From NCBI GenBank assembly GCA_024277195.1, contig JAJRVS010000230.1, positions 1-45,656 of the forward strand: 45,656 nt of DNA, read 5' to 3'. The notes under the pieces are model-generated. The model had not been told where the DNA came from, ran no database searches, and saw nothing but the letters and a program-made list of their open reading frames with translations. Positions 1 through 45,656 of the stretch are shown piece by piece (the first letter of the stretch is position 1; each line of letters opens with the position of its first letter). Both the position numbers and the translations under genes were made by a program. The stretch comes from Verrucomicrobiota bacterium (GTDB lineage Bacteria; Verrucomicrobiota; Verrucomicrobiia; Verrucomicrobiales; DEV007).

Positions 1-1
1 A

Positions 2-316
2 AAGGGAGACCCTCTCTATAGCTTGCTGAATTCTGTAGTCGCCCAACTCGGTCAATTGATGGGTAATCATTGGGGTATCGGTTGGTCGGCGAATATGCAC
101 ACGGCTGATTATGTGCCTTTGACGGCACTTGGCCCCGGAGCGGAGAAGTTCCGCGGTTTTATTCAGAACACCGATGTCTTCCATCATTACCTAGCTTTAG
201 CCGGTATCGATTTCAAAAACCCTACGATGCCCTTGATGGTGGAGCATCCTGCTGTAGGCACATTATCTCCGGACTCTTTGGAGCAAGTGGAGGATTACCA
301 GAATGTGATGGTATAG
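2..316 (+). CDS. Alkaline phosphatase, C-terminal fragment
   Basis: Only the last 104 codons are present; the frame is open to the left edge, so the gene begins before the window. The visible part contains HTADYVPLTALGPG, which matches the region of PhoA-family alkaline phosphatases where a histidine (the H of HTADY) ligands an active-site zinc. It is followed by NTDVFHHYLALAG, also typical of the C-terminus in bacterial members. The enzyme would hydrolyse phosphate monoesters outside the cytoplasm. It converges on the minus-strand AsmA-like gene, with 14 bases between the two stop codons. The family call is good for such a short piece; substrate preference and export signal cannot be seen. 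Confidence 0.8.
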   Translation, partial: KGDPLYSLLNSVVAQLGQLMGNHWGIGWSANMHTADYVPLTALGPGAEKFRGFIQNTDVFHHYLALAGIDFKNPTMPLMVEHPAVGTLSPDSLEQVEDYQNVMV

Positions 317-330
317 CCTCTTGCAGCTCC

Positions 331-2991
331 TTAGCGCTGTGGCTCCAACTCTTTCTGTTTGGATGATTTGAGCTTGAAGTTAAAAAGCTTTTTGCGGGGC
401 TTTTTAGTTTCGCCAAGGCTTGGTGCAGAGGTATTGCGTTTGGGAAAGATGCTTATTTTTTTAGGAAGAATACGAGGGATGTATTTAGCCTTCCACTGGG
501 GGTCGGACATGGTGCCTTCAGCGTGATATTGAAGAATTTTGCTAACAACTTTGCTGACCGGAGATAGTAGGAATCCGGCGGTTCCGCGAATATCAAAAGA
601 TGCATCCATGTTGATTCTTTTATCGCTGAGTCGGATGCTGCCATCGCTCTTAAATTTGAATGTGCTTCCCAAAGCTTCAAGGTTTTCTGTTCGAACGATA
701 CCGTCTTCAAGCGTAAATACCGCAGACGCTTCTTTGACGATGCTGTAACCAGGCTTGGCTTTGGGTAAGATCTCAGTCATGATTTTTGAAAAAGACCCCA
801 ACATAGGAACAGCGAAGAGGTCGCCGTTGTGGAGGGTGGCACTGCCGGATCCACTTATTGAATTCAGGTCGCCATGAATTCCCTTGAGGTCGGCTTGCAT
901 GTGGAGGTCGCCGGTGGTGCTCTCGTAATTGCTGTAGAGGCGGGTGAGTTCGCGGAAATCGACATGATTGAGTTCGACACTTGCGGCATATCTTTTTTCT
1001 GTGTTGGGTTTTTCGATACGGTATTCTGCGGTGAGTTCACCATTCAGGGTTTTGGCAGTGAAAGATGTCAGATGGATCGTATCTTCTTTAATGAGTAAGT
1101 GGCCTTTGGGCTGGTCGAGTTTCAGCTCTTTGCCTAAAAATTTGTAGCTTAGGGGTGTATTGCCGGTGAATGCAATATCGAGATCATTTTGACGAATGTC
1201 TTGTCCGAGATCTTCTTTTTTACGCGCGTCGATATGGCCAGAGATCTGGATTGATGGGGGTTTGCTGAATCGGTAAGGAGTGAGTTTTTCTGCTAATTTG
1301 GGACTGAAGGCGCTCATGCCAGTGACAATGGGTAGGGTCCATTGACCTTTGACCACCTTAAATTGTTTTTTATCCAAGTGGTTGGATACCAGATCGGCGG
1401 AACCCACTCCGTCGGATCTGGCCATGACCAGATTGCGGTAGTAGTGCATGCGTTTGTCGTTGGCTTCGAAGTCGAGAGATATATGCTCAAAAAACACCCC
1501 GTTGAAGCGGCAGTTGCGCAGATCAATCGGGCCACTCATATTCCAAGTTCGAGGTTTCCAACTGGGGCCGCTTCCGGTGATACCGAGGTAGACGGTTGAT
1601 TCATTGTCAAAGCGCCATTTACGCAGAAATTTACGTGTTTTTTCTTTTGGCATGAATGGAATGAAGGTGGTAATATCGAATTTGATTTCGGCTTCAAAGC
1701 GAAAATCCTGGTTGGGGATGTCATACAAACCGTTGGCGATGGCCATTCCGCTTTTGTGATCCAGGCGTACATTTCTTAAATAATATTTCCCATCAGCCAG
1801 GCTGAAATCGGTTTTGAAACTATCAAAAACTTCTCCCCGACTGCCAAATTTTTCGCAGTGAAATTTGCCTATTGCTGTTAGGGGCAGCTTTGGAAATTCC
1901 AAAGCTCGGTCAAAAAACCAACGCCCTTCTATGTCGATTTGTGGAGGACTGAAAAACACCACTTCACCAATGGCGGGTGAGGGGTAAATGGAGTGAGCCA
2001 GGGATTGCACGTCGATGGATGATTCCAAATTGAAGTCCACGTATTTTTCAGAGCGCAACCATTCTCCGCGCAAACGTAGATTGCCTTTGTCATCTTGTAA
2101 GTTCAGTTGCCTTAATTTGACGGAGCTGCCGTCATAATCGATCAGCGCATTGATTTTTTTTGTGCGGTAACCCAGGCGGCTCAAATTATTGGCTGATATT
2201 CTAGCAGTGACACGCAAGGCGTCGAGTTCGTCCAGGGCACCATGCACGTCGAGTTCGATGCGGGGCACTTGGTCGTTGGGGAAAACGAAGGTATCCAGTT
2301 GAGTGAGGATCTGATGAAAAAGTTGACGGCGGGCACTGATCGAGTGGATTTGCTCGGCGCGTTTCTTTTTCAGCACCTTTTTGAGCACCTCTGGATCTTG
2401 CTCGGATGCATCGCTTTCATCGTCTTCTGCCGGTGCTTTAAAAAGTGAGCCTTTGAGGGAGAAATGGATGCCGTGGATCAGGGCTTCGGCTTTGACGATC
2501 TCGATTTTATCAGCGGGCATGAGGATGCGCGCAGAGCAACGGCGGATCAGCAGGCGCTCGCTGTTTTTATCCTTGGGATCGATGGGCAGGGATAGGTCGG
2601 CATCCTTGAAGTCGATGGTATTGATGCGGATTTTTTTATCCAGGACCTGGCTCAGGTCAATGTCGAGGATCACTTTGTCGATGAAAGCAATGACGGTTTT
2701 CCTATTGGCTTCCTGATAGAACCGCACATCCTGAGCGACAAGTCCCTGTAAGGGGCCGAGGGTGAGTTTGCCGATGTCGACGTAGTAGCCTTGTTTGGAA
2801 ATTTCGGCTTCGATCAGTTCACGCCAGGTGCGGGTGAAACCTTTTTCCCGCGCGTAATAAGCTCCCCAAGCCCCGCCTGCAATGGCGGTGATTAGAAGGA
2901 TGAGGAATATGGTGCGGCGCAGGTTCACAGTGAAGGACGATAAAACTGGATCAGATGCGGCTAAAGTCGTCTGAATATCAATCAGATGCAA
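331..2991 (-). CDS. AsmA-like envelope protein
   Basis: A protein of up to 886 residues with one N-terminal membrane anchor (about residues 28-46, TIFLILLITAIAGGAWGAYY) and a long, beta-rich periplasmic part. The last third (about 690-830) has the AsmA-like C-terminal pattern: a GSGSATLHNGDLFAVPMLG segment, then LGSTFKFKSDGSIRL and a G-T-MSDPQW motif near the end. Proteins of this superfamily (AsmA, TamB, YhdP) are thought to bridge inner and outer membranes and assist lipid or protein traffic; that role is family knowledge. The first ATG adds about 21 residues before the basic NLRR that precedes the membrane segment, so a GTG at 2928 is an alternative start. The tail is lysine-rich. It is divergent from the metallo-hydrolase gene. 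Confidence 0.72.
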   Translation of the reverse strand: MHLIDIQTTLAASDPVLSSFTVNLRRTIFLILLITAIAGGAWGAYYAREKGFTRTWRELIEAEISKQGYYVDIGKLTLGPLQGLVAQDVRFYQEANRKTVIAFIDKVILDIDLSQVLDKKIRINTIDFKDADLSLPIDPKDKNSERLLIRRCSARILMPADKIEIVKAEALIHGIHFSLKGSLFKAPAEDDESDASEQDPEVLKKVLKKKRAEQIHSISARRQLFHQILTQLDTFVFPNDQVPRIELDVHGALDELDALRVTARISANNLSRLGYRTKKINALIDYDGSSVKLRQLNLQDDKGNLRLRGEWLRSEKYVDFNLESSIDVQSLAHSIYPSPAIGEVVFFSPPQIDIEGRWFFDRALEFPKLPLTAIGKFHCEKFGSRGEVFDSFKTDFSLADGKYYLRNVRLDHKSGMAIANGLYDIPNQDFRFEAEIKFDITTFIPFMPKEKTRKFLRKWRFDNESTVYLGITGSGPSWKPRTWNMSGPIDLRNCRFNGVFFEHISLDFEANDKRMHYYRNLVMARSDGVGSADLVSNHLDKKQFKVVKGQWTLPIVTGMSAFSPKLAEKLTPYRFSKPPSIQISGHIDARKKEDLGQDIRQNDLDIAFTGNTPLSYKFLGKELKLDQPKGHLLIKEDTIHLTSFTAKTLNGELTAEYRIEKPNTEKRYAASVELNHVDFRELTRLYSNYESTTGDLHMQADLKGIHGDLNSISGSGSATLHNGDLFAVPMLGSFSKIMTEILPKAKPGYSIVKEASAVFTLEDGIVRTENLEALGSTFKFKSDGSIRLSDKRINMDASFDIRGTAGFLLSPVSKVVSKILQYHAEGTMSDPQWKAKYIPRILPKKISIFPKRNTSAPSLGETKKPRKKLFNFKLKSSKQKELEPQR

Positions 2992-3067
2992 GAATTGCTG
3001 CTAAAAATGGCAGCATTGGAAAAAATCAGTTGTTTAGCGGAACTTAAATATCTAGGATCACCATGAA

Positions 3068-3928
3068 ATGCTTGAATTTGCGGTATTAGGAAGTGGAAGC
3101 GCTGGCAACAGCGCGGTGTTGTGTTTGGGGCAGACCCGTATTCTCATCGATGCTGGATTGAGCGCCAAGCAGTTGTGTCTGCGTTTGGAAAAAGTGGGCA
3201 TTGATCCTGATTCGATCGATGCAGCGGTATTGACCCACGAGCACAGTGATCATGTCAGGGGACTGGATGTGTTTTGCCGTAAGCGCAAGTTGGAGGTGTA
3301 TGCTTGTTCTCATACCAGTGCTTTGGTGCGGGAGTCGATGAAATCGGAAGTGGTGTGGAAGCAGTTTGTGGCTGGAGATGGGTTTCAAGTGGGAGGAATC
3401 CAAGTGGAAAGCTTTTCGATTCCCCATGATGCAGTGGATCCGGTGGGTTTTGTTTTTCGAAGCAAAGAGAGTTGCCTGGGTTTTGTCAGTGATATCGGTC
3501 AAGTGACTGAAATGGTCAGACAGCGACTCAAAAAGGTGAACACTCTTTTTGTCGAAGCCAACTATGACGAGCTGATGTTACAGGAAGATCAACGCCGTCC
3601 CTGGGCGATCAAACAACGCATTGCTTCGCGTCACGGGCATTTGTCGAATGTGCAAGCGGCCGAGCTGGCGGTGGCGTCAGCTTCGCCAATCATGTGCCGA
3701 GTGGTATTGGGGCATTTGAGCAGTGATTGCAATACCGCTGAGGTGGCAACAGGGTTTGTGAAAAAGGAACTGAATGCCGCAGGCGGTTTGCACGTCGAGG
3801 TGTCCTGTGCCACGCAACGTGAGCCGATGGAGTTACGTCGAGTTGCCGATCCGACGCTCAAGCAAGATGACGAAGGGACGTCGAGCGAGCCGATGGAGGA
3901 AGCAAGCCAGCCTCATTGGAGTTTGTGA
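3068..3928 (+). CDS. MBL-fold metallo-hydrolase, YycJ/WalJ-like
   Basis: A 286-residue metallo-beta-lactamase-fold protein. LGSGSAGNSAVL at residues 7-18 is the signature of the YycJ subgroup, and THEHSDH at 56-62 is the dinuclear metal site. Later histidines in SIPHDAVDP (about 117) and RHGHLSN (about 194) and GHLSSDCN (about 220) complete the usual ligand set. YycJ-type proteins are single-domain phosphodiesterase-like enzymes, some implicated in DNA repair or cell-wall signalling; the substrate here is unknown. The last 30 residues (EPMEEASQPHWSL) are a polar extension. The gene lies 87 bases before trpE on the same strand and may share its transcript, but nothing links them functionally. 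Confidence 0.82.
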   Translation: MLEFAVLGSGSAGNSAVLCLGQTRILIDAGLSAKQLCLRLEKVGIDPDSIDAAVLTHEHSDHVRGLDVFCRKRKLEVYACSHTSALVRESMKSEVVWKQFVAGDGFQVGGIQVESFSIPHDAVDPVGFVFRSKESCLGFVSDIGQVTEMVRQRLKKVNTLFVEANYDELMLQEDQRRPWAIKQRIASRHGHLSNVQAAELAVASASPIMCRVVLGHLSSDCNTAEVATGFVKKELNAAGGLHVEVSCATQREPMELRRVADPTLKQDDEGTSSEPMEEASQPHWSL

Positions 3929-4015
3929 CTTGATTTTGTTTCATTGCAAAGCACGGCACAAGGTGCATCTTGCCAAAAAAGGACGGGTGCAGCTCCGTTG
4001 TTATAGGAAACTCTA

Positions 4016-5527
4016 ATGATATCGTTAAAACCATCGCTGGACGAATTCAAGTCCCTCTGTGAACAGGGGAACTTGATTCCTGTATACACTGAGTTGGTGG
4101 CGGATTATGAAACTCCGGTATCGGCATTTCAGAAAATCAGTGCTGATGGCGGGCCGTGTTTTTTATTGGAATCAGCGGAGAACAGTGAGGAGGTCGGACG
4201 TTATTCTTTTCTGGGCAGTGGGCCGAAAATGATTTTTGAAGCACGGGGGCGAGAGATTAAGCTGACGACCGGAACGGAGGTCAAAGAGTATCACCTGAAT
4301 GAAGCGCAGGGAGACCCCCTGAATGAACTGGAGCGTATCATGGAGAGCTTCCGGCCTGTCAGAAACAGTGAGCTACCTGTTTTTGATGGTGGGGCGGTCG
4401 GTTATTTGGCCTACGATATGGTGCGTTTTTTCGAGCCAAGTATTCCGGCGCCACCAAAAGACGAGCTTGGCGTTCCTGACATGATTTTTATGGTGACGGA
4501 TACGCTGGTGATTTTTGATCATCGCTATCGACGGATGCAACTGGTCGCGAATATTTGTGTGGATGACTACGAGTCTGCAGAGCAGGCTTACGAAGCCGCT
4601 AGGGAGAAAATCAAGGGGCTGATTGTCTGTTTGTCGGAGCCTCTGCAATTCGAGCCCCTGGTCGCGCTGGCCGAAGCGGACGAAATCGAGCCGAGGAGCA
4701 ATACCACCAAGGAGGCTTACGAGGCGATGGTGGAAAAAGCGAAAGAATATATTTACGCCGGTGATGTGTTCCAAGTGGTGCCGTCCCAGCGTTTTGAGGC
4801 TGACTACACAGGGAGCCCGGTGGACCTCTATCGCGCCTTACGGCATGTGAATCCTTCACCTTATATGTTTTGCCTACAATTTGATGACGACTTTTCTTTA
4901 GTGGGAAGCTCGCCTGAAGTTCATGTGCGGGCGATTGATAAGAAGATTGAGATACGCCCTCTTGCGGGAACGCGTAAGAGAGGGGTAACAGCGGAAGATG
5001 ATCAGGCCTTGGCTGACGACTTGCTCTCAGATCCCAAGGAGCGTGCCGAGCACATCATGCTGATTGATCTGGCGAGAAATGATGTAGGGCGAGTGGCTTG
5101 CTACGATTCAGTGAAGGTCACGGATTTTATGATCATCGAAAAGTTCAGCCACGTCATGCATATCGTGTCGGATGTTGAAGGGCTGTTGAAAGATGACAAA
5201 AATGCTTACGACGTGATGCGGGCGACTTTCCCAGCGGGAACGGTTTCCGGTAGCCCTAAGGTAAGAGCGATGCAGATTATCAATGAGATGGAAGAGAGTA
5301 AACGCTGTGCTTATGCAGGGGCGGTGGGCTATTTTGGTTTTGATGGCAATTCGGATTCCTGCATTGCTCTGCGCACAGTGGTGTTGAAGGGTGGGAAAGC
5401 TTATGTGCAGGCAGGCGCGGGGATAGTAGCTGACTCAGTGCCGGAAAATGAATACGAAGAAACCGTGAACAAAGCCCGGGGAATGATGCGGGCAATCGCC
5501 AGAGCGAGGCAACTCGCAGAACTGTAA
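4016..5527 (+). CDS. trpE: Anthranilate synthase component I
   Basis: A 503-residue TrpE that, with TrpG, converts chorismate and glutamine to anthranilate, the first step of tryptophan synthesis. The N-terminal domain carries LLES at residues 50-53 with a serine at 64, the LLES-x10-S motif that binds tryptophan for feedback inhibition, so the enzyme is probably allosterically regulated. The chorismate-binding domain is complete: VVPSQRF (about 256), [37 protein letters not shown] and the C-terminal [18 protein letters not shown]. The length is normal. An AGGAAA six bases before the ATG supports the start. trpG follows after 17 bases. The leader shows no Trp-codon peptide, so no attenuator is claimed. 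Confidence 0.96.
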
Positions 5528-5544
5528 TTTTAAATTTTATAGCT

Positions 5545-6111
5545 GTGCTCTTAGTCATCGATAATTACGATTCATTCACTTACAATCTCGTCCAGTACTT
5601 TGGTGAGTTGGGCGCGGAACTGGAAGTGTATCGTAATGATGAAATAAGCATCGACGAGATACGGGAGAAAAATCCTGAGCGGATTTGTATTTCTCCGGGG
5701 CCCTGCACGCCAAACGAAGCGGGCATCAGTTGTGATGTGATTCGTGAGTTTGGTGAAAGTTTACCGTTACTTGGAGTGTGTCTAGGGCATCAATGCCTGG
5801 CGCAGGTGTATGGCGCGCAGGTGGTGCGAGCAGATCGCCTGATGCACGGCAAAACTTCACCGATCAAACATCACGATGATGGATTGTTTGCCGGATTGGA
5901 GAATCCTTTTGAAGCGACGCGTTATCATTCACTGATCGTGAAACGCGATACGATCTCAGATTTTTTGGAGATCACGGCGGAGACGGAAGAGGGCGAGGTG
6001 ATGGGTTTAAAACATCGTGAGCATGAACTTTACGGCGTGCAGTTTCACCCCGAGTCGATTTTGACGAAAGAGGGGAAGAAGCTCTTGAAGAACTTCTTGG
6101 AGGTGGGTTGA
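5545..6111 (+). CDS. trpG: Anthranilate synthase component II, glutamine amidotransferase
   Basis: A 188-residue class I glutamine amidotransferase supplying ammonia to TrpE. The catalytic triad is visible: Cys79 in LLGVCLGHQ, His168 and Glu170 in [26 protein letters not shown] at the N-terminus and [12 protein letters not shown] at 49-60 are typical of TrpG/PabA. The start is a GTG at 5545, giving a leader-less [12 protein letters not shown]-terminus that aligns with the family; no ATG is suitably placed. The position directly behind trpE makes the tryptophan role likely, though such subunits often also serve aminodeoxychorismate synthase, and no pabB is in the window. The other trp genes are absent, so the pathway is dispersed in this genome. 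Confidence 0.94.
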
Positions 6112-6119
6112 AAGAGGGT

Positions 6120-6155
6120 GAACCACTAATTCACACGAATAGACACTAATAAGAG
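6120..6155 (+). repeat. 36-base intergenic repeat, copy 1
   Basis: A stretch beginning GAACCACTAATTCACACGAA lies just after trpG and matches 29 of 36 bases at 16889-16924, between dhaK and dhaL. Both copies end in ACACTAATAAGAG and sit directly before a gene on one strand or after one on the other. It looks like a short dispersed repeat rather than a ribosome-binding region. Function unknown. Confidence 0.45.
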
Positions 6156-6163
6156 GGAAAAGG

Positions 6164-6355
6164 ATGAAGGTGTGGGGCAAGATTATTTTTTCTTTAAGTG
6201 TTTTGGTTATAGGAGGTCTAAGTTGTCACAAGCAAACAGAGGAAGCTGTTGTTAGTAATTTGTCTTTCGATTTGGAACCGACCCAGTTCGTTAAGTTAAC
6301 TTGTCAGGCAATGGAAGGTGATAAGGATGCTGCGTTTCGACTGTATAGTTATTGA
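6164..6355 (+). pseudogene. Small lipoprotein, probably truncated
   Basis: A 63-codon frame with a clear lipoprotein signal: basic MKVWGK, a hydrophobic stretch IIFSLSVLVIGG and a lipobox ending in Cys21 (GLSC). GGGAAAAGGATG gives a good ribosome-binding site. The mature part is only about 42 residues and stops at FRLYSY, in a segment (QAMEGDKDAAFRLYSY) that resembles the beginning of a Sel1/TPR-like helical repeat. A -1 shift just before the stop opens about 26 more codons (LLKLLNENKADQRAASIKGIE and on) that end inside the edge of the hairpin element at 6415. I therefore read it as a gene broken by a frameshift and/or by the repeat, although a genuine short lipoprotein cannot be excluded. 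Confidence 0.45.
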
Positions 6356-6414
6356 AGCTGCTCAATGAAAATAAGGCCGATCAGAGAGCCGCGTCGATCA
6401 AGGGGATTGAGGGA

Positions 6415-6700
6415 GGTGGAGGACAAAAGAGTTAGTCATTGTTTGTTGAAAGCTACCTTATCAACCATTAACATTATTTCGCCCTTTTAGGGCTGGTAAT
6501 AAAACCGATTTAACCCCGGCGCTTCGCACCGGGCTATCACATTTTGTCCTTACAGGACAGTTTGCTTTCATCTCTTTTGCACCAGCGGTGCTCAATGATA
6601 TAACCCAGTGCGAAGCGCTGGGTGAAAAATCCAATTCTTCCAGCCCTGCATGGGCGAAACGCACAGCTTGTCAGCGGCTTAACTATTCTGTCTTACCCCC
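6415..6700. repeat. Six-hairpin symmetric repeat element, copy A
   Basis: A non-coding element holding six short hairpins in series: GCCCT/AGGGC (6481-6493), CCCGG..CCGGG with a GC-TTC-GC core (6515-6533), TGTCCT/AGGACA (6545-6559), GCACC/GGTGC (6579-6591), ACCCAG..CTGGGT with a GC-GAA-GC core (6603-6623) and GCCC/GGGC (6643-6655). The order is two-fold symmetric: hairpins 1 and 6, and 2 and 5, are inverted versions of each other. The ends also mirror: GGACAAAAGAGTTAG at 6421 against the complement of CTTAACTATTCTGTC near 6692. A second copy lies inverted at 25097-25306 at nearly 90 percent identity by eye. It fills the gap between the broken lipoprotein gene and the next minus-strand gene. 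Confidence 0.8.
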
Positions 6701-6736
6701 ATTGAGGGCGGTGGCGGTTTTGACTGAAGAGCGGAT

Positions 6737-7072
6737 TCAATCTTTGAGTTTTTTGTTTAGATCATCCCGGCAGGCTTGGCAGTAGCTGTATTTGACGGGG
6801 ATGGTGTAGAGCTCGGATTTCTGTTCGGCGAGGTCACTGTTGTGGTTGGGAAAAGCGGCGGCGATGGCGGTGTATTCATCGGTGGGCAGGATGCAGACTT
6901 CGGGGCTTTGTGCAAAGCCGTTGACGCTGATGAGTTTTTGCCGGTGCAGACTGCAGAACTTTTCCCCTTGGGCATTGGTGTAGCTAGGTTTGCCCTGATA
7001 GGCTTGAGGTGTAGCGCAGGATGTGAGCAGGACGCTTAATAAGAGGGCTAAGAAGTAGTGGGTGGTTTTCAT
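6737..7072 (-). CDS. Small lipoprotein, unknown function
   Basis: A 111-residue protein with a lipoprotein signal peptide (MKTTHYFLALLLSVLLTSC; lipobox LLTSC, lipidated Cys19). The mature part carries a CSLHRQKL segment, a lone cysteine in EVCILP, and a C-terminal YCQACRDDL, a Cys-x2-Cys pair that with the CSLH could bind a metal or form disulfides. I do not recognise a family. It is the last gene of a probable minus-strand operon: the methyltransferase gene ends 12 bases upstream. The predicted location is an outer or inner membrane surface. Confidence 0.7.
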   Translation of the reverse strand: MKTTHYFLALLLSVLLTSCATPQAYQGKPSYTNAQGEKFCSLHRQKLISVNGFAQSPEVCILPTDEYTAIAAAFPNHNSDLAEQKSELYTIPVKYSYCQACRDDLNKKLKD

Positions 7073-7084
7073 GGTGAGTTGTGG

Positions 7085-7867
7085 TTAAGAGGGCATTTTC
7101 ACCGCTCGAGTGGCGAGGAAGGTGGGCATGTAGGGATTGAGGGCGGTGGATTCATCGTCCCAAGTGTCTTCGTAGAGATCGGCAATCATAAAGCCTGCCT
7201 GGGTTTGGCCGCCGATTTGGTCTTGTAGGCTGTGGCTGTATTCGAGGCTGAGGTTGGCTTCGATCTGGTCGTCGAGTTGGTCTTCGGAGAGGGACTCCAA
7301 GTCACTGTAGGGCAGGGGGTATTTGACAATCAATTCGCCGGTTTTTTCGCCGTGTTCGTGATCAAAGAGAAAAAATGCAGGGTTCATGAAACCGCTGAGC
7401 AGGCTTCCGCCCGGTTTGAGAATACGATAACATTCTTTCCATACAGGGAGAACATCGGGCACAAAAACGTTGGATACCGGATGAAAGATAAGATCGAAGG
7501 ATTGATCAGCAAAGGCGGAAAGGTCCGCCATGTCGCCTTGCAGGGTGGTGATATCCAATCCGTGTTGGTCGGCAACGAGTTGGTCTTTTTCCAACTGCAC
7601 ATCAGAGTTGTCAAAGGATGTTACTTTTGCCCCTGCTGCGGCAAAAACGGGAACCTGTTGACCTCCACCACATGCGAGACAGAGCAGGTCAAGCTTTTCT
7701 AAGTCGGGCAACCAAGCGCTGGGAACGGTTTTGTTCGGGGTCAGGATGACCTGCCAGTTTCCGCTCAGAGCTTGCTCGATGATTTCTGGCTCCACGGGTG
7801 TGCTCCAGCGGCAGCCTTCCATCGATTGGAAGTTCCAGGCATTGCGGTTGAATTCGGTGATGTTCAA
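7085..7867 (-). CDS. Class I SAM-dependent methyltransferase
   Basis: A 260-residue Rossmann-fold methyltransferase. Motif I is LLCLACGGGQQVPVFAAAGA (about residues 61-80); the acidic residue at the end of strand 2 is in VTSFDNSD (about 83-90), GDMADLSAFADQSFD (about 110-125) is motif II/III, and LKPGGSLLSGF (about 150) the post-motif loop. It should transfer a methyl group from S-adenosylmethionine in the cytoplasm; the substrate is not evident. It starts five bases after the beta-propeller gene and is followed 12 bases later by the small lipoprotein gene, so the three are probably cotranscribed, but no shared function is apparent. Confidence 0.85.
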   Translation of the reverse strand: MNITEFNRNAWNFQSMEGCRWSTPVEPEIIEQALSGNWQVILTPNKTVPSAWLPDLEKLDLLCLACGGGQQVPVFAAAGAKVTSFDNSDVQLEKDQLVADQHGLDITTLQGDMADLSAFADQSFDLIFHPVSNVFVPDVLPVWKECYRILKPGGSLLSGFMNPAFFLFDHEHGEKTGELIVKYPLPYSDLESLSEDQLDDQIEANLSLEYSHSLQDQIGGQTQAGFMIADLYEDTWDDESTALNPYMPTFLATRAVKMPS

Positions 7868-7872
7868 GATGC

Positions 7873-9150
7873 TCAGGGCTTGCCGATGCGGAACAGGGCG
7901 GAGTCAGTGCGGATCAAAAGGGACCCGTCGGTAACAGCGAAGGAGGACAGGCCGTGTTCGCCGATGTCATTGGTGGCCACCACATCGAGTTTTTTACCGG
8001 GTTTGATTACAGTGGTGACGCCTTCTCCGTCATGAAAATAAATCAGGCCACCTGCGTAGATAGGTGCGGAGGAATAGTTTTTTTTGGTCAGACGATCTTC
8101 CCAGATGACTTTGCCGCTTTTGGCATCGAGGCAGGTAGCGAGTCCCTTGTCGTCATTCATGTAGAGGTAGTCATCGACGATGATGGGAGAGGATTCCTTG
8201 GGAACGTTTTTTTCATGAACCCAAGCGACATGCGTTTTGGTGACATCCCCTTCGCCGTCCGCGCGAATGGCCATCAGTTTGGCTTTATTAAATCCAGTGC
8301 TGACATAGATCAAGCCGTTGGCATACAAGGGACGGGAGACCACCGAATAACCTTCACCGTAACCGCATCGCCAGAGTTCCTTGCCATTGCTCGGATCATA
8401 GGCGATGACGGCGCCACTGGCCGGGCTGATCAATTGGCGTTGACCGTTCACCTCGATCAGTAGAGGAGTGGTGAAAGAGAAGTTGCGTGCGACTTCGACG
8501 TTCCGTTTGGTTTTCCATTTGCTTTTGCCGCTGTTTTTGTTGAGCGCGATGATGAACGGATCGTCTTTGCCATCACAACTGAAGATGAGCAGATCATCGA
8601 CGAGCACTGGAGATCCTCCATTTCCGTGCACTGGATTGTACTGGACATTTGTTTTCCACAGGGTTTTTCCGTCGTCTGCATTCAGGCAGGCGGTGCCGTC
8701 GTGACCGAAGTGGACATAGAGTTTGCCATCTTCAAAAATCGGCGTCGGGGAGGCATGACTGTTTTTTTTGTGCATGCGGGCAGGTTTGCCTTTTTGTTTG
8801 CCAAAAACTTCGACATCCCAGAGAATTTTGCCATCGTCGGCATTCACTGCCAAGGCGTGCAGGGTGTAATTGTTTTTCCCTTCGGAGATGGCGGTGGTGA
8901 GGAAAATTTGTGAATCGACGACGATGGGGGAAGACCAGGCGATACCTGGAATATCACTTTTCCAAGCAACGTTTTTATCCGCAGACCATTTAACCGGGAC
9001 ATCCTTGGCTTGTGAGTGACCCTGTCCGCCAGGGCCGCGGAACTCGGGCCAGTCCTCGGCTTGCGTCTGCTGTTTGGAAAGCAGGGTGAATCCAGTGAAT
9101 AAGGAGAAAGAAAAAAGAGCAGCGGTTTTGAGGGGATGGTTGATTTTCAC
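7873..9150 (-). CDS. PQQ-like beta-propeller repeat protein, exported
   Basis: A 425-residue protein with an N-terminal signal peptide (about residues 1-31, ending near TQAEDWPEF) and then the opening DWPEFRGPGGQG typical of a large family in planctomycetes and verrucomicrobia. Repeats of the type ADDGKILWDVEVFG, ADDGKTLWKTNV, NSGKSKWKTKR, SNGKELWRCGYG and KSGKVIWEDRL recur about every 45-60 residues, giving a WD40/PQQ-like (BamB-like) propeller. Catalytic residues of PQQ dehydrogenases are not evident, so it is more likely a binding or scaffold protein in the periplasm. It is the first gene of the minus-strand trio and is divergent from the glycosidase gene; 253 bases separate the starts, with no clear regulatory element seen. 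Confidence 0.85.
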   Translation of the reverse strand: MKINHPLKTAALFSFSLFTGFTLLSKQQTQAEDWPEFRGPGGQGHSQAKDVPVKWSADKNVAWKSDIPGIAWSSPIVVDSQIFLTTAISEGKNNYTLHALAVNADDGKILWDVEVFGKQKGKPARMHKKNSHASPTPIFEDGKLYVHFGHDGTACLNADDGKTLWKTNVQYNPVHGNGGSPVLVDDLLIFSCDGKDDPFIIALNKNSGKSKWKTKRNVEVARNFSFTTPLLIEVNGQRQLISPASGAVIAYDPSNGKELWRCGYGEGYSVVSRPLYANGLIYVSTGFNKAKLMAIRADGEGDVTKTHVAWVHEKNVPKESSPIIVDDYLYMNDDKGLATCLDAKSGKVIWEDRLTKKNYSSAPIYAGGLIYFHDGEGVTTVIKPGKKLDVVATNDIGEHGLSSFAVTDGSLLIRTDSALFRIGKP

Positions 9151-9403
9151 AGTAGGTTACTTTGCACGGTTCAAATTGACGAAGCAAACAGAAATCTGTA
9201 GTGATGGGGAAGAATATAGTGCAGCCTGATGTATGTAGAAAAGGAACTGCAGGGATTTTCTAGGCGAGATCGTTCATTCAGATTGTCGACAGAAGCTGTG
9301 TCGGATCGTTCCGAGTGGGACAGCTGTCTGCTTGAGCACGGTGCGGATCTATATTTGCAAACATCGCTTGAGACAATAAGCTTGAGGTCAAAACTCCCCG
9401 CAA

Positions 9404-11392
9404 ATGCAAAAAATCATACAAATCCTGATACTGGTTACTTTTTTTGTCTCGACTAGCTACGCCGAAACGATGCGTGAGTTGCCCATATCGGCGATCGGAT
9501 TCATTGGACCCGGTGCTAAAATGGATCCTCCGGAATCAGCCGTGGCCAGTGCTAGTGCAATGGGCAGCAAGGCGTCGATAGCATTTCCCGTTTCGAATCG
9601 CAGTCTGGTGATTGACTTGGGTGAAGAGCGCTTGGTTCATCAAGTGAATTTGTATGATGACCGGCGCGATAACTCTGGCACTTCGCCGTTGATCTCAAAA
9701 TACGGATTGGAATTATACACCAGTCACGATGGCCAGCATTTTGTTCGTTATGAACAGCCGTTTGAAATCACAATCGAAGCGGGTCGTCAGCCAGGAGTTT
9801 TTGAAGAAGTGCGTATTGGAGGCTTGGCGATTATGGCTCGATACATCAAATTACATGCCGAGTTACCATCCAAGGCTTATGATTTTTGCAACAATAATCT
9901 GCAGCAAATGGCTCGTGTTTATCAAGACCCGGGACTAGCAGCTACCTTGGTTGAATTGCAGGTGGATCGTTATGTTGAGGATCGCGCAGCCTTTTCTGCC
10001 CGTATTGAAATGCCGGGTGAGGATGGAAGTGCGCTTTGGTTGGAGGTTTTGGACTCAAGTGGAAAAAAACTTGCCCGATTTGCTGTTCCTAAAGATGGAG
10101 CAGTGCGTGATCAATTCGATGTGAGCGCGTTGAAAGTCGGGCCACAAGTTCTTCAATGGGTTTTACAATCAGAGAAATGGGGGGTGCTGGCGCGGAAATC
10201 GCGCAAAATTTTTAAAGTAAATAAAATCCAAACGAATCCCAAGTTAAGGGTTGAGGCCAAAGCGGGGCAGGTGGTGATGCTTGATCAATTTGAGGGGACG
10301 TGGGGGGAGGCCGATTTTGTTTCCGGTCAGGGGGGAATTCGGAAGATCCGGCAGGGGGACGCGGGGGATGAACCTTTGCAAGTGACGCTGCCGGTCAAGG
10401 GCTGGTATGCGGTGAGCATTGGACTGATTGATGAGAGTCAGGCTGAGGTGCAACTTGGCAGCGACGCGGCAAAAAAGGTGAAACTGCAAGTGTGGAGGCA
10501 GTATGACAAGGCGCTTGGCTTGGGGGAGGCTTTGGTAGGGGTTGCAAATTTGAACTCGAATAAGCTCACCATTCGACCTATAGGTAAAGCCGGTTGCCAG
10601 ATCGCTTTTGTGCGTTTGCTGGCTCTTTCCCCGCAACAGATCCAGTTGACCAAAGCTGCCAGAGTGCCGAATCAGACCGGGCGGGTGACGATCAATAATG
10701 ATGGATTCAGCATGTTTTATTCTGGAACAAATTCTAAAGAGCAGTTGTTTAAAATGGTGGATAAATACCGCGGTAAGCGGCTTTATTCTTATGATTACTG
10801 TCTCGGTAGTGATGCGACCTGCACTTACGATACCAAGGTGGGCACGGTTTTTGGTAGCCATGTGGAGAAGTTCTGGCGTCAGGGAGATCGCCGGGCTTAC
10901 GAAGGGATAAAAAAGCTGATTGCTGAAGGCAATGACCCGTTGCGAGTGGTGATCGACCGGTGCCGCAGCATTGGGCAACCCGTGCATGTGTCTTTTCGCA
11001 TGAACGCCAATTACGCTCCGCCTAATGCAAAGACGATGAATGGTCGACAGTACTGGGATAACTACGATTGCCGCATTGTGAACAGTAATAAAAAATACAG
11101 TTATCGTCTCAGTTATGCTTACCCGCAGGTTCGTGAATACCGGCTTGCGGTGATCAAGGAAGGACTGACCTATGGGCCGGATGGTTTGAATTTGGATTTC
11201 CTTCGTCACCCTCCTTTTGTGGGTTTTGATCAGCCGCTGGTTGATGCCTTTAAAGAAAAGTATGGCTTGGATGCTTTTAAAAATCCCAATGACCCACGTT
11301 GGTTGGCGATGCAGGTAGAGGTGATGACGGGGTTTGTGAGTTCGGTTCGACAGGTTTTGGATGAGGAATCCAAGCGGCAGGGACGCAAATGA
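9404..11392 (+). CDS. Exported GHL10-like glycosidase, N-terminal part of a split gene
   Basis: A 662-residue frame with a signal peptide (MQKIIQILILVTFFVSTSYA-E). Residues about 35-150 look like a discoidin/F5-8C-type sugar-binding module (LVIDLGEERLVHQVNLYDDR, ARYIKLHAEL). A beta-rich middle section follows, then from about 430 a TIM-barrel like the GHL10/DUF187 glycosyl hydrolases: GFSMFYSG, QPVHVSFRMNANY and YGPDGLNLDFLRHPPF, where the aspartate-containing strand end is a likely active-site position. The frame stops at GRK, in mid-barrel. The next frame starts in an ATGA overlap and continues the barrel, so this is either one protein split by a frameshift, a -1 translational frameshift, or two coupled subunits. 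It would act on polysaccharide outside the cytoplasm. Confidence 0.72.
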   Translation: MQKIIQILILVTFFVSTSYAETMRELPISAIGFIGPGAKMDPPESAVASASAMGSKASIAFPVSNRSLVIDLGEERLVHQVNLYDDRRDNSGTSPLISKYGLELYTSHDGQHFVRYEQPFEITIEAGRQPGVFEEVRIGGLAIMARYIKLHAELPSKAYDFCNNNLQQMARVYQDPGLAATLVELQVDRYVEDRAAFSARIEMPGEDGSALWLEVLDSSGKKLARFAVPKDGAVRDQFDVSALKVGPQVLQWVLQSEKWGVLARKSRKIFKVNKIQTNPKLRVEAKAGQVVMLDQFEGTWGEADFVSGQGGIRKIRQGDAGDEPLQVTLPVKGWYAVSIGLIDESQAEVQLGSDAAKKVKLQVWRQYDKALGLGEALVGVANLNSNKLTIRPIGKAGCQIAFVRLLALSPQQIQLTKAARVPNQTGRVTINNDGFSMFYSGTNSKEQLFKMVDKYRGKRLYSYDYCLGSDATCTYDTKVGTVFGSHVEKFWRQGDRRAYEGIKKLIAEGNDPLRVVIDRCRSIGQPVHVSFRMNANYAPPNAKTMNGRQYWDNYDCRIVNSNKKYSYRLSYAYPQVREYRLAVIKEGLTYGPDGLNLDFLRHPPFVGFDQPLVDAFKEKYGLDAFKNPNDPRWLAMQVEVMTGFVSSVRQVLDEESKRQGRK

Positions 11393-11841
11393 CTTTAACG
11401 GTGGCTTTTGATTACAGCGGGTATCAAGGGCAAGCTCTGGATGTGCAAGGTTGGGTTAAAGAGGGACTGGTGGACCAGATCATTCCCGGGGTTCATGGAT
11501 ATGGGGGCAGTCGCTTTTCGGTGACCAAGTTTGCCCAAATGGTGAAGGGCACGGATTGCCAGCTTTTTGTCCGCTTGGAGCACACCATAAAAGGGCATGA
11601 CCCCACTCCGGAATCCGAACGTGGAGAGGAGAAAATCCACCGCGAGCATGTGACCTTGAACTCCTATCGTCGCCGGGTGTTGGAGTTGTATGGTGAAGGT
11701 GCCGAGGGGATCTATCTTTTTAATAACTCGGGCTTGGGATTTATCGATGTGCTGAGTGATAAAAACGGCTTACGCTTATGGGATGAGTTTGAGCAACCTT
11801 TGGTGAGTTGGTTTGAATCGGGTAAGGTGTCGGGGGAGTAG
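11389..11841 (+). CDS. GHL10-like glycosidase, C-terminal part of a split gene
   Basis: A 150-residue frame that begins MTLTVAFDYS and continues the TIM-barrel of the preceding gene: WVKEGLVDQIIPGVHGYGG corresponds to the W-lys-glu-G-h-h-D-x-I-x-P segment near the last strands of GHL10/DUF187 enzymes, CQLFVRLEH to the next strand, and GAEGIYLFNNSGLG to strand 8. It has no signal peptide of its own, so alone it could not be exported. The ATG overlaps the upstream stop (ATGA). Adding one A to the AAA at 11387-11389, or a -1 slip there, would join the two frames as GRK-MTLTV. A cytoplasmic independent protein seems unlikely. Confidence 0.65.
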   Translation: MTLTVAFDYSGYQGQALDVQGWVKEGLVDQIIPGVHGYGGSRFSVTKFAQMVKGTDCQLFVRLEHTIKGHDPTPESERGEEKIHREHVTLNSYRRRVLELYGEGAEGIYLFNNSGLGFIDVLSDKNGLRLWDEFEQPLVSWFESGKVSGE

Positions 11842-11866
11842 TTCAAAGGGGTGGGGCGCTGATGAC

Positions 11867-12640
11867 TCACTGCTCGACTTGTTTGAGCTCCTGACTGCGG
11901 TCTTTGGAGAGGTCGAGTTGATGGAAGTCACTTTGACCTTCTGGTAACAAGAGATTCAAGCGGTTGCATACGTCCACTTGCGTTGTGCCGCTGATCAATT
12001 CAAAACCTAGGATGTGGCCGCCGCTTTTTTTGTCATCACTGATGAAATGCAGGTGATAACCCGGCACCCCGATGCCTTTGACAAAAGGCGGACTACGAAA
12101 ACCGACAATGGTTCCTGAAACGTTGCGCAGGTGAAATTCAGGTTGATGGGAAGCCACTTTGGCCAACAGGGGGTAGGGTTTTTTTTGAGCAGGCACCGAG
12201 CGGGTATGTATGGTTCGGAACGTGCCTTGTATTTTGATCGCGACGAAGGCGTTTTTGTCGCTGACCTTCTGGTCGAGGAAGTTTCTGATTGCATCCATGT
12301 TGCTGTCAGAAGGCAAGGTGAAAGTGCTTTGTGGAGAAAAGCGACAGACCGCAGCGAAGGGGGTGGTGAGGTCGAGTGAGGGGCGATATACTTTGCCATC
12401 CGATTTGATCTGGTAAATGATCCCGTCTAAAACCAGCATTTCACCATCGAGGTGGTCAAAGGTACCGAGTCCAAAATTGCCCTTTTCTAACAGCTTGCGG
12501 CAAGTCAGGGTGCCATCGTAAGAGCCGGCCAGCAGGGCGTCGATGGTTGAGTGTTGGGTCACTTGGTGTTTCGGCTGAAAGCTCGAGCAAGATAAAGTGG
12601 TGCAGAGGCATAGCAGCAGAGTGAAGCGGAGTGGATTCAT
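11867..12640 (-). CDS. budA: Alpha-acetolactate decarboxylase, predicted lipoprotein
   Basis: A 257-residue protein of the acetolactate decarboxylase family, which converts acetolactate to acetoin. The zinc ligands are all visible: His196, His198 and His209 in GYHLHFISDDKKSGGHIL. Glu67 in GTFDHLDGEMLVLDG and Arg142 in GTFRTIHTR fit conserved active-site positions. Unusually, the N-terminus is a lipoprotein signal (MNPLRFTLLLCLCTTLSC, Cys18), placing the enzyme outside the cytoplasm. Secreted forms are known in some bacteria, so this is not unprecedented, but no acetolactate synthase or acetoin gene is nearby. It converges with the split glycosidase gene (25 bases between stops), and the 324 bases upstream separate it from the HTH-receiver gene. 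Confidence 0.88.
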   Translation of the reverse strand: MNPLRFTLLLCLCTTLSCSSFQPKHQVTQHSTIDALLAGSYDGTLTCRKLLEKGNFGLGTFDHLDGEMLVLDGIIYQIKSDGKVYRPSLDLTTPFAAVCRFSPQSTFTLPSDSNMDAIRNFLDQKVSDKNAFVAIKIQGTFRTIHTRSVPAQKKPYPLLAKVASHQPEFHLRNVSGTIVGFRSPPFVKGIGVPGYHLHFISDDKKSGGHILGFELISGTTQVDVCNRLNLLLPEGQSDFHQLDLSKDRSQELKQVEQ

Positions 12641-12964
12641 GGTGAATTAATCAATAATGGGATCAGCTCGAAGATCAAGCTTTCGCACACGTCTAAACTT
12701 CACAATTTATTGCAATTATGAGAATTACTTCTCAAAACTAATAAGATTATGGAAATTTTGCTTGTCAGTGAATGTCATATAGTTTGTATTGGTTCAAGCA
12801 AGCCTTGTAAGTGCATTAATTATGGCATTTATACTGGTGGAAATGATTTGTCTGTAGAAACTGGAGAGTTTTATACGGGTCGTGGAGGGAGATCTTCTGG
12901 GCTTGGGGCAGGGCATTTTTTCTAGTTTAAGGTATTTGCGGGAAACACAAACCAATACAAAAAC
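12641..12964. other. 324-base intergenic region with a possible promoter
   Basis: This A+T-rich stretch separates two divergent genes. On the plus strand, TTGTCT (12848-12853) and TTATAC (12871-12876) are spaced by 17 bases and could be a sigma-70-type promoter for the HTH-receiver gene, leaving a leader of roughly 80 bases. No Shine-Dalgarno sequence precedes that gene's ATG (CAAACCAATACAAAAACATG). No open frame of interest, hairpin or repeat was found in the remainder. Confidence 0.3.
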
Positions 12965-13519
12965 ATGTCAGAAGAAGAATTGCCGGAATTGATGACGGTC
13001 AAGGAAACCTCCAAATATTTGCGCATCCCGTTGCCAACGGTGTATTATCTGGTGCAGCGCGGGCAATTGCCTGCGATTCAGATTGGCGGGCGCTGGAGGA
13101 TCAAACGCAGCTTGTTGGATAAGGATGTTTTGAAAAACGACGAAGGTGGTCAACCTACGGTTTTAGTGGTGGATGATGACCCGGCTTTGCAGACGCTTTT
13201 TAAGCAGTTCCTCAAAAAAGCTGGATTTGGAAGGATCGTAGTGGGTACCGGCATGGAAGCTCTTTCTTATGCCAAAAAACAGAAGTTTGATCTGGTCTTT
13301 CTCGACTTGAAGTTGCCGGATATTCCTGGAGATGAATTGTATGTGAAGCTCAAGGAGGTGGATGCGGATTTGCCGATTGTTATCATCACGGGTTATCCCG
13401 ATAGCGAGATTTTGACTCGAATCCTGGCCAATGGGCCGGTGACAGTGATTCAAAAACCGATTGAGTTTGATCAGCTGAACCAAACGGTGAAGATTCTGGG
13501 GCATAGGGGAGCGGAGTAG
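12965..13519 (+). CDS. Response-regulator-like protein with N-terminal excisionase-type HTH
   Basis: A 184-residue two-domain protein. Residues about 8-55 are an excisionase/MerR-type winged helix (LMTVKETSKYLRIPLPTVYY, then GGRWRIKRSLLD) that should bind DNA. Residues about 63-178 are a complete receiver domain: acidic pocket Asp70-72 (VVDDD), phospho-acceptor Asp114 (VFLDLKLPD), Thr142 and Lys164 (QKP). The order is the reverse of classic response regulators, where the receiver comes first. There is no histidine kinase in the window, so the partner and targets are unknown. The gene stands alone, followed by a hairpin array. Regulation of nearby genes, including the decarboxylase, is possible but not shown. 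Confidence 0.85.
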   Translation: MSEEELPELMTVKETSKYLRIPLPTVYYLVQRGQLPAIQIGGRWRIKRSLLDKDVLKNDEGGQPTVLVVDDDPALQTLFKQFLKKAGFGRIVVGTGMEALSYAKKQKFDLVFLDLKLPDIPGDELYVKLKEVDADLPIVIITGYPDSEILTRILANGPVTVIQKPIEFDQLNQTVKILGHRGAE

Positions 13520-13551
13520 CCGGGGCGTTGGGGTAGGCGTAGAGCCTCGGA

Positions 13552-13642
13552 GCATAGGGCCGCCCCGATTGGGGCTGGTTTTTTGTTTTCATATGTTCCC
13601 AGGATTTCATCCTGGGCTGACATAGGGATGCCCCGTTGGGGC
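13552..13642. repeat. Three-hairpin array
   Basis: Just after the HTH-receiver gene come three compact hairpins: GCCCC-GATT-GGGGC (13562-13575), CCCAGGAT-TTC-ATCCTGGG (13598-13616) and GCCCC-GTT-GGGGC (13630-13642). The word CATAGGG precedes the first and third, and a related GCATAGGGG occurs at 13501. No T-run follows, so these are not simple terminators. The layout resembles the six-hairpin element but the sequences differ; I treat it as a second repeat family. Confidence 0.6.
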
Positions 13643-13677
13643 TTCTGGGAGGGGAAGAGTAAGGATGTGGGAGTTTT

Positions 13678-14055
13678 TTATTGGGAGGTGCGCGCTAATC
13701 CCTCTCGGTAGCTCCTCAAAATTTTGGCGAAATAATGGCCAACGATATAGGAGTTGATAGCTTGGATTGAAAAAAATCCCAAGCAGCGAAGAAGCGATTC
13801 AGGGGGGTAAAACAATATGGATAAATATCCTAATGGGAAATTGATTGCCCATAGAAAAATTGATTCGATGGTTTGGCCAAGTGATACGGGAACAATGCAG
13901 GAGGAGGGTTCATAAGGGGCTTCAAAACTTTGCAGAATAGTGAGCAGTCTATGAAAAATGTAAGCATTAATAATAAAGAAATGAATCAATGCAAGCTGCC
14001 CGCCAAGTGAAATTCGAGCAGGGTTGATGGTGTTGATAAAATGGGGGCGTAGCAT
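13678..14055 (-). CDS. Small multi-pass membrane protein, unknown
   Basis: A 125-residue frame rich in hydrophobic residues with about three to four membrane segments (LALIHFFIINAYIF, TIESIFLWAINFPLGYLSILF, CLGFFSIQAINSYIVGHYF) and a basic C-terminus (LRSYREGLARTSQ). I recognise no family. Codon use and the lack of any competing frame make it plausible as a gene, and its C-terminal end approaches the hairpin array. It is transcribed in the same direction as the dhaK operon but lies beyond that operon's terminator, so it needs its own promoter in the short gap at 14056-14118. Confidence 0.5.
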   Translation of the reverse strand: MLRPHFINTINPARISLGGQLALIHFFIINAYIFHRLLTILQSFEAPYEPSSCIVPVSLGQTIESIFLWAINFPLGYLSILFYPPESLLRCLGFFSIQAINSYIVGHYFAKILRSYREGLARTSQ

Positions 14056-14118
14056 TCGAAAAGGTTATTACTTGACTGAAATTTTATCAAAGTTGCTTGA
14101 AGGCAGCAAGTTCAATAA

Positions 14119-14153
14119 AAAAGCCACTCTCTTGCGAGAGTGGCTTTTTGTTT
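14119..14153 (-). terminator. Rho-independent terminator of the dhaK operon
   Basis: A near-perfect stem AAAGCCACTCTC / GAGAGTGGCTTT with a four-base-or-smaller loop, flanked by T-runs on both strands (TTTTTTATTG on the minus strand, TTTTTGTTT on the plus strand). It lies 14 bases after the stop codon of the isomerase gene. It should stop transcription of the four-gene operon and could also act in the opposite direction. Confidence 0.9.
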
Positions 14154-14166
14154 GAATGGTTTTGGA

Positions 14167-15192
14167 TCAATCCCAGCCGTGGGCGTCGCGCACTTTGATC
14201 ATGGCGGCTAGAATCGTGTTCCAGGTTTCTTGCTCTTCCAGAGTTGCGTTGGGGAACATGCAGCCATCCCAGCAGATGTGCTTGATGCCGCGATTTGCAG
14301 CATCTTTGAGCCAGTAACCTGCGGCTTTGGTGATGTCCAGGCGCCCATTGGGGTCGTCGGCTTGGCAGTGACGTCCCGTTTTGTCATGTGATCCGCTGCC
14401 GTGCACCGAGCCGTCGTTCTGGGCGACGTGAAAGTCGATAGTCCAGGGGCGTAGGGCGTCGGTCATGGTGGTGTAAGCGGTGTGGAATTCTTCATCGCTG
14501 TAGCCTTCCTGTAGCAAAGCATCCTCGGGCGCGTTGTAACCGAGCAGGTAGAGGTAGCTGTGAGCCATGTCGGCCTGAAAACCGACAGTCTCTGGTAGAC
14601 CTACTTCTTCAAGCAGATTGACCATGTTTTTCCATGAGTGCATGCCGGCCCAGCAAATTTCGCCTTCGGCGGCGAGGCGTTCGCCGTGATCGGCGGCGAC
14701 TTTAGCTGCTTCGCGGAAAGTTTGGGCGATCAGCTTGGTATTGGCTTCGGGGTCTTTGCCCCAATTCTCCGGGCTGTCGGCGGAGTCAATGCGGATCACT
14801 CCGTATTGACGCACTCCGTGTTCGTTGAGAATCTTGCCAATGCGGCAAGCTTTTTCAACAGCAAGAACAAATTTCTTGCGAGCTTCCTCGTCCCCCATGG
14901 CAGAGTCACCTACGGTACCTGGCCAAATTGGAGCTACCAGTGAGCCCACCGCTAGTCCGTGACCGGCGATTTTGTCTGCCATCGCTTTCAAGTCATCCTC
15001 GCTCGCGTCCGGATCGGTGTGCGGGTGGAACAGGAACAAATCAACGCCGTCGTATTTTTGTCCATCGACTTCGGCATTGGCGGTCAGTTCGAGCATGCGG
15101 TCGAGACTGATCGGTGGTTCGGCGCCTTCTTCGTCGCCGCCTTTGCCGACGAGGCCGGGCCACATCGCGTTATGGAGTTTGGGTGAGTTCAT
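14167..15192 (-). CDS. Sugar phosphate isomerase/epimerase-type TIM-barrel protein
   Basis: A 341-residue protein of the xylose-isomerase-like TIM-barrel (AP endonuclease family 2) superfamily. Supporting segments are [12 protein letters not shown] (about 48-59), [25 protein letters not shown] (about 168-193; a Glu metal ligand and the usual helix), [14 protein letters not shown] (about 199-212; Asp and His ligands) and [24 protein letters not shown] (about 253-276; His ligand). These spread acidic and histidine residues fit a divalent-metal site. Family members isomerise, epimerise or decarboxylate sugars; the reaction here is unknown. It is the last gene of the operon, 27 bases after the aldolase gene, and should act on its substrate or product. 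Confidence 0.82.
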
Positions 15193-15219
15193 TCTTTTTA
15201 GGAGGTAGAATTTAGAATA

Positions 15220-16176
15220 TTACGCTTCGTTTTTGAGGTCGTTATACATTTGGAAGGCTTCGGCGGGTTTGAGGCCTTCGTGAACCACGCCGCGAACGGC
15301 TTTCATCATTGGTACGGGTGCATCGGCTTGGAAGATGTTGCGTCCCATGTCCACTCCGCTGGCTCCTTGTTCGCAGGCATCGTAGGCCATTTGCAAAGCG
15401 TCGAGCTCAGGGCGTTTTTTGCCACCGGCGATAACGATCGGAACCGGACAACAAGAGGTGACGGTTTCGAATTCTTCGTCGGTGTGGTAACATTTGACGA
15501 TGTGGCAGCCGAGTTCCGCCATGATGCGGGTCGCCATGCGGAAGTATTTCGGAGTGCGAGCCATGGAGCGTCCTACAGCGGTCACGCCCATGACGGCGAT
15601 GCCATAACGCGCAGCGGCGTCGATGGTTTTGGTCAGGTTCTGCAAAGAGCGGCGCTCATGGTGACTGCCGATGAAAACCTGCACGGCCAATACCGAGGCG
15701 TTGAGGCGGATCGCTTCTTCGATGTCCACGGCGGTGTCTTCGTAAGAAAGAGGTTCGTAGCCAGGGCGGCCGAGTTTGAGCGGTTTGCCGTCGAGTTCGC
15801 CTTCCCATTCGTCCATTGGGCTGATCATCGAGGTGCCACCGGAAGATCGCAATGCGATCGCTTTCTGGGTGCTGGCCGGGATGATGCTGCGTTGGATGCC
15901 GCGAGTCAGCATCAGGCAGTCACAATGAGGTTCGAGAGGCAGGATGGTCTGATCGACGCGTTCCAGCCCGGTGGTGGGTCCCATGAAATATCCATGGTCA
16001 AAAGCCAGCATGATGGTGCGTCCGGTTTTTGGATTGAAAACTTTGGACAGGCGGTTTTTCAGTCCCCAGTCGTATTGGTGAGAACCTTTGAGGAAAAAAC
16101 CAGGAGTTTCCTGGGGAGTGCTTGCGAAGTATTCCTTGTCCTGTTTGTCTGCGGTGGATGTGTCTAGATCGGCCAT
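15220..16176 (-). CDS. LsrF-like class I aldolase/thiolase
   Basis: A 318-residue DhnA-type class I aldolase closest by eye to LsrF, which in enterobacteria transfers an acetyl group from the phosphorylated, isomerised AI-2 signal to CoA. Matching blocks are DWGLKNRLSKVFNPKTGRT (36-54), MLAFDHGYFMGPTTGLERVD (56-75), TRGIQRSIIP (91-100), AVQVFIGSHHERRSLQN (164-180), IVIAGGKKRPE and GASGVDMGRNIFQ. The Schiff-base lysine should be Lys228 in HIVKCYHTDEEF. An insertion of about 20 residues (near 120-140, DEWEGELDGKPLKLGRPGY) is not in LsrF as I know it. The other lsr genes are absent and the partners here are dhaK and dhaL, so an AI-2 role is uncertain; a ketose phosphate is an alternative. Confidence 0.85.
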   Translation of the reverse strand: MADLDTSTADKQDKEYFASTPQETPGFFLKGSHQYDWGLKNRLSKVFNPKTGRTIMLAFDHGYFMGPTTGLERVDQTILPLEPHCDCLMLTRGIQRSIIPASTQKAIALRSSGGTSMISPMDEWEGELDGKPLKLGRPGYEPLSYEDTAVDIEEAIRLNASVLAVQVFIGSHHERRSLQNLTKTIDAAARYGIAVMGVTAVGRSMARTPKYFRMATRIMAELGCHIVKCYHTDEEFETVTSCCPVPIVIAGGKKRPELDALQMAYDACEQGASGVDMGRNIFQADAPVPMMKAVRGVVHEGLKPAEAFQMYNDLKNEA

Positions 16177-16224
16177 AATATTATTTTAGTTAAAGTGTGT
16201 TAATTGAGTGTAATTGTTTAAAAA

Positions 16225-16860
16225 TCAGTTGTTTATGAAATTCTTCATGGTGTTCAAAATGATTGCGATGGAAACCGCGCCGGCATCGGGGTGGCCGATG
16301 GATTTTTCACCGAGTGTTTTAGCTCGCCCCATGGTGGCGATCATAGCTTTGGAAGCATCGCGTCCCGCTTCGCCGGCAGCGGCTACGGCGGTGATGGCTT
16401 CATTCAGCGGTTGATCGGCAGCTTCCTGGGCGGCGGTGGCCGCTGGATCAAGCGCGTCGATCATGGTTTTGTCGCCGGGTTTGGCTCCGCCACGATCCAT
16501 TACGCTTTGAGTTCCGGACGTAATAAGTTCTGCAAGATCTTTAGCTGTAAGGGATTCGCTGTCCTTGATACTTTTTCCGCCAGCGCGAAAGAGTGTTCCG
16601 AAAACCGCACCAGAAGCACCTCCCATGGAGCTCATCATCGCCATGCCGACGTCCATGAAAACTTTGCCAACGGAAGTGTATTCGCTGGCTCCCAGCTTTT
16701 CCTTGATCGCGTTCATGCCGCGTTCCATGCCGACTCCGTGATCGCCGTCACCGAGCGCCCGATCGGCATCGGTGAGAATGGGTTCAGCTTCGATAATGGC
16801 ATCGGCCACCTGAAGCATCATGTTTTTGGTTTCTGTAGGAGTGAGTTGTGTTTTTGGCAT
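16225..16860 (-). CDS. dhaL: Dihydroxyacetone kinase subunit DhaL-like
   Basis: A 211-residue DhaL, the nucleotide-binding subunit of dihydroxyacetone kinases. LGDGDHGVGMERGM (about 36-49) holds the Asp-x-Asp-x-x-His magnesium site, MSSMGGASGAVFGTLF (about 76-91) the phosphate-binding loop, and GDKTMIDALDPA (about 128-139) the conserved DALDPA-type segment. In PTS-type kinases it carries ADP and needs DhaM; in ATP-type kinases the same domain uses ATP directly. No dhaM lies in the window. It is 81 bases after dhaK and 48 before the aldolase gene; the first gap contains copy 2 of the 36-base repeat. Confidence 0.9.
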   Translation of the reverse strand: MPKTQLTPTETKNMMLQVADAIIEAEPILTDADRALGDGDHGVGMERGMNAIKEKLGASEYTSVGKVFMDVGMAMMSSMGGASGAVFGTLFRAGGKSIKDSESLTAKDLAELITSGTQSVMDRGGAKPGDKTMIDALDPAATAAQEAADQPLNEAITAVAAAGEAGRDASKAMIATMGRAKTLGEKSIGHPDAGAVSIAIILNTMKNFINN

Positions 16861-16888
16861 GTTAGTAAAATGAGGAATTAGGAAATTG

Positions 16889-16924
16889 GAACCACGAATG
16901 GACAGGCATGAACACTAATAAGAG
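16889..16924 (+). repeat. 36-base intergenic repeat, copy 2
   Basis: This segment, beginning GAACCACGAATGGACAGGCA and ending ACACTAATAAGAG, matches the copy at 6120-6155 in 29 of 36 bases. It occupies the gap between dhaK and dhaL. The internal repeat of the type CGAATGGACA suggests degenerate tandem units. Function unknown; it does not form a stable hairpin by eye. Confidence 0.45.
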
Positions 16925-16941
16925 TTTTTATGGGTGAGGAA

Positions 16942-17982
16942 TTAAGCGCCTTGGTGGCCTTCGAGTTTGGTGTAACAGACGGATTGGCAGGATAGGTTCC
17001 AGTAGGTTTTCAGTTCGTCGTCGAGTTTGGTGAAGCTGAAGGAGATGCCGGTCATTTCCTGACAAGTGACCAGTGGGCCGACGATGACATCATAAACCTT
17101 GATGCCACGTTCACTGAGGATCTGTTTGGCTTTGCGCAGGGCGATGAGGCATTCCATCATGGTGGTGGCTCCGAGGCTGTTGACAAAAAGGATGATTTCA
17201 TCTCCTTCGCCCAAAGCATCGACGTCTTCGTCCGCTTCGAAATCTTTGAACAGATAGTCGAGCATTTGTGGCACCAGTTCGTCGGTGGTGGTCATGGGAA
17301 TTTCACCTACGCCGGGTTCGCCGTGGATGCCCATGCCGAGGCCGATTTTATCCGGATCGATGTCAAAAGTGGGTTTGCCGGTGGCAGGGATGGACCCTGG
17401 TGACATTGATACGCCGATCGAACGGGTCATCAGGCAGGCTTTTTTGGCAGCCGTTTCGAGTTCTTCCAAGCTGTTCGCAGTTTGTGACGCAGCGCCCACC
17501 AGTTTGACGATGGGAACCAGTCCGGCGACTCCGCGGCGGTTTTGTTTTTCCGTAGGCGGGGCGGAAGCGACGTCGTCGCAAATCAGCACGGTGCGCACGT
17601 CGATATCTTCATCCTCGGCCAGTTCGGCTCCGATGTCGAAGTTCATTACGTCACCGGCGTAGTTGCCGTAGAGGTATAGCACACCTTTGCCTTGATCGAC
17701 GGCTTCGGTGGCTTCGAAGACGATGCCTGGAGGCGGGGCGGCGAAGATGTCGCCGCAGGCAGCGCCATCCGCGAGGTTTTTTCCGACCAGTCCATGGTAA
17801 ATAGGTTCGTGACCACTGCCGCCGCCAACCAGCAGCGCGACTTTTCCCTCGGGAATGTTTTTTAGAGCCAGAGAGCGCTGACCAACGGAGATGCAGTCGC
17901 CGTTGTAGGCATCGATCAGACCTTCGACCAGTTCGTCGGCTACTTTGAGGGGGTCATTGATGAGTTTTTTGAGTTCGCTCAT
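16942..17982 (-). CDS. dhaK: Dihydroxyacetone kinase subunit DhaK-like
   Basis: A 346-residue DhaK, the substrate-binding subunit. GGGSGHEPIYHGLVGKNLAD (53-72) is the canonical phosphate/substrate loop, DIFAAPPPG (78-86) follows, and His220 in GLGMGIHGEPG is the residue that forms a covalent hemiaminal with the ketone substrate (His218 in E. coli). NYAGDVMNF (107-115) and DDVASAP complete the family pattern. With DhaL it would phosphorylate dihydroxyacetone or a short ketose such as erythrulose. It is the first gene of the operon; the promoter should lie in the 207-base gap shared with the divergent addB-like gene, where no obvious operator is seen. Confidence 0.92.
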   Translation of the reverse strand: MSELKKLINDPLKVADELVEGLIDAYNGDCISVGQRSLALKNIPEGKVALLVGGGSGHEPIYHGLVGKNLADGAACGDIFAAPPPGIVFEATEAVDQGKGVLYLYGNYAGDVMNFDIGAELAEDEDIDVRTVLICDDVASAPPTEKQNRRGVAGLVPIVKLVGAASQTANSLEELETAAKKACLMTRSIGVSMSPGSIPATGKPTFDIDPDKIGLGMGIHGEPGVGEIPMTTTDELVPQMLDYLFKDFEADEDVDALGEGDEIILFVNSLGATTMMECLIALRKAKQILSERGIKVYDVIVGPLVTCQEMTGISFSFTKLDDELKTYWNLSCQSVCYTKLEGHQGA

Positions 17983-18189
17983 GAGGTGAAAAATAGAGTG
18001 GGAAAAGGGTGCGTGTAGTGGGTGAAAATTGTAACGCTATAAAAGGGCGTGGGAGCGGGGATTTGTCAATGAATAAAGGAGCAGATTTAGGCTGTAGCTG
18101 TTTACATGGCATGACAAAAAATGCGTGGGCTTGGGCGTCCGCTAAAGCTTGCATCATTTTGGATTCACTGATATTGAGAGTCAAAATTT

Positions 18190-21100
18190 ATGATTCCCGT
18201 AAGCTCGAGCATTGACCCTAAACAAATTTTTCTCGATTGGCGACGTCCGGTGGTGGATTTGGCGGCGGAGTATTTGCTGTCACAGGTGAAAACAGATGCA
18301 GTGAGCTGGATCGATTTATCTAATTTACTGGTGGTGGTGCCGACACGCAATGCGGGGCGACGTTTGCGCGAAGCTTTGGCTCTGGCGGTAGAAAAATCGG
18401 GCGGAGGGGCGGGCTTGTTGCCACCTCAGTTGCGGGTGCCTGAGGATTTTCTTAGTGGAGAGAATGCGAGCAACCGAGTGGCGAGTTCCACTGCTGCGCA
18501 ATTGGCATGGATCGAACAACTGAAAACCATCGACCTCGATGATTATGAAGTGCTGTTTCCAGTGAAACCACCGGAGCAAAGTTTTTCCTGGGCGAGCAAG
18601 GTGGCCAGCGAGCTTGCGCATGCGCGTTCGGCTCTGGCCGAGGGAGGTTTGTTGGCAAGGGATCTGCCGAATGGGGAAAAAGGCGACGAGCTGCCCGAAC
18701 GCGAACGCTGGTTGGAGATTGCCAGACTGGAAGGCTTGGTGATCGAAGCTTTGGATCAGGCGGATTTGCAGGAGCCGGAAGCGGCGAAAATTATCACTGC
18801 GCGCTCATGGCAGGTTCCGGATGATGCGGAGAAAATTATTTTGATGGCGCTGCCGGACCCGTTGCAACTGGCGATCGATGCGGTGGTGGCCGGGGTGGGC
18901 AAAAGCGCGGTAGAGCTGGAGGTTTGCATTCATGCTCCGGCATCGATGGCAGAGGCGTTTGATCAGTGGGGGAGGCCGCAGGCGGAATTTTGGCAGCGGC
19001 GTATTTTGACCGGACTCAAAGATGATCATATTTTCCTGGCAGCCGACGCAGAAGGGCAAACACAAGCAGTATTGAATTTCCTTCGTTCACGGAGAGATCA
19101 AACGCGGATGGGGCAGCATGCGGTGGCGGTTGGCAGCGCGGACAGTGATGTGGTGCCGGTGCTCAAACAGGCTTTGTTAGATGCGGGGGTGCAGGTGTTT
19201 GATCCCGACGGTGAGCCTTTTCGCAAACATTCGCTGTATCACTTTCTGGATAACTTTTGTAAATTGTTACGTGATGGGCGCTATCAGGACTTTCTCGAAT
19301 TGTTAAGAAATCCTACTTGGCTGGATTCTCTGGCCAAACGTTTTGAAGCGATGCCGTCGCTGGAGGTAAGAGAAGGTCAAGATAAGAGTTATTTTGATCC
19401 GGCTGGAGTTTTACAAGCCTTTGATTCACTTTACGAAAGGGTTTTGCCGGGCAGTCTCGATGAAGCCATGCAGGCTCTTCGGCGTGACCGTGAGCGCGAT
19501 GAATCCTATCACCGACCTTTGGCTGGGCAGTGGGTAGTGGGAGATGCGGTCGCAGGGCTGCTTGAAAATTTCAAAAAACAGTCCTTTGCCCAGGCTTTCG
19601 GGGCTTTGCTTGAGGAATGGCTGGGAGGTCGACAAGTGCGGGCGGATGAAGCGGAAGCGTTGTTGTTGCCGGCAGTCGCTGAACGCAGCTGTCATCTGGC
19701 TGAGGAAATGAGTCAGGTTCTGGGGGGCAAAACGAATTTTGATCCTGCGGATTTGTTTGATTTGATTTTACAAAGTCTGGCCAGCTTGCGTTATTATCCG
19801 GGTGATCGTCATGCGAGTGATTTGGAGCTGCAGGGGTGGTTGGAATTGCCTTGGGAGAGTGCAGATGATTTGGTGATCAGCGGGTTTAATGATGGGCTGG
19901 TTCCGGCTGCAGTGGTGGGGGATATGTTCCTGCCAGAGTCGGCGCGCAATCTGTTGGCACTGAAAAGCAACGAGCAGCGTTTTGCCCGCGATCTGTATTT
20001 GTTGGAATCGATGTTGGGCTGGCGTTTGCAGGGGGATCATTCGGTGCAAGTGGTGGTAGGCAAGGTGACTTCGACCGGGGATTTGCTCAAGCCTTCGCGT
20101 CTGTTGTTTCAGTGTGTGGATGAGGACTTGCCTCAGCGCGCCTTGCGCCTGTTTGCCGGAGATGCTGATGCCAGTGGTGCTGAGAAACCAGTTTCAGCTT
20201 GGAATCTGAGCTGGAAACTGCAGCCGCCTTTTGACCGTGAGTATTTGTTGCAACACTTGCCAAAAACTATATCCGCAACCAGTTTTAGTGGTTTTTTAGC
20301 TTGTCCTTTTCGTTTTATTCTCAAGCGTATGCTGCGGATGGAAGAGGTGAACTGTAAAAAAATGGAAATGGATGCGCGGGATTTTGGCAATTTGTGTCAC
20401 CGGGCACTGGAGGTTTTGTCTGCCGGGTCAAGTTTGGCTGAAGAAGCAAGTTATGACCTGGTGTATCAGGCTTTGGTGGATTCCTTGCATCAGCAGGTGA
20501 AGACGTTTTATGGAGAGCAGCCTAGTGCGACTATTTTGTTGCAGGCTGAGGTGGCGAGCAATCGCTTGCAGTTAGCTGCGCGGCATCACGTTGCTGCATT
20601 AAAAGATGGTTGGGAAGTGGTGGCTACGGAGAAGGTGTTTGGTAAGGAAGATGGAGGATGGTTGCTGGCAGGCATGCCGGTGACCGGCACGATTGACCGG
20701 ATTGAAAAAAACGAAGCCGGTTGTTATCGTTTGATTGATTACAAAACATCAAGCAAAGCCAGCTCCGCCTTTGAGGCTCATTTACAGCCTTTGCCTCGTG
20801 GAAAAACGGAGCAGGACTATCCCGAATGGTTGACCTACGAACTGCCTGAGAATGGTAAAATTTATCGCTGGGTTAATTTGCAACTGCCGGTGTATGCTTT
20901 GTGGGCGGAACAGCATCTGGCCGCCGAAGCGGGCAAGGGTTTGGTGGATTGTGCGTATGTGAATCTGCCCAAGGCCTTGAGCGAGGGGGGCTACGATGGC
21001 TGGCCGGGAGGGATGGATTCTGTTTTGCTGCGTTCGGCCCGGGCTTGTGCGGTGGGGGTGATCGAGCAGGTGCAAAAAGGGCATTTCTGGCCGCCGGCGG

Positions 21101-21231
21101 ACAAGGTGAAGTACGATGACTTCAAGAGTTTGGGTTTCCCTAACTTTATCGACAGCCTGGACCTGGATGCTTTTGCTAAAGTTTTTGCGGATGCGGATTT
21201 TTTAAATGAGGGGAAAGGAGAGCATCAATGA
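18190..21231 (+). CDS. addB: AddB-like helicase-nuclease subunit
   Basis: A 1013-residue protein matching the AddB/RexB-like subunit of a double-strand break repair complex. After an N-terminal segment LLVVVPTRNAGRRLREALAL (about 46-65), the bulk is a degenerate superfamily 1 helicase core with no Walker A motif. The C-terminal quarter is a RecB-type PD-(D/E)xK nuclease: ISATSFSGFLACPFRFILKR at about 696, FGNLCHRALE at about 733, then GTIDRIE near 831-837 and RLIDYKTS near 846-853, the catalytic Asp and the D-x-K pair. The cluster cysteines of Firmicutes AddB (C-x2-C near the C-terminus) are not evident. Its stop overlaps the addA start (ATGA), so the two are translationally coupled. Confidence 0.85.
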   Translation: MIPVSSSIDPKQIFLDWRRPVVDLAAEYLLSQVKTDAVSWIDLSNLLVVVPTRNAGRRLREALALAVEKSGGGAGLLPPQLRVPEDFLSGENASNRVASSTAAQLAWIEQLKTIDLDDYEVLFPVKPPEQSFSWASKVASELAHARSALAEGGLLARDLPNGEKGDELPERERWLEIARLEGLVIEALDQADLQEPEAAKIITARSWQVPDDAEKIILMALPDPLQLAIDAVVAGVGKSAVELEVCIHAPASMAEAFDQWGRPQAEFWQRRILTGLKDDHIFLAADAEGQTQAVLNFLRSRRDQTRMGQHAVAVGSADSDVVPVLKQALLDAGVQVFDPDGEPFRKHSLYHFLDNFCKLLRDGRYQDFLELLRNPTWLDSLAKRFEAMPSLEVREGQDKSYFDPAGVLQAFDSLYERVLPGSLDEAMQALRRDRERDESYHRPLAGQWVVGDAVAGLLENFKKQSFAQAFGALLEEWLGGRQVRADEAEALLLPAVAERSCHLAEEMSQVLGGKTNFDPADLFDLILQSLASLRYYPGDRHASDLELQGWLELPWESADDLVISGFNDGLVPAAVVGDMFLPESARNLLALKSNEQRFARDLYLLESMLGWRLQGDHSVQVVVGKVTSTGDLLKPSRLLFQCVDEDLPQRALRLFAGDADASGAEKPVSAWNLSWKLQPPFDREYLLQHLPKTISATSFSGFLACPFRFILKRMLRMEEVNCKKMEMDARDFGNLCHRALEVLSAGSSLAEEASYDLVYQALVDSLHQQVKTFYGEQPSATILLQAEVASNRLQLAARHHVAALKDGWEVVATEKVFGKEDGGWLLAGMPVTGTIDRIEKNEAGCYRLIDYKTSSKASSAFEAHLQPLPRGKTEQDYPEWLTYELPENGKIYRWVNLQLPVYALWAEQHLAAEAGKGLVDCAYVNLPKALSEGGYDGWPGGMDSVLLRSARACAVGVIEQVQKGHFWPPADKVKYDDFKSLGFPNFIDSLDLDAFAKVFADADFLNEGKGEHQ

Positions 21232-24200
21232 GCGCTGAAATGACAAAAATATCGAGTGAGATCATTGAGGCGTCTGCGGGTTCGGGTAAAACTTACGCGC
21301 TCACCAATCGATTCATCAAGCTGATGGCGTTTGGGGTGCCTGCTGATCGAATCGTGGCGCTGACTTTTACGGTTAAAGCCGCGGGAGAGTTTTTTGATGC
21401 GATCTTGGAGAAATTGGCCAAAGCTGCCGGTGACGAGGCGGCAGCGGCTCAATTGGCAAAAGAGCTGGAGCGAGCAGATTTTACCAGTAGTGATTTCCTG
21501 CGTCTGTTGAAAGACCTGACCCGTGGTTTGCACCGTTTGTCACTAGGCACCCTGGACAGTTTTTTTGTCCGGGTGGTGGGGGCTTTCCCATTGGAATTTG
21601 GTTTGGGCGGAGAGTTTTCGATGATGGTGAAAAAAGCAAAGATCGAAGCCGTGCGGGCACGGGTGGCCGAGCAGGTTTTTCGTCAAGTGGTGAAGGATCA
21701 ACAGGGGCTGGATGAGTTTTTGGCGGCTTTCAAGCAAGCGACCTTTGGTATTGAAGAGAATAGTTTTTTTAGCAATCTTGATAAATTTGTCGAGGATTAC
21801 CAGAAGCTTTACCTGGATGTGCCGAGCGAGCAGAAGTGGGGGGATGCGGCAGCCATTTGGCAGGCAGGGGAATGGGCATTACAAGGCGACGGACGGGCTG
21901 AATTAAATATTACCGTGGCTAAATTGGCTTTGTTAGCGCCTCAATTAGGTCCGGAGGACAAACAACAAAATAGATGGCAGGCGTTTTTTGAGGGCACAAA
22001 AAAGATTGTGCCCGGCATGGCTTTACCTAAAACCGTGAGTTATTTGACCAATAATTTTTTGGATCAGTGGGACGAACTCAAGGCCGGTGAAACACGGATC
22101 ACTATCGAGCGCAAGAAAATAGAATTTGATGCGATTGCTTGCCAGGCGACGGTAGATTTTGTCGAAGCGGTGATGGCGATGAATATCGTCGCCAAGCTGA
22201 AACGTACCCACGGAGTGTGGAAAGTTATTGACGCTTATGAAAAGTGTTATAATGAGAACGTGAGACGGCGCGGACAATTGCAATTCGAGGATTTGGCGCG
22301 GGTGATGGGGGGGGAGAACGGACTGTATCAAGGGGCTGAAAACGGAGTGAGCTTTGAGTTGGCCTACCGGCTGGATGCGCAGTTTGATCATTGGCTGCTG
22401 GATGAATTTCAGGATACCAGTCGGGTGCAGTGGCGGGCGATTAAGGAGCTGGTGGATGAGGTGGTGCAGGACAGCGAAGGGCGGCGTTCTTATTTTCAGG
22501 TGGGTGATACCAAGCAGTCGATTTATGGTTGGCGTGGTGGGGATCCCAAATTATTTGGTGAGGTGTTGGAGCAGTACCGCAATGGGGTGAAAGTCAGTTC
22601 GCTGGCGGTTTCCTATCGTTCCGGGCCAGCGGTGATTGATACCGTTAATCAGGTCTTCGGATCGCGGGATGTATTGAAAGAATGGCTGCCGGACGAGTCG
22701 GTGGAAGCTTTTCATTGGCAGGATCATGCTTGCTCGGACAAAACGTCTGAACTGCCGGCTTTTGCCGCACTGTGGCATCCAGATGTGGCCAAAGCCAAGG
22801 AGGAAGATGTGCTGGATTTGATGGTGGAGACGGTGAAGGAAATCGACCCTATTGGAAGAGGGCTTTCCTGTGCGATTTTGTGTCGGGGAGGCACCATGCT
22901 GAACAAGGTGATGGATCGTTTGAGGGAGGAGGGTGTCGACGATGTGGATGGAGGCGCCAAGACCTCGATTGCTGACGACAATCCTGTGACCTTGTCCTTG
23001 TTGTCTTTGATCAAGCTTGCGGGACACCCGGGGGATCGTTTTGCTGCAGGGCATTTGCAGATGACGCCGATCGGTGAGTGGATGCGGGGCGAAGGGGTGT
23101 CGATGAAGCGTTTGGCGCTGGATAGTTTGAGATTAATCCATGCGGCGGGTTATGAAGCTTTAGTTGAGTTGTGGGCGCAACGTTTTGCCGCGGCGGAAAA
23201 TTTGACGGATGATTTTGCTCTTCAGCGAATGGGAGAATTTCAAGACTTGGCGAGACTTTTTGATCAAGACGGGGAGCGCTCAGTAGATCTGTTTCTTGAT
23301 TTTGTGAAAGGCAAAAAAGTGAAGGCAGTTGTTTCGAGTAAAGCCATCCAAGTGATGACGATTCATGGATCCAAGGGGCTCGGTTTTGATGTGGTGATTC
23401 TGCCGGAGTTGATCGGAGGTAGTAAAAATCTCATCAGTGTGGAGAGCGGTTTGAGTCAGGGGGGGGATGAGGACAAACCCTGGGTTTTGGATTTGCCGAG
23501 TAAGGTTTTCCAACAATTGGATCCAGTTTTGAGGCGACATTTGGAGGATTTGCAGGAGGCATCGGGTTTTGAGTCTTTGTGTGTGTTATATGTGGCGATG
23601 ACACGGGCCAAACAAGGTTTGTATATGTTGGCTCCGTCTTACGGTTCGTCGACGGCATTGAATTTTCTGGCGCTGCTGGAGGCAACTTTGAGGGAGGAGG
23701 GGCAAGGTGACGAACGTCGATCTACCCGTGTGGGTTCGTGCGAGGCGCTGATCTCTTACACCTGCGGTGAGCGTCAGTGGTATGAAGGGCATGCGCTGAT
23801 TTCCCGGGATTCAACGGTCACACAGGATTTGGGAGAAGCTCCACCAACTGATTTGTCAATAGAGCTTGCTCTGGGATCCAAACGAGAGCGGCATCGCACC
23901 CCTTCGGAACATAAACAAAGCTCTTATGGCGCGGAAACCCTGTTTTCAGTAGGCGGGGCTGTAGCTCGTGATTTTGGCAATGAAGTGCATGCGGTGTTTG
24001 AGCAGATCGATTGGATTGGCCCGGATCAGAATGTGGAGACGGTGTTGCAGCAGATCGATGCCGGGGAAGAAGTGCTGACACATGTGAGTCAGGCTTTGCA
24101 ACAGCAGAGCATTGCGGCTTTGTTTGATAAAGGGGATGCCCAGGTAGAGCTTTGGCGCGAGAAGGCTTTTGAGTTGCTGTTGGAGGGAGAATGGATTTCG

Positions 24201-24479
24201 GGTATATTTGACCGCGTGGTTTTGCGGCGGGATGCGGCAAGTGGGGTTTTGTTGTCTGCCGATATTATTGATTACAAAACCAGCCGTGTGGAGGGGGATG
24301 AAGAGATCGCTGCGGAAGCGGAGGTCTATCGAACACAGATGACGGCTTACCGCGAAGCCCTAGGGAAACTGACGGGTTTGCAGGAAGGGGCTATTTGTTG
24401 TTGTTTGGTTTTTACGCGACCCGGGGTGGTGGTGAAATTTGATTTTCTCGCAAAGACGCAAAGCATCGCCAAGGAGTAA
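21228..24479 (+). CDS. addA: AddA-like UvrD/Rep-family helicase-nuclease
   Basis: A 1083-residue superfamily 1A helicase with a C-terminal nuclease, the motor subunit of an AddAB-type complex that resects double-strand breaks for homologous recombination. Visible motifs: Walker A EASAGSGKT (14-22), ALTFTVKAAGEF (motif Ia, about 44-55), LLDEFQDTSRVQW (motif II, about 387-399), QVGDTKQSIYGWRGG (motif III), VMTIHGSKGLGFDVVILPE (motif V, about 708-726), YVAMTRAKQGLYML (motif VI, about 786-799). The nuclease signature is GIFDRVVLRRD (about 989) followed by IIDYKTSRV (about 1013). Start and overlap with addB are unambiguous. The MmcQ-like gene follows four bases after the stop. Confidence 0.92.
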   Translation: MSAEMTKISSEIIEASAGSGKTYALTNRFIKLMAFGVPADRIVALTFTVKAAGEFFDAILEKLAKAAGDEAAAAQLAKELERADFTSSDFLRLLKDLTRGLHRLSLGTLDSFFVRVVGAFPLEFGLGGEFSMMVKKAKIEAVRARVAEQVFRQVVKDQQGLDEFLAAFKQATFGIEENSFFSNLDKFVEDYQKLYLDVPSEQKWGDAAAIWQAGEWALQGDGRAELNITVAKLALLAPQLGPEDKQQNRWQAFFEGTKKIVPGMALPKTVSYLTNNFLDQWDELKAGETRITIERKKIEFDAIACQATVDFVEAVMAMNIVAKLKRTHGVWKVIDAYEKCYNENVRRRGQLQFEDLARVMGGENGLYQGAENGVSFELAYRLDAQFDHWLLDEFQDTSRVQWRAIKELVDEVVQDSEGRRSYFQVGDTKQSIYGWRGGDPKLFGEVLEQYRNGVKVSSLAVSYRSGPAVIDTVNQVFGSRDVLKEWLPDESVEAFHWQDHACSDKTSELPAFAALWHPDVAKAKEEDVLDLMVETVKEIDPIGRGLSCAILCRGGTMLNKVMDRLREEGVDDVDGGAKTSIADDNPVTLSLLSLIKLAGHPGDRFAAGHLQMTPIGEWMRGEGVSMKRLALDSLRLIHAAGYEALVELWAQRFAAAENLTDDFALQRMGEFQDLARLFDQDGERSVDLFLDFVKGKKVKAVVSSKAIQVMTIHGSKGLGFDVVILPELIGGSKNLISVESGLSQGGDEDKPWVLDLPSKVFQQLDPVLRRHLEDLQEASGFESLCVLYVAMTRAKQGLYMLAPSYGSSTALNFLALLEATLREEGQGDERRSTRVGSCEALISYTCGERQWYEGHALISRDSTVTQDLGEAPPTDLSIELALGSKRERHRTPSEHKQSSYGAETLFSVGGAVARDFGNEVHAVFEQIDWIGPDQNVETVLQQIDAGEEVLTHVSQALQQQSIAALFDKGDAQVELWREKAFELLLEGEWISGIFDRVVLRRDAASGVLLSADIIDYKTSRVEGDEEIAAEAEVYRTQMTAYREALGKLTGLQEGAICCCLVFTRPGVVVKFDFLAKTQSIAKE

Positions 24480-24483
24480 AAGA

Positions 24484-24834
24484 ATGAATGTTGAGAGAGC
24501 CAGAGAGGTGTTGTTGAAGAAGGCGCAGGTGTCGGAAGAGACACCTTTTGGGCCGGAGGTTTTGGTTTACAAGGTGGGTGGCAAGATGTTTGCCTTACTG
24601 ACCATAGAGGAAGTGCCGGTGCGGATGAATCTGAAATGCGATCCGGAGCGGGCCTTGGATTTGCGTGATCGGCACCAGGGGATTATTCCCGGTTATCATA
24701 TGAATAAAAAACACTGGAATACTCTGGTGTTGGATCAAACCCTGCCAAAGCCGCTGATCGAAGAGCTGATAGATCATTCGTATGACCTGGTTTTTGCTTC
24801 GCTGACGAAGAAGGTGAGGGAGAGTTTGGAATGA
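24484..24834 (+). CDS. MmcQ/YjbR family protein
   Basis: A 116-residue protein of the MmcQ/YjbR family (cyaY-like fold, proposed DNA-binding). MNVERAREVLLKK at the start, then EETPFGPEVLVYKVGGKMFALL, VRMNLKCDPERALDLR, GIIPGYHMNKKHWNTL and LIDHSYDLVFASLTKK are the characteristic blocks in the expected order. The ATG at 24484 gives the usual family N-terminus; an in-frame upstream start would only add residues inside addA. It is four bases after the addA stop with an AAGGAG overlapping the end of addA, so it is probably cotranscribed and may assist the nuclease, though its biochemical role is not established. Confidence 0.85.
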   Translation: MNVERAREVLLKKAQVSEETPFGPEVLVYKVGGKMFALLTIEEVPVRMNLKCDPERALDLRDRHQGIIPGYHMNKKHWNTLVLDQTLPKPLIEELIDHSYDLVFASLTKKVRESLE

Positions 24835-25096
24835 GGGAAGCGCGAAGTCATTTTTTATTACCGTTTGGTAATGAAATATGATTGATCTTGTCTCATCTAG
24901 TCAAGCTTACTCCGGGGGTGAAGTGCCGCTTGATCTTGCAAAGATTCTTGAGCGTGGAAATTCCTGCAATGATTGAAGAACTTCACTCCATCGCCGACCA
25001 TCAGCTGATGGGGGTGGTTCGCTGGGATCGGAAAAAAGATCCGCTGGCTTTTGACAAAGGTCAATGAAATCGGTCATGACGAGCAGGGAAAGGGTG
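24835..25096. other. Non-coding gap before the inverted hairpin element
   Basis: Between the MmcQ-like gene and the repeat lies about 260 bases. A weak hairpin ATTACC-GTTT-GGTAAT (24857-24872) follows the stop without a T-run and may be a degraded terminator. A 33-codon ATG frame from 24878 (MIDLVSSSQAYSGG and on) and a longer overlapping frame have no recognisable similarity and no ribosome-binding site; I read this as decayed sequence. Confidence 0.4.
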
Positions 25097-25306
25097 CAGG
25101 ACAAAATAGTTAAGCTGCTGACCATTATGAGTTTCGCCCTTGCAGGGCTGGGAGAATTGGATTTTTTACCCAGCGCTTCGCACTGGGCTATAGCATTGAG
25201 CACCGTTGGTGCAAAAGAGATGAAAGCATACTGTCCTGTAAGGACAAAATGTGATAGCTCGGTGCGAAGCGCTGGGGCTAAATCGATTTTATTACCAGCC
25301 CTGAGC
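25097..25306. repeat. Six-hairpin symmetric repeat element, copy B (inverted, one end lost)
   Basis: This is the reverse complement of the element at 6415-6700. From the left it has the end AGGACAAAATAGTTAAG (25099), then GCCCT-TGC-AGGGC (25136-25148), CCCAG..CTGGG with the GC-TTC-GC core (25169-25187), GCACC-GTT-GGTGC (25200-25212), TGTCCT-GTA-AGGACA (about 25232-25246), a hairpin with the GC-GAA-GC core (about 25258-25276), and half of the last hairpin (CCAGCCCTGA, to about 25306) where similarity to copy A stops. Differences between copies fall mostly in loops or between stems. The similarity break suggests deletion of the far end. Confidence 0.8.
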
Positions 25307-25412
25307 CGTAGCGTAGCGTAGAGAGCCGAAGGCAGAGGCAGGACGGGGTTCGAGCCAACAACTGCAGGAGAGGCATCGTATCACTTCTACAGCCTAATTT
25401 CCTATCGCCTTC

Positions 25413-26666
25413 TTATTCCTCAAAAGCCACGCCTGGATTTTCCCCATAGGTGATATTCACCGTTTTGGCTTTGTTGAGAATAGACAAACGTCCGGCTTCG
25501 ACGACCAGCTCGTTGAAAAAACTGTTTTCGGGGGTGGCGTGCAGTTCCGCAGCATCGATTTCTGCGATCAAGGTTTTTCTGGCGGCTAGATTTCCGGCGT
25601 TGGCCACGCGGGCGGCGGTGTTGACGAGTTGCTCGACGGCGCGGTAGCCATAACCCACTGGGCGCAGGCCGGAACCGTCGCTGCGTTCGATCATTTGGAA
25701 GTAGTCAGGATTGACGAGGTGGTGGGCGGTATCACCGGGGTCTTTGCCGTCGGCGATGGCGCAATAACTAGCGCCGCGAAAATAATCGACATGCTCGATG
25801 AACCCGCCGATGCCGGTAGCTTCGTCTTTGGTGTAGAGTTTCATGCCCTGGTCGTTGCCTCCGATTGCCTGGTTGGGGTAGGCGATGCCGTTTTGCACAT
25901 TGAGCACTGCGCCGTTTTCCCATACCACCCGGGCGTCGGTGTAAAGGTAACCGACATTGCCGTTGGGGAATTTATCTTCGATACCGTGAACCGAAACCGA
26001 TACCGGCTTGAGGCCGGTGATGAACGAAACCAAATCAACATAGTGACAGCCGATGTAAACGAAAAAATCGGTCTGGTCGGTGGTGCACCAGTTCTGAAAA
26101 TTGGAATCACGGTACCACCATTTTTCGTGTAAGCGGGCTTGGCCGAGTTTAAACTCACCGAAGTCACCGTTGCGGTATTTTTTGCGCGCGATCCAGTTGC
26201 GATCGTCGTAACGTTTGTGGTATTCAACTCCGACAAAAAGCCCGCGTTCGCTGGCACGCTGCTGGACGTCGAGCGCTTGTTGGTGGGTCAATACAAGAGG
26301 TTTGACGCAGACGATGTGGTGATTGCGGTCCAAGGTGTCGCAGATGACCTGGTAGTGGTTCTGATCCGGGATGGCAATGTAGACCACGGATTGCTCGGGC
26401 AGTTTATCGAGCACCTTTTTGTAAAGATCGGGATGGGACTCGTCACTGTCATCAGCACCCGGTGAGGGGATGAAGGCGTGGCCGGGGAAAGAGGCTTTTA
26501 AGTCGGCATCATCAAGCAAAGGGGCGAGAGTGGACTTGCGTCGGGCACACACAGTGATGTCACCGATCATGCCTTCGCGTTGCATCTGGTAAAGAGATGG
26601 CAGAACTTGAATCCGGCTGATCATGCCGCCGCCGATCAGGCAAACTTGTTTGGGTGTCGTCGTCAT
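25413..26666 (-). CDS. Gfo/Idh/MocA family oxidoreductase
   Basis: A 417-residue NAD(P)-dependent oxidoreductase. The Rossmann motif VCLIGGGMISRIQVLPSL opens the protein; the start at 26666 (MTTTPKQVCLIGGG) puts it at residues 7-24, whereas a start 12 codons upstream would add MIRCQRTLRSSP with no purpose seen. CVKPLVLTHQQA (the EKP-like strand with the catalytic lysine region) and GVEYHKRYDDRNW (about 165-177) are standard family motifs. Such enzymes oxidise or epimerise sugars or inositols; the substrate is not deducible. It stands alone on the minus strand; nothing in its upstream region was recognised as an operator. Confidence 0.85.
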   Translation of the reverse strand: MTTTPKQVCLIGGGMISRIQVLPSLYQMQREGMIGDITVCARRKSTLAPLLDDADLKASFPGHAFIPSPGADDSDESHPDLYKKVLDKLPEQSVVYIAIPDQNHYQVICDTLDRNHHIVCVKPLVLTHQQALDVQQRASERGLFVGVEYHKRYDDRNWIARKKYRNGDFGEFKLGQARLHEKWWYRDSNFQNWCTTDQTDFFVYIGCHYVDLVSFITGLKPVSVSVHGIEDKFPNGNVGYLYTDARVVWENGAVLNVQNGIAYPNQAIGGNDQGMKLYTKDEATGIGGFIEHVDYFRGASYCAIADGKDPGDTAHHLVNPDYFQMIERSDGSGLRPVGYGYRAVEQLVNTAARVANAGNLAARKTLIAEIDAAELHATPENSFFNELVVEAGRLSILNKAKTVNITYGENPGVAFEE

Positions 26667-26892
26667 AGGCGATGATCTTAGAGTGCGTTGACAGCGAATC
26701 AAACGAATCTTTGCGGATTTGTGGGTGTGCGAAAGGGGGAGAGCTACTCAGTATATAGAGTTTAGGAGACCGCTAATATTTCTTTACTTTTATAGAAATT
26801 ATAATCGACAGTTTTACTAAAATTCTTTATTAGTGAAGGGATATCGAGTCGTTGTGATTGACGGCTTTGAAAAAAGCAGTGAAATAGAGAAG

Positions 26893-27084
26893 ATGAATAA
26901 TAATATTGAAAAAAACTCAAGTGAAGAAAATCACTCGATCGCTCGTCGTCGGGTGATCAAATCCTTACCTTTCCTTGCAGCCGGTGGCCTGATGGCTTTG
27001 CTTTCGAGTTGCACTCCGACGCATAATACCGCCCGCCGCACCAGCCGTCGCACGTCAAGACGGGTTTCCCGCAGGCGCCATTAA
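26893..27084 (+). CDS. Tiny Tat-type lipoprotein with Arg-rich tail
   Basis: A 63-codon frame from the ATG at 26893 preceded by AGAGAAG. It reads MNNNIEKNSSEENHSI, then ARRRVIKSLPFLAAGGLMALLSSC, a twin-arginine-like n-region with a hydrophobic stretch and a lipobox (LLSSC, lipidation at Cys40). Only 23 residues follow and nearly half are arginine (TARRTSRRTSRRVSRRRH). An in-frame GTG at 26833 would extend it by 20 residues, which is less convincing. I know of no matching family. It converges on the DUF1501 gene, 24 bases away. A real, very short surface polycation anchored to the membrane is my reading, with modest confidence. Confidence 0.5.
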   Translation: MNNNIEKNSSEENHSIARRRVIKSLPFLAAGGLMALLSSCTPTHNTARRTSRRTSRRVSRRRH

Positions 27085-27108
27085 GATAGTTGAACCTCCT
27101 TTAACTCT

Positions 27109-28530
27109 TTAGATAAACAATTTATCGAAGGGTTTGCCTTGGTTGATGGTGGGTTTTTCTTCGGTGCCGTTGTGCATGTAGGTCAGTGCCATGTGGTCAA
27201 CTCCCATGGCGTGTAGGATCGATGCGTGGATGTCGTGCACGTGTTGTTTCTGATCAATGGCGTAGAGGCCTAGTTGGTCAGTGGTGCCGAGGGTTTGACC
27301 TCCCTTGATGCCTCCACCGGCCATCCACATGGTGAATCCCCAAGGATTGTGATCGCGGCCGTCGCCTTTTTCAGACATCGGGGTGCGACCAAATTCTCCA
27401 CCCCATACGACGAGGGTTTCATCGAGCAGGCCGCGTTGTTTGAGGTCGTTGATCAAGGCAGTGACGGGTTGGTCTGATTCTGCACAGCGATCAGTGTGGT
27501 TTTTTTCAATACCTTTGTGGGCATCCCATTTGCTGCCGGTGCCACAGAAGAGTTGCACAAAACGCACGCCTTTTTCAACTAGGCGTCGAGCAAGGATGCA
27601 GTTTTTAGCAATTGGGTCGGTGTGTTTTTGTCCGACTCCGTAGAGGTCTTTGATGTGTTGGGGTTCTTCGTCAATATTGATGACTTCAGGAATTTCCGAC
27701 TGCATTTTAAAGGCCAGTTCGTAAGAGTTGATGCGTGCCTCTAGATCGCTTTGGAATTCACGCGGCGCGGCGTGTTTGCGATTGAGTTGATTGATGTAGT
27801 TGATTTTCTCCAACTGACGTTGTTGGCTAATGCCCGATGGAGTGGTGAGGTCGGCCACCGGGTTATCACCAAATTTAAACGGTGTGCCTTGATAGGTGGA
27901 CGGCATGAAACCAGTGCCCCAGTTACGGGTGCCGTTAAAGGGTTTGGCATCGCTGTCGGTGAGCACCACGTAGGCGGGCAGATTTTGATTGGCTGAACCT
28001 AATCCGTAAAGACTCCAGGCGCCAAGAGATGGCCGACCCGCGAGGATGGATCCGGTATTCATTTGGCAAACCGAGCCGACGTGGTTGAGTCCGTCTGCCC
28101 AGCAGGAGCGTACCACTGCGATGTCATCTACGATGGTCGAGGTGTGAGGTAGCCAATCGGATACCCAGGTGCCTGCTTGTCCGTGCTGTTTCCAAGAACG
28201 TTTGCTGCCGAGAATAGGGGAGTCCTGCTCGCCCATGGCGGTGAGGGGACGACGAAAGCTGGGAGGCAGGGGTTTGCCTGCGAGTTTGTTGAGGTCGGGC
28301 TTGGGGTCAAACAGGTCGATGTGGGAAGGGCCGCCTTCCATGAAGAGAAAAATCACCGACTTGGCTTTGCCGAAGTAGTTAGGAAGAGGAGTGCTGGACG
28401 GCGACGAAGCGAGGGCTTTGTCTGCGCCGAGCAGGTGACTCAAAGCAAGTGCGCCGAATCCTGCTCCCGATTTGGTGAGGAATTCCCGACGAGTAGCAGC
28501 GGGGCGGTAATGTGGATTGAATGGGTTCAT
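27109..28530 (-). CDS. DUF1501 family protein, Tat-exported
   Basis: A 473-residue DUF1501 protein (sulfatase/alkaline-phosphatase-like fold). The N-terminus has a twin-arginine signal, TRREFLTKSGAGFGALALS, cleaved near ADKALA. Family motifs are FLFMEGGPSHIDLFDPKPDL (about 60-79), SVCQMNTGSILAGRPSLGAW (about 147-166), DETLVVWGGEFGRTPMSEKGDGRDHNPWGFTMWMAGGG (about 366 on) and HDIHASILHAMGVDH near the end. The conserved Asp/His residues suggest a metal site. The biochemical function is undefined; the gene almost always accompanies DUF1549/DUF1553 genes in planctomycetes and verrucomicrobia, as here, where it follows one after 72 bases. Confidence 0.93.
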   Translation of the reverse strand: MNPFNPHYRPAATRREFLTKSGAGFGALALSHLLGADKALASSPSSTPLPNYFGKAKSVIFLFMEGGPSHIDLFDPKPDLNKLAGKPLPPSFRRPLTAMGEQDSPILGSKRSWKQHGQAGTWVSDWLPHTSTIVDDIAVVRSCWADGLNHVGSVCQMNTGSILAGRPSLGAWSLYGLGSANQNLPAYVVLTDSDAKPFNGTRNWGTGFMPSTYQGTPFKFGDNPVADLTTPSGISQQRQLEKINYINQLNRKHAAPREFQSDLEARINSYELAFKMQSEIPEVINIDEEPQHIKDLYGVGQKHTDPIAKNCILARRLVEKGVRFVQLFCGTGSKWDAHKGIEKNHTDRCAESDQPVTALINDLKQRGLLDETLVVWGGEFGRTPMSEKGDGRDHNPWGFTMWMAGGGIKGGQTLGTTDQLGLYAIDQKQHVHDIHASILHAMGVDHMALTYMHNGTEEKPTINQGKPFDKLFI

Positions 28531-28602
28531 AATGCAGCAGTGGGTTTTAGATTTTTATGAGTGGGCAAGCGGAGTGGTCGCCCCACAATTTGGGTTGATC
28601 GA

Positions 28603-31542
28603 TTAATCTATGTAGAGGAATTCGTTGGAGTTGAGTAGAGAGTGACAGAGGTCCACCACAGATTGATAAAAAGGATCGGCGGGCGTGCTGGTCGGCTTAG
28701 GTCCAGAAGGTAATAAGCGAACCAGGTTGGATGGCAAACTTGCTTTGACAAAAGAGAGGTCGCTGAGTGGGTTTTTTGCTTTGGCTCCCTTGATCAGTAA
28801 TTGCTCGGTTTTGAGCGCATGGTCAGTGAGGGTGAAGCGAGCGATCGAGCCGTCAAACATCGAACTAAGTGTCTGGTCGCGGCCGCCGAGCACTAAAGCT
28901 CGTTTGGGATTGCTGATGCCAGCCACCAGTTTGTGAGGTTTGACCACTATCTGCAGGGGGCTGTCTTTTTTACTAAGATCTTGAGCGTAAAAAGTGACGT
29001 CGCCGCCGTTTTTGCCGGTGCGGATCACTGCGGCCACATAATAAGGGGTCTGGGTGGGGATGCGCAGATCGGAGGCGATCACTTGGTAAAGCGGATTGCC
29101 TGCAATGTTTTCGGCGGTGAATTGCATGATCAGGTTGTTGGGCTGGTAAGCGGATTTTTTCGATGTGATGCCAAAAGACCATCCGTAGGATTCAGCGGTG
29201 CCGCTGCTATTGCCGTTCCAGCGTGAAGCAATGGTGCGCACGGCGGCATTGTCGTAGAGCGCGTCGAGGTGCAGGTAGGCTTCAATGGTGAAGGTATCGT
29301 TTTCCTGGTGTTTGAGTTTTGTCAGTTCGATTTTTTGATAGAGGGAATCCGGCTGGATGTTGACCGCTTGGGTGCTCAGCCCTGCCACCTTTGCTTTAAA
29401 CGGTTTGAAGGGAGTGGTTTTGATTTTTGGCACCATTTTACTTGTTGTTGTTTTAACTGGCGGCGAGGTTTTGACCAGCAGGGCTTGTTGTTTCAAAAAA
29501 TCGGCAGCCTGGCTGGATTCCTCCGAAGTGGGTTGACGTTTTAATATGGTCTCGAAAGCCTGGTCAATCAGCGGAGCTACGTTTTTATTTTTGGATTTTG
29601 TCAGCTGGTTGGCTATGGTTTGAGCCCGTTGCATCGGAAAGCGGTTGTTGAGCATCATCAACGCCTGGGGAGCGGTGGTGGTGATGTCGCGGGAAGAGCA
29701 GGAACTGAAGCCGTCGGGACCATCGAAGGTATTGAGAAATAGAGTGCGCGGGTTGCGCATCAGTTTTTGGTAAACGGCACGGCGCAATTTGCTTTCCGGC
29801 ACGCCTTCCCCTCCCATTTCAGGGTCGAGTTCCTGACTGCTGGCGAGCATGGCATCGTGAATGGATTCGCCTTCTAAACGACGGATGTTTTGACGCCACC
29901 AAAGTAGATTGCCTGGATCGTTTTGTGCTGCTGCCATTGAGGGTTCTACTAGAGAAGCTTGGCGCCAGGTGGCCGAGGTCAGGATCAGTTTGTGCATCTT
30001 TTTCAAACTCCAACCATTCTCGGTGAAATTGCGTGCCATCCAGTCGAGCAGTAGAGGGTGGGTGGGCGGTAAGCCTTGTTTGCCAAACTCATTGGTAGAA
30101 CTGACGATGCCTTGTCCGAAGTGATAATACCACAGACGGTTGACGATCACGCGAGTGGACAGTTGGTTGTCGGGGCGGGTGAGCCATTTGGCTAATGCGC
30201 TGCGCCGTCCGGACGAAGGGTGGTCCAAGTTTTGAGGCGGGCTGAGCTTGGCGTCATCGGGGTCGAGCAGGGTGAGAAAGCCAGGCAGCATCGGTTCTTT
30301 GTTGTCACTGTCGGCAATGAGAACGGTAGGGGACTCTTGAGCGGTGTCCCGGATGGCATCCACGGCGATCAGTTCGGCCGGTTTGATATTGTCGAATTGA
30401 GCCAGCTTTTTGGCTAACTCGGCATAACGTTTTTTCTCGGCACCTTTGAGTTTGGTAGCTGTGGACTTGTGTTTCACATCCACTTGACGTTGGATGAAAA
30501 GTTTTTGTTGCAGCTCCCAAGGACTGCAATGTTTGTCCGCTTTGTGATAGATTTTTTGGAGGTCGGGGTGAAACATTTTTACTGCCGCTTTAGTTTCACC
30601 GGCTTTGCGGGAAGCGAGCAATTTGTCGATGTCTTTACGGATTCCTGCGGTGGCTTTCAGCCATGGTTTCATTGCTTCTGCGTAAGCCTTTTTTTGTTGT
30701 GGGGTGGTAGCTACGATGCTGTCATCGGGGTAGATGCCGGCAAAAAAGGATTTCATCCGGTAGTAGTCATCATGGAGAATAGGATCAAATTTGTGATCGT
30801 GGCATTTGGCGCAGCCGACACTGAGCCCCATGAAAACCGCGCCGGTGATGTCGGTGACTTCGTCGGTGATGCCATTCCATTGTTTGACCACATCACGTTG
30901 ATTGGATTCGTATGGCCACAGCCGCAGGTAACCGGTGGCGGTGATAGCTGCGGGGTCGTTGGGTGCTAGTTCGTCTCCGGCGATTTGATAGCGGGTGAAT
31001 TGGTCGTAGGGCATGTCGGCGTTGAAAGCATCGATCACCCAGTCGCGGTAACGCCACATGTGCGGGCGGTATTCGTCGGCTTTGTAGCCGTTGGATTCGC
31101 CATAACGCACGAGATCCAGCCAGTGCCGTCCCCAGCGTTCGCCATAATGGGGGGATTGTAACAGACGATCGACCAGTTTTTCCATCGCGGTGTCGGCGTT
31201 GGCGGCGTAGGCTTTTTCGAAATCCAGGATTTCCTGATGGCTGGGAGGCATGCCGATCAGATCAAAGGACGCACGACGGATCAAGGTGCGGGCATCGGCT
31301 TCCTTGGCAGGTTGGATGTTTTGTGTTTCCAGTTTGGCCAGGATGAAGTGATCGATTTCGTTTTTTGGCCATTTGCTGTTGTTGGTTTTTGGAGTGGCCG
31401 GGTCGGCTAGTTTTTGGAAAAACCAGTAAGCACGTTCTTTGTCATCGATGCGTTTCAAGCGGGCAGCTTTGTCGGCGTGAGCAGTGCCTAATCCGATAAA
31501 GAGGACGGCAAGCAGGCTGAGGTAGATTTTGATAACAGACAT
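28603..31542 (-). CDS. DUF1549/DUF1553 protein with inserted LamG domain
   Basis: A 979-residue exported protein (signal peptide to about residue 24, TAHADKA). Residues about 58-265 are DUF1549 (PSCyt2): DHFILAKLETQNIQPAKEAD, ASFDLIGMPPS, GERWGRHWLDLVRYGES, and a c-type heme-binding-like C244-A-K-C-H248 in GCAKCHDHKFDP. Residues about 430-690 are DUF1553 (PSD1): NRLWYYHFGQGIV, LPPTHPLLLDWMA and FDGPDGFSSCSSRD. A concanavalin-like LamG module (about 720-925, e.g. SYGWSFGITSKK and FDGSIARFTL) is inserted before the usual C-terminal motif CHSLLNSNEFLYID. The separate N-terminal cytochrome domain PSCyt1 is missing. It heads the DUF1501 operon and is divergent from the sigma factor gene. Confidence 0.93.
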   Translation of the reverse strand: MSVIKIYLSLLAVLFIGLGTAHADKAARLKRIDDKERAYWFFQKLADPATPKTNNSKWPKNEIDHFILAKLETQNIQPAKEADARTLIRRASFDLIGMPPSHQEILDFEKAYAANADTAMEKLVDRLLQSPHYGERWGRHWLDLVRYGESNGYKADEYRPHMWRYRDWVIDAFNADMPYDQFTRYQIAGDELAPNDPAAITATGYLRLWPYESNQRDVVKQWNGITDEVTDITGAVFMGLSVGCAKCHDHKFDPILHDDYYRMKSFFAGIYPDDSIVATTPQQKKAYAEAMKPWLKATAGIRKDIDKLLASRKAGETKAAVKMFHPDLQKIYHKADKHCSPWELQQKLFIQRQVDVKHKSTATKLKGAEKKRYAELAKKLAQFDNIKPAELIAVDAIRDTAQESPTVLIADSDNKEPMLPGFLTLLDPDDAKLSPPQNLDHPSSGRRSALAKWLTRPDNQLSTRVIVNRLWYYHFGQGIVSSTNEFGKQGLPPTHPLLLDWMARNFTENGWSLKKMHKLILTSATWRQASLVEPSMAAAQNDPGNLLWWRQNIRRLEGESIHDAMLASSQELDPEMGGEGVPESKLRRAVYQKLMRNPRTLFLNTFDGPDGFSSCSSRDITTTAPQALMMLNNRFPMQRAQTIANQLTKSKNKNVAPLIDQAFETILKRQPTSEESSQAADFLKQQALLVKTSPPVKTTTSKMVPKIKTTPFKPFKAKVAGLSTQAVNIQPDSLYQKIELTKLKHQENDTFTIEAYLHLDALYDNAAVRTIASRWNGNSSGTAESYGWSFGITSKKSAYQPNNLIMQFTAENIAGNPLYQVIASDLRIPTQTPYYVAAVIRTGKNGGDVTFYAQDLSKKDSPLQIVVKPHKLVAGISNPKRALVLGGRDQTLSSMFDGSIARFTLTDHALKTEQLLIKGAKAKNPLSDLSFVKASLPSNLVRLLPSGPKPTSTPADPFYQSVVDLCHSLLNSNEFLYID

Positions 31543-31633
31543 CGTTTGTTTTTAATCGGGTGGTTTTGAATGATAAAAAGCTTATTCAGACAGGGGTTAT
31601 ACCTGTCTCTGATAGAAGAAGGCAGTTTAATTC

Positions 31634-31692
31634 TTTTTTTGGACAGTTTTTTTGAAAAAATATCGTAAATTAAAAAAAAGTGTCCAAAAAAA
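31634..31692. promoter_or_regulatory. Long palindrome between divergent promoters
   Basis: TTTTTTTGGACA (31634-31645) and TGTCCAAAAAAA (31681-31692) are a perfect 12-base inverted repeat. Allowing one mismatch the arms extend by a T7/A7 run to 20 bases each, leaving about 19 bases between. It lies between the start of the DUF1549/DUF1553 gene (91 bases away) and that of the ECF sigma gene (33 bases away), where operators for both would sit. A transcript hairpin in either leader is also possible. No -10 box is claimed. Confidence 0.6.
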
Positions 31693-31725
31693 TAGAAATA
31701 TAGCCTCATTCTTTATATACAGAAG

Positions 31726-32283
31726 ATGTCCGAGTCAGAACAAAAAAATGTCCACAATGAGCAGGAGGGTCGTGAAAGCGGCGAGGACTTCCTGCGTTTG
31801 CTCAATCAACACGAGAAAAAGATCACGTTGTATGTGATGAATCTGGTTCGGGATCGTGGGGATGCGGAAGATATCCTGCAAGAAAGTAAACTGGTGATGT
31901 GGCGGCATTTTCACAAATTTGAGTTGGGCAGTAATTTTCTCGCCTGGGGTAGAAAAATTGCTTTTCATCAAATACTGACCTACCGGCGCAAACATAAAAA
32001 GCGGGCGGAACTGAGCGAGGCTTTTCTGGAAAGTGTGGCACTGGAGATCTCGAAGAATGAAGGCAGCTATGATCGTCGCAGCGATGCACTGAAAAGCTGT
32101 GTAACCAAACTTTCCCGTCCCCATCGCCAGATTTTATTGATGCGTTATACGCGCGATATGGAAGTGGAAGAGATTGGCCGGGAAGTGGGACGTTCCGAGG
32201 GGGCGGTTTACCGTTTGCTCAGCCGGATTCGAATGATGCTGCAGGATTGTGTGATTAAAGAAATGGGAAAGGTGGGACTGTAA
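31726..32283 (+). CDS. ECF-type RNA polymerase sigma factor
   Basis: A 185-residue sigma factor of the Rhodopirellula/Verrucomicrobium ECF group. Region 2 (about residues 22-90) includes YVMNLVRDRGDAEDILQESKLVMW, where the aspartates contact core polymerase and the -10 region is read, and FLAWGRKIAFHQILTYRRK. Region 4 (about 120-175) has LSRPHRQILLMRYTRDMEVEEIGREVGRSEGAVYRLLSRIR, the -35 helix-turn-helix. The stop overlaps the start of the FecR gene by one base (TAATG), so the two are cotranslated. It is divergent from the DUF1549 gene and may regulate both; the palindrome at 31634-31692 lies in between. Confidence 0.95.
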   Translation: MSESEQKNVHNEQEGRESGEDFLRLLNQHEKKITLYVMNLVRDRGDAEDILQESKLVMWRHFHKFELGSNFLAWGRKIAFHQILTYRRKHKKRAELSEAFLESVALEISKNEGSYDRRSDALKSCVTKLSRPHRQILLMRYTRDMEVEEIGREVGRSEGAVYRLLSRIRMMLQDCVIKEMGKVGL

Positions 32284-33791
32284 TGGAAAAAAAGGAACTT
32301 CAAGATGAGTTTGATCGTTATGTCGAGGGGCGCTTGAGCCAGCAGCAGATCGATGATTTGGAATCACGCCTGGATCAGGATGCGGCAGCAAAAGCCCTTT
32401 TTGTCGAGTATTTGCAGCTGCATGCTTTGTTACAAGTAGATGGCGAAAGCTTGCTGGCTGAAAACAAGTCACGGGTGATTGAGTTTCCGGCATCCGCGAG
32501 GTGGTTGCTGACAATGCGTTATGCGGCGGCAGTGACTTTTTTATTAGGCTGTGTGTGGCTGTTGCGCGGCAGTTTTTCCGGGGCAGGATCGAATCAGGCG
32601 GAGCTTCCTATTGTGGTAAAAAGGGGGACGAGTGAAAAATCCCCTGAAGCTAAAGCAAGTGAACCTCTCAAAGTGGTCACTGTGGCGACATTGGCAGATA
32701 CTCGTGAATGCAAGTGGGCTGGCAGTTCCTTGCCAACAGCTGACGGTGCTCGATTGGGTGTGGGAAAATTGCATTTATTAGAGGGGCTGGCTACGGTCGT
32801 TTTTGATGGTGGAGCCCAGGTGACGATGGAGGCTCCTGCAGTGATCGAAGTGGTATCGGCGGGGAAGTGCCGTTTGATCAGTGGAGGTTTGGTCGGTTTT
32901 GTCAAAAAGGGCGCGGAGGGCTTCCAGGTTGAAACTGCTGACGCACTGGTGACCGACTACGGCACGCGTTTCGGCGTCACCGTTGGGGAGTCCGGTCGCT
33001 CTGAAGTGGTGGTATTGGAGGGGGAGGTCGGAGTGACGCACAGTAAGGTGGAAGGGGAAAAACGTTTGAAGATGGGGGAGGCCGCTCGTTTTGATGCTGC
33101 GTCTTTTTTACCGGGCAAAAAAAATAGCGCCGCCGAAGCTAATAGGAACTCCGGCAAGGCAGGTTTGTCGGTAAAAAAACAGAGCGACGGATGGAAAGCC
33201 ATTGCGACAACTGAAGGTAAAGGTAAGGATGTTTATATTAGACAAGGAGATACTGGGGGGCCTTTTGGTCGCCGTCCCTTGGTGATGGCTAAACGCAGCC
33301 CTGATCGCGAAACCAATCAGCGTAAAATATATCTGGGTTTTGATTTAAGGAGGCTCAACAGTGTAGGGATCCTTGAGGCGGAGTTGGTGCTGGAAATACG
33401 CTCCAGCGGTCTGGGTTACGCATCGGTGGTGCCGGATGCCAAATTTACGGTGTATGGTTTGACCGATGAAGATCTGGACGACTGGGATGAGCATCATCTG
33501 ACTTGGAATGGTGCGCCTGCCAATGTGATCACTGACGGTTCCCGTTTGGATGAAAACAAAGTCATTGAAGTGGGACGTTTTGAGATCAAACAAGGAGTCG
33601 CCTCTGGTTTTCGTTCGGTAACAGGGGAAGCTTTGGCAGATTTTTTGAACAGCGACAGCAATGGTTTGGCCACTTTGATCGTCGTGAGAGAAACTGAACA
33701 AACCGCTGGCAATGGTCTGGTTCATGCCTTCGCCAGTCGTGAGCATCCTACGGCGATGGCTCCAACTCTGAGAGTCAAGCTGGCGAAGTGA
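32283..33791 (+). CDS. FecR-type anti-sigma regulator with C-terminal DNRLRE domain
   Basis: A 502-residue single-pass membrane protein. Residues 1-65 are a cytoplasmic anti-sigma-like helix bundle (FDRYVEGRLSQQQIDDLESR), 79-95 a membrane segment (RYAAAVTFLLGCVWLL). Residues about 135-275 form a FecR domain (LHLLEGLATVVFDGGAQVTM, VTDYGTRFGVTVGESGRSEV, VLEGEVGVTH). From about 313 there is a DNRLRE-type module (DVYIRQGDTGG, RKIYLGFDL, WNGAPANVITDGS, LIVVRE), usually found in secreted carbohydrate-associated proteins. The architecture fits a trans-membrane receiver that passes an outside signal to the sigma factor, here with a domain that may itself bind polysaccharide. Translationally coupled to the sigma gene. 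Confidence 0.9.
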   Translation: MEKKELQDEFDRYVEGRLSQQQIDDLESRLDQDAAAKALFVEYLQLHALLQVDGESLLAENKSRVIEFPASARWLLTMRYAAAVTFLLGCVWLLRGSFSGAGSNQAELPIVVKRGTSEKSPEAKASEPLKVVTVATLADTRECKWAGSSLPTADGARLGVGKLHLLEGLATVVFDGGAQVTMEAPAVIEVVSAGKCRLISGGLVGFVKKGAEGFQVETADALVTDYGTRFGVTVGESGRSEVVVLEGEVGVTHSKVEGEKRLKMGEAARFDAASFLPGKKNSAAEANRNSGKAGLSVKKQSDGWKAIATTEGKGKDVYIRQGDTGGPFGRRPLVMAKRSPDRETNQRKIYLGFDLRRLNSVGILEAELVLEIRSSGLGYASVVPDAKFTVYGLTDEDLDDWDEHHLTWNGAPANVITDGSRLDENKVIEVGRFEIKQGVASGFRSVTGEALADFLNSDSNGLATLIVVRETEQTAGNGLVHAFASREHPTAMAPTLRVKLAK

Positions 33792-33826
33792 GTTTGTGTT
33801 TTCGAAACTTATCGAAGACGCTGGAG

Positions 33827-34165
33827 TCATTGAAAAAGAGTAGCGGTTAGAGTCTGCATCCAATGTGCAATGGCTATGACGATCAGGGCAGCCAATATGG
33901 TGGCTAGGCCGCCGCAGCCGAAAAAGGCTTTGGCCCAAACACTGCGTTCTACTTTTTTGTAGGTTTCCGCTCCTTTTTTACTGAGCAGCCCGGTGCGCAC
34001 GTAAAAGGCGTTTTCTTTTTCGATCAATTTTTCCCAGATTCCTGGCACGAAGGTCATCAGCAGGTAAAGGGCGATTTTTAATACGCCTAAAGCTACCAGG
34101 ATGTAACAGAGCGTGAGCAACAGGCTATGCAGCAGGTCGGGGTTTAAACTGGAGAGATCTGGCAT
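33827..34165 (-). CDS. Small two-helix membrane protein, unknown
   Basis: A 112-residue protein with two membrane segments (LHSLLLTLCYILVALGVLKIALYLLMTFV at about 12-40 and FFGCGGLATILAALIVIAIAHWM at about 81-103) separated by a charged loop (WEKLIEKENAFYVRTGLLSKKGAETYKKVERSVW). No family recognised. It converges with the FecR gene (35 bases between stops) and has its own promoter region upstream, shared with the divergent MauE-like gene. Confidence 0.6.
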   Translation of the reverse strand: MPDLSSLNPDLLHSLLLTLCYILVALGVLKIALYLLMTFVPGIWEKLIEKENAFYVRTGLLSKKGAETYKKVERSVWAKAFFGCGGLATILAALIVIAIAHWMQTLTATLFQ

Positions 34166-34315
34166 AGATGCGGCAGTGTGGTTGGATGTGGTGTTCTGCT
34201 GATAACAAATATGGAAATTTGTTTTACTCTGTTGGTCGTTTCAGGGCAGGTGTGGTAGTGGGAAAACAAGGATAAGGGTGGAAAGATTCACAAGATAGCT
34301 GAATATTGGTGGTTG

Positions 34316-34756
34316 ATGGAAAAAAAACAACAGAGGTGGCGTGGCGGGATGTTTTGGGCCTTGCGCTTGATTTTGGCAGGAGTGTTTTTCTATGCCGGTT
34401 GGATCAAATTACAGGATCCTATTTTGTTTGCGATCAAAATCCGCGGTTATGATTTGTTGGCGGACCCTTGGGTGGCGGTGACAGCTTTGTTGCTGCCTTG
34501 GCTGGAAATCGTGTGTGCTATCAGCCTGTTGGTCGGGCGTTTGCAGCGGGGGGCTTTGCTGGGGCTGTTTTTTATGCTGCTGGTGTTTTTATTTGGTCTG
34601 TTGTCAGCTTGGTCGCGAGGATTGGATATTGACTGCGGGTGCTTTGGCGAAGCGCTGAATCGAGGCTCTTTGTTTGTATCCGTATTGATGGACCTTGCGC
34701 TGACGGCGATGGTGATCGTATTGTGGCGGCGAGGCACGGTGTTGCGAGTTTGCTAG
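34316..34756 (+). CDS. MauE/DoxX-like membrane protein
   Basis: A 146-residue protein with four membrane helices. ALRLILAGVFFYAGWIKLQDP (about 14-34) is the start typical of MauE/DoxX proteins; WLEIVCAISLLVGRLQRGALL and the C-terminal helix complete the core. DIDCGCFGE in the third loop holds a C-x-C pair characteristic of MauE-type members linked to methylamine dehydrogenase maturation or thiol redox chemistry. I use the ATG at 34316 rather than the TTG one codon upstream. The stop codon lies inside the hairpin at 34752-34788. Confidence 0.75.
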   Translation: MEKKQQRWRGGMFWALRLILAGVFFYAGWIKLQDPILFAIKIRGYDLLADPWVAVTALLLPWLEIVCAISLLVGRLQRGALLGLFFMLLVFLFGLLSAWSRGLDIDCGCFGEALNRGSLFVSVLMDLALTAMVIVLWRRGTVLRVC

Positions 34757-34788
34757 TTTTGGGTAGCAGGTCGCTACCCAAAACTAGC
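34752..34788. terminator. Perfect 16-base hairpin carrying both convergent stop codons
   Basis: GCTAGTTTTGGGTAGC (34752-34767), a five-base loop AGGTC, and GCTACCCAAAACTAGC (34773-34788) form a 16-bp perfect stem. The TAG ending the MauE-like gene (34754-34756) and the TAG ending the amidase gene (34784-34786, minus strand) sit in mirrored positions of the two arms. It probably acts as a shared bidirectional transcription end; the usual T-run is missing (GATAGG or GCAAAC follow), so factor-independent termination is uncertain. Confidence 0.65.
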
Positions 34789-35383
34789 GATAGGCCATGA
34801 TGCCTTGAACAATTTCCTCGGCGATAATTTCGCGCAACCAGGAAGCGTTGCAGCGCTTGTTTTCCCAACGATTGGAGAGAAAGCCACATTCAATCAATAC
34901 TGCGGGACCTTTGGTGAGACGCAGCACTTTCAGACGTGCAGGTTTAATACCTCGGTTTTTGGTTTTGATACGAGTACCCAGTTCGTGTTGGATTTTTCCC
35001 GCGAGTTTTTTGCCTTTGCTTGAGCCGGGATAATAAAAAGTCTCGATCCCTCTATAGGAGGTGTTTTTGTGGCCGTTGAAATGGATGCTGACAAATACAA
35101 AATGACTGTTGCGGTTGGCGATCGCTGCGCGTTTGTCGAGTGCCACATAGGTGTCGGTGCTGCGAGTCATCACAGTGCGCACCCCTTTGCTTTTTAATAG
35201 GCGTTGCACCCGTTTGGCGAGATCCAGAGTGAGATTTTTTTCGTAGATACCATACCAATTGCTACCTTTGTCATTGCCTCCATGACCGGGGTCGATGATC
35301 ACCGTGGAAAAGTTTTTGGCGATTGCTGGGTGAGGCAGGCTGAAAAGAAGAATTAATATTACCAGAAACAGGCTGAGCCGCAT
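34784..35383 (-). CDS. N-acetylmuramoyl-L-alanine amidase, Amidase_3 family
   Basis: A 199-residue exported amidase of the AmiC/CwlM type that cleaves the amide between muramic acid and the peptide in peptidoglycan. The start at 35383 gives MRLSLFLVILILLFSLPHPAIA, a good signal peptide; the ATG 13 codons upstream would add MTVIIQATQRPAF in front. Zinc ligands are His in VIIDPGHGGND, Glu in GIYEKNLTLDLA and His in VFVSIHFNGHK; the catalytic Glu is in LIECGFLSN. The length is that of the bare catalytic domain, with no peptidoglycan-binding repeats. It converges on the MauE-like gene. Confidence 0.92.
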   Translation of the reverse strand: MRLSLFLVILILLFSLPHPAIAKNFSTVIIDPGHGGNDKGSNWYGIYEKNLTLDLAKRVQRLLKSKGVRTVMTRSTDTYVALDKRAAIANRNSHFVFVSIHFNGHKNTSYRGIETFYYPGSSKGKKLAGKIQHELGTRIKTKNRGIKPARLKVLRLTKGPAVLIECGFLSNRWENKRCNASWLREIIAEEIVQGIMAYR

Positions 35384-35630
35384 GAAAGCTGGTCGCTGGG
35401 TTGCTTGAATTATGACAGTCATTCGGAGTGGTATTGCAAAAGATGCAGCTCAATTGCGTTTTATGAAGTTATGGAATTTACAATAGAGTTGGCAACTATA
35501 AAACAATAAATAAGATTTTTGAGCTATTTTTGAAGGGCTTTAGAACAGGGACTTTGGAGGCGGGGAAGGACTCTGAGGGGCGGATTTAGCTTTTTGACCC
35601 AGCGTTTTAAAAAAAGAATCATTTTCGTTA

Positions 35631-35803
35631 TTGCCACGTGTGGGAATTTGTATAAAATGATCCGCTTTCACGAGTAAAATTTAGAGACGTCGCACGTTCG
35701 CTGATCGGAAACCCATCCGGTAAGCGGACGTTGCTTAGTTTCGGGAAGGTGTTTTATCTGTGGAAAGGCGAAAATTTAAAACCTCAATAACTCAAAAATA
35801 ATC
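35631..35803 (+). promoter_or_regulatory. Promoter and structured leader of the pyrophosphatase gene
   Basis: TTGCCA (35631-35636) and TAAAAT (35653-35658) with 16 bases between are a plausible promoter. The leader of about 130 bases contains a stem ACGTTCGCT (35694-35702) / AGCGGACGT (35723-35731), eight pairs plus one G-U, with an inner CGGA/TCCG helix (35706-35719). I could not match it to a riboswitch class I know. The rest of the 420-base gap upstream (35384-35630) shows no gene or repeat. Confidence 0.4.
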
Positions 35804-37981
35804 ATGACATCAACCCTCATTCTCCTTATCCCCATCTTTGGCATACTTGCTTTAGTCTATACCTTCTGGAAGTCCACCTGGGTGGCGAAGCAGGATCCTG
35901 GCACTGAAAAGATGGTGGGGATCTCCAAGCATATTGCCACCGGGGCGATGGCTTTTTTAAGAGCCGAATACAAGGTTTTGGCTATTTTTGTGGTGTGTGT
36001 GGCGGTATTGCTCGCTTTTATGAACCAAGGGGCTGAACGGCTGGTGGCTTTGTCCTTCATTGTCGGGGCATTTTGCTCGGCATTGGCCGGATACATCGGC
36101 ATGAAAGTGGCGACCAAGGCCAATGTGAGAACCACCAATGCGGCGAGAACCAGTCTCGGCAAAGCTTTGGAAGTGGCTTTTGGCGGTGGCTCGGTGATGG
36201 GCATGGGCGTGGTTGGATTGGGTTTGCTCGGTTTGGGTGGTTTGTTTTTGATCTACAGCAAAACGATTGGTATTGATGATCCTGAAAAGTTGAGTTCGGT
36301 GATGACGATTATCACCGGTTTTTCCTTTGGAGCTTCATCGATTGCGCTGTTTGCACGTGTGGGCGGTGGTATTTATACTAAAGCGGCTGATGTGGGCGCA
36401 GATTTGGTGGGTAAGGTGGAAGCGGGCATTCCTGAAGATCATCCGCTCAATCCGGCAACGATTGCAGATAACGTGGGTGACAATGTCGGCGACGTGGCTG
36501 GCATGGGCGCGGATTTGTTTGAGTCCTATGTGGGATCGATCATCGCGACGATGGTGCTGGGTGGGGTGTTTGTGATGTTGCCAGAGTTTGCCAATTCGAT
36601 GGACGGGCTTGGTGCGGTGATGCTGCCCTTGCTGTTAGCCGGGGCGGGTATCGTGTCATCCATCATTGGTACCTTTTTTGTTAAAGTGAAAGACGGAGGC
36701 AGTCCGCACAAAGCGCTCAATCGAGGGGAGATCATCGCTGCGGTGATTTTATTGATCGCTGCTTTTGTGATCGTCAAACAGGTGCTGCCGGCGCAGTGGA
36801 CCATTGATGAGAAAGAATACACTTCGATGGGAGTTTTTGTGGCGATCTTATTTGGTCTGGGTTCGGGTTTGTTGATTGGAATGATCACGGAGTATTACAC
36901 CGGAACGGGAAAAAAACCGGTTTTGGATATCGTCAAACAATCGATGACGGGTTCGGCGACTAATATCATTGCAGGTCTTGGAGTGGGCATGATGTCAACG
37001 GCGTTGCCAATTATTATTTTGGCGATTGCAATTTTGGCAGCGCATCATTTTGCAGGTCTTTATGGTATCGCGATTGCTGCGGTGGGCATGCTTTCTAATC
37101 TGGGGATTCAATTGGCGGTGGATGCTTATGGACCGATTTCAGACAATGCGGGCGGTATCGCTGAGATGAGCGAATTGCCGAAGGAAGTTCGTCAGCGCAC
37201 AGACAAGCTCGACGCAGTTGGCAATACCACGGCGGCGATTGGCAAAGGTTTTGCGATCGGCTCGGCGGCACTGACGGCTTTGGCTTTGTTTGCAGCGTTC
37301 AAGACTTCTTGGGAAGTGGCGAATGATGCTAAGCTTTCTATTGAGATCACCGATCCGAAGGTGGTAGCGATGTTGTTTGTTGGTGGCATGTTGCCTTTCC
37401 TATTTTCGGCTTTGTCGATGGTGGCTGTGGGGCGTGCGGCGATGGCAATGATTGACGAAGTTCGTCGTCAGTTTCGTGAGATTCCCGAATTGCGTGCGGC
37501 TTTGGACGTGATGAAAAAGAATGAAGACAAGGAAAAAGAAGATTGGTCACAGGGGGATCGCGATATTTTCGATGCTGCAGATGGCAAAGCTGAGTATGGT
37601 AAATGTGTGGAAATTTCGACCAAATCTGCGATTCAACAGATGATCAAACCTGGTCTGTTGGCAGTGGTAGCTCCGGTGGCGGTGGGTTTCATTGGTGGAG
37701 CAGAGATGTTGGGAGGCATGCTTGTCGGAGTGACGGTGACTGGGGTGCTGATGGCGCTGTTTCAGTCTAATGCTGGTGGAGCTTGGGATAATGCCAAGAA
37801 GATGATCGAGGAGGGCGTCGAGATCGACGGAGTTAAGTTGAGCAAAGGCACTGAAGCGCACAAGGCATCGGTGGTGGGTGATACGGTGGGGGATCCCTTT
37901 AAGGATACCTCTGGCCCGTCGTTGAACATCTTACTCAAGCTGATGTCGGTGGTTGCCTTGGTGATCGCGACGATGATTTGA
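35804..37981 (+). CDS. hppA: K+-dependent membrane-bound pyrophosphatase
   Basis: A 725-residue membrane protein with about 16 helices that couples pyrophosphate hydrolysis to H+ or Na+ export. The substrate site is intact: [19 protein letters not shown] (about 196-214) and [20 protein letters not shown] (about 221-240), and later [17 protein letters not shown] and [17 protein letters not shown]. The site that decides potassium need reads [10 protein letters not shown], with Ala477 and Gly480, as in K+-dependent enzymes (the independent ones have Lys and Thr). The pumped ion cannot be decided here. Between FREIPEL and [10 protein letters not shown] (about 563-598) sits a charged insertion of some 25-30 residues ([15 protein letters not shown]). 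A structured leader precedes it. Confidence 0.95.
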
Positions 37982-37988
37982 AGAAGGC

Positions 37989-38104
37989 TATAGGCTATAG
38001 CTTTTTAGGCTGTAGGAATTTAGGCTGTAGGTTAATTTGCCTGCAGCCTTTCATATTATCTGTGGACTTGCGTTGCAGCTACCTACAGCCTATAGCCTAA
38101 TCCA
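37989..38104. repeat. TAGGCTRTAGG repeat cluster with 12-base inverted repeat
   Basis: The gap between hppA and the glycosyltransferase gene is filled by short words TAGGCTATAG, TAGGCTGTAGG (twice) and, inverted, CCTGCAGCC and CCTACAGCCTATAGCCTA. The best pair is TAGGCTGTAGGT (38021-38032) with ACCTACAGCCTA (38081-38092), perfect over 12 bases with a 48-base spacer. The related word CTACAGCCTAATTTCCTATCGCC also occurs at 25389. A hairpin-forming dispersed repeat that may also end hppA transcripts. Confidence 0.5.
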
Positions 38105-38119
38105 CCTACCGCCTATCCC

Positions 38120-39469
38120 ATGAATCACCTTGCTTACGTTTTTGAGCGTTTTCCTTCTTTTACTCAGACTTTCTGTGTGCGGGAAGTTTTGGAGTTGGAG
38201 CGACAGGGCATGAAGCCGTTGATTTTTTCGATTCGTGATACGCGACTTGAGGAGGAAGAGCAGAAACATTTCCCTGCTGACCTTTACGAGCGGGTGCATT
38301 TTTTGCCTCAAGGCGATGAGCTGGTCGAGGCGGTAAAAAAGTTGAAGGCTGAGGGGAAATTGCCACAGTCGGTGGTGCTGACCTTGCGTCATTGGAGCGA
38401 CAACGGAGATCGGGCGGATAAGAGGCGGGTGCATGAGGCGGCTTATATTGGGGTGATGTTACAGGAGGCGGGGGTGCAGCATGCGCATTCCCATTTTGCT
38501 GGGATTGGAGCGAGGACTTGTTGGTGGTTGAAGTTTTTCTACGACATCACTTATAGCTTTACCGGTCACGCCAATGATCTTTTTTGCAAAACAGATTTTG
38601 AAATCACGCTGGCGAAGCTAATGCGTGATGCTGCCTTGGTGGTGACAGTGAGTGATTACACCGTGCGGGATTTGCAGGGGCGTTTTCCTGAATCGTCGAG
38701 CAAGGTCAAGCGGGTGTATAATGGGTTGAATCTCGAACCTTTTCGGGAAGCGGGTCAGCGGCGGGATGATGATGCGGTGTGGAGTGGTGAGCGGCTTATC
38801 TTCACCGTTGGGCGTTTGATTGAGAAAAAAGGTTTTGATGATTTGATCAAAGCCTGCGCGTTGATGAAAAAGGATGGGGTTAAGGATTTTTCATGTGTGA
38901 TTGTGGGAGATGGTCCACTGGAGGCTGAGTTGCGGGAATTGATCCGGACTTGTGAGGTCGAGGATTGCGTGGAGCTGGCGGGTCCGAAATCACAAGCTGA
39001 GATCATCGCTTACCTTGAACGGGCAGCTATTTTTGCCCTGCCTTGTGTGACCGAAAAAGATGGCGGCAAAGATAACCTGCCGACAGTGATCATGGAAGCG
39101 ATGGGCGCGCGGGTGCCGTGTGTTTCTACCATTCTGGCAGGGGTGCCCGAGATGGTGATCGATGGGCAGACCGGAAGGCTGGTGGAGGAACGTCAGGTGG
39201 AGGATTTTGCCAAGGCGATGCAGGATGTGTTAGCAGATAAAGCTCGGGCGATTAAAATGGGGATGGCAGGTGAACAGCGAGCGATTGAGATTTTTGCCAA
39301 AGAAGTGACGGCGAAACAGATGCGCCGTCTGCAGGTGTCGCGCGGTTTGGTGCGTTTTGATGCGACTTTGATCGCGAATGATTCGGGCTTGTGGATTTGT
39401 TATGCCCGTCAGTGGGTGAAGCGATTTTTCCGTCTGTTTCGTTGGCAGAAGAAGGATCGGATTGGTTGA
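38120..39469 (+). CDS. Glycosyltransferase family 4
   Basis: A 449-residue GT-B-fold glycosyltransferase. The N-terminal domain begins LAYVFERFPSFTQTFCVREVLELERQG, a start common among colanic-acid/exopolysaccharide GT4 enzymes; HAHSHFAGIGARTCWW and TYSFTGHANDLF follow (acceptor side). The C-terminal domain contains FTVGRLIEKKGFDDLIKACA (about 233-252), VIVGDGPLEAEL, and EKDGGKDNLPTVIMEAMGARVP (about 312-333), which is the E-x-E-type donor motif. It should transfer a sugar from a nucleotide donor in the cytoplasm, probably for a surface polysaccharide; the neighbours (exoproteins) fit a surface role but do not prove it. A C-terminal basic stretch (RQWVKRFFRLFRWQKK) may touch the membrane. Confidence 0.88.
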   Translation: MNHLAYVFERFPSFTQTFCVREVLELERQGMKPLIFSIRDTRLEEEEQKHFPADLYERVHFLPQGDELVEAVKKLKAEGKLPQSVVLTLRHWSDNGDRADKRRVHEAAYIGVMLQEAGVQHAHSHFAGIGARTCWWLKFFYDITYSFTGHANDLFCKTDFEITLAKLMRDAALVVTVSDYTVRDLQGRFPESSSKVKRVYNGLNLEPFREAGQRRDDDAVWSGERLIFTVGRLIEKKGFDDLIKACALMKKDGVKDFSCVIVGDGPLEAELRELIRTCEVEDCVELAGPKSQAEIIAYLERAAIFALPCVTEKDGGKDNLPTVIMEAMGARVPCVSTILAGVPEMVIDGQTGRLVEERQVEDFAKAMQDVLADKARAIKMGMAGEQRAIEIFAKEVTAKQMRRLQVSRGLVRFDATLIANDSGLWICYARQWVKRFFRLFRWQKKDRIG

Positions 39470-39561
39470 ATTGATATAATAATTTTTCAGGAATCTTCTG
39501 AATATTTCCGTATGAGAATATGATTGATTGCTATTGTCGGTTAGGCGTTGAGTTTAACTGT

Positions 39562-39642
39562 TATTAAACTAGGTTTATCTATTCCTGTCTTTCCTGCCTC
39601 TGCGCGAAAGGCATTTTTATTCATATCTAAGTCATTCTTCCA
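39562..39642 (+). promoter_or_regulatory. Leader shared by the exoprotein pair, copy 1
   Basis: From TATTAAACTAGGTTT (39562-39576) to the ATG is 81 bases; the same block starts 82 bases before the second exoprotein gene. It includes a hairpin TCTTTC (39588-39593) / GAAAGG (39606-39611), with one G-U pair, followed by ATTTTTATT. Conservation with a compensating change in the second copy points to an attenuator or regulatory hairpin. Confidence 0.45.
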
Positions 39643-42600
39643 ATGAACGCTGCTCCCTCATTCATGCCTTTACGCTGGCGTTTGCTGGCGAGTGTTCTTA
39701 TTGTTGCTATGGCAGTTCAGCCGGGGGTTTATGGTAATCCGACGGCGCCGGTGATTCGCTCGGGGGCGGCGGAGTTTAACTTTGATAATCCGGCTCACTT
39801 GCTGATTCAACAGGGCAGCGACAAGCTGATCGTGGATTGGGGGGAGTTCAGTATCAGTGCGGGGGAGCTGACGCAGTTCATTCAGCCGGGAAGTGGCAGT
39901 GCGGCTTTGAACCGGGTGATGGGGGCGTTGCCGAGTTCGATTCAGGGTCAGTTGCAGGCTAATGGGCGGGTGTTGTTGATCAATCCCAACGGGGTGTTGA
40001 TTGGTCCCGGTGGGCGGGTGGATACGGCGGGGTTCATCGCTTCAACTTTGGATGTCAGTGATGCGGATTTTTTGGCGGGAGGTGATTTGCGGTTTCAGGG
40101 GAACTCGCTGGCTAAGGTGGTTAACTTGGGAACGATCAATGCCATTGGCGGCGGTGATATTTTCCTCATCGCGCGTGAAGTGGTGAATGCGGGAACTTTG
40201 AATGCGCCTGAGGGGACGGTTGGTTTGGCTGCCGGGCAGCAGATTGTGATTGCGGCGCAGGGGGAAGAGCGGGTGGCGATTTTACCCGAGGGACAGGAGG
40301 GTTCGGTTACTAATAGTGGGACGATCGCGGCGGCGACGGCGGAACTCAAGGCGTCTGGTGGTAATGAATATGCGTTAGCAGTGAACAATACCGGACTGGT
40401 GCGGGCCAAGGGTTTCGAGAACCGCGGCGGCAGGATTTATCTCTCCGTCGGAGGCGGCAAAGGGCGCATCGTCAATACCGGGACTTTGAAAACGCGGATG
40501 GCAGACAACAGTGGTGGTCTGGTGCAGATCACTCATGCGGGGGAAGAGGCTGGGGCCGGGGTGGATATTGGCGGAAGCATTGACGTGAAGGGTGATGTTG
40601 GTAGTGGCGGCATGGTATTGGTCACTGCGCCCGGCATCCATGTGCTGGAGGGTGCGAGTATTGATGCGTCGGGTAAAGTGAATGGCGGCCAGATCGCGCT
40701 GTACAGTGCGGGGAACGAGGGCACCATGATCGATGGTTCGTTGGTGGCTGACGGCAGCAGCGGGGACGGAGGATTTATCCATGTGACCGGATCTTTTATC
40801 GGCTTGGGAGCGAATGGCTTGATCAGCGCCAAGGGTGGCAATGGCGGTGGTTTTGTTTTACTGGGAGCTGATCCCGAGGATGGTTCGGGTCAGGTGCAGA
40901 GCTCGCAGATCGTGCTCGCGCCCGGTTCGCGGATTTCGGCAAATGGGGTGAGTGGTGACGGTGGTATGGTATTGATCAACGGCGCGCGGGATGGTGATGT
41001 GATGCTGGGAGGGGAAATCAGCGCGAGTAGTCAATCGGGAGTGGGTGGACAGGTGATGGCTTTTGGCGGTGATGTCACTTTGGGCGGCACGGCGTTGATT
41101 GATGCCGGTGGTTATCGTGGCGGTGGGCAGGTCTATATTGGTGGTGGAGATCGGGGACGCGACGCGATTAAGCCCAATACGCAGAATACCAGTGTGGCAG
41201 AGGGTGCGCTGATTTTGGCTAATGCGACGGGCGCGGGAGCCGGCGGCAGAGTGGTTTTGTGGGCGGATCGATTGATGGATTTCCAGGGATCGATTGAGAA
41301 TAGAGGAGCAGGTGGAGGAGCGGGTGGATTTGCCGAAGTGTCGGGTATGGAGTATTTGGGCTTCAATGGCACGGTGGATACTGGGGGGGGGAATCTGTTG
41401 CTCGACCCGTATAGTTACATCATCGGAGCGGCGGAGGCGGGGAATATCGTGACGGCCTTGGGACTGAATAACGTGATCATTGATACGACGATGGACGTGG
41501 CGAGCTACGGGTCGTCCGGGGTGAATACGGATCCTGGCGACATCACGGTGAACTCAGCCATTCTCTACGATTCGACTTTTGATCTGACTTTTATGGCGAT
41601 GGGCGATGCCAACTTCAACTCCAGCGTGCAGAACCGCAATGCGACGGGTGGGGATATCAATATCGTGGCGGGGTGGGACGGGACGACGCCTTACAACACG
41701 GCAGCTTTTGTGGTGGAGGATGTGACGGCGACGACGCTGTTTGGAGGTAGTATGGGGAGTGTAGTAATTGGCGATGGAACGCAGAGTGCAGGAGTGGCGG
41801 TGGGCAGTCGATCAGGAAATACCAATGTGTTTGGCTATGATGTCAGTCTGCAAGGGGGCACGGGGGCCGGAGCGGACGGGCGTTTTGCGCAGTTGGGTTT
41901 CCAGGTGAGTGATCAGGGAGTGGCTTACATAGTAGAGGGTGGTATCACCGTGCATGCGCTTAATGATGTGAGCGCAACGGGTGGCGACACCAGTCAATTC
42001 AACTACGCACAGATTGGCCATGTGGGGGCGGATCAAAACCTGAGCGGAACAATCGAAGCGAGTGCTAGCTCCGTGATAGAATTGTCCGTTGGGAACGACG
42101 TGGTTTTTGCGGGGGGGGCTGGCAGTCTTTCTTACGCGCAACTGGGTCAGGGAGGAGTGTCTGCTAGTGGTGACCACAGTGGAACCACAACCTTGACCCA
42201 AGCTAATAACGTGAGCTTTTCTGGAGGTGCAGGACTTAGATCTTACGCGCAGTTGGGTCAAGGGGGGCTCGGTGCTCGTGGTAACCAGAGTGGTATCACG
42301 ACTCTGGTTCAGGTCAATGATGTGAGCTTTTCGGGTGGTTTGGGATTACGATCCTACGCACAACTGGGGCAAGGAGGGCGTGTTGCCATTGGCAACCACA
42401 GCGGAACCATAACTCTGGTGCAGGTCAATGATGTGACTTTTTCGGGAGGGAGAGGCGCCGGCACTTACGCGCAGCTGGGTCAGGGGGGCATTTTTGCCAA
42501 TGGTAATCAAAGTGGCACGACGGTGATCACGCAGGCCAATGACGTGACCTTTTTGGCAGGGAGAGGGCCTGACTCTTACGCCCAGTTGGGTCAGGGAGGA

Positions 42601-43695
42601 AGCGGTGCCATTGGTAATCACAGTGGAAACACAACGATCACCCAGGCCAATGACGTGGTGTTCACCGGGCAAAATGCCTACGTGCAATTGGGTCAGGGCG
42701 GGGTGAATGCCAATGGTAATCACAGTGGGACTACAACACTGACACAAGTCAATGACGTGATATTTACGGCGGGGAGAGGGCTGAATGCATACGCGCAGTT
42801 GGGTCAAGGGGGGGCGGGTGCTTTTGGCGACCATAGTGGGACTACGACGATCAGCCAGGCGAATGATATTAGCTTCCAGGTTGCGAATGGGCCTCTCAGG
42901 GGTTACGCGCAGTTGGGACAGGGTGGGATTTTTGCCGAGGGCAACCATAGCGGAAACATCAACGTGACCCATAGCGGAAACTTATTGCTTTCAAGCCTCA
43001 ACACTACAAATCAATATGCCCTGATCGGCAACGGGGATGAACTGGGTGACGTGGACGCAGTTAATGCGGTGAGCGGTGACGTGAGGGTGCGCACGGGTGG
43101 GAGTGCGACGCTAGTTAACAACGCTTTCATTGGTAATCTTATCGATCCGGATGGAAGTTATACCAGTGGTAATACCTTCATCGGGGTAGGGAGCATCGGT
43201 GGTTCCGAACTGCTCACAGCAGATGCCAACAGTGGTTTTTTCAGTGCGCCTACGGGACAACTTCGTTTTTACATCCCTGGTGTTTTGAATAACCAGATTG
43301 CCGCCGGGGCTTCTTTAAACGGAACCCTCGCCTCAGGGCCGGGGATTACCCCCAACGCACAAGGACTGTATACCTTTGGATTGGGGCCCTATAGTTTAGT
43401 GGATCCTGGCAATTTTGCTTTTTATACACTAGGTATCGCTCCTGTAACACCAATCGCTAGGATCACAGGAGGCAACAACTTGCCAGACGCGGTAGTTTTA
43501 CCTGCTATTGGGAAGGACTTGTCTGCGGCTTCCTTTCCGCAGGACATTCGTTTGATCCGACCGGTGGTGTTTGAAAGAGATTCGTGGTGGCAATGGCCAG
43601 AGTATCGTATTGGTGGGTTTGTAGATTTTCTGCCCAATGCTTCGATGTATACCCTGGGAAGCTTTGAGCTGGAGGAGGAGGAGGAGGGGGAATAA
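39643..43695 (+). CDS. Filamentous-haemagglutinin-like two-partner-secretion exoprotein
   Basis: A 1350-residue exported protein (signal peptide to about residue 31, AVQPGVYG-NPT). The N-terminal TPS domain (about 33-150) shows WGEFSISAGELTQFIQPGS, ALNRVMGALPSSIQGQL and INPNGVLIGPGG, the pattern that is recognised by a TpsB outer-membrane transporter. A beta-helix follows with many GGNGGGFV-type turns. Residues about 830-1115 hold eight near-identical 37-residue repeats starting YAQLGQGG. The C-terminus is non-repetitive and ends in an acidic tail (ELEEEEEGE). No TpsB gene is in the window. It is likely an adhesin or surface fibre. A close paralog starts 221 bases after its stop. Confidence 0.88.
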   Translation: MNAAPSFMPLRWRLLASVLIVAMAVQPGVYGNPTAPVIRSGAAEFNFDNPAHLLIQQGSDKLIVDWGEFSISAGELTQFIQPGSGSAALNRVMGALPSSIQGQLQANGRVLLINPNGVLIGPGGRVDTAGFIASTLDVSDADFLAGGDLRFQGNSLAKVVNLGTINAIGGGDIFLIAREVVNAGTLNAPEGTVGLAAGQQIVIAAQGEERVAILPEGQEGSVTNSGTIAAATAELKASGGNEYALAVNNTGLVRAKGFENRGGRIYLSVGGGKGRIVNTGTLKTRMADNSGGLVQITHAGEEAGAGVDIGGSIDVKGDVGSGGMVLVTAPGIHVLEGASIDASGKVNGGQIALYSAGNEGTMIDGSLVADGSSGDGGFIHVTGSFIGLGANGLISAKGGNGGGFVLLGADPEDGSGQVQSSQIVLAPGSRISANGVSGDGGMVLINGARDGDVMLGGEISASSQSGVGGQVMAFGGDVTLGGTALIDAGGYRGGGQVYIGGGDRGRDAIKPNTQNTSVAEGALILANATGAGAGGRVVLWADRLMDFQGSIENRGAGGGAGGFAEVSGMEYLGFNGTVDTGGGNLLLDPYSYIIGAAEAGNIVTALGLNNVIIDTTMDVASYGSSGVNTDPGDITVNSAILYDSTFDLTFMAMGDANFNSSVQNRNATGGDINIVAGWDGTTPYNTAAFVVEDVTATTLFGGSMGSVVIGDGTQSAGVAVGSRSGNTNVFGYDVSLQGGTGAGADGRFAQLGFQVSDQGVAYIVEGGITVHALNDVSATGGDTSQFNYAQIGHVGADQNLSGTIEASASSVIELSVGNDVVFAGGAGSLSYAQLGQGGVSASGDHSGTTTLTQANNVSFSGGAGLRSYAQLGQGGLGARGNQSGITTLVQVNDVSFSGGLGLRSYAQLGQGGRVAIGNHSGTITLVQVNDVTFSGGRGAGTYAQLGQGGIFANGNQSGTTVITQANDVTFLAGRGPDSYAQLGQGGSGAIGNHSGNTTITQANDVVFTGQNAYVQLGQGGVNANGNHSGTTTLTQVNDVIFTAGRGLNAYAQLGQGGAGAFGDHSGTTTISQANDISFQVANGPLRGYAQLGQGGIFAEGNHSGNINVTHSGNLLLSSLNTTNQYALIGNGDELGDVDAVNAVSGDVRVRTGGSATLVNNAFIGNLIDPDGSYTSGNTFIGVGSIGGSELLTADANSGFFSAPTGQLRFYIPGVLNNQIAAGASLNGTLASGPGITPNAQGLYTFGLGPYSLVDPGNFAFYTLGIAPVTPIARITGGNNLPDAVVLPAIGKDLSAASFPQDIRLIRPVVFERDSWWQWPEYRIGGFVDFLPNASMYTLGSFELEEEEEGE
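42130..42990 (+). repeat. Eight tandem 111-base repeats inside the exoprotein
   Basis: Units start at 42130, 42241, 42352, 42463, 42574, 42676, 42787 and 42901. Seven are 111 (one 102, one 114) bases; the last is partial. Each encodes YAQLGQGG-x5-GN/DHSG-TTT-hTQ-x-NDVxF-x6 (about 37 residues). The repeats vary at fixed positions, so this is a protein domain array, not a recent slippage product. Confidence 0.85.
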
Positions 43696-43833
43696 TTGTT
43701 AATGGTTAGTTATCGGTTCTTAATTAATCATTATGAACTCCTGCCGGATACTGGATTTCGGGTTGAATGCATCAATTTTCTATAAGCTAATATAGAGGAA
43801 TGCCGTTTAACATTAAGCATTGAAATCTGCTGC

Positions 43834-43915
43834 TATTAAACTAAGTTTGCCAAGTCCTACCTTTCTTGCCTCGGCGCGAAAGGTCTTTTTATTTTATATC
43901 AAAACTGTTCTCCCT
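43834..43915 (+). promoter_or_regulatory. Leader shared by the exoprotein pair, copy 2
   Basis: TATTAAACTAAGTTT (43834-43848) lies 82 bases before the ATG, as in copy 1. The hairpin here is ACCTTTC (43859-43865) / GAAAGGT (43878-43884), a perfect 7-base stem with a 12-base loop, followed by CTTTTTATTTTATATC. Stem bases differ from copy 1 but pairing is retained. A hairpin with a U tract about 25 bases before the start could end or delay transcription. Confidence 0.45.
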
Positions 43916-45656
43916 ATGCGCTTATCTCCATCGATCTCATTACATTGGCGTTTGTTGGCAAGCATACTCATTGTGGCCATGGCAGTTCAGCCGATGGCTT
44001 TTGCCAATCCGGCGGCTCCGGTGATTCGCTCGGGGGCGGCGGAGTTTAACCTTGATAATCCGGGTCAGCTGCTGATTCAGCAGGGTAGCGACAAGTTGAT
44101 CGTAGATTGGGGGGAATTCAGTATCAGCGCGGGGGAGCTGACTCAGTTTATTCAGCCGGGTAGCGGCAGTGCGGCTTTGAACCGGGTGACGGGGGCCTTG
44201 CCAAGTTCGATCATGGGGCAGTTGCGGGCCAATGGGCGCTTGTTGTTGATCAATCCCAACGGGGTGTTGATCGGTGCAGGCGGACGGATTGATACGGCGG
44301 GTTTTATTGCTTCGACGCTGGATGTCAGTGATGCGGATTTTTTGGCTGGCGGTGATTTGCGATTTCAGGGGGACTCGCTGGCGAAGGTGGTTAACTTGGG
44401 AACGATCAATGCGATCGATGGCGGTGATATATTTCTCATCGCTCGTGAGGTGGTCAATGCGGGCACTTTGAATGCGCACGAGGGAACCGTTGGACTGGCG
44501 GCGGGTCAGCAGATTGTGATTTCTGCGCAGGGTGAAGAGCGGGTGGCAATTTTGCCCGAGGGGCAGGAGGGCTCGGTGACTAATAGCGGCACGATCGCGG
44601 CGATGACGGCAGAGCTGAAGGCGGCTGGTGGCAATGAGTATGCGCTGGCAGTGAACAATACCGGATTGGTGCGGGCGAAGGGTTTTGAGAATCGTGGTGG
44701 GCGGATTTATCTTTCTGCTGGGGGTGGTAAAGGGCGCATTGTTAATACGGGGACTTTGAAAGCTCGGATGGCAGACAACAGCGGGGGCTTGGTGCAGATC
44801 ACCCATGCGGGGGAAGAGGCAGGGGCCGGGGTGGATATTGGTGGGCGGGTGGACGTGAAGGGCGATGTGGGCAGTGGTGGTATGGTGCTGGTCACTGGGC
44901 CGGGGATTCATGTATTGCCTGGAGCGCGCATTGATGCTTCGGGCAAGGTGGACGGCGGACAAATTGCGCTGCACAGCGCGGGGGACGAAGGCACGATGAT
45001 TGACGGGGCGCTGGTAGCTGACGGCAGCAGTTGGGACGGAGGGTTCATTCATGTGACCGGATCTTTTATCGGCTTGGGAGCGAATGGAGTGATCAGTGCC
45101 AACGGTGGTAATGGCGGAGGGTTTGTATTATTGGGAGCGGATCCCGAGGACGGTTCGGGTCAGATGCAGAGTTCGCAGATCGTGCTTGCGCCAGGTTCGC
45201 GGATTTCGGCGAATGGGGTGAGTGGTGATGGCGGCATGGTGTTGATCAACGCAGCGCGGGATGGCGAGGTGATGTTGGGCGGGCAGATCAGCGCGAGCAG
45301 TGATGCGGGAGTGGGCGGACAGGTGATGGCTTTTGGCGGGAATGTGAGTTTGAGCGGCACGGCGTTGATTGATGCCGGTGGTTATCGTGGTGGCGGGCAG
45401 GTGTATATTGGTGGCGGGGATCGGGGACGCGATGCGACTAAGCCCAATGCGCAGAATACCAGTGTGGCGGAGGGCGCGCTGATTTTGGCTAATGCGACGG
45501 GCGCGGGAGCTGGCGGCAGAGTGGTTTTGTGGGCGGATAGGCTAATGGATTTCCAGGGGGCGATTGAGAATAGAGGAGCGGGCGGAGGCGCGGGAGGTTT
45601 TACTGAAGTGTCTGGTCTGGAGTATTTGGGCTTTTACGGCACGGTGGATACCGGGG
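43916..45656 (+). CDS. Second filamentous-haemagglutinin-like exoprotein, 5' part
   Basis: An open frame of 580 complete codons from the ATG at 43916 to the window edge, without a stop. It begins MRLSPSISLHWRLLASILIV, a signal peptide cleaved near MAFA-NPA, and continues with the same TPS domain as the preceding gene (WGEFSISAGELTQFIQPGS, LLLINPNGVLIGAGG) and the following beta-helix. Over the shared part the proteins are above 90 percent identical by eye, with most differences scattered substitutions and no indel seen. The gene is therefore a recent tandem duplicate, or is kept similar by gene conversion. The repeat region and C-terminus lie beyond the window. Confidence 0.88.
   Translation, partial: MRLSPSISLHWRLLASILIVAMAVQPMAFANPAAPVIRSGAAEFNLDNPGQLLIQQGSDKLIVDWGEFSISAGELTQFIQPGSGSAALNRVTGALPSSIMGQLRANGRLLLINPNGVLIGAGGRIDTAGFIASTLDVSDADFLAGGDLRFQGDSLAKVVNLGTINAIDGGDIFLIAREVVNAGTLNAHEGTVGLAAGQQIVISAQGEERVAILPEGQEGSVTNSGTIAAMTAELKAAGGNEYALAVNNTGLVRAKGFENRGGRIYLSAGGGKGRIVNTGTLKARMADNSGGLVQITHAGEEAGAGVDIGGRVDVKGDVGSGGMVLVTGPGIHVLPGARIDASGKVDGGQIALHSAGDEGTMIDGALVADGSSWDGGFIHVTGSFIGLGANGVISANGGNGGGFVLLGADPEDGSGQMQSSQIVLAPGSRISANGVSGDGGMVLINAARDGEVMLGGQISASSDAGVGGQVMAFGGNVSLSGTALIDAGGYRGGGQVYIGGGDRGRDATKPNAQNTSVAEGALILANATGAGAGGRVVLWADRLMDFQGAIENRGAGGGAGGFTEVSGLEYLGFYGTVDTG

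Follow-up and report, generated by a model that had tools for sequence, protein, structure and literature searches.

The right-hand end of the analyzed stretch (the window, 45,656 nucleotides, which is the entire contig C162 of a genome assembly of 422 contigs) very likely represents the left part of a two-partner secretion (TPS) cassette. In this cassette, tpsA1 and tpsA2 are followed by what is probably a third tpsA gene and then by a single tpsB, all located between a glycosyltransferase gene and a DUF7133 gene (Table 1). The assembly appears to have broken inside the repeated tpsA genes. Two-partner secretion is known mostly from proteobacterial pathogens; the system found here is familiar in kind, and the layout of its repeated genes is unusual. 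It places tandem full-length exoprotein genes in the Verrucomicrobiota, and such genes are common among the family genomes sampled.

Table 1. Features of the tpsA locus in the window
Feature	Position	Strand	Basis
Glycosyltransferase (Glycos_transf_1), left flank of the cassette	38120..39469	+	Pfam; synteny
Leader 5' of tpsA copy 1, common to copy 2	39558..39642	+	blastn
tpsA copy 1, 1350 aa, complete	39643..43695	+	ORF
TPS secretion domain, copy 1 residues 52-276, NPNG at residue 114	39796..40470	+	Pfam
Predicted beta-helix, copy 1 residues ~150-590	40090..41412	+	Structure model
Inferred homogenized tract, copy 1 ~codons 367-573, ends approximate	40741..41359	+	Site patterns
Eight ~37-aa units, each ending YAQLGQGG, copy 1	42130..42971	+	Repeat comparison
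C-terminal block common to copy 1, C130, and CSMAG_116 tpsA; 73% nt identity to C130	43168..43695	+	
Leader 5' of tpsA copy 2	43830..43915	+	blastn
tpsA copy 2, 580 codons visible, open at contig end	43916..45656	+	ORF
TPS secretion domain, copy 2	44066..44740	+	Pfam
Assembly break, 139 bases recurring unchanged inside C130 tpsA	45518..45656	+	Sequence match

The two tandem genes described in the first-pass annotation, whose starts are 4273 bases apart, both encode the TPS domain of Pfam entry PF05860 (copies 1 and 2, E values of 5.7e-30 and 4.1e-31; 105.5 and 109.3 bits, above the curated cutoff of 33.5). The TIGR01901 model also recognizes both (70.1 and 69.6 bits; cutoff, 29.1). Candidate signal peptides, read by eye in the translations, are RWRLLASVLIVAMAVQPG in copy 1 and HWRLLASILIVAMAVQPM in copy 2. 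Copy 1 matches five PDB sequences, all of them from TPS proteins, the top one being EtpA (8cpk; E value, 1.4e-45; residues 31 to 268). Foldseek searches with the copy 1 model returned three matches with E values of <0.001, one to the HMW1 secretion domain (2odl) and two to that of EtpA (two chains of 8cpk); an E value of 8.6e-05 was obtained for these domains, and the fits were loose (TM, 0.21 to 0.40; rmsd, 11.7 to 12.7). The model contains short repeated strands at residues 150 to 590, and most blocks of its beta-helix have pLDDT values of 70 to 97, with dips near residues 200 to 217, 411 to 418, and 506 to 510. Each structure model was built on three sequences, and pLDDT is below 50 at residues 1 to 146 of the N-terminal model and in the C-terminal tail. 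Given this strand pattern and the TPS domain matches, the copy 1 passenger can be read as beta-helical.

The similarity between the copies begins ~85 bases 5' of each ATG (blastn alignment of positions 39558 to 41386 with 43830 to 45656), so that the shared leader noted previously was recovered. The reported identity of over 90% applies to the proteins (90 to 91%) but not to the DNA (85.4%), and the signal peptide region, listed among the near-identical parts, is shared but is the least similar 40-codon window (74.6% nucleotide identity over the first 38 codons). Over the 580 codons, dS is 0.64 and dN is 0.052, and the longest identical run in the coding alignment is 38 bases; the dN/dS ratio of ~0.08 in the N-terminal block of tpsA indicates purifying selection. 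Copies 1 and 2 can be regarded as selected paralogues, not fresh repeats. A mutational truncation of copy 2 was considered and found to be without support, as contig C162 terminates there.

The final 139 bases of the window recur inside a tpsA gene on another contig, C130, which carries the 945-codon 3' part of this gene, then tpsB-matching frames of 485 and 142 codons, and then the DUF7133 gene. The tpsB on C130, which combines ShlB and POTRA_2 domains, is one of three TpsB matches in the genome and lies directly 3' of the tpsA end. The earlier statement that no TpsB transporter is nearby holds within the window, because contig C162 ends there, but not for the genome, nor for the congener CSMAG_116 (Verrucomicrobiota, a cold seep MAG), the single relative in the search of genome contigs. 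On the congener contig G001:C23, the glycosyltransferase gene (89% amino acid identity) directly adjoins the DUF7133 gene (91%), and DNA homology stops at the glycosyltransferase stop codon and resumes within the DUF7133 gene. Since the two flanking genes are neighbors in the congener, C162 and C130 can be placed on either side of one tpsA-tpsA(-tpsA)-tpsB cassette. Its site is empty in CSMAG_116, which encodes a tpsA-tpsB pair at another chromosomal place. This tpsB is orthologous to the one on C130, and the accompanying tpsA has the same TPS and C-terminal blocks as the window and C130 genes, but it is a single gene for 3859 aa with 31 repeat units, in contrast to separate genes with 8 (copy 1) and 7 (C130) units. 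The dS to the congener is 1.24 for tpsB (dN, 0.079) and 1.16 to 1.28 for four flanking genes; this equality makes the cassette look inherited rather than newly acquired. A recent horizontal arrival found no support for tpsB and the N-terminal block of tpsA, which are as distant from the congener as the flanking genes, or less.

The proposed search for a third copy pointed to a separate tpsA on C130 as likely. In its 626-base overlap with copy 2, the 37 mismatches include 27 at third codon positions and all fall within the 487 bases that precede the identical stretch; dS is 0.21 over the 208 common codons. The number of tpsA genes is thus probably three. It is conceivable, if rather doubtful, that there are only two, with the C130 gene being copy 2 from another strain and the cassette reading tpsA1-tpsA2-tpsB: C130 is the sole contig besides C162 that matches the C terminus of copy 1 (residues 933 to 1349), no contig carries a distinct 3' end of copy 2, the final 139 bases are equal throughout, and the flanks are compatible with a single gap. 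However, so many mismatches in 487 bases and such a dS were judged high for strains of one species, which favors a third gene. The gene 3' of each tpsA is the next tpsA (copy 1) or tpsB (C130), the C terminus of copy 2 lying beyond the contig end. Pfam recognizes no domain in the C130 part and, in copy 1, the TPS domain alone. A variable toxic C terminus of the CdiA/CdiB type with an immunity gene was not found; instead, copy 1, the C130 gene, and the CSMAG_116 gene end in a common block.

Comparison of C-terminal halves, as had been advised, revealed strong divergence between copy 1 and the C130 gene, with a dS of 2.03 (1.25 to saturated) versus 0.47 (0.34 to 0.65) in the N-terminal block, and in both genes both regions have dS values near 1 to CSMAG_116. 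Silent-site saturation, named earlier as evidence against the proposal, was not seen in the N-terminal part of copies 1 and 2 and was nearly reached in these C-terminal halves. In shuffles based on three sequences and on the assumption of exchangeable sites, the site patterns of copy 1, C130, and CSMAG_116 switch at copy 1 codon 573 or 636, depending on the pattern pair (0 of 5000 shuffles each), and those of copy 1, copy 2, and CSMAG_116 break near nucleotide 1100 (P = 0.0025). The switch at approximately codon 573 coincides with about the end of the predicted beta-helix: before it, the copies are homogenized, and after it, they are as diverged as between species. The suggested search for gene conversion tracts accordingly yielded the putative tract listed in Table 1. 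This mosaic is best read as the trace of past recombination that would have kept part of the N-terminal block alike while the C-terminal halves diverged. The proposed recombination between copies is therefore upheld as a past event, by the pattern breaks and the two dS values, but not as a near identity favoring ongoing exchange. Faster change in the C-terminal half of the C130 gene would add patterns in which C130 alone differs.

The cassette tpsB contains one in-frame TAA, located between codon 482 of the ORF and the VRGF stretch, and may be inactive owing to it; the TAA could also be a single-base consensus error. This stop codon would fit a decaying locus with a broken tpsB and drifting extra tpsA copies, an unlikely alternative given the low dN relative to dS in tpsB and in the N-terminal block of tpsA, the absence of internal stops from the visible parts of copy 1, copy 2, and the C130 gene, the presence of two further TpsB genes in the genome, and the possible error at the TAA itself. 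The least probable alternative, for all the mosaic breakpoints and the frequency of tandem arrays in the family, is a hypervariable antigenic or phase variation locus with neighboring copies exchanging sequence at present, because silent sites of copies 1 and 2 differ strongly, identical runs are short, copy 1 G-runs are within expectation, and in Neisseria the exchange between tpsC cassettes and tpsA is described, in PMC3848433, as too rare for antigenic variation.

The suggestion of phase variation found no backing in the G-runs of copy 1, which stay within the expectation from codon shuffles (two runs of at least 8 versus 0.95 expected; the maximum of 9 was reached in 23.8% of shuffles). 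A poly-G switch at the G9 run at position 41383, a position whose counterpart in copy 2 is where the contig ends, was dismissed, as the run is ordinary by the codon shuffle of copy 1. The C130 tpsA has no G-runs of at least 6, and the CSMAG_116 tpsA has 47 versus 27.6 expected, its internal repeats not being independent. At positions 39400 to 44100, there were no promoter-like sites (3.6 expected) and six terminator-like sites (4.7 expected), which is chance level; no tRNA or Rfam matches were obtained in the window.

By their layout, the TpsA proteins would consist of a signal peptide (identified by eye), a TPS domain, and a predicted beta-helix (residues ~50 to 590), followed in copy 1 and the C130 gene by a C-terminal half rich in 37-aa repeat units and ending in a conserved tail. 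They would first be exported by Sec; the POTRA domains of TpsB would then recognize the TPS domain, and TpsA would pass through the TpsB barrel, to fold as a beta-helix at the surface or be released. Secretion presumably depends on TpsB, one TpsB could serve all copies, and the TpsA proteins are putative adhesins, with the C-terminal half supplying differing adhesive or structural properties. Tentatively, the tpsA arrays of the family might be a standing route to surface protein diversity, in which, for the lineage of the window, gene conversion or unequal crossing-over would keep the secretion domain and beta-helix fitted to a shared transporter and leave the repeat-rich C-terminal halves free, while the sister species lengthens one gene. 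The boundary between the homogenized block and the free C-terminal half is measurable in the array of the window itself and would allow a test of whether several substrates are limited in their evolution by having one TpsB in common.

Among the known systems, EtpA/EtpB of enterotoxigenic Escherichia coli provides the best PDB match of the TPS domain (8cpk) but has a single tpsA and other repeats. Haemophilus influenzae, whose HMW1 secretion domain (2odl) is the first Foldseek match, similarly carries a pair of paralogous TpsA adhesins in its genome (HMW1A/HMW2A, with HMW1B/HMW2B). However, each HMW tpsA gene is described in PMC10127715 as part of a separate operon that also encodes a translocator and a glycosyltransferase, whereas the window copies stand head to tail before one tpsB. 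In Neisseria meningitidis, tpsA and the tpsC cassettes likewise form a series of tpsA-related sequences with recombination between them (PMC3848433). There, exchange affects the 3' end, and the additional copies are cassettes that are related to tpsA but shorter. In the window, by contrast, copy 1 is complete, copy 2 begins with a start codon and TPS domain of its own, and the homogenized portion lies within the 5' half. PMC2453333 mentions both two-partner secretion and tandem duplication, but the duplication that it describes is of other genes.

Of 58 genomes sampled from the family, 31 bear TPS genes, and head-to-tail tpsA genes were detected in 15 of these 31. In six other arrays, dS exceeded 1.1 in every window listed and was often saturated, and the N-homogenized dS pattern was not clearly seen in any of the six. 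At the protein level, similarity is higher in the N-terminal part than in the middle for G011, G013, G026, G027, and the G020:C124 pairs with copy 3; likeness is even throughout between G020:C124 copies 1 and 2, and in the G020:C56 pair the C terminus is the most alike (88 to 92% amino acid identity). A phmmer search with the CSMAG_116 TpsB as a query (threshold, 1e-6), in which 4.9 to 14.6 kb downstream was read and a distant TpsB may have been missed, found tpsB downstream of two of the six other arrays read (G011 and G013, as opposed to G026, G032, G027, and G020:C56). Because of this low fraction, the tpsA-tpsA-tpsB order is, judging from the sequences sampled, not the rule in the family. 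The same phmmer step gave no match in G029:C214 and overlooked a 4584-codon open frame, the first tpsA of G035:C454, which is therefore absent from the tpsA tree. The arrays can break assemblies: as in C162, contigs of several relatives end inside them, including G020:C124 and G033:C512, and, with contigs ending in this way, counts of TpsA copies may be too low where genomes are fragmented. In G035:C454, tpsB precedes the array.

The first-pass annotation described two neighboring, nearly identical two-partner-secretion (TPS) exoprotein genes, and the tandem array is genuine: both ORFs encode a TPS secretion domain that scores far over the Pfam and NCBIfam cut-offs. Copy 1 encodes 1350 amino acids; copy 2 extends for 580 codons and then runs off the end of the window, which is the complete contig C162 of a 5.49-Mb assembly (422 contigs, 95.55% complete). 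The claimed identity of over 90% holds for the proteins (91%) but not for the DNA (85.4% over the 580 codons, with a dS of 0.64 and a dN of 0.052). As had also been noted, the likeness extends into the leader (∼85 bases); it is lowest in the first 38 codons, and identical runs in the coding alignment reach at most 38 bases. For scale, four orthologous flanking genes have dS values of 1.16 to 1.28 relative to the congener (G001), taken here to be CSMAG_116, whose prefix denotes a cold seep catalogue of MEGAHIT assemblies (PMC10491686). Together, these values argue against a fresh duplication: the two copies are older paralogs that have been under purifying selection.

Coordinates of the tpsA copies and of other features discussed in the text
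Feature	Contig or locus	Positions
tpsA copy 1	C162 (window)	39643-43695
tpsA copy 2	C162 (window)	from ATG 43916
Putative homogenised tract in copy 1	C162 (window)	about 40741-41359
∼287-base element	C162 (window)	6415-6703
∼287-base element	C162 (window)	25089-25302 (minus)
∼287-base element	L017	9329-9616
Second TPS locus	C89, same genome (L018)	7998-11777
Further tpsA start with possible export genes	C189, same genome (L019)	2-7624
CSMAG_116 tpsA	C113, CSMAG_116 (L050+L051)	11001-22580

The reported lack of a nearby TpsB transporter is contradicted by another contig of the same genome, C130, which carries a tpsB gene tied to the window by flanking synteny. This genome has five TPS-domain matches (two on C162 and one each on C335, C89, and C189), and TpsB is matched three times (on C89, C163, and C130). 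C130 terminates inside a tpsA gene, 945 codons of which are present, followed by tpsB, a DUF7133-HEAT-cytochrome c gene, a sulfatase gene, and a kinase-WD40 gene. Its tpsA overlaps copy 2 over 626 bases. Of the 37 mismatches there, 27 fall at third codon positions; the final 139 bases match exactly. On contig C23 of CSMAG_116, the counterpart of the window glycosyltransferase (89% at the amino acid level) adjoins that of the C130 DUF7133 gene (91%), with a gap of ∼130 bases; DNA homology to C162 ends at the glycosyltransferase stop codon, and homology to C130 resumes ∼75 bases into the DUF7133 gene. Judging from this arrangement, C162 and C130 very probably represent the left and right parts of a single locus, and where the entire tps cassette lies, CSMAG_116 very probably has an empty site. 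In a second congener (G002, 73% complete), the glycosyltransferase gene on contig C437 (L092) is followed, up to the contig end, by DNA other than tps or DUF7133, so the site behind this gene looks variable within the genus.

CSMAG_116 encodes a single TpsA (3859 amino acids) and an uninterrupted TpsB (602 amino acids) at another chromosomal place, near a transposase labeled IS3-like from its translation. Because the two tpsB genes are as distant from each other (dS 1.24) as the flanking orthologues, the cassette can be regarded as old in the genus, having either moved or been lost and kept at differing places. In the tpsB of the cassette, codon 482 of the ORF is followed by an in-frame TAA, past which the same frame continues for 142 codons and includes SVRGFEQN, presumably the motif of the L6 loop in TpsB/Omp85 barrels. 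Set against this dS, the dN of 0.079 between the two tpsB genes suggests that the gene was disrupted only recently or that the consensus is wrong here.

Recombination between the copies, with antigenic or phase variation as its outcome, had also been suggested; breaks in site patterns and a shift in dS support it as a past event, but a variation switch was not borne out. In recombination shuffles, which used three sequences, took sites as exchangeable, and covered several comparisons, the share of sites joining copies 1 and 2 relative to CSMAG_116 rose from 83/233 before nucleotide 1099 of the gene to 81/140 after it (P = 0.0025, or 0.0075 without the signal-peptide stretch). Copy-joining sites also differed in distribution from those shared by CSMAG_116 with copy 1 (P = 0.0005, nucleotide 1110) or with copy 2 (P = 0.011, nucleotide 110); the remaining comparison in this trio gave a P of 0.33. 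With C130, which may be a strain variant, in place of copy 2, the ratio of copy-joining sites to those shared by copy 1 and CSMAG_116 fell sharply, from 73:23 before copy-1 codon 573 to 77:156 after it, and the ratio to those shared by C130 and CSMAG_116 fell from 89:38 before codon 636 to 61:82 after it; each break was reached in 0 of 5000 shuffles, and that of the third comparison in 192 of 5000. The dS between copy 1 and C130 climbs along the gene, from 0.47 (0.34-0.65) for the 213 codons that precede codon 586, through 0.80 (0.55-1.19) for the 149 that follow, to 2.03 (1.25 to saturation) for the 179 at the C-terminus, with the dS of either to CSMAG_116 staying at 0.77 to 1.08 throughout. 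The breaks and dS windows thus point to a homogenised tract in copy 1, which ends close to the end of the predicted β-helix (residues 150-590). Gene conversion and unequal crossing-over would give like patterns here.

The C-terminal halves contain units of ∼37 amino acids, 8 in copy 1, 7 in C130, and 31, in several modules, in CSMAG_116, and all three share a C-terminal tail. Pfam searches found nothing besides TPS in copy 1 and no domain in the C130 tpsA part; a structure model of the C half has strands all through the repeats at moderate confidence and a tail without confidence. The CSMAG_116 tpsA contains 47 G-runs of at least 6 bases, one of them of 11, versus 27.6 expected from codon shuffles.

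This is a known kind of system, and its layout is frequent in the family. TPS domains (E value of 1e-10 or better) were detected in 31 of the 58 sampled genomes, and 15 of these 31, counting that of the window, have at least one head-to-tail same-strand pair, giving 19 junctions, one of which (G017:C45) depends on a short hit where the contig ends. In a tree of 34 TPS domains, array positions pair across genomes for G026/G032 and G027/G033, each pair from one genus, suggesting that these are older arrays; the four copies on one contig of G020 (C124) and the two on another (C56) group inside their own genome. Such patterns argue that arrays arose more than once and that some are long-lasting. 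Copies 1 and 2 fall with CSMAG_116 in a starred clade, the order within which is open. The silent-site pattern of a homogenised N-terminal block was absent from the six other arrays measured, and a recognizable tpsB lies downstream in two of the six other arrays read on that side. Judged by title and start of abstract, no paper among the matches listed, which left subscription papers largely uncovered, deals with tandem tpsA arrays in Verrucomicrobiota. Related cases are HMW1/HMW2 (PMC10127715) and the recombination of meningococcal tpsA and tpsC (PMC3848433), along with a review of TPS systems (PMC5422565) and a report of Omp85/TpsB expansion in several phyla, including Verrucomicrobia (PMC4104836).

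At the second TPS locus of this genome, on C89, tpsB precedes tpsA, which is cut at the contig end; this TpsB (827 amino acids) has a long N-terminal extension. The tpsA start on C189 lies close to genes for a shortened SecA-like protein (SecA_DEAD, PP_bind, and a partial P-loop domain), a TolC-like OEP, and a DUF11 protein, which could be an accessory export set. The dispersed ∼287-base element, without an Rfam match in the window, has 40 longer matches in the genome (40 of 70 initial candidates were scored), with 84 to 93% identity apart from self; with its internal inverted repeat (63-129 versus 180-245), it resembles MITE- or REP-like elements.
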